Assembly (NCBI GenBank): GCA_934636905.1
Contig: CAKUBJ010000010.1
Span: forward strand, 1-50,416
DNA from: an uncultured Dysosmobacter sp.
GTDB lineage: Bacteria; Bacillota; Clostridia; Oscillospirales; Oscillospiraceae
Length of the DNA stretch: 50,416 nucleotides
Reading direction: 5' to 3'
Below the pieces are notes generated by a model. It searched no databases and had not been told where the DNA came from. It saw only the letters and a list, made by a program, of their open reading frames with translations. Shown one piece after another: positions 1 to 50,416 of this stretch. The first letter of the stretch is position 1, and every line of letters starts with the position of its first letter. The translations under genes were made by a program, and so were the position numbers.

Positions 1-1467
1 TTCTGCTTCGGCCTGAACAGCAGCTATTCCGGCACGGTAGAGTGGCTCAGCCCCGTGGTGTATCTCATGCAGCAGGTCCGGCCCTACAGCATCTATCAGG
101 AGAAGCTGGTGCAGCACGGCGTATACGGCCTCTACCCCACCCATGTGCTGACGGAGGTTCATCTGGAAAATGGCTGGCTCATTGCGGTGTATGCCGCCGT
201 AGGCGTGGTGCTGCTGGTGCTGGCATGGCTCCTGTACCGCAGACGCCGCAGTGAAAGCGCCGGGGACGTGGTGGCCGTCAACTGGATGAAGCCGGTGTTC
301 CGGTACGGCTGGGCAGCCTTCTCCGCAATCTTAGGCGGCCGGCTGCTGTACGCCCTGTTCTGGGAGAGTTTCCAGAACGGCCCGTACTTTACCGTTCTGC
401 CCATGGTTCTCTGCATGATTGTGGGAGGCGCCATCGGCTTCTACGCCGCCTCCATGCTGCTGGCCAAGACCCTCCGGGTGTTCCGGAGCACATGGAAAGG
501 AATGCTGGCAGTGGCGCTGGGCTGCATTGCCCTGTGCGCCGCCATGGAGTTCGATGTGTTCGGCGTGGTGCGCCGGGTACCGGCGGCAGACAGCGTGAAG
601 CAGGTGAACATCTACGCCGCCGGCAGCAATTACTATCTGACCCCCGGTCAGGACGACGAACTGATCGAAGAGGTGCGGGCATTGCATCAGGCCATTATCA
701 GCGATAAGGACTATGCCCTGACAGCAGCATCTGCCGCCTCTGAAGCATACAGCAGCGCGGACGGGGAAATACCCGGTGCCTATGCCAATGTGCGGTTTAC
801 CTACACCCTGAACAGCGGACTGAAGGTGGAGCGGCAGTATGACCTGTATCTCACCCGCGACCGCATGGCGCAGGAGGGCACCTATGACAACCTGCTGGAT
901 CGGCTCATCAACAGCCCGGAGATGCGCCAGAAGCGCATCCGCAGGCCGGACGGGGACTTCCGGCTGGACACCGCGTGGATTAACACCCGCACCGGCGGCA
1001 CCGACCTGAACAGCCGGGAGGTGGAAACCATTCTCAGTGCCGTGGCCAGGGACGCGGAAAACGAAAACTGGGGCGTATATGACTGGTTTGTCGGCCGGGA
1101 CGACGCGGACAATTACGACATCACGGTTCACATCGGCTATCAGATGGAGGAACGCCAGTATGACAATATTGACATCACCGTCCGGGAGGGCATGACGGAA
1201 ACCATTGCGGCTCTGAAGGATCTGGGACTGGTCACCGATGAGGATCTGGTGCTGAATCGGGACGCCTATCCCTGGCAGTACAGCAATAACGGCTGGGAGG
1301 AATACGACCGGTTCTATAACGAGTTTGGTATGTCTCCGGAGGCGTATTACAACCTGTACGGCAGCTACCCGGCAGGCTGGTTCGGTACCGGCGAGGACGC
1401 AGACCCGGACTCCTTCCCTGACGACAGCTTCAGCATCAGTATGTCCGCCGGCGCGGCGTCCGCCTGA
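1..1467 (+). CDS. Membrane protein, 3' part (probable ABC-transporter permease-type protein)
   Basis: The reading frame is open from the first base of the window, so the true start lies upstream; the GTG at 55 is internal. The visible 488 residues hold four hydrophobic segments, at about residues 75-95, 105-125, 135-165 and 170-185. A long hydrophilic, acidic C-terminal part of about 290 residues follows, with no motif I can name with certainty. The layout (membrane helices, then a large soluble C-terminal domain) resembles Clostridial proteins annotated as ABC-transporter permeases with a C-terminal domain of unknown function; this is a memory-based resemblance, not a motif match. The same-strand ydcF-like and traX-like genes follow after short gaps. 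Confidence 0.5.
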   Translation, partial: FCFGLNSSYSGTVEWLSPVVYLMQQVRPYSIYQEKLVQHGVYGLYPTHVLTEVHLENGWLIAVYAAVGVVLLVLAWLLYRRRRSESAGDVVAVNWMKPVFRYGWAAFSAILGGRLLYALFWESFQNGPYFTVLPMVLCMIVGGAIGFYAASMLLAKTLRVFRSTWKGMLAVALGCIALCAAMEFDVFGVVRRVPAADSVKQVNIYAAGSNYYLTPGQDDELIEEVRALHQAIISDKDYALTAASAASEAYSSADGEIPGAYANVRFTYTLNSGLKVERQYDLYLTRDRMAQEGTYDNLLDRLINSPEMRQKRIRRPDGDFRLDTAWINTRTGGTDLNSREVETILSAVARDAENENWGVYDWFVGRDDADNYDITVHIGYQMEERQYDNIDITVREGMTETIAALKDLGLVTDEDLVLNRDAYPWQYSNNGWEEYDRFYNEFGMSPEAYYNLYGSYPAGWFGTGEDADPDSFPDDSFSISMSAGAASA

Positions 1468-1496
1468 AATCCGGTGGGATAAGAAACGGAACACAG

Positions 1497-1523
1497 GCAT
1501 CCCGGCAGGAATTGCCGGGATGC
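1497..1523 (+). other. Intergenic hairpin, 11-bp perfect stem
   Basis: GCATCCCGGCA (1497-1507) pairs perfectly with 1513-1523 around a 5-nt loop. It sits between the stop of the membrane protein and the ribosome site of the ydcF-like gene. No T-run follows, so it is more likely an mRNA-stability or processing element than a terminator. Confidence 0.5.
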
Positions 1524-1538
1524 CCGGAGAGAAATATC

Positions 1539-2330
1539 ATGTACCACATTCATTTTAACCGGTGGAAGCCCTCCGAGAAGCTGACGGCACTGCTGGCTGC
1601 CCTGCTGGCGCTGCTGACCGTCCTGCTGCGGACACTGCCGGGGGTCAGCTTCTCCGCCAACCTGTGTCTGCTGGGCATGGCGGCCTGTCTGGGGCTGCTG
1701 TTCCTCAGCCGGATGGGGCAGCGGCGGCGGTGCTGGAAAATCCTGCTGCGCATTGCCCAGACGGGGCTGGCACTGCTGGTAATTGCTCTGGCAGCGGTGG
1801 AAGTTTGGGTCATCCGGATTGGCCAGCGGAACGACGCTGCCCGGCCGGCAGACGCCGTCATCGTGCTGGGGGCCGGTGTCAACGGCACCACCCCCTCTCT
1901 GGCGCTGCAAACCCGCATCGATGCGGCGGAATCCTACCTGAAAGCCAATCCCGGCATCCCGGCGGTGCTGTCCGGCGGGCAGGGGCCGGGGGAGGATATC
2001 TCCGAAGCCCGGGCCATGTTCGACGCCCTGACCGCCCGGGGTATTGACCCGGCGCGGCTGATTCTGGAAGAGCAGTCCGGCAATACCCGGCAGAATCTGC
2101 AAAATTCCCTGCCGCTGCTGGAGGAGCGGGGCTTTGACAGCTGCGGCGGACGTGTGGCCGTCGTCACCAACGACTTCCACATGGCACGGGTAACGCTGCT
2201 GTGGAATCTGCCTGCCAAGGTGGTGCAGGTTCCGGCCAGACTGCCCTGGCGGTGGCTCAGCGTCAACTACTATCTCCGGGAGAGTTTCGCCGTGGTGAAC
2301 GATCTGGTAATCCGCCCCCTGCTGGCCTGA
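1539..2330 (+). CDS. YdcF/SanA-type DUF218 membrane protein
   Basis: This 263-residue protein has three hydrophobic segments in its first 90 residues, then a DUF218 domain: ADAVIVLGAG opening strand, SGGQGPGE loop, SEARAM helix, LEEQSGNTRQN and VVTNDFHMAR. These are the standard motifs of the YdcF/SanA/ElyC family, whose members act at the envelope; some bind S-adenosylmethionine and others affect vancomycin tolerance or lipid-carrier metabolism. The exact reaction here is unknown. The ATG at 1539 was chosen because GGAGAG (1526-1531) lies 7 nt upstream; a TTG at 1512 in the same frame would sit inside a hairpin. The stop is 13 nt before the next start, suggesting co-transcription with the traX-like gene. 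Confidence 0.85.
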   Translation: MYHIHFNRWKPSEKLTALLAALLALLTVLLRTLPGVSFSANLCLLGMAACLGLLFLSRMGQRRRCWKILLRIAQTGLALLVIALAAVEVWVIRIGQRNDAARPADAVIVLGAGVNGTTPSLALQTRIDAAESYLKANPGIPAVLSGGQGPGEDISEARAMFDALTARGIDPARLILEEQSGNTRQNLQNSLPLLEERGFDSCGGRVAVVTNDFHMARVTLLWNLPAKVVQVPARLPWRWLSVNYYLRESFAVVNDLVIRPLLA

Positions 2331-2343
2331 AAGGAGGAAGCGG

Positions 2344-3111
2344 ATGGAAAAATCTCGCAAAAGAGGTCTGTCCGGCTTTGCCCTGAAATATATTGCCATG
2401 ATCTCCATGATCTGCGATCATGCCAATCTTCTTGTCATCCGCCGGGGCGTCTATGCTCCCTATACCGCGGCGGACGGCAGCATCCTGATTCCGGCGGACG
2501 CGCCTGCCGGAATCCTGCTGGCTCAGCAGGTGTACAGGGTTTTTGAAATTCTGGGGCATCTGGGCTTCCCCATTTTCATCTTCCTGCTGACGGAGGGCTT
2601 TCTCCACACCCGCAGCCGGAAGCGCTATCTGCTGACGCTGGCGGCCTTCGCCGTCCTGACGGAGCCGGTTTACGATCTGGCTCACTACGGCGTCCTCTGG
2701 AACCCGGCGCTTCAAAACGTCCTCGTTACCCTGACGGTGTCTGCGGCGCTGCTGTGGGTGCTGGACGGGCTGGAACGGCGCCACGGTGATGCGCCGGGGA
2801 AGCGCTGGGGGCTGACGGCGGCAGCCGTGGTACTGGCCGGCGGGCTGGCGCTGCTGCTCCGGGGTGAGTATGTCTTTCTGGGCACCACCACGGCAGCGCT
2901 GCTATGGCTCCTGCGGAGCCGGGGTGTCTGGCGGCTGGTGGGGCTTGCGCCCCTGCTGGTGGTGTCCCCGTGGTGCGCACTGGCGGTGCCGGTGCTGGCG
3001 CTGTACAGCGGTGAAAGAGGCCGGCGGGGCTGGAAATACTTCTTCTATGTGTTCTATCCCGCCCATTTTCTGGTGCTTCTGTGGATTGGAAAATGGATGG
3101 CCGCCCGATAG
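2344..3111 (+). CDS. TraX-family membrane protein
   Basis: This is a 255-residue multi-pass protein. The N-terminal segment (GLSGFALKYIAMISMICDH) and the GHLGFPIFIFLLTEGF and EPVYDLA stretches are the hallmarks of the TraX family, named for the F-plasmid pilin N-acetyltransferase. Stand-alone chromosomal copies are common in Bacillota with no conjugation genes, and none are seen here, so a role as an acyltransferase acting on some envelope substrate is the family-level expectation only. About seven or eight hydrophobic helices are visible. AAAGGAGG at 2330-2337 gives a strong ribosome site. It follows the ydcF-like gene closely and probably shares its transcript. Confidence 0.85.
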   Translation: MEKSRKRGLSGFALKYIAMISMICDHANLLVIRRGVYAPYTAADGSILIPADAPAGILLAQQVYRVFEILGHLGFPIFIFLLTEGFLHTRSRKRYLLTLAAFAVLTEPVYDLAHYGVLWNPALQNVLVTLTVSAALLWVLDGLERRHGDAPGKRWGLTAAAVVLAGGLALLLRGEYVFLGTTTAALLWLLRSRGVWRLVGLAPLLVVSPWCALAVPVLALYSGERGRRGWKYFFYVFYPAHFLVLLWIGKWMAAR

Positions 3112-3142
3112 CCTGAAAATTTCAAAAAATTTTTGAATCGGG

Positions 3143-3169
3143 TGCAACAAAGTGCCCCGGAAAAACGTC
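3143..3169 (+). promoter_or_regulatory. ECF-sigma-like promoter
   Basis: TGCAAC (3143-3148), a 17-nt spacer and CGTC (3166-3169, running into TTATAAG) match the -35 AAC / -10 CGTC pattern of Bacillota ECF sigma factors. A transcript would begin near 3176, about 45 nt before the small gene at 3221. Just upstream is a perfect AT-rich palindrome (3121-3137, TTCAAAAA-A-TTTTTGAA). A second site of the same design is at 40839-40864. Confidence 0.5.
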
Positions 3170-3220
3170 TTATAAGCAGAGGGACAGAAAAACTGTGTTA
3201 TTTGAAAGGAGAGCCTCACA

Positions 3221-3391
3221 ATGGAAACAACAATGACCCGGGAACCCGTCTGGAAGCTGTGGGTAGATACCCAGCGCCGTGTGGTTTCCTTTCATGAGGA
3301 AGCGGGTTCCCAGCTGATGGAGTTCCGGGATCGGGATATGTTCCTGCGCTGCATTGACGGGTATACCGCCCAGCTGTACCGCTATCAGTAA
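3221..3391 (+). CDS. Small orphan protein, 56 residues
   Basis: A short ORF with a clear ribosome site (AAAGGAGA at 3205-3212, 8 nt before ATG). It encodes 56 residues with no signal peptide or membrane helix. The composition alternates charged and aromatic residues (VWKLWVDTQRRVVSFHEE, FLRCIDGYTAQLYRYQ), as expected of a small beta-rich cytosolic protein. I do not recognise the family. Reality is supported by the ribosome site, the ECF-like promoter upstream and two terminators downstream, which together make a complete monocistronic unit. Confidence 0.65.
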   Translation: METTMTREPVWKLWVDTQRRVVSFHEEAGSQLMEFRDRDMFLRCIDGYTAQLYRYQ

Positions 3392-3436
3392 AGCGCAACT
3401 GCGGACATATGGGAACCGATTTATAATGGATACCAG

Positions 3437-3467
3437 AACCGCCCGGGCATTTTACCCGGGCGGTTTT
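3437..3467 (+). terminator. Intrinsic terminator of the 56-residue gene
   Basis: AACCGCCCGGG (3437-3447) pairs perfectly with 3455-3465 around a 7-nt loop, followed by TTTT. It lies 45 nt after the stop codon. Confidence 0.75.
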
Positions 3468-3528
3468 CAGCGGAAGACGATTTGTCCGCGCTTTTCAGGC
3501 GGATTCTGTCGGAAAGCAGCTACAGGCA

Positions 3529-3570
3529 GGGAACTCCGACCGATGAGAACCGGCCGGAGTTCCCTGTTTT
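3529..3570 (+). terminator. Second hairpin terminator
   Basis: GGGAACTCCG (3529-3538) pairs with CGGAGTTCCC (3555-3564) and is followed by TGTTTT. It backs up the first terminator and separates this unit from the convergent peptidase gene ending at 3624. Confidence 0.65.
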
Positions 3571-3623
3571 ACGGTACCGGGGCATTTGCCCCGGCGCTTC
3601 TTTCGTGCGGAAGGACAGCCGCG

Positions 3624-4319
3624 TCACTGCTCCAGAAATTCGCCGGGATCCACCGCCTTGCCGTCCAGCGTGACGGCAAAGTGCAGGTGGGGTGTGCCGT
3701 CCTCCCCGGGTGCGGTGGTGCCCACCGCACCGATGATCTGCCCGGCGGACACGGCCTCTCCCACCTCTACGCCGGGATCTGCCTGCAGGTTGGCGTAGGT
3801 AGTCTGATAGCCGCCGTCATGCTCCAGCACCACGGTGGTGCCCAGCAGGGGATCCTCCGTCACGGTCTGCACCGCCCCGGCGCAGGCTGCCAGCACCGTG
3901 GTACCGGCCTTTGCTGCAATGTCCACACCGTTGTGGGTGCGCCAGTCCCCCAGCGTCCGGTTATACACCAGTTCCTCCATGGAAAAGGCCGTCAGCACCT
4001 CGCCCCGGAGGGGTTCCACAATCAGCCGCGGGGCTTCCGCCGTCACCGGCAGCGGATCCGGCTCCGGCGCGGGAGGCTCCGGCTCCTCCGCCGGCAGCGG
4101 TGCCGGCTCCAGCGTTTCCACCACCGGTGCTTCCAACCGCTTCTCCGGCATTTCCACCGGCTGAGACACCGGAATCTGGGGGGTGATGCCGGTCTGGACG
4201 GGGGGCTCCTCCTCGCCGGAGAGCAGCAGCCAGCCGCACACGCCCACAATGGTCAGGCACACCGCCAGCGTGCCGTAAAAGCCCACGCCGGAGAGCACCT
4301 TCTTCACATTTCCTTCCAT
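3624..4319 (-). CDS. spoIIQ: SpoIIQ-like M23 peptidase
   Basis: This 231-residue protein has one N-terminal membrane helix (about 13-34), a Pro/Glu-rich linker (about 38-95) and a LytM/M23 domain. The stretch SMEELVYNRTLGDWRTHNGVD at about 113-133 is characteristic of SpoIIQ, the forespore protein that contacts SpoIIIAH across the septum during engulfment. Zinc ligands appear intact: H129 and D133 in HNGVD and H213 in HLHF. In Bacillus subtilis SpoIIQ the zinc site is degenerate; clostridial forms often keep it, so this one may be an active endopeptidase. AAAGGAGG (4324-4331) precedes the ATG. It is transcribed divergently from the kinase. A generic M23 endopeptidase is the alternative. Confidence 0.75.
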   Translation of the reverse strand: MEGNVKKVLSGVGFYGTLAVCLTIVGVCGWLLLSGEEEPPVQTGITPQIPVSQPVEMPEKRLEAPVVETLEPAPLPAEEPEPPAPEPDPLPVTAEAPRLIVEPLRGEVLTAFSMEELVYNRTLGDWRTHNGVDIAAKAGTTVLAACAGAVQTVTEDPLLGTTVVLEHDGGYQTTYANLQADPGVEVGEAVSAGQIIGAVGTTAPGEDGTPHLHFAVTLDGKAVDPGEFLEQ

Positions 4320-4375
4320 AGGATGCCTCCTTTACAAAATCAGGTACGGAGAAAGTATGGACAGGAAATTTTTCC

Positions 4376-4405
4376 TTTATACCTGCTTTCCGGCCGGAAT
4401 ATGAA
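4376..4405 (-). promoter_or_regulatory. Weak promoter candidate for the SpoIIQ-like gene
   Basis: On the - strand TTCATA (4405-4400) and TATAAA (4381-4376) are 18 nt apart. The overlapping TCATATT also resembles a sporulation-sigma -35, so the sigma class is uncertain. Confidence 0.3.
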
Positions 4406-4424
4406 TTCTGAACCCGGGATTCTG

Positions 4425-4452
4425 TTGCAATATACCGAAAACCGCGTATAAT
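4425..4452 (+). promoter_or_regulatory. SigA-type promoter of the kinase gene
   Basis: TTGCAA (4425-4430), a 16-nt spacer and a perfect TATAAT (4447-4452) lie about 70 nt before the kinase start. Confidence 0.65.
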
Positions 4453-4520
4453 GAACGTAGAATCAGCGCGTGAGCCGGCGGCGGATCCGCGCATCAGAAG
4501 AGAAAACAGGGGGCGGGCAC

Positions 4521-6497
4521 ATGACAACCACCTTCGGCGATACTTATGAAATCAAAGCCCTGATCGGCAGGGGCGGCATGTCCACCGTCTATCTGGCGGA
4601 ACACAAGCGCCTTCACACCCGCTGGGCGGTGAAGGAAGTGCGCAAGCAGGGGGCGCAGTTCGACTTTCTGGCGGAATCCAACATTCTGAAGCGGCTGCAG
4701 CATCCCATGCTGCCCCGCATCGTCGATATTTTCGAGGATGACCGGAGCATTTACATTGTTGAGGATTTCGTGGAGGGCATCACGCTGGAAGCCCTCCTGA
4801 AGCAGCAGAAAAGGGTGGATGAAGCACAGGGGCTGCAATGGTTCCGGGATCTCTGCGGCGTGCTGCGCTACCTCCATCATCAGCAGCCCCACCCCATCAT
4901 CTACCGGGACATGAAGCCCTCCAACGTGATGCTCCAGCCGGACGGCACCCTGAAGCTGATTGACTTCGGCATTGCCCGGGAATACAAGCAGGAATCCAGC
5001 GCCGACACCACCTACATCGGCACCAAGGGCTATGCGGCGCCGGAGCAGTTCGGCAAGGCCCAGACGGATGCCCGGACGGATATTTACGCGCTGGGTGTGA
5101 CCATGTACCATCTGCTGACGGGCAAAAGCCCCTACGAGCCGCCGTACCAGTTTGTCCCGGCCCGGCAGCTGGTGCCGGAGCTGTCCCACGGTGTGGAGTA
5201 CATCCTGAACAAATGCGTTCAGCCGGAGCCGGCAGACCGCTATCAGAGCGTGGACGAACTGCTGGACGACCTGAATCATATCTATAAATTTGACAGGGCG
5301 TGGAAAAAGTACCGGAACGCCAGACGGATCCGGGCGGCGGTCATCGTCGTCATGCTGGCAGCCTCTATGGGGCTGATGGCCGCGGGACGCATCATGATGG
5401 CGCAGGAGAAAGAGGACGCCTACGCCGCCCTGCTTGCCAGAGCCGGCAGCCTCTATACCTCCGATTTTGACGGTGCGGAGGCGGCGCTGGACGAGGCTCG
5501 GGCGCTGTTCCCGGAGCGGATGGACGCCGACCGGCAGGAAACCTACGCGCTGTATCTCAACGGAAAGTGGCAGGAATGCGTGGACTTCGGCACGCAGGCG
5601 CTGGAGCGCTTCGGGGCGGATGTCCAGACCCGGCTCACCGTGGCCTCCGCCCAGTTTGAACTGGGAGAATATGAGGCAGCGGCAGAAGGCTTTGCCCAGG
5701 GCGGCAGCCTGTCTGCGGACAATCTGCGGGATTACGCCGTGTGCCTTGGCCGTCTGGGGCGGATTGACGAGGCGGAAGCCCTGCTGGCAGATCTGACGGC
5801 GCAGGGCGCCGCATCGGATGTCACCACCTATGTGCAGGGGGAAACCTTCTACGCCAGAGGGGACTATCTCTCTGCGGAAGCCGCGTTCCTCACGGCGCTG
5901 GACGAAGCCCGGACGGACAGCCTGACCCGGCGGTGCTATCTCTCCCTGGGGGATTTGTACCGGGACTGCGCCGCCATGGCCCGGGTGAACCAGTCCCCCA
6001 TTGCCCGTCCTGCCGCCAAATCGGCGGAACTGCTGTCTGCCGCCGTGGTGCAGGCGGGGATGCAGTATGACTCCGTCCTGTGGGAAATGCTGGGCATGGC
6101 TTATTTTGAAGCATACCGCGCCGGAGACGTCACGGATCCGGACTATCTGAACAAGGCGGCGGACTGCTTTACCCGGGTGATTGCGTTGGGGGTGACGAAG
6201 GACTATCTCTACAGCAACCTTTACACCATCTACTACGAGCAGGGCAGGTACGACCAGGCGGAGCAGGCGCTGGAGGACTATGAGGCCATGTTCCCTGACA
6301 GCTATCTGCCCCACGCCCTGCGGGGCATGATGCTCATCACCGTGGAAAATCAGAAGCCCCAGTCCGGCCGGGACTATCGCGCCGCCGTGCAGGAGTATGA
6401 AGCGGCAGGCGCTCTGATCCGCGGGGAGGACGACACCTCGTATTATCAGCAGCTGGGCAGTCTGATTGACAGCCTGAAGAAAAACGGCTGGCTTTGA
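4521..6497 (+). CDS. Membrane Ser/Thr protein kinase with TPR repeats
   Basis: This 658-residue Hanks-type kinase shows a glycine-rich loop GRGGMSTVY (16-24), the AVKEV lysine K38, catalytic-loop YRDMKPSNV with D130 (Tyr replaces the usual His of HRD), DFG at D148 and an APEQF/TDIYALG activation region. A single membrane helix at about 275-297 places the kinase in the cytoplasm. The C-terminal 350 residues are helical TPR-like repeats predicted to lie outside. PASTA repeats, typical of PrkC, are absent. The ATG at 4521 follows a G-rich site; the frame is open a little further upstream. The next gene encodes a membrane protein with repeated Thr motifs, and FHA and PP2C proteins lie on the opposite strand, so this is the likely writer of a pThr circuit tied to the secretion locus. 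Confidence 0.9.
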   Translation: MTTTFGDTYEIKALIGRGGMSTVYLAEHKRLHTRWAVKEVRKQGAQFDFLAESNILKRLQHPMLPRIVDIFEDDRSIYIVEDFVEGITLEALLKQQKRVDEAQGLQWFRDLCGVLRYLHHQQPHPIIYRDMKPSNVMLQPDGTLKLIDFGIAREYKQESSADTTYIGTKGYAAPEQFGKAQTDARTDIYALGVTMYHLLTGKSPYEPPYQFVPARQLVPELSHGVEYILNKCVQPEPADRYQSVDELLDDLNHIYKFDRAWKKYRNARRIRAAVIVVMLAASMGLMAAGRIMMAQEKEDAYAALLARAGSLYTSDFDGAEAALDEARALFPERMDADRQETYALYLNGKWQECVDFGTQALERFGADVQTRLTVASAQFELGEYEAAAEGFAQGGSLSADNLRDYAVCLGRLGRIDEAEALLADLTAQGAASDVTTYVQGETFYARGDYLSAEAAFLTALDEARTDSLTRRCYLSLGDLYRDCAAMARVNQSPIARPAAKSAELLSAAVVQAGMQYDSVLWEMLGMAYFEAYRAGDVTDPDYLNKAADCFTRVIALGVTKDYLYSNLYTIYYEQGRYDQAEQALEDYEAMFPDSYLPHALRGMMLITVENQKPQSGRDYRAAVQEYEAAGALIRGEDDTSYYQQLGSLIDSLKKNGWL

Positions 6498-6544
6498 GCC
6501 GGGAGCAATGCCCCGGCAATCTGGACAGACAGGAGATGGATGGG

Positions 6545-6964
6545 ATGAGCACAGGACAACTGGTATTTTACGGCGGCGCGGCGCTGCTGGCGGTGACCAT
6601 TCTGCTGGCGGTGGTGTTCCTGATTCGCAAACCGGTGTATACGCCGGAAAAGGCCGTCTATGACGGCGCAGCGCAGAACCGGACCCAGCCCTTCCGCAGC
6701 GGCTATCCCACGGATCCGCTGACGGTGCGGCGGGACACGCCGGAGAAAAAGGCGGAGGAAACCCTGCCGCTGGCAGAAGAGACGGTGCCCCTGACGCAGG
6801 AAACCCCTCCCTTGAGGGATGAAACGGTACCGCTGGCGGCGGAAGCGGTGCTTCCGGTGCAGGAAACGGTGCCTCTGACGGAGGAAACCGTGCCTCTGTC
6901 AGCGGATACTGCCCCATTGTCGGAAGAAACGGTGCCGCTGGCCGCAGCTGCACCGGAAAAATAA
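6545..6964 (+). CDS. Membrane protein with EThPL heptad array
   Basis: This 139-residue protein has an N-terminal membrane helix (about 6-27) and a hydrophilic tail ending in nine consecutive heptads (residues 72-134) of form [ED]-T-x-P-L-x-x: ETLPLAE, ETVPLTQ, ETPPLRD, ETVPLAA, EAVLPVQ, ETVPLTE, ETVPLSA, DTAPLSE, ETVPLAA. I do not recognise a named family. Each regular heptad offers a Thr with Leu at +3, a context compatible with pThr recognition by FHA domains; phosphorylation by the kinase just upstream is inference. AGGAG at 6531-6535 is 9 nt before the ATG at 6545; the ATG at 6536 abuts that site and is less likely. It is co-directional with the kinase, 47 nt after its stop. Confidence 0.8.
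   Translation: MSTGQLVFYGGAALLAVTILLAVVFLIRKPVYTPEKAVYDGAAQNRTQPFRSGYPTDPLTVRRDTPEKKAEETLPLAEETVPLTQETPPLRDETVPLAAEAVLPVQETVPLTEETVPLSADTAPLSEETVPLAAAAPEK
6758..6946 (+). repeat. Tandem 21-bp coding repeats (heptad array)
   Basis: Nine 21-bp units encode the [ED]TxPLxx heptads. Eight keep the Thr-x-Pro-Leu core; the fifth (EAVLPVQ) has lost the Thr. Codon variation between units shows they are not a recent expansion. Confidence 0.85.
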
Positions 6965-7028
6965 GGGGCGCAGTCCGGAGTTTCCGCCCCGGCACCCCTC
7001 TGCCCCGGCAAATACGAGGAATTGAAGA

Positions 7029-7059
7029 CCCGAAGCCGCTGTTGTCCAGCGGCTTCGGG
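7029..7059. terminator. Shared terminator between convergent genes
   Basis: CCCGAAGCCGCTG (7029-7041) pairs perfectly with 7047-7059 around a 5-nt loop. It lies between the heptad-array gene (+) and the lipoprotein gene (-) that ends at 7066, and can serve both; T-runs on either side are weak. Confidence 0.65.
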
Positions 7060-7065
7060 CCTGAT

Positions 7066-8442
7066 TCATTCTTTCCAGAAGTCGAGGGAGCGTATCCGCT
7101 TTCCCTCGGAGTCATAGAGATACAGGGTGGTCTGATTGTCCCCGTAACCGCTTGCCAGCTTCACCCCGTCCATGGAATAGGTGTCGGAGTCTCCGTCCGG
7201 TTCCAGAATGGTAAAGGTGCTGCCCTGATAGCTGTAGCTGTACTTCAGCGTGCCGTTTTCATACACCTCCAGCGGAAGCCCCTGCTCATCTCTGGTGCAG
7301 GTATATTCATCGGTATCCTCAACCCGCCTTCCGGTAATGTCATCCTCCCAGAAGTCGCCGGTACTGCCGTCGGGATAGGTGGTCGTGGTGCGGATGGTGA
7401 TGGCGCTGGCAGGCGCTTCCTTCTGCGTATAACGCAGGCTGCCGTCCTGGTCATACTCCTCGTAGGTTTTGTATCCGTCCGCGTCATAAGTCCAGATGGA
7501 ATGGGCGCCGTTATTGTACTGCTCAACAAACCGTCCCTGAGCATCATACTGGGTAATGATCTGATAATCAGGATTCGCGCCGCCGTTGCTCCATTTTCTG
7601 CATTTGACCACATGGTTTGCGTCATCGTGCTCCAGCGTGTCCTCAAAGGTCAGGACGCCATCGAAATACACACGGTTTGCCGTCAGAGTCCCCTGCCCAT
7701 CATACAGGCCTTCCCAAAATTGCCCGTCGGCCGAGGTAAAGGTATACCGGGCAAGGCTGCCGCCGGAAAATTCCCAGACCTCGGTTCCGGAATCAGACGT
7801 CCTCCTGTATTGGGTCAGTTCCCCGCCGGAAACGGTGCAGTCATCCCCCTCCGGCAGGATGGCCTGCCCGCCGGCGTCGTATTCCACAATCAGGTCGGTG
7901 CCCCAGTCGATGCCATAACCACGCACCAAATAAAAGACTGTCCAGCCTTCCACGGAGCCGTCCTCGGCAAGGGTTGTCTGTTTTTTCCTGCTGACGGAAT
8001 CGTATTCGATTTCAATCGTGCCCAGCGGCCGGCCGTCCCCATGAAAAGAGGTTCTCCGGATCTCCCGTCCCTGTTCATCATAGGTGTATTCCGTATAGCT
8101 GGACAGGGTTCCGGCATCCTGTGCCGGCAGCAGCTGATCCAGCTTTTCCTGAATGGCCGGGTCACCGGTTTTGTCCCATCCGCGCTCCAGGGCATCCAGC
8201 GCTTTGGAGAGATCACCCTGCCCCAGATAGGCGTCGGCCAGCCCCAGATAGGCCTCCGGCTGCTTGGGGTCGATTCTGATGGCGGCCTCGAAGGCAATGA
8301 CGGCCTCCTCATAGCTGCCGTCGGAGAGATACCGGACGCCCAGATCATACTGCTCCTGCCATGTGGAGCCGCCTGCCGGGTTTCCGCCGCAGGCCGTCAG
8401 CAGCAGGAGGGCGCCCAACATGAGAGCCAAAAATTTCCGCAT
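7066..8442 (-). CDS. TPR / YD-repeat lipoprotein
   Basis: This 458-residue protein has a signal peptide and lipobox LTAC (Cys at about 17-18). A TPR pair follows (about 25-95: YDLGVRYLSDGSYEEAVIAF, AYLGLADAYLGQGDLSKAL). The rest is about ten degenerate wing/YD-like beta repeats (TYDEQGRE, EYDSVSR, QYDAQGRF, TYDADGYK), the type seen in extracellular Rhs-like and MORN-like proteins. The ATG at 8442 was chosen for the signal peptide and the AAAGGAAA ribosome site; the frame is open upstream over the intergenic palindrome. Last gene of the - strand locus, 112 nt after the PP2C gene. A surface-binding or assembly role next to the secretion machine is inference. Confidence 0.8.
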   Translation of the reverse strand: MRKFLALMLGALLLLTACGGNPAGGSTWQEQYDLGVRYLSDGSYEEAVIAFEAAIRIDPKQPEAYLGLADAYLGQGDLSKALDALERGWDKTGDPAIQEKLDQLLPAQDAGTLSSYTEYTYDEQGREIRRTSFHGDGRPLGTIEIEYDSVSRKKQTTLAEDGSVEGWTVFYLVRGYGIDWGTDLIVEYDAGGQAILPEGDDCTVSGGELTQYRRTSDSGTEVWEFSGGSLARYTFTSADGQFWEGLYDGQGTLTANRVYFDGVLTFEDTLEHDDANHVVKCRKWSNGGANPDYQIITQYDAQGRFVEQYNNGAHSIWTYDADGYKTYEEYDQDGSLRYTQKEAPASAITIRTTTTYPDGSTGDFWEDDITGRRVEDTDEYTCTRDEQGLPLEVYENGTLKYSYSYQGSTFTILEPDGDSDTYSMDGVKLASGYGDNQTTLYLYDSEGKRIRSLDFWKE

Positions 8443-8474
8443 ATTCCGTTTCCTTTCCACATCGTCGATTGACA

Positions 8475-8506
8475 CGGGAAAACACGCCGGCCGGCGTGTT
8501 TTCCCG
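8475..8506 (+). terminator. 32-bp perfect palindrome, terminator-like
   Basis: CGGGAAAACACGCCGG is directly followed by its complement. A T-rich tract (CTTTTCTTTT) follows on the + strand. It lies between the PP2C and lipoprotein genes, so for the - strand operon it is an intercistronic hairpin that could lower downstream expression or stabilise the 3' end of the upstream message. Confidence 0.5.
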
Positions 8507-8554
8507 GTGCTTTTCTTTTCATCTGCCATCTTGCCGGAGGCAGGCGGCGGCGCG

Positions 8555-9454
8555 TCAGATCTGCTCCTCTGTGTGCAGAAGGTGCGCCGATTCCAGCACA
8601 ACCGGCGGCAGCTCCGGCTGCGCCGGTACTTTTTTGCGGAACAGCCGCTGAAAAATTCCCCGGGAGGGTACGGCGGCCAAAGCGCTTTCCTTTGTTTTGC
8701 AGAGAACAACCGTGATGTTGTCGGTTTCCCCCCTGCTTTTGCAAAGTTCTGCCAGCCGGAAGGCGGCGTCCTGCATGACGCTCTGGGTTCCCATGGCGGC
8801 GGGGTTCAGCGCCCCGGCCAGTTCTTCCTCCGCCAGTTCGTGGCAGAAGCCGTCCGAGCACAGCAGATAGACGCTGTCCGGCTCCACCCGGCACTCCGTA
8901 AAGGCGGGGATTACCTCCCGCCCGATGCCGATGCACTGCAGCAGCACATTTTTCTGAGGGTGATGCCGGGCCTCCTCCCGCGTAATGCGCCCCTGCTGAA
9001 TTTCCCGCTCCACCAGTGACTGATCCTGCGTCAGCTGTGTGACGCCGTTTTTCACCCGGTAGATCCGGGAATCCCCCACGTTGACCAGCAGGCACCGGCT
9101 GTTGACCGCCAGCAGAGCCGTCAGGGTGGAGCCCATCTGGGCGCCACTCTGCGCCCCATGGGCGGCAATGCGCAGGTTCAGCTGCGCAATCAGATCCGTC
9201 AGCTGCTGCCGCGCTGCCCCGAAGCCCTGCGCGGCGGCCAGCAGTCCCAGATTGGCGTCAAACCACGTTTCCAGCCCCCGGATTACCGCGGCGCTGGCCA
9301 GTTCGCCCTTTTCAAGGCCGCCCATGCCGTCGCACACCGCCGCGAAGAGCATCTCGCCGCCCTCAGGCAGGGAAACCCGCCGCAGGCAGAGACTGTCCTG
9401 ATTGGTGGATTTCCGGGTGCCGATGTCCGTATAGACCGCCGTTATATAGTCCAC
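8555..9454 (-). CDS. PP2C-family protein phosphatase
   Basis: This 299-residue PPM/PP2C phosphatase has motif 1 at about 11-21 (DIGTRKSTNQDS), AAVCDGMGGLEKGE at about 38-51 with both metal-binding Asp/Gly elements, NVGDSRIY near 125, SDGFCHEL near 197 and a late DNITVVL metal-site motif. The C-terminal 50 residues are a positively charged tail without a membrane helix, so it is cytosolic. The start lies 6 nt beyond the stop of the FHA gene, implying translational coupling. The expected role is removing phosphate from Ser/Thr sites placed by the divergent kinase; that pairing is inferred from the locus. Confidence 0.92.
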   Translation of the reverse strand: MDYITAVYTDIGTRKSTNQDSLCLRRVSLPEGGEMLFAAVCDGMGGLEKGELASAAVIRGLETWFDANLGLLAAAQGFGAARQQLTDLIAQLNLRIAAHGAQSGAQMGSTLTALLAVNSRCLLVNVGDSRIYRVKNGVTQLTQDQSLVEREIQQGRITREEARHHPQKNVLLQCIGIGREVIPAFTECRVEPDSVYLLCSDGFCHELAEEELAGALNPAAMGTQSVMQDAAFRLAELCKSRGETDNITVVLCKTKESALAAVPSRGIFQRLFRKKVPAQPELPPVVLESAHLLHTEEQI

Positions 9455-9460
9455 AGGTGA

Positions 9461-10666
9461 TCATCCTTCCAGTGTAAAGGTAAACTCCTCATTGGCCAGA
9501 CGCAGAGCCGCGCCGTTTTCCAGCGGGTGCAGCTGGTGAGGCGGCAGCAGGACGCCGTTGAGATAGGTCTTGTTGGTGGAGCCGAGGTCCCGGATCAGCC
9601 AGACGCCCTCCTGCGTCACGATTTCGGCATGGCTGCGGCTGATGGTGGGATTGTCCCCGATGCAGTAGTCCACCTGACCGGCCTCCTTGCCGATGCGGAA
9701 GGTGCCGCCGTGGATTTCCACGCGGCTGCCGGTGCTTTTGCGCACCAGAAAGGCTCTGGGCTGGGGGGCCGGTTCCGCTTCGCCCAGAAGGATGGTTCCC
9801 CCGGGGGCGTCCAGAATAACCGTGCCGCCGCAGTTGGGCTCTGCCCCGGGAGCCGGAGGCACCGGGACAGGCGGGTGGATGGCAATGGGCGGTACTGCAG
9901 GGGGCGCCACAGGCACTGCGGCAGAAGGTGCCGCCTGCGGCGCAGCGGGCGCTGCGGCAAAGGCTGCCGGAGCCTGCGCCTGCACCGGTACCGCCGCAGG
10001 GGTGTGGTTCGGTGCTGCCGCAGGAGGCGCGGCGGGCGTGTGAACCGGCGCCGGAGGGGTATACCAGATTCCGCCGCCGGGCGCAGCAAGCGCCTCCTGT
10101 ACCGCCGGCTGCACGGGGGTCTGAGCCGCCGGACGCAGCAAACGCTCAAATTCGTTCAGGGTGAAAGCACCGGGACGATCCAGAAACGCCGTCAGTTCGT
10201 TCAGGAAGGTCACCTGCTCATAGGTGCTGCGGTTGACCTTCCGGGACAGCTTCCGCAGGAAGTCCGGAATAGACGCATCCCGTTTGCTGTCCCGCAGAGG
10301 CAGATAGATCATGTGCAGGGAGCGATCCTGCAGGGCGATGTAGATCTGGTCAACGTCCAGCACCAGATTCTTGTAGTTCAGGTAGACCGCCTGCATGGCG
10401 CGGAACAGTTCCGTAAACTGCAGCAGAAGTTCCACAAACTGCTCCCGGCTCAGAATGCAGGAGAGATAGAATTCCAGGGTGGTAAACGGCGTGATGTCAT
10501 AGTCAATGACGTTGTTTTTCCTGCCCTGCACCGCAACGGGAGGGATCAGTGCCGGGACGGCGCCGGAGGCCAGCAGCTCAATCTCCTTGGGATCGAACTG
10601 CTCCTTCCAGCCCAGCTTTGCCGTAAAGTACCGGGTGGTTCCCTTTTTTGCAGCAGATAATTTCAT
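9461..10666 (-). CDS. DUF6382-FHA domain protein
   Basis: This 401-residue cytosolic protein has three parts: an N-terminal globular domain (about 1-180; IDYDITPFTTLEFYL, LNYKNLVLDVDQIYI) of the type annotated DUF6382 in Bacillota FHA proteins, a Pro/Ala-rich linker (about 185-310), and an FHA domain (about 325-400). The FHA motifs are complete: FRIGKE, ISRSHAEI, LGSTNKTYLNG. FHA domains bind phosphothreonine. GAAGGAG lies about 11 nt before the ATG at 10666. It sits between the small helical genes and the phosphatase and most likely reads phosphorylation by the locus kinase, joining it to the secretion machine. Confidence 0.88.
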   Translation of the reverse strand: MKLSAAKKGTTRYFTAKLGWKEQFDPKEIELLASGAVPALIPPVAVQGRKNNVIDYDITPFTTLEFYLSCILSREQFVELLLQFTELFRAMQAVYLNYKNLVLDVDQIYIALQDRSLHMIYLPLRDSKRDASIPDFLRKLSRKVNRSTYEQVTFLNELTAFLDRPGAFTLNEFERLLRPAAQTPVQPAVQEALAAPGGGIWYTPPAPVHTPAAPPAAAPNHTPAAVPVQAQAPAAFAAAPAAPQAAPSAAVPVAPPAVPPIAIHPPVPVPPAPGAEPNCGGTVILDAPGGTILLGEAEPAPQPRAFLVRKSTGSRVEIHGGTFRIGKEAGQVDYCIGDNPTISRSHAEIVTQEGVWLIRDLGSTNKTYLNGVLLPPHQLHPLENGAALRLANEEFTFTLEG

Positions 10667-10686
10667 GTTGTTTCGGCTCCTTCCCC

Positions 10687-10983
10687 TCAGACGCTGCCGT
10701 TGTCCGGCGTGTGTCTGTTCAGCCACTGTTCCGTGGAGCTGTACTGCTCCACCGCCTGATCCACCAGACCGGAGAGACGCTTCCCGCGGCTTCTGACGGC
10801 AGCGGCGGAGGTATCGGCGCTTTTCAGCTGCTTTCCGATCTGATAGCGGGACTGAATGTCGGAATCCACTCTGCGCCGCAGCTGGGAAAGGGTTTCCTCC
10901 ACATCCTCCATCTGCTTCAGCAGCTTTTTCAAATCCCTGTTGGCGCTGTTCACGCCGCTGAAATTGATTCGGATTTTTGCCAT
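10687..10983 (-). CDS. Small helical protein, T7SS-associated
   Basis: This 98-residue, highly charged, all-helical protein has heptad-like spacing (KKLLKQMEDVEETLSQLRRRV) compatible with a coiled-coil hairpin. There is no central WXG, but a C-terminal YSSTEQW fits the YxxxD/E export signal of type VII substrates. The stop of the preceding gene is 3 nt away. I cannot assign a named family. It could be an Esx-like partner or a chaperone for the neighbouring 98-residue protein. Confidence 0.7.
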   Translation of the reverse strand: MAKIRINFSGVNSANRDLKKLLKQMEDVEETLSQLRRRVDSDIQSRYQIGKQLKSADTSAAAVRSRGKRLSGLVDQAVEQYSSTEQWLNRHTPDNGSV

Positions 10984-10986
10984 GGC

Positions 10987-11283
10987 TCAACTCCCTGCTC
11001 TTTCCGCGGCGGCGGCCGCCTCTTCGGCAGCCTCCTCCGCCAGAATATCCTCAATTGCCTCGTCCATGTCCCGGTACAGGCTGTTCAGCCGGTCGGTCAG
11101 CTTTCTGCTGCGGCCGGACAGATCCTCCACCACCCGGCTGAGGTACCGGGTTTCCGGCGCAGACCAGGACTGGTTCAGCGCTGTGCCATAGCGGCGCAGC
11201 CCCTTTTCAACGGCCTGCATCTGCTTTGCGCAGCGTTTGATTTCCGCCAGCTGCCTTCTGGCCATGGTTTCGTTCAGTGACAT
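10987..11283 (-). CDS. Small WXG100-like helical protein
   Basis: This 98-residue protein consists of two predicted helices joined by NQSWSAPETRY, placed where WXG100 proteins have their W-x-G turn. A YRDMD (YxxxD) motif lies in the second helix and the tail is Ala/Glu-rich. It pairs with the gene 3 nt downstream, also 98 residues long, suggesting a heterodimer as in EsxA/EsxB. Assignment to WXG100 proper is uncertain because Gly of WXG is replaced. Confidence 0.65.
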   Translation of the reverse strand: MSLNETMARRQLAEIKRCAKQMQAVEKGLRRYGTALNQSWSAPETRYLSRVVEDLSGRSRKLTDRLNSLYRDMDEAIEDILAEEAAEEAAAAAERAGS

Positions 11284-11307
11284 TTGCTCACCTCATATCA
11301 GAAATGC

Positions 11308-13695
11308 TCAGACTGTGCCGCCGGAATTGTCCGGGGGCAGGAACTCCCACTGGCTGTTGCTGTAATCGCTCATATCCACATAGACCGCGCACTTGACATG
11401 GACATCGGGATTGTCCTTCAGCGCCACGGACACATAGGTAAGGCCCACGCCCACCGGTGTTACGTTGCCTTCCCCATCCACCGTGGCCACGGAGGGATCC
11501 TCCGAAGACCAGACGCAGTCCGGCGGCAGCTCCCCTTTGTCCCCTTTGCCGATTTCGGGATTCCACAACATTTCCAGCTTCTGCGCCGGGGCGTTATCGC
11601 CGTCGAATACCAGCAGATAGGACTTCAGATCCAGTGTGCCCGCATCGGAGGCATACGCCGGCTCTTCCACATCCTCCGCATAGAATTCAAAGGGGGTAAA
11701 GACGTTGGTGCAGGTTTGCACCGGGTGGAGGAAGTCAAAATTGTCCACATGATATTTGAGGAACGTATCCGTGCCCTTGGGGAAGAAATTGATTTCAAAC
11801 CCGCTGATATGGAGTTTCTTCAGGAAATCCGCCGGATTGAATGTCAGCTTTCCTACCCAGCTGGCCTTGATCTCCGTGCAGGTTTTGGTGAAAAGCTCAA
11901 TATCCCCTTCCGGCAGGTTCAGCTTTGGCGTTCCCTCTATGTTGTTGGCTGCCGCGTATTCCAGTGCGGCGTTCAGCACCGCGTCCGGTGACGATCGGAT
12001 TTCGATGTTCTGATTTGCCTCCAGCGTGCCGATGGCCGCCCCGTCAGCTGTTGTTTCGCTTTCCAACTGATGCATTTCCCCGTCTACCAGATGGATCGTC
12101 AGAGAGGCTTCCAGCCCGGCGCCCAGCTGTGCCGAGAGATCCAGCACCTTCCACTTGTTCAGGATTTTCAGCGCGATGCCCGGGCCGGCGGTCAATTCCG
12201 CCTTTGCCTTGAACTGCAGATCCGCATCTGCGGAGGTGGTCTTGATCTTCCGTATATTGCCGTTGCGGTACTCAATGCCCTGGGCGCCGGAAATCGTCAG
12301 AGACGCCGAGATCTCACCCGTTATCTTGAAGCAGAGCTTCAGTTCCAGCTTCACCTGGGCAATGCCGCCCTCCACCAGGGACCAGGAGCCGATGACGATC
12401 TCCTTGCCCTTGATCCTGTCGGCACCATTGGCGGATGCATCCCGCCATTCACTGCGGGTGAGGTTGGTCAGGAATTTCCCGTTGCCGTTGTTATAGGGGG
12501 CATAGAGTTTATCGACCCAGGTGAAGCTGGCGCCGCCGCTGACCTTCACCTGATAATTCAGCCGGGTAGTCAGGGTTTTCAGGCCGCTGAACACACGGTA
12601 ATCAATGTCATTGGTCAGCGCAATATTGGAGAGTTCAAGACTTCCGGAGAGGCCGGAGGTCTGGTTTCCCTTCTTGTCCTTTTCCACCGGTGCCTTGAAC
12701 CCGATGGAAACGGAGTTTCCGCTGTACTTCCCCTCAATGGTTACGTCGCCGACCTTAAATTTGATGGAACCACTGCCAAGGGCCGTCTGCTGAAGGGCTG
12801 CGCCGGAGGTACCTCCCAGAAAATGGGCGCCGCCGGCACTCTTCCCGGCTCTGGCGCCGGAGGCGGAGCCGCCGGAGGGCATATGTACATTGCCGGCACC
12901 GTCCACAAAGACCGCCTGAGACAGGTCAGGAGCATAGGATTCCTGCACCACCAGTTCCTGCACCACGTCTTCCAGCTCCAGATCATCGCCATCGTCTTCC
13001 GTGATGATGTAGTAGCCGTTTTCCTCCCGGACGTATTCCGCTCTGGCGGCGGTCAGGCCTTCGGCACCGTCATACACGAAGGTGTCCCCCGGCTGGATGG
13101 AACCGGCGGAAACCGGGACGCGGATCTGCCCGTCAGTCACCTCCGCCGGCGTTTCCCGCAGATCCTGCACGCCCTCCTTCAGATCCAGTTCTTCCCGCTG
13201 CTCCGTAAACTGCTTGGTGGCCCAGATCTCGGCGGCTTTACGGACGGATGCCTCGGCCTCCGCATAATCCACCTTCTGCTTTTCCTTGATGTTCCCCTGA
13301 TCGGTGGTTTCCACAAGGCCGTTGGCGGCGGCGGACGCCAGCTTTTCCTCGTCGGTGGCGGTGTCCAGATCCGGCACCAGCACCGCGGCGTTCACCAGCG
13401 CAATGGCCAGTTCCCCCCGGGGCACTCTGCCGCCCACGTCGTACTTCTGGTCGTCCGTGCCGATGATGTCCCACTCCACGCAGGCCTGCACCACGTCAAA
13501 ATACGGGTTGTCGGCAGGAACCGATTCCAGATAGGGCTGGGCAGACTGATAGGTGTCCATGCCGAAGTAATCGCAGATCATGGTCAGCAGGTCACCTCTG
13601 GTAAACTCAGAGCCGCCGTCCTTCTTTCCGCAGCCGGACAGCAGTCCCGCCAGCATGGCTGCCGTCAGCAGCAGGGCAATCATGCGCTTCCTCAT
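11308..13695 (-). CDS. Large lipoprotein with SLH-like and Ig-like (BIG2) domains
   Basis: This 795-residue protein begins with a lipoprotein signal (lipobox LLSGC). An SLH-like helical domain follows at about 27-105 (FTRGDLLTMICDYFG, YFDVVQACVEWDIIG, VPRGELAIALVNAA), then a long beta-rich region, and at the C terminus a bacterial Ig-like group 2 domain (VWSSEDPSVATVDGEGNVTPV). The ATG at 13695 follows GGAGG closely and fits the signal peptide. It stands between the WXG100 pair and the second small pair, an unusual place for a big surface lipoprotein, so it may be an outside component of the secretion apparatus or its surface anchor; that is inference. Confidence 0.8.
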   Translation of the reverse strand: MRKRMIALLLTAAMLAGLLSGCGKKDGGSEFTRGDLLTMICDYFGMDTYQSAQPYLESVPADNPYFDVVQACVEWDIIGTDDQKYDVGGRVPRGELAIALVNAAVLVPDLDTATDEEKLASAAANGLVETTDQGNIKEKQKVDYAEAEASVRKAAEIWATKQFTEQREELDLKEGVQDLRETPAEVTDGQIRVPVSAGSIQPGDTFVYDGAEGLTAARAEYVREENGYYIITEDDGDDLELEDVVQELVVQESYAPDLSQAVFVDGAGNVHMPSGGSASGARAGKSAGGAHFLGGTSGAALQQTALGSGSIKFKVGDVTIEGKYSGNSVSIGFKAPVEKDKKGNQTSGLSGSLELSNIALTNDIDYRVFSGLKTLTTRLNYQVKVSGGASFTWVDKLYAPYNNGNGKFLTNLTRSEWRDASANGADRIKGKEIVIGSWSLVEGGIAQVKLELKLCFKITGEISASLTISGAQGIEYRNGNIRKIKTTSADADLQFKAKAELTAGPGIALKILNKWKVLDLSAQLGAGLEASLTIHLVDGEMHQLESETTADGAAIGTLEANQNIEIRSSPDAVLNAALEYAAANNIEGTPKLNLPEGDIELFTKTCTEIKASWVGKLTFNPADFLKKLHISGFEINFFPKGTDTFLKYHVDNFDFLHPVQTCTNVFTPFEFYAEDVEEPAYASDAGTLDLKSYLLVFDGDNAPAQKLEMLWNPEIGKGDKGELPPDCVWSSEDPSVATVDGEGNVTPVGVGLTYVSVALKDNPDVHVKCAVYVDMSDYSNSQWEFLPPDNSGGTV

Positions 13696-13784
13696 ACTTC
13701 TTCCTCCCAATTTTATTCACACGGTCTGAACCGCCGGGGCGGTTCATATATCAAAGGCTTCTGCCTGAATTTCCAAAGTCGGTG

Positions 13785-13814
13785 GGTCTGCGGGGCATTG
13801 CTGCCCCGCAGACC
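13785..13814 (-). other. Intercistronic hairpin after the WXG100 genes
   Basis: A perfect 13-bp stem (13785-13797 with 13802-13814) with a 4-nt loop lies immediately downstream of the second WXG100 gene. A second, 8-bp hairpin is at 13728-13745. No T-run follows either, so partial attenuation or 3'-end protection of the esx message is more likely than full termination. Confidence 0.5.
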
Positions 13815-13827
13815 GGTGGTGCGGCAA

Positions 13828-14127
13828 TCAGATGAACTGGCTGCCGGCGTTGGTGTTCAGCGTGCTTTCGGTGGCCTCATACTGTGCGGCGGTGTTGTCC
13901 AGGAACTTGGCGTAGCTTTCAATGACTTCCTTGTAGGAGTCAAACTTCGGCTGCATGGCGGTGATTTTGGCGCGGATGGTATCGGAGGTGTCGGAACTCC
14001 ACTGGGCTTCCAGACTGTTGATGGCGTTCTTGATGGTAATCAGCGTTTCGGTCAGCGTCTCGTTGTAGCCCCGCAGCTGGGAAGCTTTCGCCTTGACTTC
14101 TTCAAATGTAATTTTAACATCAGCCAT
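13828..14127 (-). CDS. WXG100-family protein
   Basis: A 99-residue helical hairpin with the turn AQWSSDTSD (W-S-S in place of W-x-G) at about residues 42-50 and YEATE (YxxxE) in the C-terminal part. Length and motif positions match EsxA-type substrates of type VII systems. AAAGGAG precedes the ATG. The gene follows another WXG100 gene by 34 nt, the usual arrangement of a co-exported pair. Confidence 0.88.
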   Translation of the reverse strand: MADVKITFEEVKAKASQLRGYNETLTETLITIKNAINSLEAQWSSDTSDTIRAKITAMQPKFDSYKEVIESYAKFLDNTAAQYEATESTLNTNAGSQFI

Positions 14128-14161
14128 AATTCATTACTCCTTTCAATTGTCCGGTCAGCGA

Positions 14162-14473
14162 TCAGGAACCCTGAGACAGGGTCTTGGCAGCGCTGGCAAT
14201 GTTGCTCTGCGTCTCGCGGTAGGCGGCAGCGCTCTTGCGCAGGTAGGCCGCATAATCCCGCATCAGCTTCTCCATGCGCTGGAAGTCGTCCCGGAAGCCC
14301 TCAATCTGATTGGTGAAGGCGGTGTTGTCGGTGCCGGACCAGGCGTTCTGCAGTTCCTGCACCGCGTTGAACAGGGCGGTGTAGTTGGAGTTGTAGGTAT
14401 CGGCGCAGCCCTCTACCTGAGATGCCGTGCTGTCCAGCTGAGCGGTTTCAACGATGATGTGTCCTCTTGCCAT
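14162..14473 (-). CDS. WXG100-family protein
   Basis: A 103-residue helical hairpin with a canonical NAWSGTDN turn (W-S-G) near residue 45 and an ETxQLxxTASQVEGC amphipathic first helix. The C-terminal end carries AYRETQ rather than a strict YxxxD/E. GGGGAAA precedes the ATG. It is the first of two adjacent WXG100 genes downstream of yukD-like and essC, so it is probably half of a secreted heterodimer. Confidence 0.92.
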   Translation of the reverse strand: MARGHIIVETAQLDSTASQVEGCADTYNSNYTALFNAVQELQNAWSGTDNTAFTNQIEGFRDDFQRMEKLMRDYAAYLRKSAAAYRETQSNIASAAKTLSQGS

Positions 14474-14513
14474 TGTGAATTTCCCCTTTCTGATAATGGT
14501 GAATCATGATTGT

Positions 14514-14765
14514 TTATATCAACATGAGCCGGGATCCGTTTTTCAGGCCAAGGTCCCGAATCAGCATGTTTGCATTGAGAAAGCGGCCGCTTTCCCGGTC
14601 ACAGAGAACGCTGTCCGCGTCCGCCTGATACAGCCCGCCGGACAGTTCCGAGAGGGAACCGGCGGCAAGTTCCGTCACCTGCCGCAGGGGCAGATTCTCC
14701 GGAATGGTGACATCGAAGCTTCTGCCGGCAGCCGGGACGTAGATTTCAACGGTGATGCGATTCAT
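14514..14765 (-). CDS. yukD: YukD/EsaB ubiquitin-like protein
   Basis: This 83-residue beta-grasp protein starts ITVEIYVPAAGRSFDVTIPENLPL, continues with a helix (QVTELAAGSLSEL) and ends NMLIRDLGLKNGSRLMLI, the characteristic YukD/EsaB pattern. EsaB is a cytosolic component or regulator of type VIIb secretion that cannot be conjugated. Its ATG overlaps the essC stop by 4 nt (ATGA), implying coupled translation. Confidence 0.88.
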   Translation of the reverse strand: MNRITVEIYVPAAGRSFDVTIPENLPLRQVTELAAGSLSELSGGLYQADADSVLCDRESGRFLNANMLIRDLGLKNGSRLMLI

Positions 14766-17700
14766 TCGTCAGCCTCCTCTGTCTTCTTCCGTCCCAGCAG
14801 CTTCATCAGCGTGGGTCTGCCCCGGCGGACGGCGTAGCCGAACCCGTCAGGCACCTCCGCGTAAAGGTCGCTGCTGATTTTCGCCAGCTTCAGGGCGTAC
14901 TGGTCGCTGATTCCGTCGCCGGCCCACAGCCCGTCGTTCCCCGTCACAAAGCGTTTGTACCAGCCGCAGGCGGTGAGGGCGGTGATGCCCTTCACGGTGT
15001 CGCACACCAGAAAACGGATGTTGTATTCCGGCTCCGCCTTTTCCAGAAGGGTGTTCAGCCGGTCTTTCCCCTCTGCCGTCAGTCCGGAGAGAATGTCGGC
15101 AAGGCCGGTGAACAGCACCACCTGAAGCGGGTACTCCGGCAAAGGTTCCTGCTTCTGCAGGGCGGTTTTGTAGGTGTTGTTCCTGCGAACCATCTCGCCG
15201 AAGAGGTCAGCCGTCTTTTCCTCAAAGTTTCCGGCGGCATAGCTGTAGGCAGCCCCATCGTCGTCGGTAAACACCCCCCGGCCGTCCCACACGGAAACCG
15301 CCGCGTCCTTCAGAAGCGCCAGCGTTTCGGCAAGTCCCTGTGCGGGGCTTCCCAGACTGTAGGCGTCCTGCGCCGCCAGAATGGTGACGATGTTCTCCTG
15401 AAGGTTCAGCCTGCGAATCCGCAGGGAGGCCTTCTCCACCCCCACCGGGAAGGCTTCCAGAGACACCTGCTCCCGCATCAGTTCGCAGTCCACCTGCTCC
15501 GGCAGGGTCGGCACCGGCCTTGCCCGGACGTCGGCATCCTTTGCCAGCGCCGCCGCAAAGGCACGGATGGCCTCCGCGGAGTCGTCCTTCATGGCGCAGG
15601 CGGTCTGGAACTCGTAGGTGCGGTCGCTCTTGAAAATGCCGCGCCCCTTGATGGCGGAGGGATACACGCCGTCGGTGCTGCCCAGCAGCCCCACATAATC
15701 CGCCCGGTCGTTCAGCTGCAGAACCAGCGTCTGCTTGAAATTCTGGGCGATGCGGTAGCGCACGGCGCCGGCGCTGCTGGCTGTCACCACAAAGCTGATG
15801 CCGTAGGACAGGCCGTCCCGGGCCAGCTGGCTGAGGGTGTCCTCCAGCTGCTCGAACAGTTCGCCGAAGGCGGAGTAGTTGTGCAGCACCACCAGAATCT
15901 GAGGCACCTTCCTGCCGGTGCTTCTGCAATAACTCTGCAGGCTCCCGCCGTAGTCGGCAAACAGCTTCCTGCGCTGTGCCAGTTCCCCCGTCAGCATCTT
16001 GAAGAGGTTGGTAATGCGCTCCGTGTCGCCGGAGAGGAGCACGTCACCCACCTGCGGCGCCTTTTCAAAGGCTTTCAGGGATTCCTCCCCCAGATCCAGC
16101 AGGTACAGGTTCAGGGATTCGGCGCTGTAATGGCGCAGCAGGTCATAGAGCACGGACTGGAGCAGCATCACCTTTCCGCTGCCGGCGGTGCCGTAGATCA
16201 GGGCGTTGCCCTGCTCCGTCAGAGGCAGTGTCAGCAGCGCCTGCCGCTGGTTGAAGGGATCGTCCAGTTCGCCTGCCACAGGCGCCAGCGCCAGTTCGTC
16301 GGACACTGCGCCGTACTTCTCCCGGAGATCGTCCACATAAATCCGTGCCGGGATGGCGGGAAGCCACAGCTGCCGCGCCTGATTGCTGCCGGCCAGCGCG
16401 GACAGGTACTCCACCACGGAAACCACCTGACTGCGGGCGGCTTCCCCGGCGTCCTGCGCCGCTCTGGGCTTTGCCTCCCGGCGGACGCGCCCCAGATGGT
16501 CGATGACGGCCACGCTGTCATTGCGGTTTTTCGCGGCGCGCTCGGCAGGCCGGTAGGGGGCACCGCTCCATGCGGACTGCCCCATGGCAAACAGTTCGTT
16601 GAAGCCCACCTGCAGGTAGAACCGGCCGGTTTCGGCCAGTGCCGCCGCGTCAGGCCGCTTAATCATGTCCATACTGTCGGAGCGCTCCTGCACCTTCAGG
16701 CAGACCCGGAAGCGGCTGTTGCTCCAGATCTGGTCGTCCACTACGCCGGAGGGCTTCTGGGTGGCAAGAATCAGGTGGATGCCGAGGCTCCGGCCGATGC
16801 GGGCGGCGGAAATCAGCTGCTCCATGAACTCCGGCTGCTGGGCCTTCAGTTCGGCAAACTCGTCGGAGATGATGAACAGGTGAGGCACGGCCTCGCTGAC
16901 CTGGCCGCTGCGGTACATCTTCTGGTACTTGTAGATGTCAATGGTGCCTTCCCCGGAGATGCGCCGGGCCTCGTTGAAAATTGCCTGCCTGCGGCGCAGT
17001 TCGCTCTGGATGGAAATCAGAGAGCGCTTCACCGCAGTGCCGTCCAGATTCGTGATGGTGCCTGCCAGATGGGGCAGGCGGATGCCCCGGACGGTATCCT
17101 CAAAGGCGCCGGCCAGACCGCCGCCCTTGTAGTCGATGAGGATGAAGGCCACTTCCTCCGGGCTGAAATTCAGCGCCAGAGAGAGGATGTAGGTAATGAT
17201 GAACTCACTTTTGCCGGAGCCGGTCATGCCGGCCACCAGACCGTGGGGGCCGTGGAATTTTTCGTGGAGATCCAGCGTGAAGAGTTCTCCGTCTGTTCCC
17301 ACACCCACCGGCACCTGTAAGGAATTGACAGGGTTGTTTTCCTTCCAGCGGGTCAGGGCGTTGAGATGCTCCACCTTGCCCACGCCGTACATTTCCAGGA
17401 AGGAGAGCATATCCGGCAGCTGATAGTGCTCACTGCCGCCGTCCAGCACCAGATTGGAAAGGCTCTTTGCCGCGGCGGTTTCGTCGATGCCCTCCGCCGT
17501 TTCGGGGCGGAAGGCCAGCCGCTGGCCGGAGGGTTCCCCTTTGGCGTATACGCAGGCGGTTTCCCCCTCCACTTCTACGACCCGGGAGCACTCTCTGGGC
17601 AGATCCTGCAGATCCTGCGCCACGCAGATGCAGGAGAAGCCGGCCTCCGCCGGGGCGCTCAGTGCCTGGGTAAAGAAGGCGTTCTTTTCCATCAGCTTCC

Positions 17701-19351
17701 GGTCTGTCATCAAAATCACATACCGGGGCGTCAGGTTCCCCCGCTGGCGGCTGAGGCTTTCCGTGCGCTCCGCCAGAAGGGGCTCCAGCTGGGCGGACAG
17801 TGCCCGTGCCTCCTGCTCACCGGCGGCGAAATAGCGGCTGGTTCCGGTGTCATCCCAGATGTGGGGCAGCCAGCGGGCAAAGTCCCAGTCCGGCAACTCC
17901 TCTTCCCCGGTCAGAACCACCAGCTTCACGTCCTCCGGGCTGTGCAGCGCCGCCGTCTGAAGCAGCAGGCTCCGGGTCATGGCCAGCGCCTTCTCCCGCT
18001 GTCCCAAAATGCCGCAGACGGGATTTTCCAGCAGGGAGAGGGTGACGGGCACATCCTTCAGCACCTTCGGCTCATCCTGAAGCCGGGCCAGATCGTGCAT
18101 CAGGTAATCGTCTTCCAGCACAAAGCGCTGATCCGGGAACCGGAGGTTCACTGCCAGAGGCAGTTCTCCCAGTCCCAGCCGCAGCCGGAGGAAGTCCTCA
18201 TGCTCCGGCGCCCGCTCCCACAGTCTGCGCTGCCGTTGGAAAATCCGCTGGGCGCATTCCTGCACGTCGGGGCTGTTTTCCGCCAGTATTTCCGCCTGCC
18301 GGGCGCTGAGCCGTCCCAGCCGGTCCCGGACGGAATCCAGATATTCCCGGTATTTGGCCTGCCGCAGCTGCTCTGCGGCGTTTTTCTTTTTCTTCTCGTG
18401 GCGCTTGGTGAGCATGGGCCAGAGCACCGTTCCGCACAGCATACTCAGGGACATCACCAGCGTGGGAATCACCGAACTGAGGGTAGAGGTGCCGGCCAGA
18501 TAATTGCTGACGGCCACGGCCCCCATCACCAGAGAGGTGACGCCCATGGTCAGCGCCGGCCCCAGCAGCAGTGCCAGAGGAACCTCCTCCATGCGCTCCC
18601 GGTTGGGCGGGGCGTCCACCCGGATGTCCTCCGCCGTAACGCTGCGGCAGAACCGGGGGGAGCGGCAGAAAGGCTCCTCCTGCACCGGCAGGCTCTGCTC
18701 CGCCGGGGCTTCCGGCTCCTGCCGGCGGAAGGGGGTGACGGCGCCGGTGTTGACGCGGACGGTTCCGTCCGGGTCGTTGACGGCGAAGAACATCCCGCCG
18801 ATGAGGATTTTCAGTCCCATGACAAACACCACGTCCCCGGGCTTCAGCTGCGCCAGCGCGGTGCGCTGGCCGTTGACGAAGGTGCCGTTGCTGCTCTGGG
18901 TGTCCACCACGCTCCACGCGCCGCCTTTGCAGATAAGCCTTGCATGGTGGGCGGAAACGTATTTGTTCTCAAAGACAATCTGGTTGTCCGGCGTCCTTCC
19001 CAGCGAGAGGTCGCAGTCCCCCTGCAGGCAGTACTTGCGGAAGGTCTGCCTGCCCCGGGTGTCCGGCTCCGCGTAAATCTGGCTGCGTTCGCCGGTGGCC
19101 CGGTCAACGGCGGAGATAACCCGGGTTTCCTCCGGCGCCAGCCGGACGGATTCCGCCGCCCTGCCGATTTCGTCCAGCAGTGTCAGGAACTCCCCGGACT
19201 GCAGCACCCACGCGTCCTCAAGCCCCTCGGCATTCAGAACCTTCCGGGGATGCCCCTGCCCGTCCGTATCGCTGAGCCAGTATTGACCGCTGACCCGCTC
19301 CGGAAGGGAGATGCTGTAAATCCTGTCCTTTGTTATCAGTGTTACAATCAT
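14762..19351 (-). CDS. essC: EssC-type T7SS FtsK/SpoIIIE motor ATPase
   Basis: This 1,529-residue protein has an N-terminal EssC/FHA region (FHA motifs SLGRTPDN, SAHHARLI, SSNGTFVNG at about 115-165). Two membrane helices follow (about 255-310: LALLLGPALTMGVTSL, VIPTLVMSLSMLCGTVL), then tandem FtsK/SpoIIIE ATPase domains. The first has Walker A GMTGSGKS (about 705) and Walker B FILIDYKGGGL. The second has GTAGSGKV (about 1055), lacking the Ser/Thr after Lys. A shorter C-terminal domain completes it. The ATG at 19351 follows AGGTG and fits the EssC N terminus; the frame is open 35 codons further. It powers export of WXG100 proteins. EssB, EssA and EsaA are not found beside it. Confidence 0.93.
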   Translation of the reverse strand: MIVTLITKDRIYSISLPERVSGQYWLSDTDGQGHPRKVLNAEGLEDAWVLQSGEFLTLLDEIGRAAESVRLAPEETRVISAVDRATGERSQIYAEPDTRGRQTFRKYCLQGDCDLSLGRTPDNQIVFENKYVSAHHARLICKGGAWSVVDTQSSNGTFVNGQRTALAQLKPGDVVFVMGLKILIGGMFFAVNDPDGTVRVNTGAVTPFRRQEPEAPAEQSLPVQEEPFCRSPRFCRSVTAEDIRVDAPPNRERMEEVPLALLLGPALTMGVTSLVMGAVAVSNYLAGTSTLSSVIPTLVMSLSMLCGTVLWPMLTKRHEKKKKNAAEQLRQAKYREYLDSVRDRLGRLSARQAEILAENSPDVQECAQRIFQRQRRLWERAPEHEDFLRLRLGLGELPLAVNLRFPDQRFVLEDDYLMHDLARLQDEPKVLKDVPVTLSLLENPVCGILGQREKALAMTRSLLLQTAALHSPEDVKLVVLTGEEELPDWDFARWLPHIWDDTGTSRYFAAGEQEARALSAQLEPLLAERTESLSRQRGNLTPRYVILMTDRKLMEKNAFFTQALSAPAEAGFSCICVAQDLQDLPRECSRVVEVEGETACVYAKGEPSGQRLAFRPETAEGIDETAAAKSLSNLVLDGGSEHYQLPDMLSFLEMYGVGKVEHLNALTRWKENNPVNSLQVPVGVGTDGELFTLDLHEKFHGPHGLVAGMTGSGKSEFIITYILSLALNFSPEEVAFILIDYKGGGLAGAFEDTVRGIRLPHLAGTITNLDGTAVKRSLISIQSELRRRQAIFNEARRISGEGTIDIYKYQKMYRSGQVSEAVPHLFIISDEFAELKAQQPEFMEQLISAARIGRSLGIHLILATQKPSGVVDDQIWSNSRFRVCLKVQERSDSMDMIKRPDAAALAETGRFYLQVGFNELFAMGQSAWSGAPYRPAERAAKNRNDSVAVIDHLGRVRREAKPRAAQDAGEAARSQVVSVVEYLSALAGSNQARQLWLPAIPARIYVDDLREKYGAVSDELALAPVAGELDDPFNQRQALLTLPLTEQGNALIYGTAGSGKVMLLQSVLYDLLRHYSAESLNLYLLDLGEESLKAFEKAPQVGDVLLSGDTERITNLFKMLTGELAQRRKLFADYGGSLQSYCRSTGRKVPQILVVLHNYSAFGELFEQLEDTLSQLARDGLSYGISFVVTASSAGAVRYRIAQNFKQTLVLQLNDRADYVGLLGSTDGVYPSAIKGRGIFKSDRTYEFQTACAMKDDSAEAIRAFAAALAKDADVRARPVPTLPEQVDCELMREQVSLEAFPVGVEKASLRIRRLNLQENIVTILAAQDAYSLGSPAQGLAETLALLKDAAVSVWDGRGVFTDDDGAAYSYAAGNFEEKTADLFGEMVRRNNTYKTALQKQEPLPEYPLQVVLFTGLADILSGLTAEGKDRLNTLLEKAEPEYNIRFLVCDTVKGITALTACGWYKRFVTGNDGLWAGDGISDQYALKLAKISSDLYAEVPDGFGYAVRRGRPTLMKLLGRKKTEEADE

Positions 19352-19571
19352 TGCCGCACCTGCCGTTTCTCTTCCGCAGGGGCGTCCCCCGCGGTTGTTG
19401 ATTTGATTGTAGCAGGTTCCTCTGCAAATTCCAGCCGGATGTAATAACTCAAGCAAAACATGTCATTTTTTAAGCCCGGTTTAAGCATATCCGGGGAAAA
19501 CGGGGTGGAAACGCCCTGCCGGAAGTAAAAATAAAATGACCTGCCAAGGTGGAACGGAGGCAAAATCCGCG
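19352..19571. other. Upstream region of essC, no gene seen
   Basis: About 220 bp between the essC start and the terminator of the two-component operon. It contains AT-rich stretches and the promoter candidate listed separately. No ORF with a ribosome site was seen. Confidence 0.5.
19406..19434 (-). promoter_or_regulatory. Promoter candidate for the essC operon
   Basis: On the - strand an extended -10 (TGC-TACAAT, hexamer at 19411-19406) has CTGGAA (19434-19429) 17 nt upstream. The -35 is weak (3 of 6), so control by an activator is possible. Confidence 0.4.
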
Positions 19572-19607
19572 AAAAAGGCAGGCGTTTTTTGCAAAAAACG
19601 CCTGCCT
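19572..19607 (-). terminator. Terminator of the AgrA/AgrC-like operon
   Basis: AGGCAGGCGTTTTTT (19576-19590) pairs perfectly with 19593-19607. Read on the - strand, the GC-rich stem is followed by TTTTT (19576-19572). It lies about 110 nt past the histidine-kinase stop. Confidence 0.8.
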
Positions 19608-19641
19608 GCTATTTCAAATCATTCAAAATTGTCCGTTTCTG

Positions 19642-19663
19642 CCGGAATTTCCGGAAATTCCGG
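19642..19663. repeat. 22-bp perfect palindrome
   Basis: CCGGAATTTCC followed directly by its complement, with a further degenerate copy (GGAAATTTCGG) overlapping at 19662-19672. It lies between the kinase stop and the terminator. It could be an extra 3'-end hairpin or a protein-binding site. Confidence 0.6.
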
Positions 19664-19718
19664 AAATTTCGGAACGGCTCCTGCGGCGCCCGCCTCCGGG
19701 AAATCCGGCGGCAGCCCG

Positions 19719-21002
19719 TCAGGGCAGGGGCAGCATCACCACCGCGGTAAAGACGCCGTCGTCCAGTCCGGTCTGCACCTCCCCGCCGTAAGTCTCCGCA
19801 ATCTGCCGCAGGATGCCCAGCCCGAGGCCATGCTCCGGCAGGCCGTCCACCGCCTGTGTCTCCGCTTTCGGCGCCGGCTTCCCTGCGGTGTTGCGGCAGC
19901 GCAGCACCAGACAGCCCGCCCGGAGCCGGGCGTCAAATTCAATCCATGCGGGGCGGCAGCCCCGGCAGCCGGCAATGGCATTGTCCATCAGATTGGAAAT
20001 CAGGCTGCAAAGCTGCGCCCCCGGCAGGGAAAGCTGAAAGGGCAGGGACGCGGTGACGGTAAGGCGGATTCCCTCTCGGCGGCAGAGGGGCGCCTTTTGG
20101 AAAAGGACGGCATCCGCCACCGGATTGGCACAGTATCGGGCGCCGGCACGTTCCCGCAGACCGTCCTGCAGGAAATCCAGCTGCCGGCGGGCTTCCTCCC
20201 CCTGCCCCCGTTCCATCAGGGTGTACGCCGTCTGAAGCTGGTTATTCATGTCATGACGGAGTTGATTGACCGCGGAGATGACGCCCTGCATCTCCCGGTA
20301 ATACCGGGTCTGGGTTTCCAGATGTTCCTCCGCCAGCCGAAGCCGCTCCCGCAGAAGGGCGGTGTCCCGGACATACCGCCCTGCGGAGAAGGCCGTCACC
20401 CCTGCGGCCGCGGTGCAGAGCAGCGCCGGCAGCACCGGCCAGCCGGGGACTCCGGACGTTCCCTCCTGCGCAATGTACAGGGAAATCAGCAGAAGTACTC
20501 CCTGACTCAGGGGCAGCAGCGCAAAAGACGGGCACATTTCCGCCGCCGGCAGGGAGCCATGCACCCGCAGGGCGAAAAAACGCGCCGCCATGGAGAGAAT
20601 CAGAAACAGCGCCAGAGCGGAAAGCCTCACCGGAACCCTCAGAACACCTTTTAATGTTTCCCATGGCAGGCCGGTCTGGCCGTGCCATGCCAGCAGGCTC
20701 AACCCCTCCGCCAGCAAAAGCGCCGCCAGCTGTTCCGCCGTGCACAGCAGGGTTGTCCGGCGGGACACCGTTGTAAAGCCCTGCGGCAGCAGAAGCGCCG
20801 CGGCCGCCAGCAGGAGCCATACCGCCGCTCTTCCGCCGGGCGGAAGCGGCTGCCCTGCGAGTTGGAGGGAAACGGCCAGCGCCCCCCAGAGGGCGGCGTA
20901 CCGTCCGGGATGGCGCAGCGGCACCGTGCCCGCCACGGCATCCGCAAAAGCGAGCGCCGACAGCAGAACAGCCGCCGGATTCAGCACGTCCGGCCATGCC
21001 AT
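19719..21002 (-). CDS. AgrC-like GHKL sensor histidine kinase
   Basis: This 427-residue kinase has about six membrane helices in residues 1-210, a short coiled linker, an H-box LRHDMNNQLQ (His near 268) and a GHKL ATPase domain with N-box LISNLMDNAIAG and G-box EHGLGLGIL. This is the class of AgrC, ComD and VirS quorum sensors that partner LytTR regulators. It follows the regulator gene by 2 nt, with AGGAGG inside the end of that gene. No agrB or agrD was found nearby, so the signal is unknown; it could be a peptide made elsewhere. Confidence 0.9.
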   Translation of the reverse strand: MAWPDVLNPAAVLLSALAFADAVAGTVPLRHPGRYAALWGALAVSLQLAGQPLPPGGRAAVWLLLAAAALLLPQGFTTVSRRTTLLCTAEQLAALLLAEGLSLLAWHGQTGLPWETLKGVLRVPVRLSALALFLILSMAARFFALRVHGSLPAAEMCPSFALLPLSQGVLLLISLYIAQEGTSGVPGWPVLPALLCTAAAGVTAFSAGRYVRDTALLRERLRLAEEHLETQTRYYREMQGVISAVNQLRHDMNNQLQTAYTLMERGQGEEARRQLDFLQDGLRERAGARYCANPVADAVLFQKAPLCRREGIRLTVTASLPFQLSLPGAQLCSLISNLMDNAIAGCRGCRPAWIEFDARLRAGCLVLRCRNTAGKPAPKAETQAVDGLPEHGLGLGILRQIAETYGGEVQTGLDDGVFTAVVMLPLP

Positions 21003-21004
21003 AC

Positions 21005-21709
21005 TCAGGAGACGCCTCCTGCATACCGGGCGAAAATCTCCCGCACCTCTCTGCGCTTCGTCTGGCTGATGGGGATCACCTGCCCGTTATCCATCACGAA
21101 GGAATCCCCCCGGTACTGCTTCACCCGATCCATATTCACCAGAAAACTCTTGTGGCAGATCAGGAATCTGCGGTCTACCAGTTCGGCGAAGTTTTTCATT
21201 TTTTCGTAGGTTTCCATCTGCTCCTCATCCGTAACCAGCCGCAGGCAGCGGCCGTGGCTCTCCACATACAGCAGAGACGGCGCCGAGATGATGCGCAGCC
21301 CGCCGCCGGATTTGACGGGTACGCCGCTTTTGGCCTCCCGCTCATAGGCCTGACAGGCCAGTTCCACCGCGTGCTTCAGCCGGCCGTTGTCAATGGGCTT
21401 GACCAGAAAGCCGCAGTGCCGTGTGTCGTAGACCTCCGTGCAGTAATGCATATACCCGGTTACATAAATAACCTGCGCGGGAGAACTGGGACGCAGATAC
21501 TTTTTAATCAGGTCAATGCTGCTTTTGCCGTTCAGTTCAACGTCCACCAGCAGCACGTCTGCGCCGGAAATATCCTGCCGGAGGGACACCTCCAGAGCGT
21601 CCGGGCCGTACATATGCTCCACGAAGCACCCGGGGTACAGTTCATGGAGCCGCTGAGCCATATCCATTACGAAAGCGGGATCATCGTCGCATACGATAAA
21701 CCTCTTCAT
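21005..21709 (-). CDS. AgrA-like LytTR response regulator
   Basis: This 234-residue regulator has a receiver domain (CDDD at 7-10, phospho-acceptor D56 in LLVDVELN, Lys in LVKPID near 111) and a C-terminal LytTR DNA-binding domain (about 130-230: LLYVESHGRCLRLVT, FLICHKSFLVNMDRVKQYRG, IPISQTKRREV). The ATG at 21709 follows AAGGAA; the upstream extension of the frame lacks a ribosome site. It is transcribed from the promoter at 21798-21826 together with the sensor kinase. Its targets are unknown; the essC operon directly downstream is an obvious candidate, though a terminator lies between. Confidence 0.92.
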   Translation of the reverse strand: MKRFIVCDDDPAFVMDMAQRLHELYPGCFVEHMYGPDALEVSLRQDISGADVLLVDVELNGKSSIDLIKKYLRPSSPAQVIYVTGYMHYCTEVYDTRHCGFLVKPIDNGRLKHAVELACQAYEREAKSGVPVKSGGGLRIISAPSLLYVESHGRCLRLVTDEEQMETYEKMKNFAELVDRRFLICHKSFLVNMDRVKQYRGDSFVMDNGQVIPISQTKRREVREIFARYAGGVS

Positions 21710-21797
21710 ATTCCTTCCCCCCACCACACATTCTCTTTTGCCGGAATCTCCCATGACCTGAAGTCGTGCCGTGCAGGACACATCCGGCTTTTTCCTG

Positions 21798-21826
21798 ATT
21801 CTATCATGCCTGTACCGCTTTCGCAA
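21798..21826 (-). promoter_or_regulatory. SigA-type promoter of the two-component operon
   Basis: On the - strand TTGCGA (21826-21821), a 17-nt spacer and TAGAAT (21803-21798) lie about 90 nt before the regulator start. Confidence 0.6.
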
Positions 21827-22235
21827 CATCTTTTGTCCTTTTCCCGGGATTTTTGGAAATTTTAACGGTGATGCGGCGCATTTCCGCAATTTTTGCGTTC
21901 CGGAAGCGGCAGGCAGACGGCACGGTGCCGCTGCCTCCCCCCAAAAAAACCGGTCTGCCTGCCGCAGGGTTCCCCCGCCGGTCTGTTTGAAATCCCGCCT
22001 GTGCCTCCGGCCAGAATGTTCAGCACATAAACGCAGTCCGCCTCATGCGCGCTCTCGTTCTCCCGGAAGCGGCAGAAACCGCCGCAAGGCCCACGGTTCA
22101 CGGGTGGTTTCCTGCAAATCCGCCGTCCCGGGCAGTCCTCGGAGGAAATCTGTCTTTATAAGTGCGGTTTCCTGTCTGCTGCCGGCAAAAGTCCTCTGCC
22201 GGAGCCATCCAAAGCGTGATCCTTTCATGGGAAAT
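21827..22235. other. Gene-poor stretch, nothing assigned
   Basis: About 400 bp between the divergent regulator promoters. Short ORFs in several frames lack ribosome sites and recognisable content. I looked for an AgrD-like Cys peptide and found none that convinces. Confidence 0.5.
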
Positions 22236-22264
22236 TTGACAATGCGGCGGTTTTGCGGTATCCT
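22236..22264 (+). promoter_or_regulatory. SigA-type promoter of marR
   Basis: A perfect TTGACA (22236-22241), a 17-nt spacer and TATCCT (22259-22264). The predicted leader before marR is about 135 nt. Confidence 0.65.
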
Positions 22265-22333
22265 ATAGCCGGAAATGACAGCAAAGACCCCGCACACCCA
22301 GTAGGAAGCAGGCCGAATCTCTGTGGCACCAAT

Positions 22334-22348
22334 CTTAAGCAGCTTAAC
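22334..22348. promoter_or_regulatory. Palindrome in the marR leader, possible MarR operator
   Basis: CTTAAGCAGCTTAAC contains TTAAG-CAG-CTTAA. It matches the centre of the palindrome at 23138-23164 (GTTTAGAAGCTAAAC) at 11 of 15 positions, which suggests a shared regulator. Confidence 0.4.
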
Positions 22349-22407
22349 ATAGCCCCAAGAGATTCCATTCGACCGGAACACACACTCAGGTGGAAAGAGG
22401 GATTTTT

Positions 22408-22920
22408 TTGACAGAAGAACAGGCCAAATCCACGTCAATCAATCAGGTTCTGCGAAGAATCAACCACAGAGCCGGCGGTCTTTACGACTTTCTGATGATT
22501 GTAGGCGGCATTTTGAACAACGTGGTGTACACCAGCCACGGTCAGCATCTGACCATGCTGGAAATCCGGATGCTGACCCTGATTCACGAGAATCCCGGCA
22601 TCACCGCTGCGGACTTCTGCAGGCGCTGGAGCCGCACCCGGGGCGCCATGTCCCAGATGCTGAAGAAAATCGAGGAAAAAGGCTTTATTTTCCGGGAAAA
22701 AAGTAAAAACGGCAGCCGCGGTGTCGGTTTGTACGTCACGGATTGGGGTGTGGAAGCCATCAACGAATACACCATCCGGGACTTTCAGGACGATACCCAC
22801 ATCATCAGCCATCTGATGGAGGACTGCACCGAAGAGGAGCTCCGGGCCTTTTATAAGGTGATTGACGCATACTGCCGGCTTCTGCAGGAGCATCCGGAAA
22901 CCCACTGGCGCGGATATTGA
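22408..22920 (+). CDS. MarR-family transcriptional regulator
   Basis: A regulator of about 170 residues with an N-terminal dimerisation helix and a winged helix-turn-helix: LTMLEIRMLTLIHENPG, ITAADFCRRWSRTRGAMSQMLKKIEEKGFI (recognition helix) and a wing GSRGVGLYVTDWG. The likely start is the TTG at 22408, 6 nt after AAAGAGGG; a GTG at 22390 in the same frame lacks a good site. MarR proteins usually repress their own and adjacent genes in response to small ligands. The peptidase and peptide-transport genes begin 290 nt downstream behind a promoter with a related palindrome. Confidence 0.88.
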   Translation: MTEEQAKSTSINQVLRRINHRAGGLYDFLMIVGGILNNVVYTSHGQHLTMLEIRMLTLIHENPGITAADFCRRWSRTRGAMSQMLKKIEEKGFIFREKSKNGSRGVGLYVTDWGVEAINEYTIRDFQDDTHIISHLMEDCTEEELRAFYKVIDAYCRLLQEHPETHWRGY

Positions 22921-22939
22921 GCATTCCGCTTCGTTTCAG

Positions 22940-22975
22940 CAGGCTCTCCCGGAAAGGAGAGCCTGTTTCTTTTTG
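22940..22975 (+). terminator. Terminator of marR
   Basis: CAGGCTCTCC (22940-22949) pairs with GGAGAGCCTG (22956-22965), followed by TTTCTTTTT. It lies 20 nt after the stop. Confidence 0.88.
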
Positions 22976-23093
22976 TGTCAAATCGTCCGCTCCGGGGAAT
23001 CTGACCAACCGCAGAGCCAATTTTTGTGGAAGTTATATAGAAATCTGATTCCGTATTAGCCATTTAAAGTATATAAGTTTGGTGGGAATTGCA

Positions 23094-23123
23094 TTGACAA
23101 AGGGCGACAGGGTGTGCTATAGT
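23094..23123 (+). promoter_or_regulatory. SigA-type promoter of the peptide-utilisation operon
   Basis: TTGACA (23094-23099), an 18-nt spacer and TATAGT (23118-23123). Predicted start near 23130, just before the palindrome. Confidence 0.72.
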
Positions 23124-23137
23124 ATCACCTATATTAT

Positions 23138-23164
23138 ATCAGTGTTTAGAAGCTAAACGCTGAT
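23138..23164. promoter_or_regulatory. Palindrome at the dipeptidase transcription start, possible operator
   Basis: ATCAGTGTTTAG (23138-23149) and CTAAACGCTGAT (23153-23164) form a 12-bp inverted repeat with one mismatch (a G-U pair in RNA). The TTTAG...CTAAA core and its place just after the promoter suit a repressor site. It could also fold as a 5' mRNA hairpin. Confidence 0.5.
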
Positions 23165-23208
23165 GCCTGCCATAAGCAAATGTGATTTCGAAAAAGGAGG
23201 ATTGTCTG

Positions 23209-24567
23209 ATGGAGGTCCAGATGGACAAGCTGAAGGCGTATATCGACGCCCATCAGGATGAGTATCTTGCGCTGCTGCAGAAGTTCCTGCGTCAGCCCAG
23301 CATTGCCGCCACCAATACGGGTATGCGGGAAATGGCGGATCTGGTAGAGGAAACGCTCACGAAGATGGGATTTGAGGTGGAGGAGATCCCCACCGACGGG
23401 TATCCCATTGTTTACGGCTTCCTCAAGGGAGAAAGCGACCGCACCCTGATGTTCTACAACCACTATGATGTCCAGCCTGTGGATCCCATCGACGAGTGGG
23501 AGGTGGATCCCTTCGGCGGCACCATCAAGGACGGCAAGATCATCTCCCGGGGCACCGCCGACAACAAGGGGCAGATGCTCTCCCGCCTCATGGCTGTGGA
23601 TGCCTATCAGAAGGTCTACGGCAAGCTGCCCATGAACATCAAGGTGATCTACGAGGGCGAAGAAGAGGTGGGCAGCCCCCATCTCAACGGCTTCCCCAGC
23701 CTCTATCCCGACAAGGTTGCCGCTGACGGCGTCGTCTGGGAAGGCGGCGGCCGGGATACCAACGGCCCGGCTCACATCACGCTGGGCGTGAAGGGCCTTG
23801 CCTATGTGGAGTTGCGGGTGCGCACCGCCAACATCGACGCCCACTCCTCCAACGCCCCCATCTGGAAGAACGCCGCGTGGCGTCTGGTCTGGGCGCTGAA
23901 CACCCTGAAGAACGAGAAGGACGAGGTTCTCATCGACGGCTTCTATGATGACGTGGCACCCCTCACCGAAAAGGATCTGGCTTTCCTGAAGAGCATTCCC
24001 TACAACGAGAAGAGCGTTCTGGAAAAGATGGAGATGGACGGCTTTGTCAACGGCGTCACCGGCACCGAACTGCTGAAGAAGCTGATTTACGCCCCCACCT
24101 GCAACATCTGCGGCATCAAGAGCGGCTACATCGACCAGGGCTCCAAGACGGTGCTGCCCGCCTACGCCATGGCGAAGCTGGACTTCCGTCTGGTTCCCAA
24201 CATGACCCGGGAGCGGGTGGTGGAACTGCTGCGGAAGCATCTGGACAAGCACGGCTTCACCGACGTGGAGATTGTCTCCATGCCCGGCGCCCCCGCCTAC
24301 CGCACGAATCTGGACAATCCTCTGGTCAAGGCCGCCATCGCCGCCTCCGAGGAAACCTATCAGATTCCCCCTGCCATCTATCCCAACAGCTCCGGCACCA
24401 TGGGCGTTTATTACTTCTGCCACGAGACGGGCATTCCCTGCGTGATGTACGGCGTTGCCAACGAGTTCTCTCAGGTGCACGCCCCCAATGAAAACATCTA
24501 TGTGGAGGACTTCCTCCTGGGCATCAAGATGACGGCCAACGTCATTGACAAGTTCTCTAAGGCATAA
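23209..24567 (+). CDS. M20-family dipeptidase
   Basis: This 452-residue cytosolic metallopeptidase has metal-site motifs in order: NHYDVQP (about 92-98), GTADNKG (about 120), YEGEEEVGS with the catalytic Glu (about 152-160), a dimerisation insert with AHSSNAP, and a late His near FSQVHAPNE. This matches M20 dipeptidases of the ArgE/DapE/CPG2 fold that act on di- or tripeptides. The ATG at 23209 is 8 nt after AAAAAGGAGG. It is the first gene of the peptide-utilisation run and is followed by the transporter's binding protein. Confidence 0.92.
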   Translation: MEVQMDKLKAYIDAHQDEYLALLQKFLRQPSIAATNTGMREMADLVEETLTKMGFEVEEIPTDGYPIVYGFLKGESDRTLMFYNHYDVQPVDPIDEWEVDPFGGTIKDGKIISRGTADNKGQMLSRLMAVDAYQKVYGKLPMNIKVIYEGEEEVGSPHLNGFPSLYPDKVAADGVVWEGGGRDTNGPAHITLGVKGLAYVELRVRTANIDAHSSNAPIWKNAAWRLVWALNTLKNEKDEVLIDGFYDDVAPLTEKDLAFLKSIPYNEKSVLEKMEMDGFVNGVTGTELLKKLIYAPTCNICGIKSGYIDQGSKTVLPAYAMAKLDFRLVPNMTRERVVELLRKHLDKHGFTDVEIVSMPGAPAYRTNLDNPLVKAAIAASEETYQIPPAIYPNSSGTMGVYYFCHETGIPCVMYGVANEFSQVHAPNENIYVEDFLLGIKMTANVIDKFSKA

Positions 24568-24613
24568 CTGCCTGAAAGATAAAATTGGAAAGAAAGAAGC
24601 AAGGAGAGCGAAA

Positions 24614-26197
24614 ATGAAAAAAAGATTTTTGGCCCTGCTGCTTGCTGCACTGACAGTGCTGTCACTCCTGACAGGCTGCGGCGGCAGCAAGAGCGACACC
24701 GAAACCCCCAGCACCCCGGATGACACATCCGCCACGGAAGAGCCTAAGGTTCTGACCATCGGTATTTCTTCCGATCTGATGACGCTGGATCCTCAGGCTC
24801 ACGCCCAGACCGTAACGGACAATATGTTCCAGATGATCAGCGTGCGTCTGTTCCGCCGCAGCAACGATATGTCTCTGGTTCCCGAGATCGTCACCGATTA
24901 TGAGATCGTGGACGACACCACCTGGAAAATGACCATCCGCGACGATGTGGTCTTCTCCAACGGCGATCCTCTGACCGCTGCCGACGTGAAGTTCACCATC
25001 GAGCGTGAGGCCACCGATACCTCTCTGGTTGAGAACAACTTCTGGAAGGGCATCGAGAGCGTGGAAGTCATCGACGACCACAGCTTCTACATCCACACCT
25101 TTGAGGCCAAGCCCGACCTGCTGTCCCTGCTGGCCAAGTCCGGCGGCGACATCATGCCCTCCAAGTACATTGAGGAAGTGGGCATGGACGAGTACATCAA
25201 GGATCCCATCATGGCCGGCCAGTACAAGCTGAAGGAGTGGATCCCCAACGATCACTTCACTCTGGTCAAGAACGATACCTACTACGGTGAAGCCGGCATC
25301 TGGGACGAGATCACCTTCCGTCCCATTCCCGAGTCCTCCACCCGCGTGTCCGAGCTGCTGACCGGCGGCGTGGACATCATCGACAACGTACCCCCCAATG
25401 AATGGGATCGTATCAACAGCAGTGAAAACGACCGCATGGTCACCGGCGACACCAGCCGTATCCTGCTGCTGAACATCCGCTGCACCGAGGGCACCGTCAC
25501 TGCCGATCCCAAGGTGCGTGAGGCCATCGAACTGGCCATCGACAAGGATCAGATCTGCAACGAACTGCTGCAGGGCGCCGGCACTCCCACCCGTACCCGC
25601 GTGGGCAGCGGTGTCACCGGCTTCAACTGGGATCTGTTCGGTTCCGAGAACGCCAACCTGTACAACCCCGAGCGCGCCAAGGAACTGCTGGCTGAGGCCG
25701 GTTATCCCAACGGCGGCTGCCCCATCACCTACACCGCCGGCAAGGGCAAGACTCTGATGGACAGCGAAATCGCCCAGATGTGCACCGCCATGCTGACTGC
25801 CGTCGGCTTTGACGTGAATCTGGAAATCGTGGACGCCAGCGTCCTCAGCGACACCTGGACTTCCAAGACCAATAAGGAAATCATCCAGATCGCTCTGGCC
25901 GACTCCCAGTATGACGCCGCCTATCCTCTGATCCACTATGGCGACAAGAACCGCGTTGCCGGTCTGACCGACTATGACAGCAAGGAGTGCCAGGATCTGT
26001 ATCAGGCTGCTCTGACCAACATGAATCTGGAAGAGCGCGCCAAGCAGATGGAGGAAATTCAGGCCATCGCTGCCGAGGATCGTCCTCATGTCTGCCTGTG
26101 CCAGCTGAAGAACCTGTTTGGCGTCAGCAACAAGATCAACTTTGAGCCTCGTATGGATGATTTCTACATCCCCAACGAGATCACTCCTGCCAACTGA
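24614..26197 (+). CDS. Peptide ABC-transporter substrate-binding lipoprotein
   Basis: This 527-residue family-5 solute-binding protein has a signal peptide with lipobox LLTGC (Cys near 21), then a Ser/Thr/Asp-rich linker. SBP_bac_5 motifs follow: VTDYEIVDDTTWKMTIRDDVVFSNGDPLTAADVKF and, later, NIRCTEGTVTADPKVREAIELAIDK and FGSENANLYNPERAKELLAEAGYP. It captures di- or oligopeptides outside the cell for the permeases at 28399-30225. AAGGAG precedes the ATG at 24614. A strong terminator after it suggests that this gene is expressed above the downstream genes, as is usual for binding proteins. Confidence 0.93.
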   Translation: MKKRFLALLLAALTVLSLLTGCGGSKSDTETPSTPDDTSATEEPKVLTIGISSDLMTLDPQAHAQTVTDNMFQMISVRLFRRSNDMSLVPEIVTDYEIVDDTTWKMTIRDDVVFSNGDPLTAADVKFTIEREATDTSLVENNFWKGIESVEVIDDHSFYIHTFEAKPDLLSLLAKSGGDIMPSKYIEEVGMDEYIKDPIMAGQYKLKEWIPNDHFTLVKNDTYYGEAGIWDEITFRPIPESSTRVSELLTGGVDIIDNVPPNEWDRINSSENDRMVTGDTSRILLLNIRCTEGTVTADPKVREAIELAIDKDQICNELLQGAGTPTRTRVGSGVTGFNWDLFGSENANLYNPERAKELLAEAGYPNGGCPITYTAGKGKTLMDSEIAQMCTAMLTAVGFDVNLEIVDASVLSDTWTSKTNKEIIQIALADSQYDAAYPLIHYGDKNRVAGLTDYDSKECQDLYQAALTNMNLEERAKQMEEIQAIAAEDRPHVCLCQLKNLFGVSNKINFEPRMDDFYIPNEITPAN

Positions 26198-26235
26198 TTG
26201 TAGACCTTATTTCTGCAAGACGTAATAAGGAACCG

Positions 26236-26274
26236 CAGCAGGAGGAGGATTGACGTCCTCCTCCTGCTGTTTTT
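26236..26274 (+). terminator. Intercistronic terminator after the binding protein
   Basis: CAGCAGGAGGAGGA (26236-26249) pairs perfectly with 26256-26269, followed by TTTTT. The 14-bp stem suggests efficient, though possibly partial, termination before the S9 peptidase and transporter genes. Confidence 0.85.
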
Positions 26275-26316
26275 CATATCCGGAATTCGGCTTACTGTAT
26301 GATGGAGGAAACAGCT

Positions 26317-28323
26317 ATGCAGCGCATTCAATTAGATGACTTTTTGAATTACAAATTTCTCTCCGCTGTGGAATATGCTCCGGACGGAACCCATGCGGCC
26401 TTTGTCGTATCGAAAGCCGATCTGGATCACAACGGCTATCTCAGCTGGCTGTACCTGTATGATGCCGCAAAGGGCGATGTCCGCCAGCTGACCACCTGCG
26501 GACAGGAAAAATCCTTTGTCTGGCTGGACAACAACACCGTCCTCTTCCCGGGACTGCGGGATCCGGCGCTGAAAAAGCGGGTGGAGGCCGGAGAACCCTG
26601 GACGATTCTCTACACTATTGACATCCGCGGCGGCGAAGCTCGGGAATACGCCCGGGTGCCTGCCAAGGTGAAGAAGATCAGGCCCATGGCAGACGGCCGT
26701 CTGGCCATGGTCTGCGAGGTCAACAACGACATGCCCAATCCCCACGATTATCAGGGGGAGGAGCGGGAAAAGGTGCTGGCCATGCTCCGGGAGGAAAACG
26801 ACTACATCGTGGGCGACGAGGTGCCCTTCCTGCGGCAGGGCATGGGCGTCCAGAACGGTCTGCGCAGCCGTCTGTTCCTCTTTGACCGCAAGGACGGCAG
26901 CCTCCTGCCTGTGAGCCAGAAGTGGGCCAACGTGGACTTCTTCAGTGTCCGCAGCGACGAGATTATCTACGCTGCCATGCCCTTTGAAAAGGATAAGCCC
27001 TTGATGTATTCCTGCGGCGTGTACTGCTATACGCTGGCAGACGGCAGCGTCAAACAGCTGCTGCGGGACGATGTCTACCGCTTCCGCTATATGGACTATC
27101 TGGGGGATGAAATCGGCATTGCGGCCTCGGATATGAAGCGGTGGGGTCCCAACGAAAACCCCTACTTCTACACGCTGGATCACGAGGGCAATCTGACCCT
27201 CCGGGTGAAGAACGAGGAAAGTGCGTGCAGCTATGTGATTACCGACTGCCGGTACGGTAGCGGCTCCGCCGATTTCCGCCATCTGGACGGCGATGTGTAC
27301 TATCTGGCCGGGAAAGGCGGCAGCGCGGTGATCCGCCGTCTCAACGCCGACGGCACCTTTGAGGATCTGACGGACGAGAACGGCGCGGTGGACTGCCTGG
27401 CCGTCACCCACGGCGAAATCCTCTGCATTGCCATGCGGGGCACCCACCTTCAGGAGCTGTACAGCCTGAAAGACGGCGTCCTCCGGCAGATTACCCATTT
27501 CAACGACTGGGTGGAGCAGGAGCGCACCGTCAGCACCCCCGAGCATTTCACCTTTGAAAACGACGGGTACACGCTGGACGGCTGGATTATGAAGCCGGCG
27601 GACTTCGACCCCTCCAAAAAGTATCCCGCCATTCTGGACATTCACGGCGGCCCCAAGTGCGCATACGGCCCCATCTTCTACCATGAACTGCAATACCGTG
27701 CCAATCACGGCTACATTGTGATTTACTGCGACCCCCGCGGCAGCGAAGGCCGCGACAACGAATTTGCCGATGTGATCGGCAAATACGGCACCATTGACTA
27801 CGAAGACCTGATGAAATTCACGGATGAGTGCATTGCCCGCTGCCCCCAGATTGATACGGAGCGCATGGGTGTGGCCGGCGGTTCCTACGGCGGTTTCATG
27901 ACCAACTGGATCATCTGCCACACGGACCGCTTCCGCTGCGGTGCATCTCAGCGGGGAATTTCCGATCAGGTGGCACACTTTGCCACCTCCGACACCGGTT
28001 ACCGCTTCCCCATGAATCAGGCTATGGGCGCAAACATCTGGGAGCACCACGACGCCTTCTGGAACGGCTCTCCCCTGAAGTACGCCAACCGGTGCAAGAC
28101 CCCCACCCTCTTTATCCATTCCAACGAAGACTATCGCTGCCCCCTGCAGGACGGCATTGAAATGTACACGGCGCTGAAGTATTTCGGCGTGGACACCAGA
28201 ATCGTGATCTTCAAGGGCGAAAGCCACGAGCTCAGCCGCAGCGGCCGGCCCACCCACCGGATCCGCCGCATGAAGGAGATCACCGCCTGGCTGGACAAAT
28301 ACCTGACCCCTGACTGCGGCTGA
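26317..28323 (+). CDS. S9-family serine peptidase (acylaminoacyl-/prolyl oligopeptidase type)
   Basis: This 668-residue cytosolic peptidase has an N-terminal beta-propeller (about 1-400) and a C-terminal alpha/beta-hydrolase domain. The catalytic Ser lies in GGSYGGF (about 525-531), an Asp in HSNEDYRCP and a His in GESHELSR; HGGPK forms the oxyanion region. These are S9C features. The ATG at 26317 follows GGAGG by 8 nt. Lying between the binding protein and the permeases, it probably trims imported peptides. No signal peptide is seen. Confidence 0.9.
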   Translation: MQRIQLDDFLNYKFLSAVEYAPDGTHAAFVVSKADLDHNGYLSWLYLYDAAKGDVRQLTTCGQEKSFVWLDNNTVLFPGLRDPALKKRVEAGEPWTILYTIDIRGGEAREYARVPAKVKKIRPMADGRLAMVCEVNNDMPNPHDYQGEEREKVLAMLREENDYIVGDEVPFLRQGMGVQNGLRSRLFLFDRKDGSLLPVSQKWANVDFFSVRSDEIIYAAMPFEKDKPLMYSCGVYCYTLADGSVKQLLRDDVYRFRYMDYLGDEIGIAASDMKRWGPNENPYFYTLDHEGNLTLRVKNEESACSYVITDCRYGSGSADFRHLDGDVYYLAGKGGSAVIRRLNADGTFEDLTDENGAVDCLAVTHGEILCIAMRGTHLQELYSLKDGVLRQITHFNDWVEQERTVSTPEHFTFENDGYTLDGWIMKPADFDPSKKYPAILDIHGGPKCAYGPIFYHELQYRANHGYIVIYCDPRGSEGRDNEFADVIGKYGTIDYEDLMKFTDECIARCPQIDTERMGVAGGSYGGFMTNWIICHTDRFRCGASQRGISDQVAHFATSDTGYRFPMNQAMGANIWEHHDAFWNGSPLKYANRCKTPTLFIHSNEDYRCPLQDGIEMYTALKYFGVDTRIVIFKGESHELSRSGRPTHRIRRMKEITAWLDKYLTPDCG

Positions 28324-28398
28324 TGTGCCGCGGTTCCGGCACCGGCAGTGCCCCCATCGCTGCCGCCCTGCCGCTTATACTCGTTATGAGGTGATGAC

Positions 28399-29313
28399 AT
28401 GGCTAAATATCTTGTTCGACGGATCCTTCAGATCATCCCCGTTCTGATTATCATCAGCATGATCGTCTTTCTGCTGGTGAACGTCACCGGCGACCCCACC
28501 AGCACCATGCTGCCCCCCACCGCTTCCGATGAGGAGCGGGACGTGCTGCGGGAGGCACTGGGACTGAACGAGCCGTTAACGACTCAGTACCGCATCTTTA
28601 TTACCAACGCCCTCCACGGCGACTTCGGTACCTCCTACCGTTATCGCCTGCCGGCCTCCGAGCTGGCAATCCAGCGGATTCCCGCCTCCGTGCAGCTGGC
28701 AGGCGTGTCTCTGCTGTTCTCCATCCTCATTGCCATTCCGCTGGGCATTCTCAGCGCCCAGTTCCGAAACAGCCCATTTGACCTGATTATCAGCGGCATT
28801 TCGGCACTGGGACGAGCCATGCCGGGCTTCTGGGTGGCCATTATGCTGATTCTGCTGCTGGCAGTGCAGCATCAGATTTTCCCGGTTTCCGGCCGGGGCA
28901 CCATCATGAATCTGATATTGCCGGCACTGACGCTGTCCTTCGGAACCTCGGCCACCATTATCCCGCTGATTCGTTCCAATATGCTGGACATCATGCATCA
29001 GGATTACATCCGCACCGCCCGCAGCAAGGGCCTGCGTGAAAGCGTGGTCATCTGCAAGCACGCCTTCAAGAACGCGCTGGTTCCCGTGGTCACCATCGTG
29101 GCCCTCCAGATTCCCGGCCTCATCGGCGGCGCCCTTATTACGGAAACCGTCTTCGCATGGCCGGGTCTGGGACAGCTGCTGGTGCAGTCCATCACCAACC
29201 GGGATATGTGCGTGGTACAGGTCTGCATCTTCCTGATTGCCCTGATTACGCTGGTAGCCAATCTCATTGCGGATATTGTCTACTGCCTCATCGACCCCCG
29301 CATCAAGTACTGA
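28399..29313 (+). CDS. dppB: Dpp/Opp-type peptide ABC permease, DppB-like
   Basis: This 304-residue permease has the family's N-terminal MAKYLVRRILQIIPVLIIIS helix, a periplasm-facing segment with NGDFGTSYR-like sequence (LHGDFGTSYRYR), and the C-terminal EAA-type loop (DYIRTARSKGLRESVVICKHAFKNAL) that contacts the ATPases. Six membrane helices are visible. GAGGTGAT lies before the ATG. It forms the channel with the DppC-like protein encoded 15 nt downstream. Confidence 0.92.
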   Translation: MAKYLVRRILQIIPVLIIISMIVFLLVNVTGDPTSTMLPPTASDEERDVLREALGLNEPLTTQYRIFITNALHGDFGTSYRYRLPASELAIQRIPASVQLAGVSLLFSILIAIPLGILSAQFRNSPFDLIISGISALGRAMPGFWVAIMLILLLAVQHQIFPVSGRGTIMNLILPALTLSFGTSATIIPLIRSNMLDIMHQDYIRTARSKGLRESVVICKHAFKNALVPVVTIVALQIPGLIGGALITETVFAWPGLGQLLVQSITNRDMCVVQVCIFLIALITLVANLIADIVYCLIDPRIKY

Positions 29314-29328
29314 GAAAGGAGCCTTACC

Positions 29329-30225
29329 ATGTACGAAAACGAAACATTCGGCGCCCGCGCCAAGGCTTTTTTCTCCCGCTGGGGACGGCTGCTGCTGCGC
29401 AGCAAGACCGGTATGCTGGGTCTGATTCTCGTGTTGGCCTTCACTCTGATTGCCATCTTTGCCCCGCAGCTGGCCGGCCATGACCCCACGGCACTGAACC
29501 CCGGCAACATGACCACCCCGCCCTTCTGGATGAAAGGCGGCAGCATGGAGTTCCCTCTGGGCACAGATAACCTGGGCCGCTGCATCCTCTGCCGGATTAT
29601 GTACGGCACCCGGGTTTCCATGCTCATCGGTGTCTGCTCCGTGATTGTGGCCGGTATTATCGGCACCCTCTTCGGCCTTGTGGCCGGCTACTACGGCGGC
29701 ATCTGCGACAGCATCATCATGCGGATTACCGACGCCTTCCACGCCATTCCCCGTACCCTGCTGGCCATGGTGCTCATCAGCGCCGTGTCCGGCGGCATTC
29801 CCACGCTGGTATTCGTCATCGGCTTTACCGGGTGGATTCAATACGCCCGCCTGATCCGAAGTGAGGTGCTGAGCCTGAAGAACCGGGAGTTTGTAAAAGC
29901 TGCCATTACCATCGGCACCCCCAACAGCACCATCATCCGGCGGCACATCATTCCCAACGTGATGTCCTCCTTTATCGTGGTGTCCACTCTGGCCGTGGCC
30001 AGCAGCATCATTGCGGAAACCTCCCTGAGCTTCCTGGGGCTGGGCATCCAGTCCCCCCAGATCTCCTGGGGCGGTATGCTCTCCGACGGCCGGAACTATC
30101 TGGCCACCCACTGGTGGATCGCTACCTTCCCCGGCATTGCCATTACGCTGGCCGTTCTGGGCATTATGTTTCTGGGCAACTGGATCCGGGACGTGCTGGA
30201 TCCCCACAACCAAGGTTTGCAGTAA
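29329..30225 (+). CDS. dppC: Dpp/Opp-type peptide ABC permease, DppC-like
   Basis: This 298-residue permease has an OppC-type N-terminal helix (LGLILVLAFTLIAIFAPQ-like), the conserved FPLGTDNLGRC segment, and the EAA loop (REFVKAAITIGTPNSTIIRRHIIPNV). It ends with the family motif FLGLGIQSPQISWG and six helices in total. AAAGGAG precedes the ATG. It pairs with the DppB-like permease upstream and the two ATPases downstream. Confidence 0.92.
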   Translation: MYENETFGARAKAFFSRWGRLLLRSKTGMLGLILVLAFTLIAIFAPQLAGHDPTALNPGNMTTPPFWMKGGSMEFPLGTDNLGRCILCRIMYGTRVSMLIGVCSVIVAGIIGTLFGLVAGYYGGICDSIIMRITDAFHAIPRTLLAMVLISAVSGGIPTLVFVIGFTGWIQYARLIRSEVLSLKNREFVKAAITIGTPNSTIIRRHIIPNVMSSFIVVSTLAVASSIIAETSLSFLGLGIQSPQISWGGMLSDGRNYLATHWWIATFPGIAITLAVLGIMFLGNWIRDVLDPHNQGLQ

Positions 30226-30243
30226 CCGGGAAGCAGGTGTGAT

Positions 30244-31251
30244 ATGAAGCAAAATGAGATTATCCTGGATGTTGAGCACCTCAACACCTATTTCCGCACC
30301 CATGACGGCCGCGTCAAGGCGGTGGATGACCTTTCCTTCAGCGTGAAGAAGGGAGAACTTCTGGGCATCGTCGGCGAATCCGGCTGCGGCAAAAGCGTCA
30401 CCATGCTCTCCATTATGGGTCTGGTGGATCGTTCCGCCATGGTGGAGGCCGAGAAAATCGACTTTCAGGGGCAGGATCTCTCCAAAATGTCCAAGGAGGA
30501 GATCCGCAAACTCCGGGGCAGCGAGATGTCCATGATCTTTCAGGAGCCGCTGACCTCCCTGAACCCTCTGTTTACCATCGGCAACCAGCTCTATGAAATG
30601 GTGAAGATCCACAGCAAGGAAAGCCCCGCCAAAATCAAGGAGCGCTGCATCGAGATGCTCCGTCTGGTGGGCATTCCCCGTCCGGAGGAGGTCTACAAGA
30701 ACTATCCCAACACCCTCAGCGGCGGTATGCGCCAGCGGGTCATGATTGCCATGGCGCTGTCCTGCAACCCCAAGCTGCTGGTGGCGGACGAGCCTACCAC
30801 CGCGCTGGACGTCACCATTCAGGCGCAGATTCTGCGGCTGATGAAGCGGCTGATGTCCGAAATTGATACCTCCATCATCTTCATCACCCATGATTTGGGC
30901 GTCATTGCCGAAATCGCCGACCGGGTCATCGTCATGTACGCCGGCCAGATTGTGGAGATGGCGGATGTGTTCACCCTGTTCAAGAACCCCCTGCACCCCT
31001 ATACCCAGGGTCTGATGAAGAGCACCATCAAGGTGCACGAACTGGAGGACAGCCTGAACCCCATCGACGGCATTGTTCCCGGCCTTTCGGATATGCCGGA
31101 GGGCTGCAAGTTCAACCCCCGCTGCTGCCGCAAAGGCCCCAACTGCACCGGCGACCGTCCCTGCCTCTACGAGGTGGAGCCGGGACACTTCGTCCGCTGC
31201 GGCAAATATGCCGGTTCACCCGTTGTAAAGGAGGAAGCCGCCCATGAGTGA
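30244..31251 (+). CDS. dppD: Peptide ABC-transporter ATPase, DppD-like
   Basis: This 335-residue ATPase has Walker A GESGCGKS (about 43-50), signature [15 protein letters not shown], Walker [14 protein letters not shown] and the H-loop ITHDLG. The C-terminal oligopeptide/dipeptide domain carries a Cys cluster ([15 protein letters not shown]) typical of the OppD/DppD iron-sulfur-binding tail. AGCAGGTG precedes the ATG. Its end overlaps the next ATPase start by 8 nt, indicating coupled translation. Confidence 0.93.
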
Positions 31252-32281
31252 AAAAGTGAATGCTGCCGGACAGGCTTCTCCGGAATACCTTCTGGAAGTC
31301 AACCATCTCTGCAAGTACTTCAACGTCAACAAGAGCCTGCTGAACCGCAAGCCGGTGTATCTCCGGGCGGTGGATGACGTCAGCTTCCGCATCCGTCCCG
31401 GCGAAACTCTGGGCGTGGTGGGGGAATCCGGCTGCGGCAAGTCCACGCTGGGCAACACCATCATCCGCCTGCTGGACGCCACCAGCGGTCAGGTGCTGTT
31501 TGACGGCAAGGACTTCACCTCCCTCAGGGGTGAGGAACTGCGGAAGGCACGGGCCAATATCCAGATGATTTTTCAGGACCCCTTCTCCTCTCTGAATCCC
31601 CGGATGAAGGTCTTTGACATCATTGCCGAGCCTTTCCGCACCCACCATGTCTGTGCCTCCGGCCAGCAGCTGCGGGAGGAAGTGTTCCAGCTGATGGATG
31701 AGGTGGGTCTGCCCCGCTCCTCCGCCTTCCGGTATCCCCACGAGTTCTCCGGCGGCCAGCGGCAGCGCATGGGCATCGCCCGGGCGCTGGCACTGAAGCC
31801 CAAGCTGATTATCTGCGACGAGCCGGTGTCCGCACTGGACGTGTCCATTCAGGCGCAGATTCTGAATCTGCTGTCCGACCTTCAGAAGAAGTTTAACCTG
31901 ACTTATATCTTCATTGCCCACGGTATGCCCACGGTGAAGCACATCAGCACCAACGTGGCCGTGATGTATCTGGGCAAAATCATGGAGTTCGCCCCCAAGA
32001 AGGAACTGTTCTCCCACCCCATGCACCCCTACACGGAGGGACTTTTACAGGCCGTTCCCATCCCCGACCCCACCCTGCGGGACGAGGAAAACGGCCCCAT
32101 CCTCAGCGGCGACGTGCCCAGCCCGGTGAATCCGCCGGCGGGCTGCCGCTTCTGCACCCGCTGCCCCTATGCCAAGGAGCGCTGCCACACGGAAGCCCCG
32201 GAGTTGGTTTCCCGGGACGGCAGCGACCATCTGGTGGCCTGCCATTACCCGCTGGAAAACGGGCAGGGTATCCTGCGCTGA
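31244..32281 (+). CDS. dppF: Peptide ABC-transporter ATPase, DppF-like
   Basis: This 345-residue ATPase has Walker [11 protein letters not shown]-loop [15 protein letters not shown], signature [15 protein letters not shown], Walker [14 protein letters not shown] and the C-terminal Cys cluster [15 protein letters not shown]. The switch region reads IAHGMPT where most homologues have xHDLx (Asp replaced by Gly), a small deviation. The ribosome site GGAGG lies inside the preceding gene. It completes the transporter. Confidence 0.92.
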
Positions 32282-32324
32282 GCGCTGCGTTCAACGGATT
32301 TTCTGTTGAGAAACGAGGTTTACT

Positions 32325-33998
32325 GTGGCTGAAAACAACCAAAACGGGCTGCCCCGCCTGAAAAGTGACCTGCCGGATCACATGGATGTGGACTATGCCG
32401 GCGCCCGGGGGCTGATGTATGGCTGCGGCTATACCGACCAACAGCTGGATATGCCCCACATCGGCATCATCAACACCTGGAGCGACTGCAATCCCGGCCA
32501 CATCCATCTGAAGGAGCTGGAGGCCGCCGCAGAGCGGGGCATCCGGGAGGCCGGCGGCCTTCCCTTCCACTTCAACGGCGTCAGCGTCTGCGACGGCATC
32601 GTCAAGCCCGCCTACATTCTTCCCTCCCGGGATCTGCTGGTCAATGAAATCGAGGTCATGGCCGAGGCCAACATGATGGATGCGCTGGTGATGATCGGCA
32701 CCTGCGACAAGGTAATTCCCGCACTGCTGATGGCCGCCGGGCGGCTGAATCTGCCCACGGTCATCGTTACCGGCGGGTACATGGAAACCGCATCCTGCCA
32801 TGGGCACTATGTGGACTACATCGATGTCGGTTCCAGCATTACCAGAGTTCTCCGGGGCGAAATGAGTCAGGAGGACTATCAGGAACTGCTTCACAGCATC
32901 GCCCCCGGCCCCGGTGCCTGCGGCATGATGGGTACCGCCAACACCATGAGCATGATCTGCGAAACCATCGGCATGAGCCTGCCGGGAAATTCCTGCCTGC
33001 CGGCGGTGTCCCCGGAACTGCGGAAACTTGCGTATCAGGCGGGGAAGCGGGTGATGGATCTGTGGAAGGAGCAGATTACCCCCCGGCAGATCATCATCCC
33101 CGCCTCCATTACCAATGCCATCAAGGTCTGCATGGCCATGGGCGGCTCCACCAACACCATCATCCATGTGCCCGCCGTGGCTACGGAAAGCGAACTGGAC
33201 ATGGACTGCAGCGCCATTTACGCCGCTGCCAGCGAAGAGATTCCCCTGCTGGTGGGCATCCGTCCCAACGGCCCCCACTGCATGGAGGACTTCCGCCGGG
33301 CCGGCGGACTGGGCGCCGTACTCCATGAGATCCGGGAGCATCTGGATCTCACCTGCGCCGGCGTCAGCGGCCGTACTCTGGGGGAAACCATCCGGGACTG
33401 CGCCATTCTGGATTCTTCGGTGATCCACACGCTGGCACAGCCCCTGAGCCGGGACGGCGGCATGGCGCTGTGCCGGGGAAATCTGGTGCCGGAGGGGGCG
33501 TTCATCAAACTCTCTGCGGTGCCGGAAGCCCTTCGGAACACCTTCCGGGGCAGGGCGCGGGTTTTTACCAGCGTCCATGAGGCCACGGACGCCCTGCGGA
33601 ACGGAGACATCCACGCAGGGGACGCCGTTCTCATCATCTATCAGGGCGTGAAGGCCGGGCCGGAAACCGCCTACAATTTCACCACGGAACTGAAGGGCAG
33701 TCCGCTGAAGGAGTCCGTCTGCGTCATTACCGACGGGCGCCTCTCCGGCGCCGCTTCCGGTGCCTGCTTCAGCTACGCCTCTCCGGAGGCAGCGCTGCGG
33801 GGGCCGCTGTGCGCCGTGCGGGACGGAGACATCATTACCTACGACCTGCCCAACCGCCGGCTGGAGGTTGATCTGACGCCTCAGGAACTGGAGCGCCGGA
33901 TGGCGGAGGCTCAGCTGCACCCGACGCCGAAAAAGGGCTATCTGAAGGTTTATCAGCACTGTGTCGGCTCCGTCCTCAAGGGCGCCGTGCTGACCTGA
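32325..33998 (+). CDS. IlvD/Edd-family dehydratase, copy 1
   Basis: This 557-residue protein belongs to the dihydroxy-acid/sugar-acid dehydratase family. Conserved parts are PGHIHL, the Fe-S cysteines in GTCDKVIPA and GACGMMGTANTMS, the metal-binding Lys of CDK, and TDGRLSGAASG with the general-base Ser. The segment usually reading DGIAMGHxGMxYSLPSRE is shortened to DGIVKPAYILPSRD, and the EGPxGGPG motif reads IIYQGVKAGPETAY, so the substrate probably differs from that of biosynthetic IlvD. The start is a GTG at 32325, 6 nt after GAGG. A closely related second copy follows. Other ilv genes are absent here, which argues for catabolic use. Confidence 0.82.
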   Translation: MAENNQNGLPRLKSDLPDHMDVDYAGARGLMYGCGYTDQQLDMPHIGIINTWSDCNPGHIHLKELEAAAERGIREAGGLPFHFNGVSVCDGIVKPAYILPSRDLLVNEIEVMAEANMMDALVMIGTCDKVIPALLMAAGRLNLPTVIVTGGYMETASCHGHYVDYIDVGSSITRVLRGEMSQEDYQELLHSIAPGPGACGMMGTANTMSMICETIGMSLPGNSCLPAVSPELRKLAYQAGKRVMDLWKEQITPRQIIIPASITNAIKVCMAMGGSTNTIIHVPAVATESELDMDCSAIYAAASEEIPLLVGIRPNGPHCMEDFRRAGGLGAVLHEIREHLDLTCAGVSGRTLGETIRDCAILDSSVIHTLAQPLSRDGGMALCRGNLVPEGAFIKLSAVPEALRNTFRGRARVFTSVHEATDALRNGDIHAGDAVLIIYQGVKAGPETAYNFTTELKGSPLKESVCVITDGRLSGAASGACFSYASPEAALRGPLCAVRDGDIITYDLPNRRLEVDLTPQELERRMAEAQLHPTPKKGYLKVYQHCVGSVLKGAVLT

Positions 33999-34073
33999 TT
34001 CCATTAAATCCGGCAGGTTTGCCGACCTTATAAAATAGTTGTGTTGTCAAATTTTTTAAGAGAGGATACGATT

Positions 34074-35747
34074 ATGAGCGAAAAGAAGAGAATGATCAAC
34101 AGCGATCTGGAAGACCGCATGACACTGGACTGGCAGGGCACCCGGGCGTTCTTCTACGGCATGGGCTACAACGATGCGGACATTGAAAAGCCCCGTGTCG
34201 GCATTATGAACACCTGGAACGAGATCAACCCCGGCCACATCCATCAGCAGCCTCTGGCGCAGGCCGTCCGTGAGGGCATTATTGAAAAGGGCGGCCTGCC
34301 GTTCCTGTTCTACGGCGTGAACCTCTGCGACTGCGTAGGCGGCGGCGACTTCGTGCTGCCTTCCCGTGACCTGCTGGTCAACGAGATTGAACTCAACGCC
34401 AAGGCTCACCATCTGGACGCCATGGTGCTCATCGGCACCTGCGACAAGGTGGTTCCCGCCATGCTGATGGCTGCCGGCCGCGTCAACATCCCCACGGTCA
34501 TTGTCACCGGCGGTTACATGGAAACCCCCTATCTGGACGGCGAGCACGTGGACTTCATCGACATCGGCGCCAGCATCTCCAAGGTCAAGGAAGGCAAGAT
34601 GTCCATGGAGAAGTTCAATGAACTGATCCACGTCTGCGGCCCCTGCAAGGGCGCCTGCGGCATGATGGGTACCGCCAACACCATGAGCATGCTGACGGAA
34701 ACCATGGGTATGTCCCTCCCCGGCAACTCCACTACCGCCGCCGTTTCCGGCAAACTCATCAACCTCAGCCGTGAGGCCGGCCGCCACGTCATGGATCTGT
34801 GGGAGAAGAATATCCGTCCCCGTGACATCATTACCGAAAAGGCCATTACCAACGCCATCCGGGTCTGCATGGCCATCGGCGGCTCCTCCAACACCATCAT
34901 CCATATCCCTGCCGTGGCCACCGAGGCCTGCCTGGATATGGACTGCAGTTCCATCTACGCCGAGGCCAGCTGCGAGGTGCCCCTGCTCATCGGCATCCGT
35001 CCCAACGGCCCCTACTGCCTGGCTGACTTTGAGCAGGCCGGCGGCATGAGCGCCCTGCTCAACGAGATGAAGGAGAAGCTGGATCTCACCGGCATCACCG
35101 TCACCGGCAAGACCCTGGGCGAGAACATCGAGGGCGCCGTCAACCGCAATCCCGAAATCATCCACCATCTGGCGGAGCCTCTGGACAGCGACGGCGGCCT
35201 GATCCTCTGCAAGGGCAATCTGGTGCCTCAGGGCGCCTTCATCAAGCAGTCCGCCGTGCCTGCCAAGCTGCACAAGTTCCGGGGCACCGCCAAGGTCTTC
35301 ACCGATCCCGACGACGCCATCGCCGCGCTGGAGGATGGCCGGATTCAGGCCGGCAACGTGGTGTTCATCATCTATCAGGGCGTCAAGGCCGGCCCCCACA
35401 CCTCCTACGGCTTCACCACCGCCCTGAAGGGCAGCCACCTGAAGGACGACGTGGCCACCGTCACCGACGGCCGCCTCTCCGGCGCCGCTTCCGGTGCCTG
35501 CTTCGGCTACGCCTCTCCGGAAGCCGCCCTCCGCGGCCCTCTCTGCGCCGTCCGGGATGGCGACTGGGTCAACTACGACATTGAAAAGCGGGAACTGAAC
35601 ATCGAACTGTCCGACGAGGAACTGGAAAAGCGCATGGCTGAGGCCGAACTGAAGCTGCAGCCCAAGACCGGCTGGCTCAGCATCTATCAGCGCTGCGTCG
35701 GCTCCATCCTCAAGGGCGCCACTCTGGTGGAGGACAACCGCGCCTAA
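34074..35747 (+). CDS. IlvD/Edd-family dehydratase, copy 2
   Basis: The protein is 557 residues, exactly the length of copy 1 and clearly paralogous along its full length. It shares GTCDKVVPAMLMAAGR, GACGMMGTANTMSM, IRPNGP and TDGRLSGAASGACF. Differences include CDCVGGGDFVLPSRD in the shortened metal loop where copy 1 has CDGIVKPAYILPSRD, and NEINPGHIH where copy 1 has SDCNPGHIH. AGAGGA at 34061-34066 precedes the ATG at 34074. The two copies may act on different substrates or form a heteromer; both are inference. Confidence 0.82.
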   Translation: MSEKKRMINSDLEDRMTLDWQGTRAFFYGMGYNDADIEKPRVGIMNTWNEINPGHIHQQPLAQAVREGIIEKGGLPFLFYGVNLCDCVGGGDFVLPSRDLLVNEIELNAKAHHLDAMVLIGTCDKVVPAMLMAAGRVNIPTVIVTGGYMETPYLDGEHVDFIDIGASISKVKEGKMSMEKFNELIHVCGPCKGACGMMGTANTMSMLTETMGMSLPGNSTTAAVSGKLINLSREAGRHVMDLWEKNIRPRDIITEKAITNAIRVCMAIGGSSNTIIHIPAVATEACLDMDCSSIYAEASCEVPLLIGIRPNGPYCLADFEQAGGMSALLNEMKEKLDLTGITVTGKTLGENIEGAVNRNPEIIHHLAEPLDSDGGLILCKGNLVPQGAFIKQSAVPAKLHKFRGTAKVFTDPDDAIAALEDGRIQAGNVVFIIYQGVKAGPHTSYGFTTALKGSHLKDDVATVTDGRLSGAASGACFGYASPEAALRGPLCAVRDGDWVNYDIEKRELNIELSDEELEKRMAEAELKLQPKTGWLSIYQRCVGSILKGATLVEDNRA

Positions 35748-35764
35748 TTGCACGCCAGGTAAAA

Positions 35765-35797
35765 GCAGGGTTCTGCCGGAACCGGCAGAACCCCTGC
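35765..35797 (+). other. Intercistronic hairpin
   Basis: GCAGGGTTCTGCC (35765-35777) pairs with 35784-35797 with one bulged C. There is no T-run. It separates the second dehydratase gene from the nitroreductase gene. Confidence 0.5.
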
Positions 35798-35819
35798 CTG
35801 CATGAAAGGAGTTACATCT

Positions 35820-36338
35820 ATGGAAGTCATGGAAGCCCTGAAGGGCCGGCAGAGCGTCAAGAGCTATCTGCCCACCCCCGTGGAGAAGGAAAAGCTGGAA
35901 AAAGTGCTGGAAGCCGGCCGGCTGGCGCCTTCCTCCTATAACAGCCAGTGCCGCAGATTCATCGTGCTGACGGATCCGGCAGTGAAGAAAGCAATTCACG
36001 ATGAGGCGGGTACCCAGCCCATGATTGAGCAGGCTCCCGTGGTCATTGTGGTGTGCGCCACCCCGGATCATGAGCACGAGGACGCCATGCCCTGCGGCGA
36101 GGTCAAGCACCCCATCGACATGGCGCTCAGCGGCGCCTACATGATGCTGGAAGCCTACGATCAGGGCCTTGGCACCTGCTGGCTGGGCGCTTTCGACGCC
36201 GAGGCCGTGAAGAAGGTGCTGGGCATCCCCGCCGACGTGAAGGTGGTCACCATGATCCCTCTGGGGTATCATGACGGCACCCAGCCCCGCCGGGATCGGA
36301 AGCCTCTGGAAGAGATCGTCAGCTACAACGCCTATTGA
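35820..36338 (+). CDS. Nitroreductase-family flavoprotein
   Basis: A 172-residue single-domain nitroreductase-fold protein. The N-terminal FMN motif is GRQSVKSYLPTPV, followed by AGRLAPSSYNSQ, QAPVVIVV, a GLGTCWLGAF loop and C-terminal IPLGYHDG...RKPLEEIV. These proteins are dimeric FMN oxidoreductases using NAD(P)H; substrates range from quinones to enoates and cannot be read from sequence. AAAGGAG precedes the ATG at 35820 by 9 nt. The stop overlaps the region of the next gene's start, implying coupling to the EamA transporter. Confidence 0.88.
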   Translation: MEVMEALKGRQSVKSYLPTPVEKEKLEKVLEAGRLAPSSYNSQCRRFIVLTDPAVKKAIHDEAGTQPMIEQAPVVIVVCATPDHEHEDAMPCGEVKHPIDMALSGAYMMLEAYDQGLGTCWLGAFDAEAVKKVLGIPADVKVVTMIPLGYHDGTQPRRDRKPLEEIVSYNAY

Positions 36339-36346
36339 TCGGAGCC

Positions 36347-37207
36347 ATGGAGAATCGCAAGCAGGCCATCCTGCTGATGACCCTGTCCTCCGCTTCCTTC
36401 TGCCTGATGTCGCTGGTGGTCAAGCTGTCCGCCACCAACATCGGGACGCTGCAGCAGGTGTTCTTCCGGAATCTGGTGAGCCTGTTCATTGTCGGCTTTC
36501 TGATTTACCGGAAGAAGCTGCCGTTTCTGGGGGAGAAGAAGTACCAGCCCGCCCTGTGCGCCCGCTCCTTCTTCGGCTTTCTGGGGGTGGTGATGCTGTT
36601 TTACGCCACGGCTCACGCCCGGCAGGCCGACGTGGCCATCATCAGCCGGACAACCCCCATCTGGACCACCCTCTTTGCCGCGCTGATTCTGAAGGAGAAG
36701 ATTTCCAGGGTGCAGCTTCCGGTAATCGCCCTGTGTCTGGCCGGCAGCTTTGCCGCCATGCGCCCGGCCTTTGACTCCGGACTGTTTCCTCTGCTGATGG
36801 CTGCCGCCACCTCCGTGGCCAGCGGCATGGCCTACACCATGATCGCCTTCTGCCGGGGAAAGGTGAATCCCCTGACGGTGATTTTTCACTTTTCCCTGTT
36901 CAGCACCGTGGCTGCCTTCTTCCTGATGCTGCCCTCCTTCGTGATGCCCAGCGGCCGGGATCTCTGTATGCTGTTCCTCATCGGGGTCTTCGCCGCCGGC
37001 GGGCAGATCGGCCTGACCTATGCCTACCAGAAGGCGCCGGCCTCCGAGGTCAGCATCTATGACTATGTGGGGATTGTTATCTCCATGCTGCTGGGGTATT
37101 TTGTGCTGGGAGAGCCTCTGACCCCGGCCACCGTGCTGGGCGGGCTTCTCATTACCGGCAGCGCCCTGTGGTCTTACTTCTATAACCGCTGCCATGAAAA
37201 AGGCTGA
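36347..37207 (+). CDS. EamA-family (DMT) transporter
   Basis: This 286-residue membrane protein shows about ten helices in two EamA repeats (about 5-135 and 145-280), with ARSFFGFLGVVMLFYATAH and EVSIYDYVGIVISMLLGYFVLGE as the repeat landmarks. DMT proteins move metabolites or amino acids, often outward. The ATG at 36347 lies only 2 nt after GGAG, and a TTG at 36335 overlaps the nitroreductase stop; the start is therefore uncertain by four codons. The gene ends 14 nt inside the MATE gene. Confidence 0.88.
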   Translation: MENRKQAILLMTLSSASFCLMSLVVKLSATNIGTLQQVFFRNLVSLFIVGFLIYRKKLPFLGEKKYQPALCARSFFGFLGVVMLFYATAHARQADVAIISRTTPIWTTLFAALILKEKISRVQLPVIALCLAGSFAAMRPAFDSGLFPLLMAAATSVASGMAYTMIAFCRGKVNPLTVIFHFSLFSTVAAFFLMLPSFVMPSGRDLCMLFLIGVFAAGGQIGLTYAYQKAPASEVSIYDYVGIVISMLLGYFVLGEPLTPATVLGGLLITGSALWSYFYNRCHEKG

Positions 37208-38564
37208 GACAATCCTCTGCGGAGACGGAGAAAGGCTGTCCCGGCAGGTGTTCCGCATCGCCTGGCCGGCGGCACTGGAAGCGCTGCTCATCGGCATGGT
37301 GGATCTGGTGGACATGGCCATGGTGTCCTCCCTGAAGCTGACGGCGGTTTCCGCCGTAGGCGTCACCAGCCAGCCCAAGCGGATTCTGCTGATGTTCACG
37401 CTGGCGCTGAATGTGGCGGCCACGGCGCTGGTCAGCCGCCGCATCGGGGCGGGAGAGAAAAAGGAAGCCAACCACTGTATGCACCAGTTCCTGTGGGTCA
37501 GCATTCTCATGGCGCTGGTTCTCTACGCACTGGGCTTCCTGTTTGCCGCGCCGCTGATGAAACTCTCCGGCGCCAACAGCGAAACATTGAAGGACGCCGT
37601 GGATTATTTCCGCATTCTGGTCATCGGCCAGATTCCCCAGGCCGTCAGTCTCACCATCAACGCCTGCCTGCGGGCGGAGGGGAAAACCCGGGTCACGCTG
37701 CTGACCAATACGGCAGCCAACGTGGTGAACCTGATTTTCAACTATTTCCTGATTCAGGGAAACTGCGGCTTCCCCCGTCTGGCAGTCAAGGGCGCCGCCA
37801 TTGCCACCTCCATGGGCAGCTTCGCGGCCTTTTTGATTTCCCTCCACTCCATTCGCCGGGGCAACGGCGGAATCCTGCATCTGGACTGGAAGCAGGAACC
37901 CCGCCGGCTGGATGTTCCCCTTCTCAAGGGAGCGTGGAACGTGGCTTTCAGCGCCTTTCACGAGCAGTTTTTCCAGCGTCTGGGCATTTTTGCCTTTGCC
38001 CGGATCGCCGCGTCTCTGGGAACGGTGGAGTTTGCCATCTACCAGTTCATCATGAATCTGGCCAACCTGCAGGGGTATACCTATGACGGGTTTGCCTCGG
38101 CGGCCACGGCCCTCACCGGCCAGAGCCTGGGCATGAAGGCACCGGAACGGGCCCAGCGGGCGGGGAAATACGCCGTGTGGATGGGCTATGGGACGGCGCT
38201 GGTCATCGGTCTGGGATTCGCGCTGTTCCGGCACCCGATTCTTTCCATTTTCGCCGAGGGCGACGACTATGTGATTCAGCATGGCGGCGCACTGCTGCTG
38301 TTTGTGGTGGTCAGCTGCCTCCCCTGCGCCGGAAGCACGGTTTACGCCGGGATTCTCCGGGGCGCCGGGGATACCAAAGCGGTTGCCCGGGTTACTCTCT
38401 GGGTGGTGGCCATTCTGCGGCCCATTGCCGCGTGGCTGTTCTGCTACCCCATGAAACTCTATCAGTACGGCATCTGGGCATCCTTTACACTGGCCCATAC
38501 CCTGCGCTGGATCTGCCTGTATCTCCATTGGCGTCAGGGTACCTGGAAACAAATCAAGCTATAA
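37194..38564 (+). CDS. MATE-family efflux transporter
   Basis: This 456-residue protein has twelve predicted helices in two MATE halves. Landmarks are FRIAWPAALEALLIGMVDLVDMAMVSSL, the VGVTSQPKRIL loop, INACLRAEGKTRVT, and AATALTGQSLGM followed by GILRGAGDTK in the second half. MATE proteins export organic cations or drugs using Na+ or H+. It overlaps the EamA gene by 14 nt, so the two exporters are translated together. Confidence 0.92.
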   Translation: MKKAETILCGDGERLSRQVFRIAWPAALEALLIGMVDLVDMAMVSSLKLTAVSAVGVTSQPKRILLMFTLALNVAATALVSRRIGAGEKKEANHCMHQFLWVSILMALVLYALGFLFAAPLMKLSGANSETLKDAVDYFRILVIGQIPQAVSLTINACLRAEGKTRVTLLTNTAANVVNLIFNYFLIQGNCGFPRLAVKGAAIATSMGSFAAFLISLHSIRRGNGGILHLDWKQEPRRLDVPLLKGAWNVAFSAFHEQFFQRLGIFAFARIAASLGTVEFAIYQFIMNLANLQGYTYDGFASAATALTGQSLGMKAPERAQRAGKYAVWMGYGTALVIGLGFALFRHPILSIFAEGDDYVIQHGGALLLFVVVSCLPCAGSTVYAGILRGAGDTKAVARVTLWVVAILRPIAAWLFCYPMKLYQYGIWASFTLAHTLRWICLYLHWRQGTWKQIKL

Positions 38565-38586
38565 TTTTTTGAAGGAGGATCTTCCC

Positions 38587-38973
38587 ATGAAACACGAGAA
38601 AATTCAAATTGTACCCCCCAACGGACTGAAGACCAAGTGGTCCCGGGCCATCCGCTACGGTGACCTGATCTTCACCACCGCCCACTCCGCCTCCCGTCCG
38701 GACGGCACCATGCCCACCACGCCGGAAGAGCAGATCCGCGGCTGCTTTGAGAGCCTGAAGAACACGCTGGAAGCCGGCGGCTCCGGCATGGACATGGTGC
38801 TCCACGTAGACTGCTTCCTGGCTCACCGGGAGGACTTCGCCCTGATGAACGAAATCTTTGACGAGTATTTCCTGGGTCAGGGCGTACCCACCACCCGCAG
38901 CGTCACCGAGGTGACCTTCACCGCCCCCAAGTTCCTCTTTGAGATTCAGGCGGTTGCCGGCGTAAAGGACTGA
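38587..38973 (+). CDS. RidA-family (YjgF/YER057c/UK114) protein
   Basis: This 128-residue protein has the RidA fold motifs GDLIFTTAHSASRPDG, EEQIRGCFESLKNTLEAGGSGMD and the TTRSVTEVTF active-site strand with the conserved Arg. RidA hydrolyses reactive enamines/imines such as 2-aminoacrylate made by PLP or Fe-S dehydratases and desulfidases. The cysteine-desulfidase gene begins 160 nt downstream, which fits a detoxifying role. AAGGAGGA precedes the ATG at 38587. Confidence 0.88.
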   Translation: MKHEKIQIVPPNGLKTKWSRAIRYGDLIFTTAHSASRPDGTMPTTPEEQIRGCFESLKNTLEAGGSGMDMVLHVDCFLAHREDFALMNEIFDEYFLGQGVPTTRSVTEVTFTAPKFLFEIQAVAGVKD

Positions 38974-39025
38974 GCCTGCCCGCCGGTCTGCACCCGCGGG
39001 GTGCACAGAACCATTCATAGACACC

Positions 39026-39068
39026 AGAGCCGGTACGGCGCATTAACGGAATGTGTCGTGCCGGCTCT
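39026..39068 (+). terminator. Long hairpin after the RidA gene
   Basis: A 19-bp stem (39026-39044 with 39050-39068, a few G-U pairs) with loop AACGG is followed by TCTGC rather than a T-run. It is a likely weak terminator or attenuator before the desulfidase gene. Confidence 0.5.
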
Positions 39069-39133
39069 TCTGCGCCTCTCCGGCGGAAAAGGCCGGAGGG
39101 ACTGCCATACAGGAAAAGAGGCTTGAAGGGAAC

Positions 39134-40399
39134 ATGACTGCCACACCGCATTACGACAGTTATCTGAACATCCTCCGGGAAGAGCTGCTGCCGGCGCTGG
39201 GCTGCACGGAACCCATTGCCGTGGCGCTGGCATCCGCCAAAGCGATGGAAGCGCTGGGGGAACCGCCGGTGGAATGCCGGGCGGAGGTCAGCGGCAATAT
39301 CATCAAGAACGTCAAGGCCGTCACGGTGCCCAACACCGGCGGCCTGAGGGGAATCGAAGCCGCCGTGGCTGCCGGCATCGTCGGCGGCCGGCCGGAACTG
39401 GGGCTGGAAGTCCTCTCCCGGGTCACGCCGGAGGAAATCTCTGCCATGGGGAACTTCCTCCGGGACTGCCCCATTCATGTGCTGCCTGCCGAGGGGGATC
39501 GGATTTTCTATATCCGCATCACCCTGCGCTCCGCCGGCCACACCGCCGGCTGCGAGATCGCGGATTATCACACCAACATCACCCGGATCTGACGGGACAA
39601 GGCGTGCCTGTTTCAGGGCGGCAGCGGCCAGAGTGCCCAGACGGATCGCTCCGTCCTCAGCGTGGAGGAGATTGTCGCCTTTGCCGACACCATGGATCCC
39701 CGGGACGCGGCGCCGGTGTTGGAGCGGCAGATCGCCTGCAACACCGCTATCTCCTGGGAGGGACTGAAGGGCGGCTGGGGCGCCGAGGTGGGCAGGACGC
39801 TTCTGCGCCTCCACGGGGACAGGCTGGATGTCCGCCTGCGGGCGGCGGCTGCCGCCGGCTCCGATGCCCGGATGAACGGCTGCGAACTGCCGGTGATCAT
39901 CGTCTCCGGCAGCGGCAATCAGGGAATGACCGCCTCCCTGCCGGTCATCGAATACGCCAACGCCATCGGCGCGGATCATGACCGGCTTCTCCGGGCGCTG
40001 GCGCTGGCGGATCTCATCACCATCCACCAGAAAACCGGCATCGGCCGGCTGTCCGGCTTCTGCGGCGCCACCAGCGCCGGGTGCGGTGCCGCCTGCGGCA
40101 TCGCCTATCTGGACGGCGGAGACGCGGATCTGATTTCCAGAACCATCGCCAACACGCTGGGCATCTGCTCCGGTATGATCTGCGACGGCGCCAAGTCCTC
40201 CTGCGCGGCGAAGATTGCCGCAGCGGTGGAGGCCGGGCTGGAGGGCTATGAAATGGCTAAATCCGGCCGGGGCTTTGCCGAGGGAGAGGGCATCATCGGC
40301 GCCGATGTGGAGCAGACCATCGCCAACGTGGGGCGTCTGGCCCGGCAGGGGATGCGCCAGACGGACGTGGAGATTCTGCACATCATGCTGGGAATGTAA
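39134..40399 (+). pseudogene. cyuA: L-cysteine desulfidase / CyuA family (UPF0597), interrupted by an in-frame TGA
   Basis: The frame spans 422 codons with a single in-frame TGA at 39590-39592 (codon 153) and no frameshift on either side. Family features are intact: LGCTEP with Cys24, GNIIKNVKAVTVPNTGG, SAGHTAGCEIADYHTNI, and the C-terminal Fe-S region GFCGATSAGCGAACG and GICSGMICDGAKSSC. The enzyme splits cysteine to H2S and 2-aminoacrylate in anaerobes. GAAGGG lies before the ATG. The stop falls in a variable loop after HTNI, not at a catalytic residue, and the next base is C (TGAC, a leaky context). Fresh nonsense mutation, sequencing error or readthrough are all possible. Confidence 0.85.
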
Positions 40400-40470
40400 G
40401 AGGGCATCTCGCAGGACTTCCGACCTGCCCCGCAGCCCCGGAAGATCCGGCGTATCAGGGAACCCGAAAA

Positions 40471-40500
40471 AGCCGGCAGGCACGAACGTGCCTGCCGGCT
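40471..40500 (+). terminator. Terminator stem after cyuA, T-run replaced by a repeat element
   Basis: AGCCGGCAGGCACG (40471-40484) pairs perfectly with 40487-40500. The expected T-run is missing because the repeat element begins at 40501. A near-identical stem with TTTT is present at 40662-40694 after the element. Confidence 0.7.
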
Positions 40501-40663
40501 GAGACTGTCGATAAAGTGGTGAGTTTTCCGCGGCGGTAAGGAAGGGTGTGCGCGGGAAACCCAAGAAGGGTGTCCTGCGCCATTAAAATCTATAGTTTTC
40601 AGAACTTTATAAAGTTCTGAAAACTGACTCAGCGGGGCGAAAAGACTTTTTCGACACGCTGAG
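40501..40663. mobile_element. MITE-like intergenic repeat element
   Basis: An element of about 163 bp. Its first 77 bp (40501-40577) are identical to 50340-50416 at the window end. Its edges are imperfect inverted repeats: GAGACTGTCGATAAAG on the left and CTTTTTCGACACGCTGAG (40646-40663) on the right. It sits directly after a terminator stem and is followed by a second copy of that stem. No ORF of meaning is inside. Short length, terminal repeats and multiple copies suggest a non-autonomous element that targets terminators. Confidence 0.6.
40594..40625. repeat. 32-bp perfect palindrome inside the repeat element
   Basis: AGTTTTCAGAACTTTA followed directly by its complement. AT-rich and able to form a cruciform or an RNA hairpin; it lies in the part of the element beyond the visible portion of copy 2. 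Confidence 0.75.
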
Positions 40664-40694
40664 CCGGCAGGCACATTCGTGCCTGTCGGCTTTT
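40662..40694 (+). terminator. Second copy of the cyuA terminator stem
   Basis: AGCCGGCAGGCAC (40662-40674) pairs with 40679-40691 (one G-U), followed by TTTT. The stem repeats the one at 40471-40500, so the terminator appears duplicated around the element. Confidence 0.7.
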
Positions 40695-40838
40695 GTCCTG
40701 ATGCGGTTTGCCCCCTGCGGCAATCGCCATGTTTGATGAAGCGGCCGGATAATCCCTTCTCCGGAACAGCCGCAGCAGTCTGCACTTCCTCAGGGAAGTG
40801 CAGCTGCATATTTCTGCCGAAAATGATCGCTTCTGCCG

Positions 40839-40864
40839 GGTAACATTTCCAGCCGCATTCCGTC
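40839..40864 (+). promoter_or_regulatory. ECF-sigma-like promoter of the lipoprotein gene
   Basis: GGTAAC (40839-40844), a 16-nt spacer and CGTC (40861-40864, running into TATATAA). Both this site and the one at 3143-3169 read CGTC, then T/A-rich sequence, then CAG. The predicted start is about 45 nt before the lipoprotein gene. Confidence 0.5.
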
Positions 40865-40916
40865 TATATAAACAGGTTCGAAAAGAGCCCATCACTATGA
40901 TTGAGGAAATCTTCAC

Positions 40917-41606
40917 ATGAAAAGAAAAATCTTTGTTTTGGCAATGGCTTTGCTGGTGCTGACCGGCTGCTCCAATTCCACCCCCGACCAGCCGCAGGAC
41001 ACCTCCGCTCCGGATGCGGGATCCGTATCCGGGGATGTCATTCCGGAGGGAAAGACGGTGTCTCCCCTGCCTTCCGGCATTGATCCGGCACATCTGGACG
41101 ACTGCACGGTGGCCGTGTCCTTTGAACAGGGAGACGCCTATGTGGACGACACCGGCGTCATGCAGCTGAAGGTGAAAGTGTACACCTACGACCTGTACGA
41201 CATGGCGGACGTCAGTGCCCTGCAGGTGGGAGACAGGATCACGTTCTGTCAGGAGGACGTGGAGATCACGTCGCTGGAGCGCGACGGCAGCAACACGGTC
41301 ATCATCAACGGCGGTCTGAAAAACGGCGGCATTGAACTGGCTGCCAACGACGGCACCGCCTTTTACGCCAACGGGTTCGACGATCTGAAGCAGTACTACG
41401 AACTGGGGGAGGCCACCCTCCCCGTTTCCGCCGACGAGTTTCAGTTTGTGGATGCCTCCGACCTTGAAAGTGACCCCGTCACCTATTACCCCGGTGACCT
41501 GCTGATGGACGACAGCGAATTTGACTACAATTTCACTCCCAATAATACCACCATCACCGTTCAGGGGGGATATGTCGTCCATATGGAGCGGGTTTACAAT
41601 CCGTAA
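40917..41606 (+). CDS. Small lipoprotein of unknown function
   Basis: A 229-residue protein with a signal peptide and lipobox VLTGC (Cys near 18), a Pro/Asp/Ser-rich linker (about 20-50) and an acidic beta-rich domain (about 55-229). I recognise no family. TGAGGAAAT precedes the ATG. The upstream ECF-like promoter suggests induction by envelope stress. It is followed by the AIM24-family gene after 90 nt. Confidence 0.75.
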   Translation: MKRKIFVLAMALLVLTGCSNSTPDQPQDTSAPDAGSVSGDVIPEGKTVSPLPSGIDPAHLDDCTVAVSFEQGDAYVDDTGVMQLKVKVYTYDLYDMADVSALQVGDRITFCQEDVEITSLERDGSNTVIINGGLKNGGIELAANDGTAFYANGFDDLKQYYELGEATLPVSADEFQFVDASDLESDPVTYYPGDLLMDDSEFDYNFTPNNTTITVQGGYVVHMERVYNP

Positions 41607-41696
41607 CAGCGTCCCTTTCCCGGTTTTCATTCAGAAAGAGAAAGACCTGCCGCAGCAGGCAGGAAAAATGTAATTTGTGTGGAGGAGACAGATACT

Positions 41697-42377
41697 ATGC
41701 AGTATGAACTGAAGGGCGGCAGTTTTCCCGTTGTGGTGTGCCAGTTGGCCGACGGAGAAAAAATGGTCACGGAGAAAGGCTCCATGGTATGGATGAGCCC
41801 CAATATGGAAATGGGCACATCCGGCGGCGGACTGGGAAAAATGTTTTCCAAGGCGTTTTCCGGCGAGAGTATGTTCCAGAATATCTATACGGCCCGGGGC
41901 GCGGGGATGATTGCCTTCGGCTCCAGCTTTCCCGGCTGTATCCTGCCTCTGGATATCCAGCCCGGCAGAGACTATATTATGCAGAAGCAGGCCTTTCTGG
42001 CAGCTGAAGAGAGCGTAGAGCTGTCCATCCATTTCAATAAAAAGCTGGGCGCAGGCTTCTTTGGCGGTGAGGGCTTCATCATGCAGCGGCTCTCCGGCCA
42101 CGGTACCGCCTTTGTGGAGGTGGACGGCGAACTGGTGGAGTACACACTGGCCCCCGGCCAGTCCATGATTATCGACACCGGCAATGTGCTGGGCTTTGAG
42201 TCTACCGTATCCATCGACATTCAGCAGGTCAAGGGTCTGAAAAACAAGCTTCTGGGCGGGGAAGGCTTCTTCAATACCGTTCTTACCGGCCCGGGGAAAA
42301 TCTGGCTTCAGACCATGCCCATTTCCGGCGTAGCTTCTGCCCTGCGCCCCTATTTCCCTACCGGGAACAATAATTAA
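41697..42377 (+). CDS. AIM24 / TIGR00266-family protein
   Basis: This 226-residue protein of the AIM24 beta-sandwich family (TIGR00266) has a Gly-rich N-terminal part (GTSGGGLGKMFSKAFSGESMFQNIY), GCILPLDIQPGRDYIMQKQAFLAA and the C-terminal GGEGFFNTVLTGPGKIWLQTM signature. The bacterial function is unknown; the fungal namesake is mitochondrial. GGAGGAG (41681-41687) points to the ATG at 41697. No signal peptide, so cytosolic. Confidence 0.9.
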   Translation: MQYELKGGSFPVVVCQLADGEKMVTEKGSMVWMSPNMEMGTSGGGLGKMFSKAFSGESMFQNIYTARGAGMIAFGSSFPGCILPLDIQPGRDYIMQKQAFLAAEESVELSIHFNKKLGAGFFGGEGFIMQRLSGHGTAFVEVDGELVEYTLAPGQSMIIDTGNVLGFESTVSIDIQQVKGLKNKLLGGEGFFNTVLTGPGKIWLQTMPISGVASALRPYFPTGNNN

Positions 42378-42431
42378 GGAACCCCTGCACCGGCAGGTAT
42401 ACCTGCCCCTGCTAATCGATGGCAGGGTTCC
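42378..42431. repeat. Nested inverted repeats downstream of the AIM24 gene
   Basis: An inner perfect 16-bp palindrome (42392-42407, GGCAGGTATACCTGCC) is enclosed by GGAACCCCTGC (42378-42388) and its near-complement (42421-42431). No T-run. Probably a 3'-end RNA structure. Confidence 0.45.
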
Positions 42432-42512
42432 GTGCCTGCCAAATCCCACGGGACACCGGAAGCAGGCTGCGGGGCATCCGATTTCAGAAAATCGCATAAG
42501 CATCAGAACATG

Positions 42513-42553
42513 AAAACAGGGAGGAACTGCAAATTCGCAGTCCCTCCCTGTTT
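42513..42553. terminator. Bidirectional terminator
   Basis: AAACAGGGAGG-(A)-ACTGC pairs with GCAGT-(C)-CCTCCCTGTTT around loop AAATTC. TTT follows on the + strand and TTTTC on the - strand. It lies between the AIM24 gene and the truncated sensor gene. Confidence 0.75.
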
Positions 42554-42619
42554 CCGTTAAAAGTGCAGTTGCCGTGCAGGCAAATTTCATGCTGCGGCTC
42601 CGGATACGGAACGGTATCA

Positions 42620-42872
42620 GGATAGCAGGTGCGCCGAAGAACAGCCCCGCACACATGGGGCCTGCATCCCGGACATTGAGGATGACCCCCTCTCCGGTAT
42701 CTACGCCGTACTCCGTGGACAGAATACAGAAAATGCCGAAAGTAATCCCAATCACCATCTGCTTTGCGGTTTCACTCCACCGGGCCAATGCTTTTTTGTG
42801 CTCCAGCACCGTAAACAGCGCAGACAGCGCAACGGGAAACAGCGTGGCTGCTGTCAGTCGTAAAATTGCCAT
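42620..42872 (-). pseudogene. Truncated LytS-type 5TM sensor (5TMR_LYT) gene, 5' remnant
   Basis: The first 83 codons from the ATG at 42872 look like the start of a LytS/YhcK-type membrane sensor: hydrophobic helices, then TEYGVDTGEGVILNVRDAGPMCAGLFFGAPA, the conserved 5TMR_LYT segment. The expected continuation (GIIAGxIGGIER) is missing; after about 42624 the frame runs into unrelated sequence and through the terminator. GGAGTGG before the ATG shows the original ribosome site survives. The rest of the gene (probably GGDEF or kinase domains) is absent, so this is a deletion remnant. Confidence 0.6.
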
Positions 42873-42974
42873 AGATCCACTCCGTAACGGTTAATTTTCA
42901 ATGGTGAGGAAATCAGAAAAGCCGGTATCGCGCCTATCAGGGCAAATAAGGGGCATCAGCCTATATAATGCAAA

Positions 42975-43007
42975 GCGAGGCCACCGGAAATTATCCGGTG
43001 GCCTTGC
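42975..43007 (-). terminator. Terminator of recD2
   Basis: A 13-bp stem (42975-42987 with 42995-43007, one G-U) with a 7-nt loop. On the - strand it is followed by TTTGCATTAT. It lies 87 nt after the recD2 stop. Confidence 0.65.
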
Positions 43008-43093
43008 GCTCTGCTCATGAACGGTATTTGGTTGATGCCCCTCTGCGGGGGTGCCTTTCGCCATACGCTCTTTACATCTTTTGAACTGAAAAG

Positions 43094-45304
43094 TCAGCCG
43101 TTTTCTCCTGCGTGGCGCAGGCGCCACTTCAGGCCGGAATACCGCTTCTGCTGCCGGTCATTGGCGGCCATGGCGCAGACGGCTGCGTCGTCCCCCACCA
43201 TCACCAGCAGTTCCCGCGCCCGGGTCAGGGCGGTGTACAGCACCCCCCGCACCATGAGGCTGGGGGCGGAGGGCATGGCTGCCAGCACCACACAGCGGTA
43301 CTCGCTGCCCTGGGCCTTGTGGACGGTCTGGGCATAGGCCAGGTCGATTTCACTGAGCATTTCCAAGCTGTAGGGCGCCGTCCGCCCGTCGAAGTCCAGC
43401 GCCAGCCACTCGCCGCTCTGGTCGATTTCCACGATGCGCCCTACGTCGCCGTTGAACATCCCGGTGCCTACGGTGCCGTCCGCCTTCTGCCATACCACGT
43501 CGTAGTTGTTCCGGGTCTGCATGATGCGGTCCCCCACCCGGAAGACCCGCTCCCCCCAGAGAATCTCCCGCTTGCCGGGGGCCTTGGGATTCAGCGCCTC
43601 CTGCAAAAGCCGGTTGAGATTTACGGTGCCGCAGGGGCCTTTCCGGGTAGGGGTCAACACCTGAATCTGCTCCGCCGGAATGTGCATATTCTCCGGCAGG
43701 CGGGTTTTGCACAGTTCCAGCACCGTGGATACCGCCCGCTGGGCGTCCCGGCGGCAGAGGAAGAAGAAATCTCCCTGATTGCCCTTCAGTTCCGGCGCCT
43801 GTCCCAGATTGACCCGGTGGGCATTGCGGATAATGGCGGACTGCTCCGCCTGCCGGAATACCTCCCGGAGGAACACGGTTTCGATTTTCCCGCTGCGAAT
43901 CAGGTCGGAGAACACGCTGCCGGCTCCTACGGAGGGCAGCTGGTCGGCGTCCCCTACCAGCACCAGCCGGGTGCCGGGACGCAGCGCCCGCAGCAGGGCG
44001 GAGAACAGGGACACGTCCACCATGCTCATCTCATCCACAATCACGGCCTCCGCCTCCAGCGGCTCCTTTTCCGTTTTCTGGAAGGTCACCTGATGGGCGG
44101 CTTCGTTCCACGACGTTCCCAGCAGCCGGTGAATGGTCTGGGCCTCCATGCCCGTCAGTTCGCTCATCCGCTTTGCTGCCCGGCCGGTGGGGGCTGCCAG
44201 CACAATATTCAGCCCCATTTTCTGAAACAGCGCCACAATGCCCCGGACGGTGGTGGTCTTGCCGGTGCCGGGGCCGCCGGTCAGCAGGATGACGCCGTTT
44301 TTTGTCGCCAGTTCCACCGCCTGCCGCTGCAAAGGCGCATAGGTAATGCCCTGTTCTTTTTCAATCTCCGCTACCGCCCTGTCGGCGAAACGGCTCCGGT
44401 CGGCCTCCATATCCAGCAGCGCCAGCAGCCGGGCGCAGGCGGAGGTTTCCGCCTGCCACAGCCGCCGGAGATACACCGCCTGCACATTGGCCACCTGCTC
44501 CTGCATCAGCACCATGTCACCAATCAGACGGTCCAGCGCCGCCTCCACCTGCTCCATGCCGCAGCCCAGCAGCTGGCAGGTGGCGCTGAGCAGCTTGTCC
44601 CTGGGCAGGAACACATGGCCGTTGTTCTCGTTGTAGGTCAGCTCAAAGGTGACGGCCGCTTCCAGCCGCTGGCCGCAGTCCTCCGCAAAGCCCATGGACA
44701 GCGCCATGGTGTCCGTCACGGAGAAGTCCACGCCGCACACGTCGTCCGACAGGAGATAGGGATTCCGCTCCACCGCCTGAAGCGCCCCGTCGCCGTACTG
44801 CTGCCGCAGCCGGAGGGCCAGTACCGGCGGCAGCTGGTAGCGGGAGAGGAAGGCCATCAGCCGCCGCAGTCCCATGTGCTGACGGAACAGTGTCCCGATT
44901 TCCATGGCCTTTTTGGCGGTGATGCCCTTAATCATCTGAAGCCGCTCCGGCTCCGCTTCCAGAATATCCAGCGTTTCCAGCCCGAAGCGGTCTACAATGC
45001 GCCGGGCGGTGGTGGGGCCTACGCCCTTGCAGATGCCGGAGGAGAGATAGTCGAAGATTTCATCTTCGTCCTCCGGCAGGCTCCGCTCCAGTTCCGATAC
45101 CTTCAGCTGCTGGCCGTGCTGGGGATGGGTTTCCCAGGTGCCGGTGACGGTGAGGTGTTCCCCCGGCGCCACGCAGGGGATGCACCCCACAACGGTGACC
45201 ACCTCCCCCTCCTCGGTGAGAAGGCGGAGCACCGTATACCCGTTTTCCGCATTCTGGAATATGACACTGTGTACCGTGCCCTCCCGGCAGACCAATTCTT
45301 CCAT
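43094..45304 (-). CDS. recD2: RecD2-type ATP-dependent DNA helicase
   Basis: This 736-residue SF1B helicase starts with an OB-like N-terminal domain (about 1-75). Helix-hairpin-helix segments follow (GVGPTTARRIVDRFG, IKGITAKKAMEIG). Motif I GGPGTGKTTT lies at about 341-350, APTGRAAKRMSE (motif Ia), VDEMSMVD (motif II, about 418), GDADQLPSVGAG (motif III) and the C-terminal motif VI AYAQTVHKAQGSEY (about 660). Length and the N-terminal extension match RecD2 of bacteria without RecBC partners, a 5'-3' helicase in DNA repair. Preceded by a small membrane-protein gene on the same strand. Confidence 0.93.
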   Translation of the reverse strand: MEELVCREGTVHSVIFQNAENGYTVLRLLTEEGEVVTVVGCIPCVAPGEHLTVTGTWETHPQHGQQLKVSELERSLPEDEDEIFDYLSSGICKGVGPTTARRIVDRFGLETLDILEAEPERLQMIKGITAKKAMEIGTLFRQHMGLRRLMAFLSRYQLPPVLALRLRQQYGDGALQAVERNPYLLSDDVCGVDFSVTDTMALSMGFAEDCGQRLEAAVTFELTYNENNGHVFLPRDKLLSATCQLLGCGMEQVEAALDRLIGDMVLMQEQVANVQAVYLRRLWQAETSACARLLALLDMEADRSRFADRAVAEIEKEQGITYAPLQRQAVELATKNGVILLTGGPGTGKTTTVRGIVALFQKMGLNIVLAAPTGRAAKRMSELTGMEAQTIHRLLGTSWNEAAHQVTFQKTEKEPLEAEAVIVDEMSMVDVSLFSALLRALRPGTRLVLVGDADQLPSVGAGSVFSDLIRSGKIETVFLREVFRQAEQSAIIRNAHRVNLGQAPELKGNQGDFFFLCRRDAQRAVSTVLELCKTRLPENMHIPAEQIQVLTPTRKGPCGTVNLNRLLQEALNPKAPGKREILWGERVFRVGDRIMQTRNNYDVVWQKADGTVGTGMFNGDVGRIVEIDQSGEWLALDFDGRTAPYSLEMLSEIDLAYAQTVHKAQGSEYRCVVLAAMPSAPSLMVRGVLYTALTRARELLVMVGDDAAVCAMAANDRQQKRYSGLKWRLRHAGENG

Positions 45305-45359
45305 GTTTTCCTCTCTCCGGTGCGTCGGCTGTCCGCCCGGTCTATGTTCTCTGTTTGCT

Positions 45360-45683
45360 TCATTCCAACCGGAAATCCGCCCCGTTTACCACGGCGGCGT
45401 TCTCCTCCCGGTCTGCCAGATAATCGGCCAGCCCTCTGGTTTCCGCCGTCAGCCCGCAGTCGGCAATCACCAGCTTTGCCCCCGGCAGACCGCCCTGCAA
45501 CCGGCGCAGTTCCCTGACGTCATGCTCCAGCGCCGGGGCGTCCCCCTGCACCGGCAGCACCAGCAGCAATCCGGGAATGGTGGGCCGCCCGGCATGGAGC
45601 ACCGCCCCCGCCAGCAGCCACACCACCGTGGTTATCCCCACGGCGGAGAAAAAGGCAATGACGCCGTCCCGAAATACACTCAT
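45360..45683 (-). CDS. Small membrane-anchored protein, unknown
   Basis: A 107-residue protein with one N-terminal helix (about 8-30) and a soluble part whose pattern (GLLLVLPVQGDAPALEHDVRELRRLQ, AKLVIADCGLTAETRGLADYLADRE) resembles the first half of a Rossmann-like alpha/beta fold. No family recognised. GAGGTGATC before the ATG is a near-perfect ribosome site. It is 55 nt upstream of recD2 on the same strand and probably co-transcribed. Confidence 0.65.
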   Translation of the reverse strand: MSVFRDGVIAFFSAVGITTVVWLLAGAVLHAGRPTIPGLLLVLPVQGDAPALEHDVRELRRLQGGLPGAKLVIADCGLTAETRGLADYLADREENAAVVNGADFRLE

Positions 45684-45810
45684 TGGATCACCTCAATCCC
45701 ATACTATGCGGCAGAAGGAGAGGTGTGATTTCACTTGAGGGGGCGCTGCCGCCGGGATGTGCCGCCATGCGGCACAAAATTGCGGCTTTGCCGCTGGGAA
45801 TGCGGCTCCC

Positions 45811-45864
45811 ACTTTTCTTTTGTCTTGTCAAAAGAAAAGTCGCCGCCGCAGCGGTGGAAAAGAA
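45811..45864 (+). repeat. Hairpin repeat, copy A
   Basis: ACTTTTCTTTTG (45811-45822) pairs perfectly with 45829-45840; then CGCCGCCGCAGCGGTGGAAA continues. The whole segment aligns with the reverse complement of copy B at 46195-46249. Confidence 0.6.
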
Positions 45865-46152
45865 AAGCGCTTTGGGATGAGTTGACCGGCGGAGCGGTCA
45901 TCTCACCCATACGGGGGAATGATCGGTACGCACTGCCGGCAAGGCCCAAAAGCCTCCTGCCGGCTGCGCCGCAGCTCTCCATCTCAACGAAGTGCAGCCC
46001 GCATTTGGGGGTGCGGACGATGATTGGGGTGTCCTCTTAGCACCCCAAAGTTCGCTGTTCTATCGTCACGGCATACCGAGTCGGATAAGCTCTGCACCTT
46101 GCCCGTGCCACGCAGGGAATATCGGCCTTCTGAGGAGAACGGTTAAGAATCC

Positions 46153-46201
46153 GTTTCCCCAAACTTGCCCTTGTGCAAGTTTGGAGAAACATTTTTTCTT
46201 T
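46153..46201 (+). terminator. Strong + strand terminator without an evident + strand gene
   Basis: GTTTC-c-CCAAACTTGC (46153-46168) pairs with GCAAGTTTGG-a-GAAAC (46175-46190), 15 pairs with one mismatch, followed by ATTTTTTCTTTT. Flanking genes are all on the - strand, so it must end some + strand transcript starting within the gene-free block or block antisense reading. Confidence 0.75.
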
Positions 46202-46249
46202 TCCACCGTGCACGGCGCATTTTCTTTTTGATGTCTCAAAAAGAAAATG
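46195..46249 (-). repeat. Hairpin repeat, copy B (inverted)
   Basis: CATTTTCTTTTTG (46218-46230) pairs perfectly with 46237-46249. Read on the - strand, the hairpin is followed by CGCCGTGCACGGTGGAAAAG, matching copy A. Confidence 0.6.
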
Positions 46250-46304
46250 GGGGGTGCATCTCCCGCGGAACACGGGCCTCCGCGGGAGCGGAGAAAAAGA
46301 GCCC

Positions 46305-46802
46305 TTATTCGCCTCTGGCAATTCCCAGTTCCGCCAGAATGGCTTCCTCCCTTGCCCGCATCTGCTTTTTCTGCGGGCCTTCGTCCAGATGGTCGTAGCC
46401 CAGCAGATGCAGCACGGAGTGCACCACCAGATATGCCAGTTCCCGGCGGGTGGAGTGGCCGTATTCCTTTGCCTGCGCCGCAACGTGTTCCATGGAAATC
46501 ACCATGTCTCCCAGAGGCACCAGCCCGGTGCCGGGGTCGGCGTCCTCCTCTGTGGGAAGCTGGCCGGGATGCAGGTCAAACTCCGGGAAACTCAGTACGT
46601 CCGTGGAACGGTCTACCTGCCGCATCTCCCGGTTAATCCGGTGGATGGCCTCGTCATCCGTCAGCAGCACGTCCACCTCACAGGGGAAGTCCACCCCCTC
46701 CGATGCCAGCGCCGTGCGGATGATCTTGCGGATAAATGCCCGCCGGCTGTCACTGATTCCCGGCACGTCGGCGGTGATGGGAAGATAATGCCGTTTTGCC
46801 AT
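46305..46802 (-). CDS. ybeY: YbeY endoribonuclease (rRNA maturation factor)
   Basis: A 165-residue metalloprotein with the UPF0054 zinc motif HSVLHLLGYDHL (three His) near residues 118-129, NREMRQVDRSTDVLSFPEF and LGDMVIS. YbeY acts in 16S rRNA 3'-end maturation and ribosome quality control. Its ATG overlaps the phoH stop by one base (TAATG), the standard phoH-ybeY arrangement. Confidence 0.95.
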   Translation of the reverse strand: MAKRHYLPITADVPGISDSRRAFIRKIIRTALASEGVDFPCEVDVLLTDDEAIHRINREMRQVDRSTDVLSFPEFDLHPGQLPTEEDADPGTGLVPLGDMVISMEHVAAQAKEYGHSTRRELAYLVVHSVLHLLGYDHLDEGPQKKQMRAREEAILAELGIARGE

Positions 46803-47776
46803 TACTTTTTCCCCTTTCCGCCGTTTTTCGCAGTTTCGTATTCCTCATAGGCCTTGACAATCCGCTGCACCATGACGTGGCGCACCACGTCGGCATTGGT
46901 GAGCTCGCAGATGCCGATGCCCTCCACGTTTTTCAGCACCCGCATGGCCTCACGCAGGCCGGAGGGCTTGCCGTCCGGCAGGTCTATCTGGGTTACGTCG
47001 CCGGTGATGACGATTTTGGAGCCGAAGCCCAGACGGGTCAGGAACATCTTCATCTGCTCCCGGCTGGTGTTCTGCGCCTCGTCCAGAATGATGAAGCTGT
47101 CGTCCAGCGTCCGCCCCCGCATATAGGCAAGGGGCGCCACCTCGATGCTGCCCCGTTCCAGATACTTCTGGTAGGTTTCCGCTCCCAGCATATCGAACAG
47201 CGCGTCATACAGCGGCCGCAGGTACGGATCCACCTTGCTCTGCAAATCGCCGGGCAGGAAGCCCAGCCGCTCCCCGGCCTCCACGGCGGGACGGGTGAGG
47301 ATAATGCGGTTCACCTGCTTTTCCCGGAAGGCCTGCACCGCCGCCGCCACCGCCAGATACGTCTTGCCGGTGCCGGCGGGGCCTACGCCGATGGTGACGG
47401 TGTTTTTCAGCACCGACTGAATATATTCCTTCTGTCCCAGGGTCTTGGGCTTCACGGGACGCCCCTTGGCGGAGATGCACAGCACATCCCCCGCCAGCTG
47501 GCTGATCTGCTCCTCTCTGCCGGCGCGCACCATGTCAACGATGTAGCGGACATTCTGCTCTCCCAGCGCCTCCCCCCGGGAGGAGAGGGTCAGCATGGCC
47601 TGCACCGCCTTGGCGGCGTGCATCACGTCCTCCGCCTCGCCGTTGATCCGCAGTTCCCCGTCCCGGTTGGTGACGGCCACGTTAAATTCCTTTTCCAGCA
47701 GGCGGATGTTTTCGTCAAAGGAACCGAAAATATTCACCGCCTGCTCCATCCGCTCCAAACTGATCCGCTGTTCCAT
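46802..47776 (-). CDS. phoH: PhoH-like ATPase (YbeZ type)
   Basis: A 324-residue ATPase with an N-terminal KH-like part, Walker A GPAGTGKTYLAV (about 132) and Walker B SFIILDEAQNT, plus ITGDVTQIDLP. PhoH works with YbeY in RNA metabolism. The ATG at 47776 follows AGGAGTG. It is located between yqfD and ybeY as in Bacillus (yqfC-yqfD-phoH order). Confidence 0.95.
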   Translation of the reverse strand: MEQRISLERMEQAVNIFGSFDENIRLLEKEFNVAVTNRDGELRINGEAEDVMHAAKAVQAMLTLSSRGEALGEQNVRYIVDMVRAGREEQISQLAGDVLCISAKGRPVKPKTLGQKEYIQSVLKNTVTIGVGPAGTGKTYLAVAAAVQAFREKQVNRIILTRPAVEAGERLGFLPGDLQSKVDPYLRPLYDALFDMLGAETYQKYLERGSIEVAPLAYMRGRTLDDSFIILDEAQNTSREQMKMFLTRLGFGSKIVITGDVTQIDLPDGKPSGLREAMRVLKNVEGIGICELTNADVVRHVMVQRIVKAYEEYETAKNGGKGKK

Positions 47777-47792
47777 ACGATCACTCCTAAAG

Positions 47793-49001
47793 CTATCCGG
47801 ACAGGATGTCCGGTTCATCGGTGGTATAAACGGGGACACTGATGCCGATCTCCTCCCGGCACTCCGCCGTGAGGGTTACGGTGAGAAGATCCCCCCGGAG
47901 CCGGGAGTCCACCCGGCTGGCTGTCACTTCTCCCCAGGGATCCACAATGCTGTGGAGGTAGGCTTCCAGCACGCGCCCCGTCTCCTCCTGCCGCTGCTGC
48001 CGGGAATACGCCGCCGGTTCCGTGTCATAAAAGCGGAGGGTTTCCGTTTCCCACGTTACCGGCAGGGTCGTTCCCAGAATGCGGACAGGGGTCCTGGTGG
48101 TTATTTTATCACACTCCGCCTTGTCAATGCTACTGTTTGAGAAGAATTTTATACGGCGGCAGCCGAAAATCAGGGAGTGGAGACGCTTCTCCGCCCCGGT
48201 GTACCGCTTCTCCTCCCCGGTGAGGGGGACGTTGGCGGTGAGGGTGTACCAGGTGCGCCCCTCCGCCCGCCCCAGCCCGGCGGTGAAGCGGGTGCCGAAG
48301 GTGCCGGTATCCTCCACGCCGGAGATCAGCAGCTGCCCCTCGGTGACGGCCATACCCGGCAGCACCTGCGGCACGCCGCCGGCGGTCTGAAGGTGCAGCA
48401 GCAGCCCGCTCCGCCGGGCGGTTATGTTGCAGGGAGACTTTCGATCCAGCAGTTCCGGTGCGGGACGGCGCTCCCGCACCTGCACCTCCGCCCGGCAGCC
48501 GGACACGTTCACCGCCGCCCAGCTCAGTTCCGGGATGTCCAGCAGCAGATGGTTGCGGATGTCCTCCCCGTTGACGGACAGTCCCCATGCCCCCCGCCGG
48601 ACGCCGTTTTTCTCCAGCGCCCGGAGAATCTCCTCCCGGGGGACGGCGTCGTTGCCGGTGACGCGGATGTCCCAGATCAGCAGGGAACCCAGCACCAGCC
48701 ACAGTCCCCACAGCCCGATGCCTGCCGCCAGTACCTGGCGGCGCCGCAGGCGGCGCAGGGCGTAGGGGGCGCCTTCCCGGCGGAGAACCACAAGTTCACA
48801 TTCCAGCTTTTCCGCGCTGCGGCGCAGCGCCCGGAGATCCCGGCGGGACACCCGGCAGGTGAACTGATGTTCATCCTCCCATTCCAGATCCCAGAAGGCC
48901 AGATTCCGGGCGGAGCACAGGTTCAGCACCCGCTCCGGATAGGGGCAGACCACCCGGATTCGCACCTGCCCCCGGGCGCGATTTACCAGTGTTTTCAGCA
49001 T
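47793..49001 (-). CDS. yqfD: Sporulation protein YqfD
   Basis: A 402-residue protein with a basic N-terminal region, one membrane helix (about 92-113: VLAAGIGLWGLWLVLGSLLIW) and a beta-rich outer part (WDIRVTGNDAVPREEILRAL, SWAAVNVSGCRAEVQVRERRPAP, GMAVTEGQLLISG), typical of YqfD/SpoIV-type. In Bacillus it is made in the mother cell under sigma-E. The ATG at 49001 lies inside yqfC (7-nt overlap), implying coupling. Confidence 0.9.
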   Translation of the reverse strand: MLKTLVNRARGQVRIRVVCPYPERVLNLCSARNLAFWDLEWEDEHQFTCRVSRRDLRALRRSAEKLECELVVLRREGAPYALRRLRRRQVLAAGIGLWGLWLVLGSLLIWDIRVTGNDAVPREEILRALEKNGVRRGAWGLSVNGEDIRNHLLLDIPELSWAAVNVSGCRAEVQVRERRPAPELLDRKSPCNITARRSGLLLHLQTAGGVPQVLPGMAVTEGQLLISGVEDTGTFGTRFTAGLGRAEGRTWYTLTANVPLTGEEKRYTGAEKRLHSLIFGCRRIKFFSNSSIDKAECDKITTRTPVRILGTTLPVTWETETLRFYDTEPAAYSRQQRQEETGRVLEAYLHSIVDPWGEVTASRVDSRLRGDLLTVTLTAECREEIGISVPVYTTDEPDILSG

Positions 49002-49282
49002 GACACCCACTCCACGCCGTCAATCTGCCCGCCGATGCGAAGCTCCCCGCCGGTCATGGCCACCAGCGTCAGCCGCTGTCCCCGGATTCGCAGCACGCCG
49101 AAGGGGGTATTGGCGTCAATCTGCGTCTCCCCGTAGGACAGCAGCCCGGTATGGTGCTCCAGATACAGCTGCCGGTTTCCCACCAGTTCCAGCCGGGGCA
49201 ATCCCGCCACCACATCCGGCGGCAGGTCAAACAACTCCGCCACGCCCCCCAGAATTCCGCCCTGCTCCCGCTTCCTTTCCAT
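48995..49282 (-). CDS. yqfC: Sporulation protein YqfC (YabP family)
   Basis: A 95-residue protein of the YabP/YqfC family with LPRLELVGNRQLYLEHHTGLLSY, IRGQRLTLVAMTGGELRIGG and a terminal VEWV. The ATG at 49282 follows GAGGTGAGG; the longer upstream frame overlaps the divergent promoter region and is not needed. First gene of yqfC-yqfD-phoH-ybeY. Confidence 0.9.
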   Translation of the reverse strand: MERKREQGGILGGVAELFDLPPDVVAGLPRLELVGNRQLYLEHHTGLLSYGETQIDANTPFGVLRIRGQRLTLVAMTGGELRIGGQIDGVEWVSC

Positions 49283-49296
49283 GTCCTCACCTCGCC

Positions 49297-49368
49297 AAAG
49301 CCTATGCGGAAAGGCCGCCGCCCTTGCCTGTCCCGGCGCATGAAAACCGCTCCCGCCGCATAGGCTTT
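49297..49368. promoter_or_regulatory. Divergent sporulation promoters in a 13-bp inverted repeat
   Basis: AAAGCCTATGCGG (49297-49309) is the exact complement of CCGCATAGGCTTT (49356-49368). Each arm reads CATAGGCT toward its gene, resembling the sigma-E -10 (CATACAnT), and for ylbJ a GCATGAA (49338-49344) lies 14 nt upstream of it as a -35. Both flanking operons are sigma-E genes in Bacillus, which supports the reading. Predicted leaders are short, about 10 nt. Confidence 0.5.
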
Positions 49369-49382
49369 CCCGGGTGATGCGT

Positions 49383-50294
49383 ATGAACAGGCGGGTGCGG
49401 GCGGATGCGTGCCTGATTCTCTGCGGGGTGCTGGTCTGGTTTCTGGCGGATGCCCGGCAGCTGCGGCTGGAGGCGGCAAAGGCACTGGCTCTCTGCGCCG
49501 GGACGGTGATTCCCGCCCTGTTTCCCTTCATGGCCGTCACCGGACTGCTGGTGCGTCTGGGATTCGGGCAGTGGGTGGCACCCCATATGGCTGGCCTGAC
49601 GGTGCCTCTGTTCCGGCTCCCGGGCTGTGCCGGCTCCGCGCTGCTGCTGGGGCTGGTGGGAGGCTATCCCATCGGCGCCCGCACAGCGGCGGAACTGTAT
49701 GATTCCGGGGCGCTGACCCGGCAGGAGGCGGAGCGGCTTCTGACCTTCTGCAACAATTCCAACCCGGTGTTCCTCATCAGCGTGCTGGGGGTCGGGGTGT
49801 TCGGCAGCGTCCGTACAGGGCTTTGGCTGTGGCTGATTCATGTAGGCGCCGCTCTGATTACCGGACTGCTGTTCCGGGGACTGGGGCAGGGGAGGCGGGA
49901 GGCTCCGCCGCAGGTTTCCTTTCAGGCGCCCTCTCTGGCCGGTGCCTTTGTCTCCTCCGTGAAGGACGCTGCCGGGGGAATGCTGTCGGTCTGTGCCTTT
50001 GTGACCCTCTTTTATGTGCTGGTTTCCCCCATAGCCCGGCTGGACTCCCCGCTGGCGGCGCCGGCGGTGGGGATGATAGAACTGTTTTCCCTGACGCCTC
50101 TGCTGGAGAATACCCGCCGGGGCTTCCTGCTGGCCGCCGGCTGCGCCGGATGGGGCGGGCTGTCCGTTCTTTGCCAGACCGCCGCAGTGCTGGACAGTAC
50201 GAATCTCTCCCTGAAGCCCTGCCTGCTGGGAAAGGTGACTCAGGGCCTCCTGTCCGCCGCGGCGGCGTTTGTCCTCTCCCAATGGCTTTTTTAG
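49383..50294 (+). CDS. ylbJ: Sporulation integral membrane protein YlbJ
   Basis: A 303-residue multi-pass protein with nucleoside-recognition/Gate-like segments: LCAGTVIPALFPFMAVTGLL, LGLVGGYPIGARTAAELYDSGALT, LLTFCNNSNPVFLISVLG and VCAFVTLFYVLV. These identify YlbJ, a mother-cell membrane protein needed for spore formation. The ATG at 49383 has GGTGAT just upstream; GTG 49374 and ATG 49377 are in the same frame. Divergent from yqfC. Confidence 0.88.
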   Translation: MNRRVRADACLILCGVLVWFLADARQLRLEAAKALALCAGTVIPALFPFMAVTGLLVRLGFGQWVAPHMAGLTVPLFRLPGCAGSALLLGLVGGYPIGARTAAELYDSGALTRQEAERLLTFCNNSNPVFLISVLGVGVFGSVRTGLWLWLIHVGAALITGLLFRGLGQGRREAPPQVSFQAPSLAGAFVSSVKDAAGGMLSVCAFVTLFYVLVSPIARLDSPLAAPAVGMIELFSLTPLLENTRRGFLLAAGCAGWGGLSVLCQTAAVLDSTNLSLKPCLLGKVTQGLLSAAAAFVLSQWLF

Positions 50295-50311
50295 GCAAAT
50301 CCCAAAAGGAA

Positions 50312-50336
50312 CGCCTTTCCGTATAACGGAAAGGCG
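50312..50336 (+). terminator. Terminator stem of ylbJ, T-run replaced by the repeat
   Basis: CGCCTTTCCG (50312-50321) pairs perfectly with 50327-50336. The T-run is absent; the repeat begins 4 nt later, as after cyuA. Confidence 0.65.
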
Positions 50337-50339
50337 CTC

Positions 50340-50416
50340 GAGACTGTCGATAAAGTGGTGAGTTTTCCGCGGCGGTAAGGAAGGGTGTGCGCGGGAAACC
50401 CAAGAAGGGTGTCCTG
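50340..50416. mobile_element. Repeat element, copy 2 (cut by window end)
   Basis: 77 bp identical and in the same orientation as 40501-40577. It begins right after the ylbJ terminator stem and runs off the window, so its right edge is not visible. Confidence 0.75.

Follow-up and report, generated by a model that had tools for sequence, protein, structure and literature searches.

A T7SSe/T7SSj-type secretion locus with a candidate, nearly threonine-only TxxL docking code, carried by a cassette shared with Tad-pilus loci

Three subtypes of type VII secretion system (T7SS), T7SSe, T7SSf and T7SSj, have been defined by Garrett, Higginson and Palmer 2024 (PMC11217815) by the same parts that make up the locus described here. 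According to the excerpts of that paper at hand, T7SSe/j include TsxA, TsxB, TsxC, the kinase TsxD, the PPM phosphatase TsxF, the DUF6382-FHA protein TsxJ and the one-TM protein TsxK; the residues that bind phosphothreonine (pThr) are kept in the EssC FHA domain of T7SSe, T7SSf and T7SSj, and TseK is made of one TM helix and a short, unstructured tail. The same excerpts raise the control of T7SS by phosphorylation, with the parallel to T6SS, and place T7SSg and T7SSh next to Tad genes. For T7SSb, the contact between pseudokinase and FHA domain is held to be independent of phosphorylation, the FHA residues not being conserved (PMC9600267, in the portions available). pThr is the ligand of FHA domains, for which the residue at +3 also counts (PMC5549992, likewise in part). 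A first-pass annotation of the present locus had proposed secretion gated by reversible phosphorylation, through a complete pThr circuit belonging to the T7SS itself. Since the excerpts of PMC11217815 contain both the parts and pThr control, this main claim is already in print: a writer, an eraser, readers and a candidate scaffold can all be recognised, while neither the arrangement nor the idea is new, and the circuit is not the system's own, as reported below.

The sequence studied, indicated as "the window", is a stretch of 50,416 bases, with the genes of interest at 4521-19351. Gene maps were obtained from mechanical ORFs and iterated profiles, with which short helical proteins may suffer profile drift. 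EssC, YukD, two WXG100 proteins, a Hanks kinase, a PP2C phosphatase, a DUF6382-FHA protein (J) and a threonine-rich membrane protein (K) were all found, by Pfam/NCBIfam matches and ORFs, where the first-pass annotation had located them; two lipoproteins (7066-8442 and 11308-13695) and two small helical proteins (10687-10983 and 10987-11283) had been omitted from it. The kinase, followed by K, lies on the plus strand; all other genes of the locus are on the minus strand. Starting from EssC, the minus strand order opens with the EssC/TsxC ATPase itself (14762-19351; TIGR03928, 1040 bits against a cut-off of 778), whose FHA domain (18827-19006; Pfam FHA, 1.7e-15) displays GRT, VSAHH and SSNG, and thus the GR, S-x-x-H and S-N-G residues. 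It is followed by a YukD/EsaB-like protein (TsxB; 14514-14765; 1.6e-6, above cut-off), by two TsxA/A2-like WXG100 proteins (14162-14473, 2.2e-13; 13828-14127, 7.5e-14) and by a 795-aa lipoprotein (11308-13695) with a C-terminal Big_2 domain; in a number of further T7SS loci, relatives of this lipoprotein come after the WXG100 genes. After the two helical proteins come J (9461-10666), PP2C (8555-9454) and a TPR lipoprotein (7066-8442), extracellular by its signal peptide.

Neither helical protein has a Pfam match above cut-off. The one at 10687-10983 groups with WXG100 proteins in an iterated profile, where drift is possible, and the one at 10987-11283 gives weak matches (1.7e-4 and 7.7e-4) to iterated WXG100 profiles: the pair, located between J and the lipoprotein, may perhaps consist of remote WXG100 relatives, acting as secretion partners. 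On the other side, genes for a GHKL sensor kinase and a LytTR response regulator (19719-21727, minus strand) directly adjoin EssC; histidine-kinase and regulator genes are likewise close to EssC in two other genomes (G304, G009b). No Tad gene, TsxI or second EssC was found in the 50,416 bases of the window by the profiles used.

The window features two WXG100 proteins and a YukD-like protein, an EssC FHA domain with the pThr residues kept, a membrane kinase D, a PPM phosphatase F and a DUF6382-FHA protein J, all traits of T7SSe; the TPR in the C-terminal domain of the kinase is a trait of T7SSj. T7SSe has two one-TM proteins, TsxH and TsxK, which are described alike; by this description, one such protein (6545-6964) was found in the window. 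TsxI, a large Ig-like protein typical of T7SSe and T7SSj, was not found among the ORFs of the 50,416 bases by a profile grown from the large Ig-like protein of a Tad locus (L073). The locus mixes T7SSe features (two WXG100 proteins) and T7SSj features (TPR kinase), without a detectable TsxI. It is assigned to the T7SSe/T7SSj type by gene content, the EssC tree containing no named T7SSe/j references. As for the T7SSb partners, YukC, EssA and EsaA have no Pfam match among the 18 window proteins scanned; YukC/EssB, detected in the B. subtilis control, was not found in 30 out of the 31 EssC-containing genomes described below, the sole one being that of G009, beside an EssC copy devoid of kinase, PP2C and J genes.

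The writer is a TsxD-like Hanks Ser/Thr kinase (4521-6497; Pkinase, 4.7e-50), where the glycine loop, a VAIK-type Lys, YRDMKPSN, DFG and APE are all readable. A single hydrophobic stretch, with TPR matches beyond it, defines a TPR domain outside. The closest kinases are those of two other loci, L022 and L024 (71 and 72% identity). In the TsxF-like PP2C, the eraser, the metal-site motifs are similarly readable (NQD, DGMGG, GDSR, SDG, DN); its match to PP2C_2 (9.7e-10) is above cut-off, while that to a Stp1-type NCBIfam model reaches 1.9e-53 yet is below the curated cut-off (181 out of 230 bits). Among 79 kinases, the glycine loop is present in 74, the HRD-type motif in 72, DFG in 69 and APE in 76; among 69 PP2Cs, N[E/Q]D and DGxGG are each present in 67, SDG in 69, DN in 63 and GDSR in 50. 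In L022 and L024, several paralogous TPR lipoproteins, resembling the one at 7066-8442, are found around the kinase, between PP2C and K: as the outer part of the kinase is also made of TPR, they may be ligands or sensors for it.

K is a TsxK-like protein with one TM helix, proposed here as a pThr scaffold. Its start was placed at 6545 because this is suggested by its homologues in L022 and L024, which are also its closest relatives. Its tail is encoded by an array of nine 21-base units (6753-6940; TRF, 62% matches), the proposed FHA docking array. Numbering the residues from an open frame beginning at 6494, heptads with [E/D]-T-x-P-L are found at 89, 96, 103, 110, 124, 131, 138 and 145; the ninth, at 117, is degenerate. 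The DNA units match at only 62%, yet [E/D]TxPL is kept in 8 of the 9 heptads, which takes the threonine array beyond chance. Related K tails differ in sequence and retain such units.

Within 56 non-redundant K tails, TxxL occurs 288 times, against 62.4±7.9 after shuffling, while SxxL (56) is close to its shuffled value (48.3); the core motif contains Thr in 164 cases and Ser in one. When tails are taken singly, Thr motifs outnumber Ser motifs in 51, equal them in 5, and the reverse is never seen. The result was replicated on 59 database K tails absent from the first set (TxxL 262 against 63.1±7.4 shuffled; core motif 163 Thr to 0 Ser), whereas in a background of 1176 other proteins the core motif is found with Thr 87 times and with Ser 95 times. 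Three of 59 K-family and 30 of 89 database proteins had been removed because of redundancy, insufficient length or previous inclusion; all shuffle and motif counts treat sequences as independent, common descent being uncorrected. Only 10 of the 96 pairs of identical five-residue motifs within K tails share identical DNA, indicating that the DNA changes under a preserved protein motif. The side following the TM helix is more positive in 43 out of 56 K proteins and less positive in 4, so the tail is probably cytoplasmic. FHA domains strictly prefer pThr over pSer. The candidate scaffold with Thr sites, suggested in the first-pass annotation, is thus strengthened by nearly Thr-only TxxL arrays in 56 + 59 tails. 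The presence of a T-array in every EssC locus was also considered, and rejected: proteins with at least three motifs were found in only 6 of 33 EssC stretches (G106, G376, G317, G329, G094b, G096), by a pattern which misses Pro at +2 and hence also the window's own K; the G096 match, a 2917-aa protein, looks like chance.

The same motif is found in J, the proposed reader, formed by a DUF6382 domain (10121-10666; 6.1e-11), a linker and an FHA domain (9497-9697; 2e-15). Two TxxL motifs (T285-L288 and T294-L297; 9785-9823) are located immediately N-terminal of the FHA domain. T294, in alignment numbering, is invariant across 25 rows; in a 61-row linker alignment two T and two L columns reach at least 90%. 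Over 167 J linkers TxxL occurs 382 times, against 116.9±9.5 shuffled, with 240 Thr and 2 Ser in the core motif; by a looser pattern, 154 of the 167 contain TxxL at least twice within the 55 residues that precede the FHA domain. TxxL is, in fact, the conserved part of an otherwise variable linker. The docking code suggested by these alignments would accordingly be nearly Thr-only in both K and J. Presence of the J motif was tabulated for 94 of 107 J proteins, 13 being omitted for having less than 3 kb downstream: the motif is found in 65 out of 68 with PP2C nearby and in 9 out of 26 without (Fisher, 1.2e-9), or 63 out of 66 and 9 out of 26 after removal of repeated records (1.8e-9), kinship being uncorrected in both cases, so that relatives inflate the figures. 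The motif is kept without a nearby PP2C in nine J proteins (L011, L015, L016, L017, L034, L038, L041, L054, L186), and is absent despite one in three (G280, G208, L193).

An EssC-linked kinase from G106 (L121:8639-11032) carries an insert with five E-T-A-[L/I/M]-L units within the kinase domain; J from this genome (L208) lacks the motif, and K was not found on the two stretches examined. Ten Tad loci of one family (L196-L199, L201-L206) contain J and kinase, without PP2C or K: the TxxL pair is absent from their J linkers, and their FHA domains feature GR[F/Y/C]D instead of GKE.

In the window, the J FHA domain contains S346, R347, H349 and N368, with Lys at the usual Arg site. Where kinase and PP2C are both in the locus, S, R, H and N are found in 66 out of 66 J domains. 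Of the Gly-Arg, Ser-x-x-His and Asn expected of a pThr-binding FHA domain, Ser, His and Asn are thus kept in all 66, while the usual Arg is replaced by Lys in 62. At this site V, T or S is found in 10 of 25 aligned rows. The missing Arg, together with the canonical residues of the FHA domain in EssC itself and the short, unstructured tail reported for TseK (PMC11217815, in the excerpts at hand), would fit an ordinary T7SSe/j as published, where phosphorylation acts on EssC or other core parts and TxxL elements are flexible spacers, or kinase substrate motifs unread by FHA domains. This seems rather unlikely: in spacers Ser would be tolerated (against 163 to 0 here) and Leu at +3 would be free to vary, and the very same motif is the conserved piece of a variable linker, right before an FHA domain. 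The replacement of Arg by Lys might also suggest that J binds TxxL independently of phosphorylation, as the YukC pseudokinase and the YukB FHA domain do in T7SSb, kinase and PP2C serving other substrates; the YukB-YukC contact was observed in E. coli, where kinases of this sort are believed to be missing (PMC9600267, in the portions available). Such binding would hardly account for a nearly Thr-only motif, for S, R, H and N kept in all 66 domains and for a J motif which tracks PP2C, and is considered very unlikely.

When the full-length J model was used for structure searches, the matches listed were FHA domains; the N-terminal domain was therefore folded alone. DUF6382 is predicted to adopt a kinase fold, with structural matches over the whole domain, and, no catalytic motif being seen, is likely a pseudokinase. 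The best Foldseek match of the model is the N-terminal domain of TraF (8cba, 3.9e-4), part of a type IV secretion machinery of Gram-positive origin, which hints at similar adaptors in other secretion machines. Homology of DUF6382 to EssB was not supported by sequence (hhalign against YukC/EssB: E 0.076, probability 0.7%); EssB chains are absent among the structural matches listed, which shows neither kinship nor its absence.

Conservation beside EssC was evaluated on 400 genomes of the family around G001 (Candidatus Intestinimonas pullistercoris, the genome of L024), which contains the nearest EssC found (61% identical). The search (E 1e-100) yielded 34 places in 31 genomes; 33 were examined, leaving out G029, on a 3.3-kb contig. 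Kinase is present in 18 of the 33 stretches, PP2C in 15, both in 13 and a DUF6382 protein in 7, contig ends being uncorrected. Universal co-occurrence of EssC, kinase and PP2C is therefore rejected, and the genes are conserved around essC in part only. EssC genes without the others nearby, which the first-pass annotation had regarded as refuting its proposal, do exist and count in part against it: no kinase, PP2C, DUF6382 or second FHA protein is found on 30-38 kb in G092a, G331, G094a and G009b, and none in G001 and G266, but there contig ends cut the stretches. In a tree of 47 EssC proteins the window falls within a clade of 19 (support 100), 9 of which, counting the window, combine J, PP2C, kinase and K on one stretch. 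The other eight do not represent independent evidence, as they were fetched through J; none of the seven clade members fetched through EssC has all four genes on its stretch. G280 has J, PP2C and kinase, G304 PP2C and kinase, G106 kinase, G087 J and PP2C before the contig end; G001, G092a and G092b have none. In G001, however, a different contig (L024) carries PP2C, kinase and K, and G092 possesses a separate locus (L207) where all four genes occur together with a one-TM protein.

A different view is offered by loci collected through J, of which the best 80 of 172 were kept; shares of T7SS and Tad reflect this sample. They feature a series formed by J, PP2C, kinase and K, often with a 4-TM protein and a protein of about 2000 aa; two of the latter were checked (L055, L073) and both contain Ig-like domains. 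Tad marks, i.e. profiles from L022 and L073 genes (T2SSF, prepilin peptidase, DUF5702; L073 also T2SSE and TadE, by Pfam), are found alone in 50 of these 80 loci, EssC alone in 13, both in 2 and neither in 15. Kinase, PP2C and K accompany 54 of the 94 J proteins with enough room, sampled mostly through J: 37 of these complete cassettes are accompanied by Tad genes and have no EssC on their stretch, 10 accompany EssC, and in the remaining 7 neither is seen (36, 10 and 7 without a repeated record). Some records are duplicated (L031 = L191, L036 = L190) or overlap (L050, L052). L022, whose kinase and K rank among the closest to those of the window, is a Tad locus. In the 400 genomes PF19909 (1e-8) marks at least 26 places in 25 genomes, a lower bound, as J proteins of G143, G160, G208, G354 and G376, found by a J profile built for this analysis, are missed; 24 places were fetched, the other two being on contigs already included, and 21 of the 24 have Tad genes. 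Eight genomes are on both the EssC and the PF19909 lists. J-PP2C-kinase-K is thus a portable cassette, common to T7SS and Tad-pilus loci, and the pThr circuit cannot be described as the T7SS's own.

The prevalence of Tad among complete cassettes and PF19909 places, the EssC genes without a nearby cassette (G092a and others) and the 0 out of 7 whole cassettes in EssC-fetched clade members could also be explained by a regulator chiefly of Tad pili or of the cell envelope, located here beside EssC by chance and without action on the T7SS. This is unlikely, in view of the 9 clade members out of 19 having all four genes, even if eight were fetched through J, of the position of the cassette, which in these loci follows the EssC, YukD and WXG100 genes on one strand, and of the 50-kb window, where no Tad gene was found by profile.

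The interpretation we favour, and regard as fairly probable from the sequence data, is a T7SSe/T7SSj-type system with a portable phosphothreonine switch, where the TxxL threonines of K and J would be written, read and erased. We infer phosphorylation, FHA binding, secretion gating and an EssB-like role for J. Kinase D, a membrane protein whose TPR domain lies outside the cell, would phosphorylate TxxL threonines on the cytoplasmic K tail and, likewise, in the J linker. Phosphorylated sites would be bound by the FHA domain of J, and perhaps by that of EssC; as a consequence, phosphorylated K could gather J and EssC at the membrane. The phospho-linker of J might also hold its own FHA domain in cis, in a GarA/OdhI-like manner. 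PP2C would reset the system by erasing the marks. The J pseudokinase would be the likely plug to the machine, comparable to the EssB pseudokinase on the EssC FHA domain in T7SSb. In a broader form, the J-PP2C-kinase-K module may be a transferable switch, controlling T7SS and Tad pili, two unrelated machines of the Bacillota cell surface, via [E/G]-T-x-[V/P]-L, a code present in tandem on a membrane tail, twice on the reader and, in G106, inside the kinase; the J pseudokinase would replace EssB in T7SS, so that a constant contact would become switchable. This extended proposal has close to an even chance of being right, leaning slightly to doubt.

The locus, in conclusion, is real, partly conserved beside EssC and mostly of a known kind, while two points seem new within the literature searched: the candidate, nearly Thr-only docking code of K and J, and a cassette common to T7SS and Tad pili. 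Full-text searches (DUF6382, T7SSe, Tad pilus with FHA, kinase and phosphatase, ETTVL), subscription papers being mostly outside their reach, returned only PMC11217815 or unrelated papers. The puzzle posed by T7SS FHA domains, which in model T7SSb systems lack the pThr-binding residues, is addressed by naming threonines, motif and reader, so that pThr gating of T7SS becomes testable with peptides. T7SS and Tad pili of Clostridia would be tied to one control module, a lead to how uncultured commensals activate their surface machines.

In the T6SS threonine phosphorylation pathway the phosphatase is PppA. The PpkA-Fha-PppA pathway resembles the present proposal in having a kinase, an FHA reader and a pThr membrane protein recruiting the FHA protein (PMC3953482, in the part available). 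The machine, in contrast, is unrelated; the membrane target proposed here consists of a tandem array, and a kinase-fold domain forms part of the reader. TsxA-D, F and J, and a one-TM protein like TsxK, are common to the window and T7SSe/j, while neither a Thr motif in K or J nor a cassette in Tad loci that lack a T7SS is mentioned in the excerpts of PMC11217815 at hand. EssB/YukC with the EssC/YukB FHA domain of T7SSb represents, as here, a pseudokinase-FHA pair within a T7SS (PMC9600267, in the portions available); here, in contrast, FHA residues are kept, writer and eraser are present, and EssB was not found in 30 out of 31 EssC genomes. Among the best matches of the J FHA domain, by sequence and by fold, are GarA/OdhI and DgcB-type FHA proteins (6hc1, OdhI/GarA). 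In GarA/OdhI a phosphorylatable motif lies N-terminal to the FHA domain, which holds it in cis once phosphorylated; J adds a kinase-fold domain, and shares its motif with a second, membrane protein. Finally, the MviN (Rv3910) pseudokinase and FhaA (3oun, 3otv) pair a kinase-fold domain with an FHA reader, as J does: they are two proteins, acting in cell-wall synthesis, whereas J combines both domains in one polypeptide, found in secretion and pilus loci.
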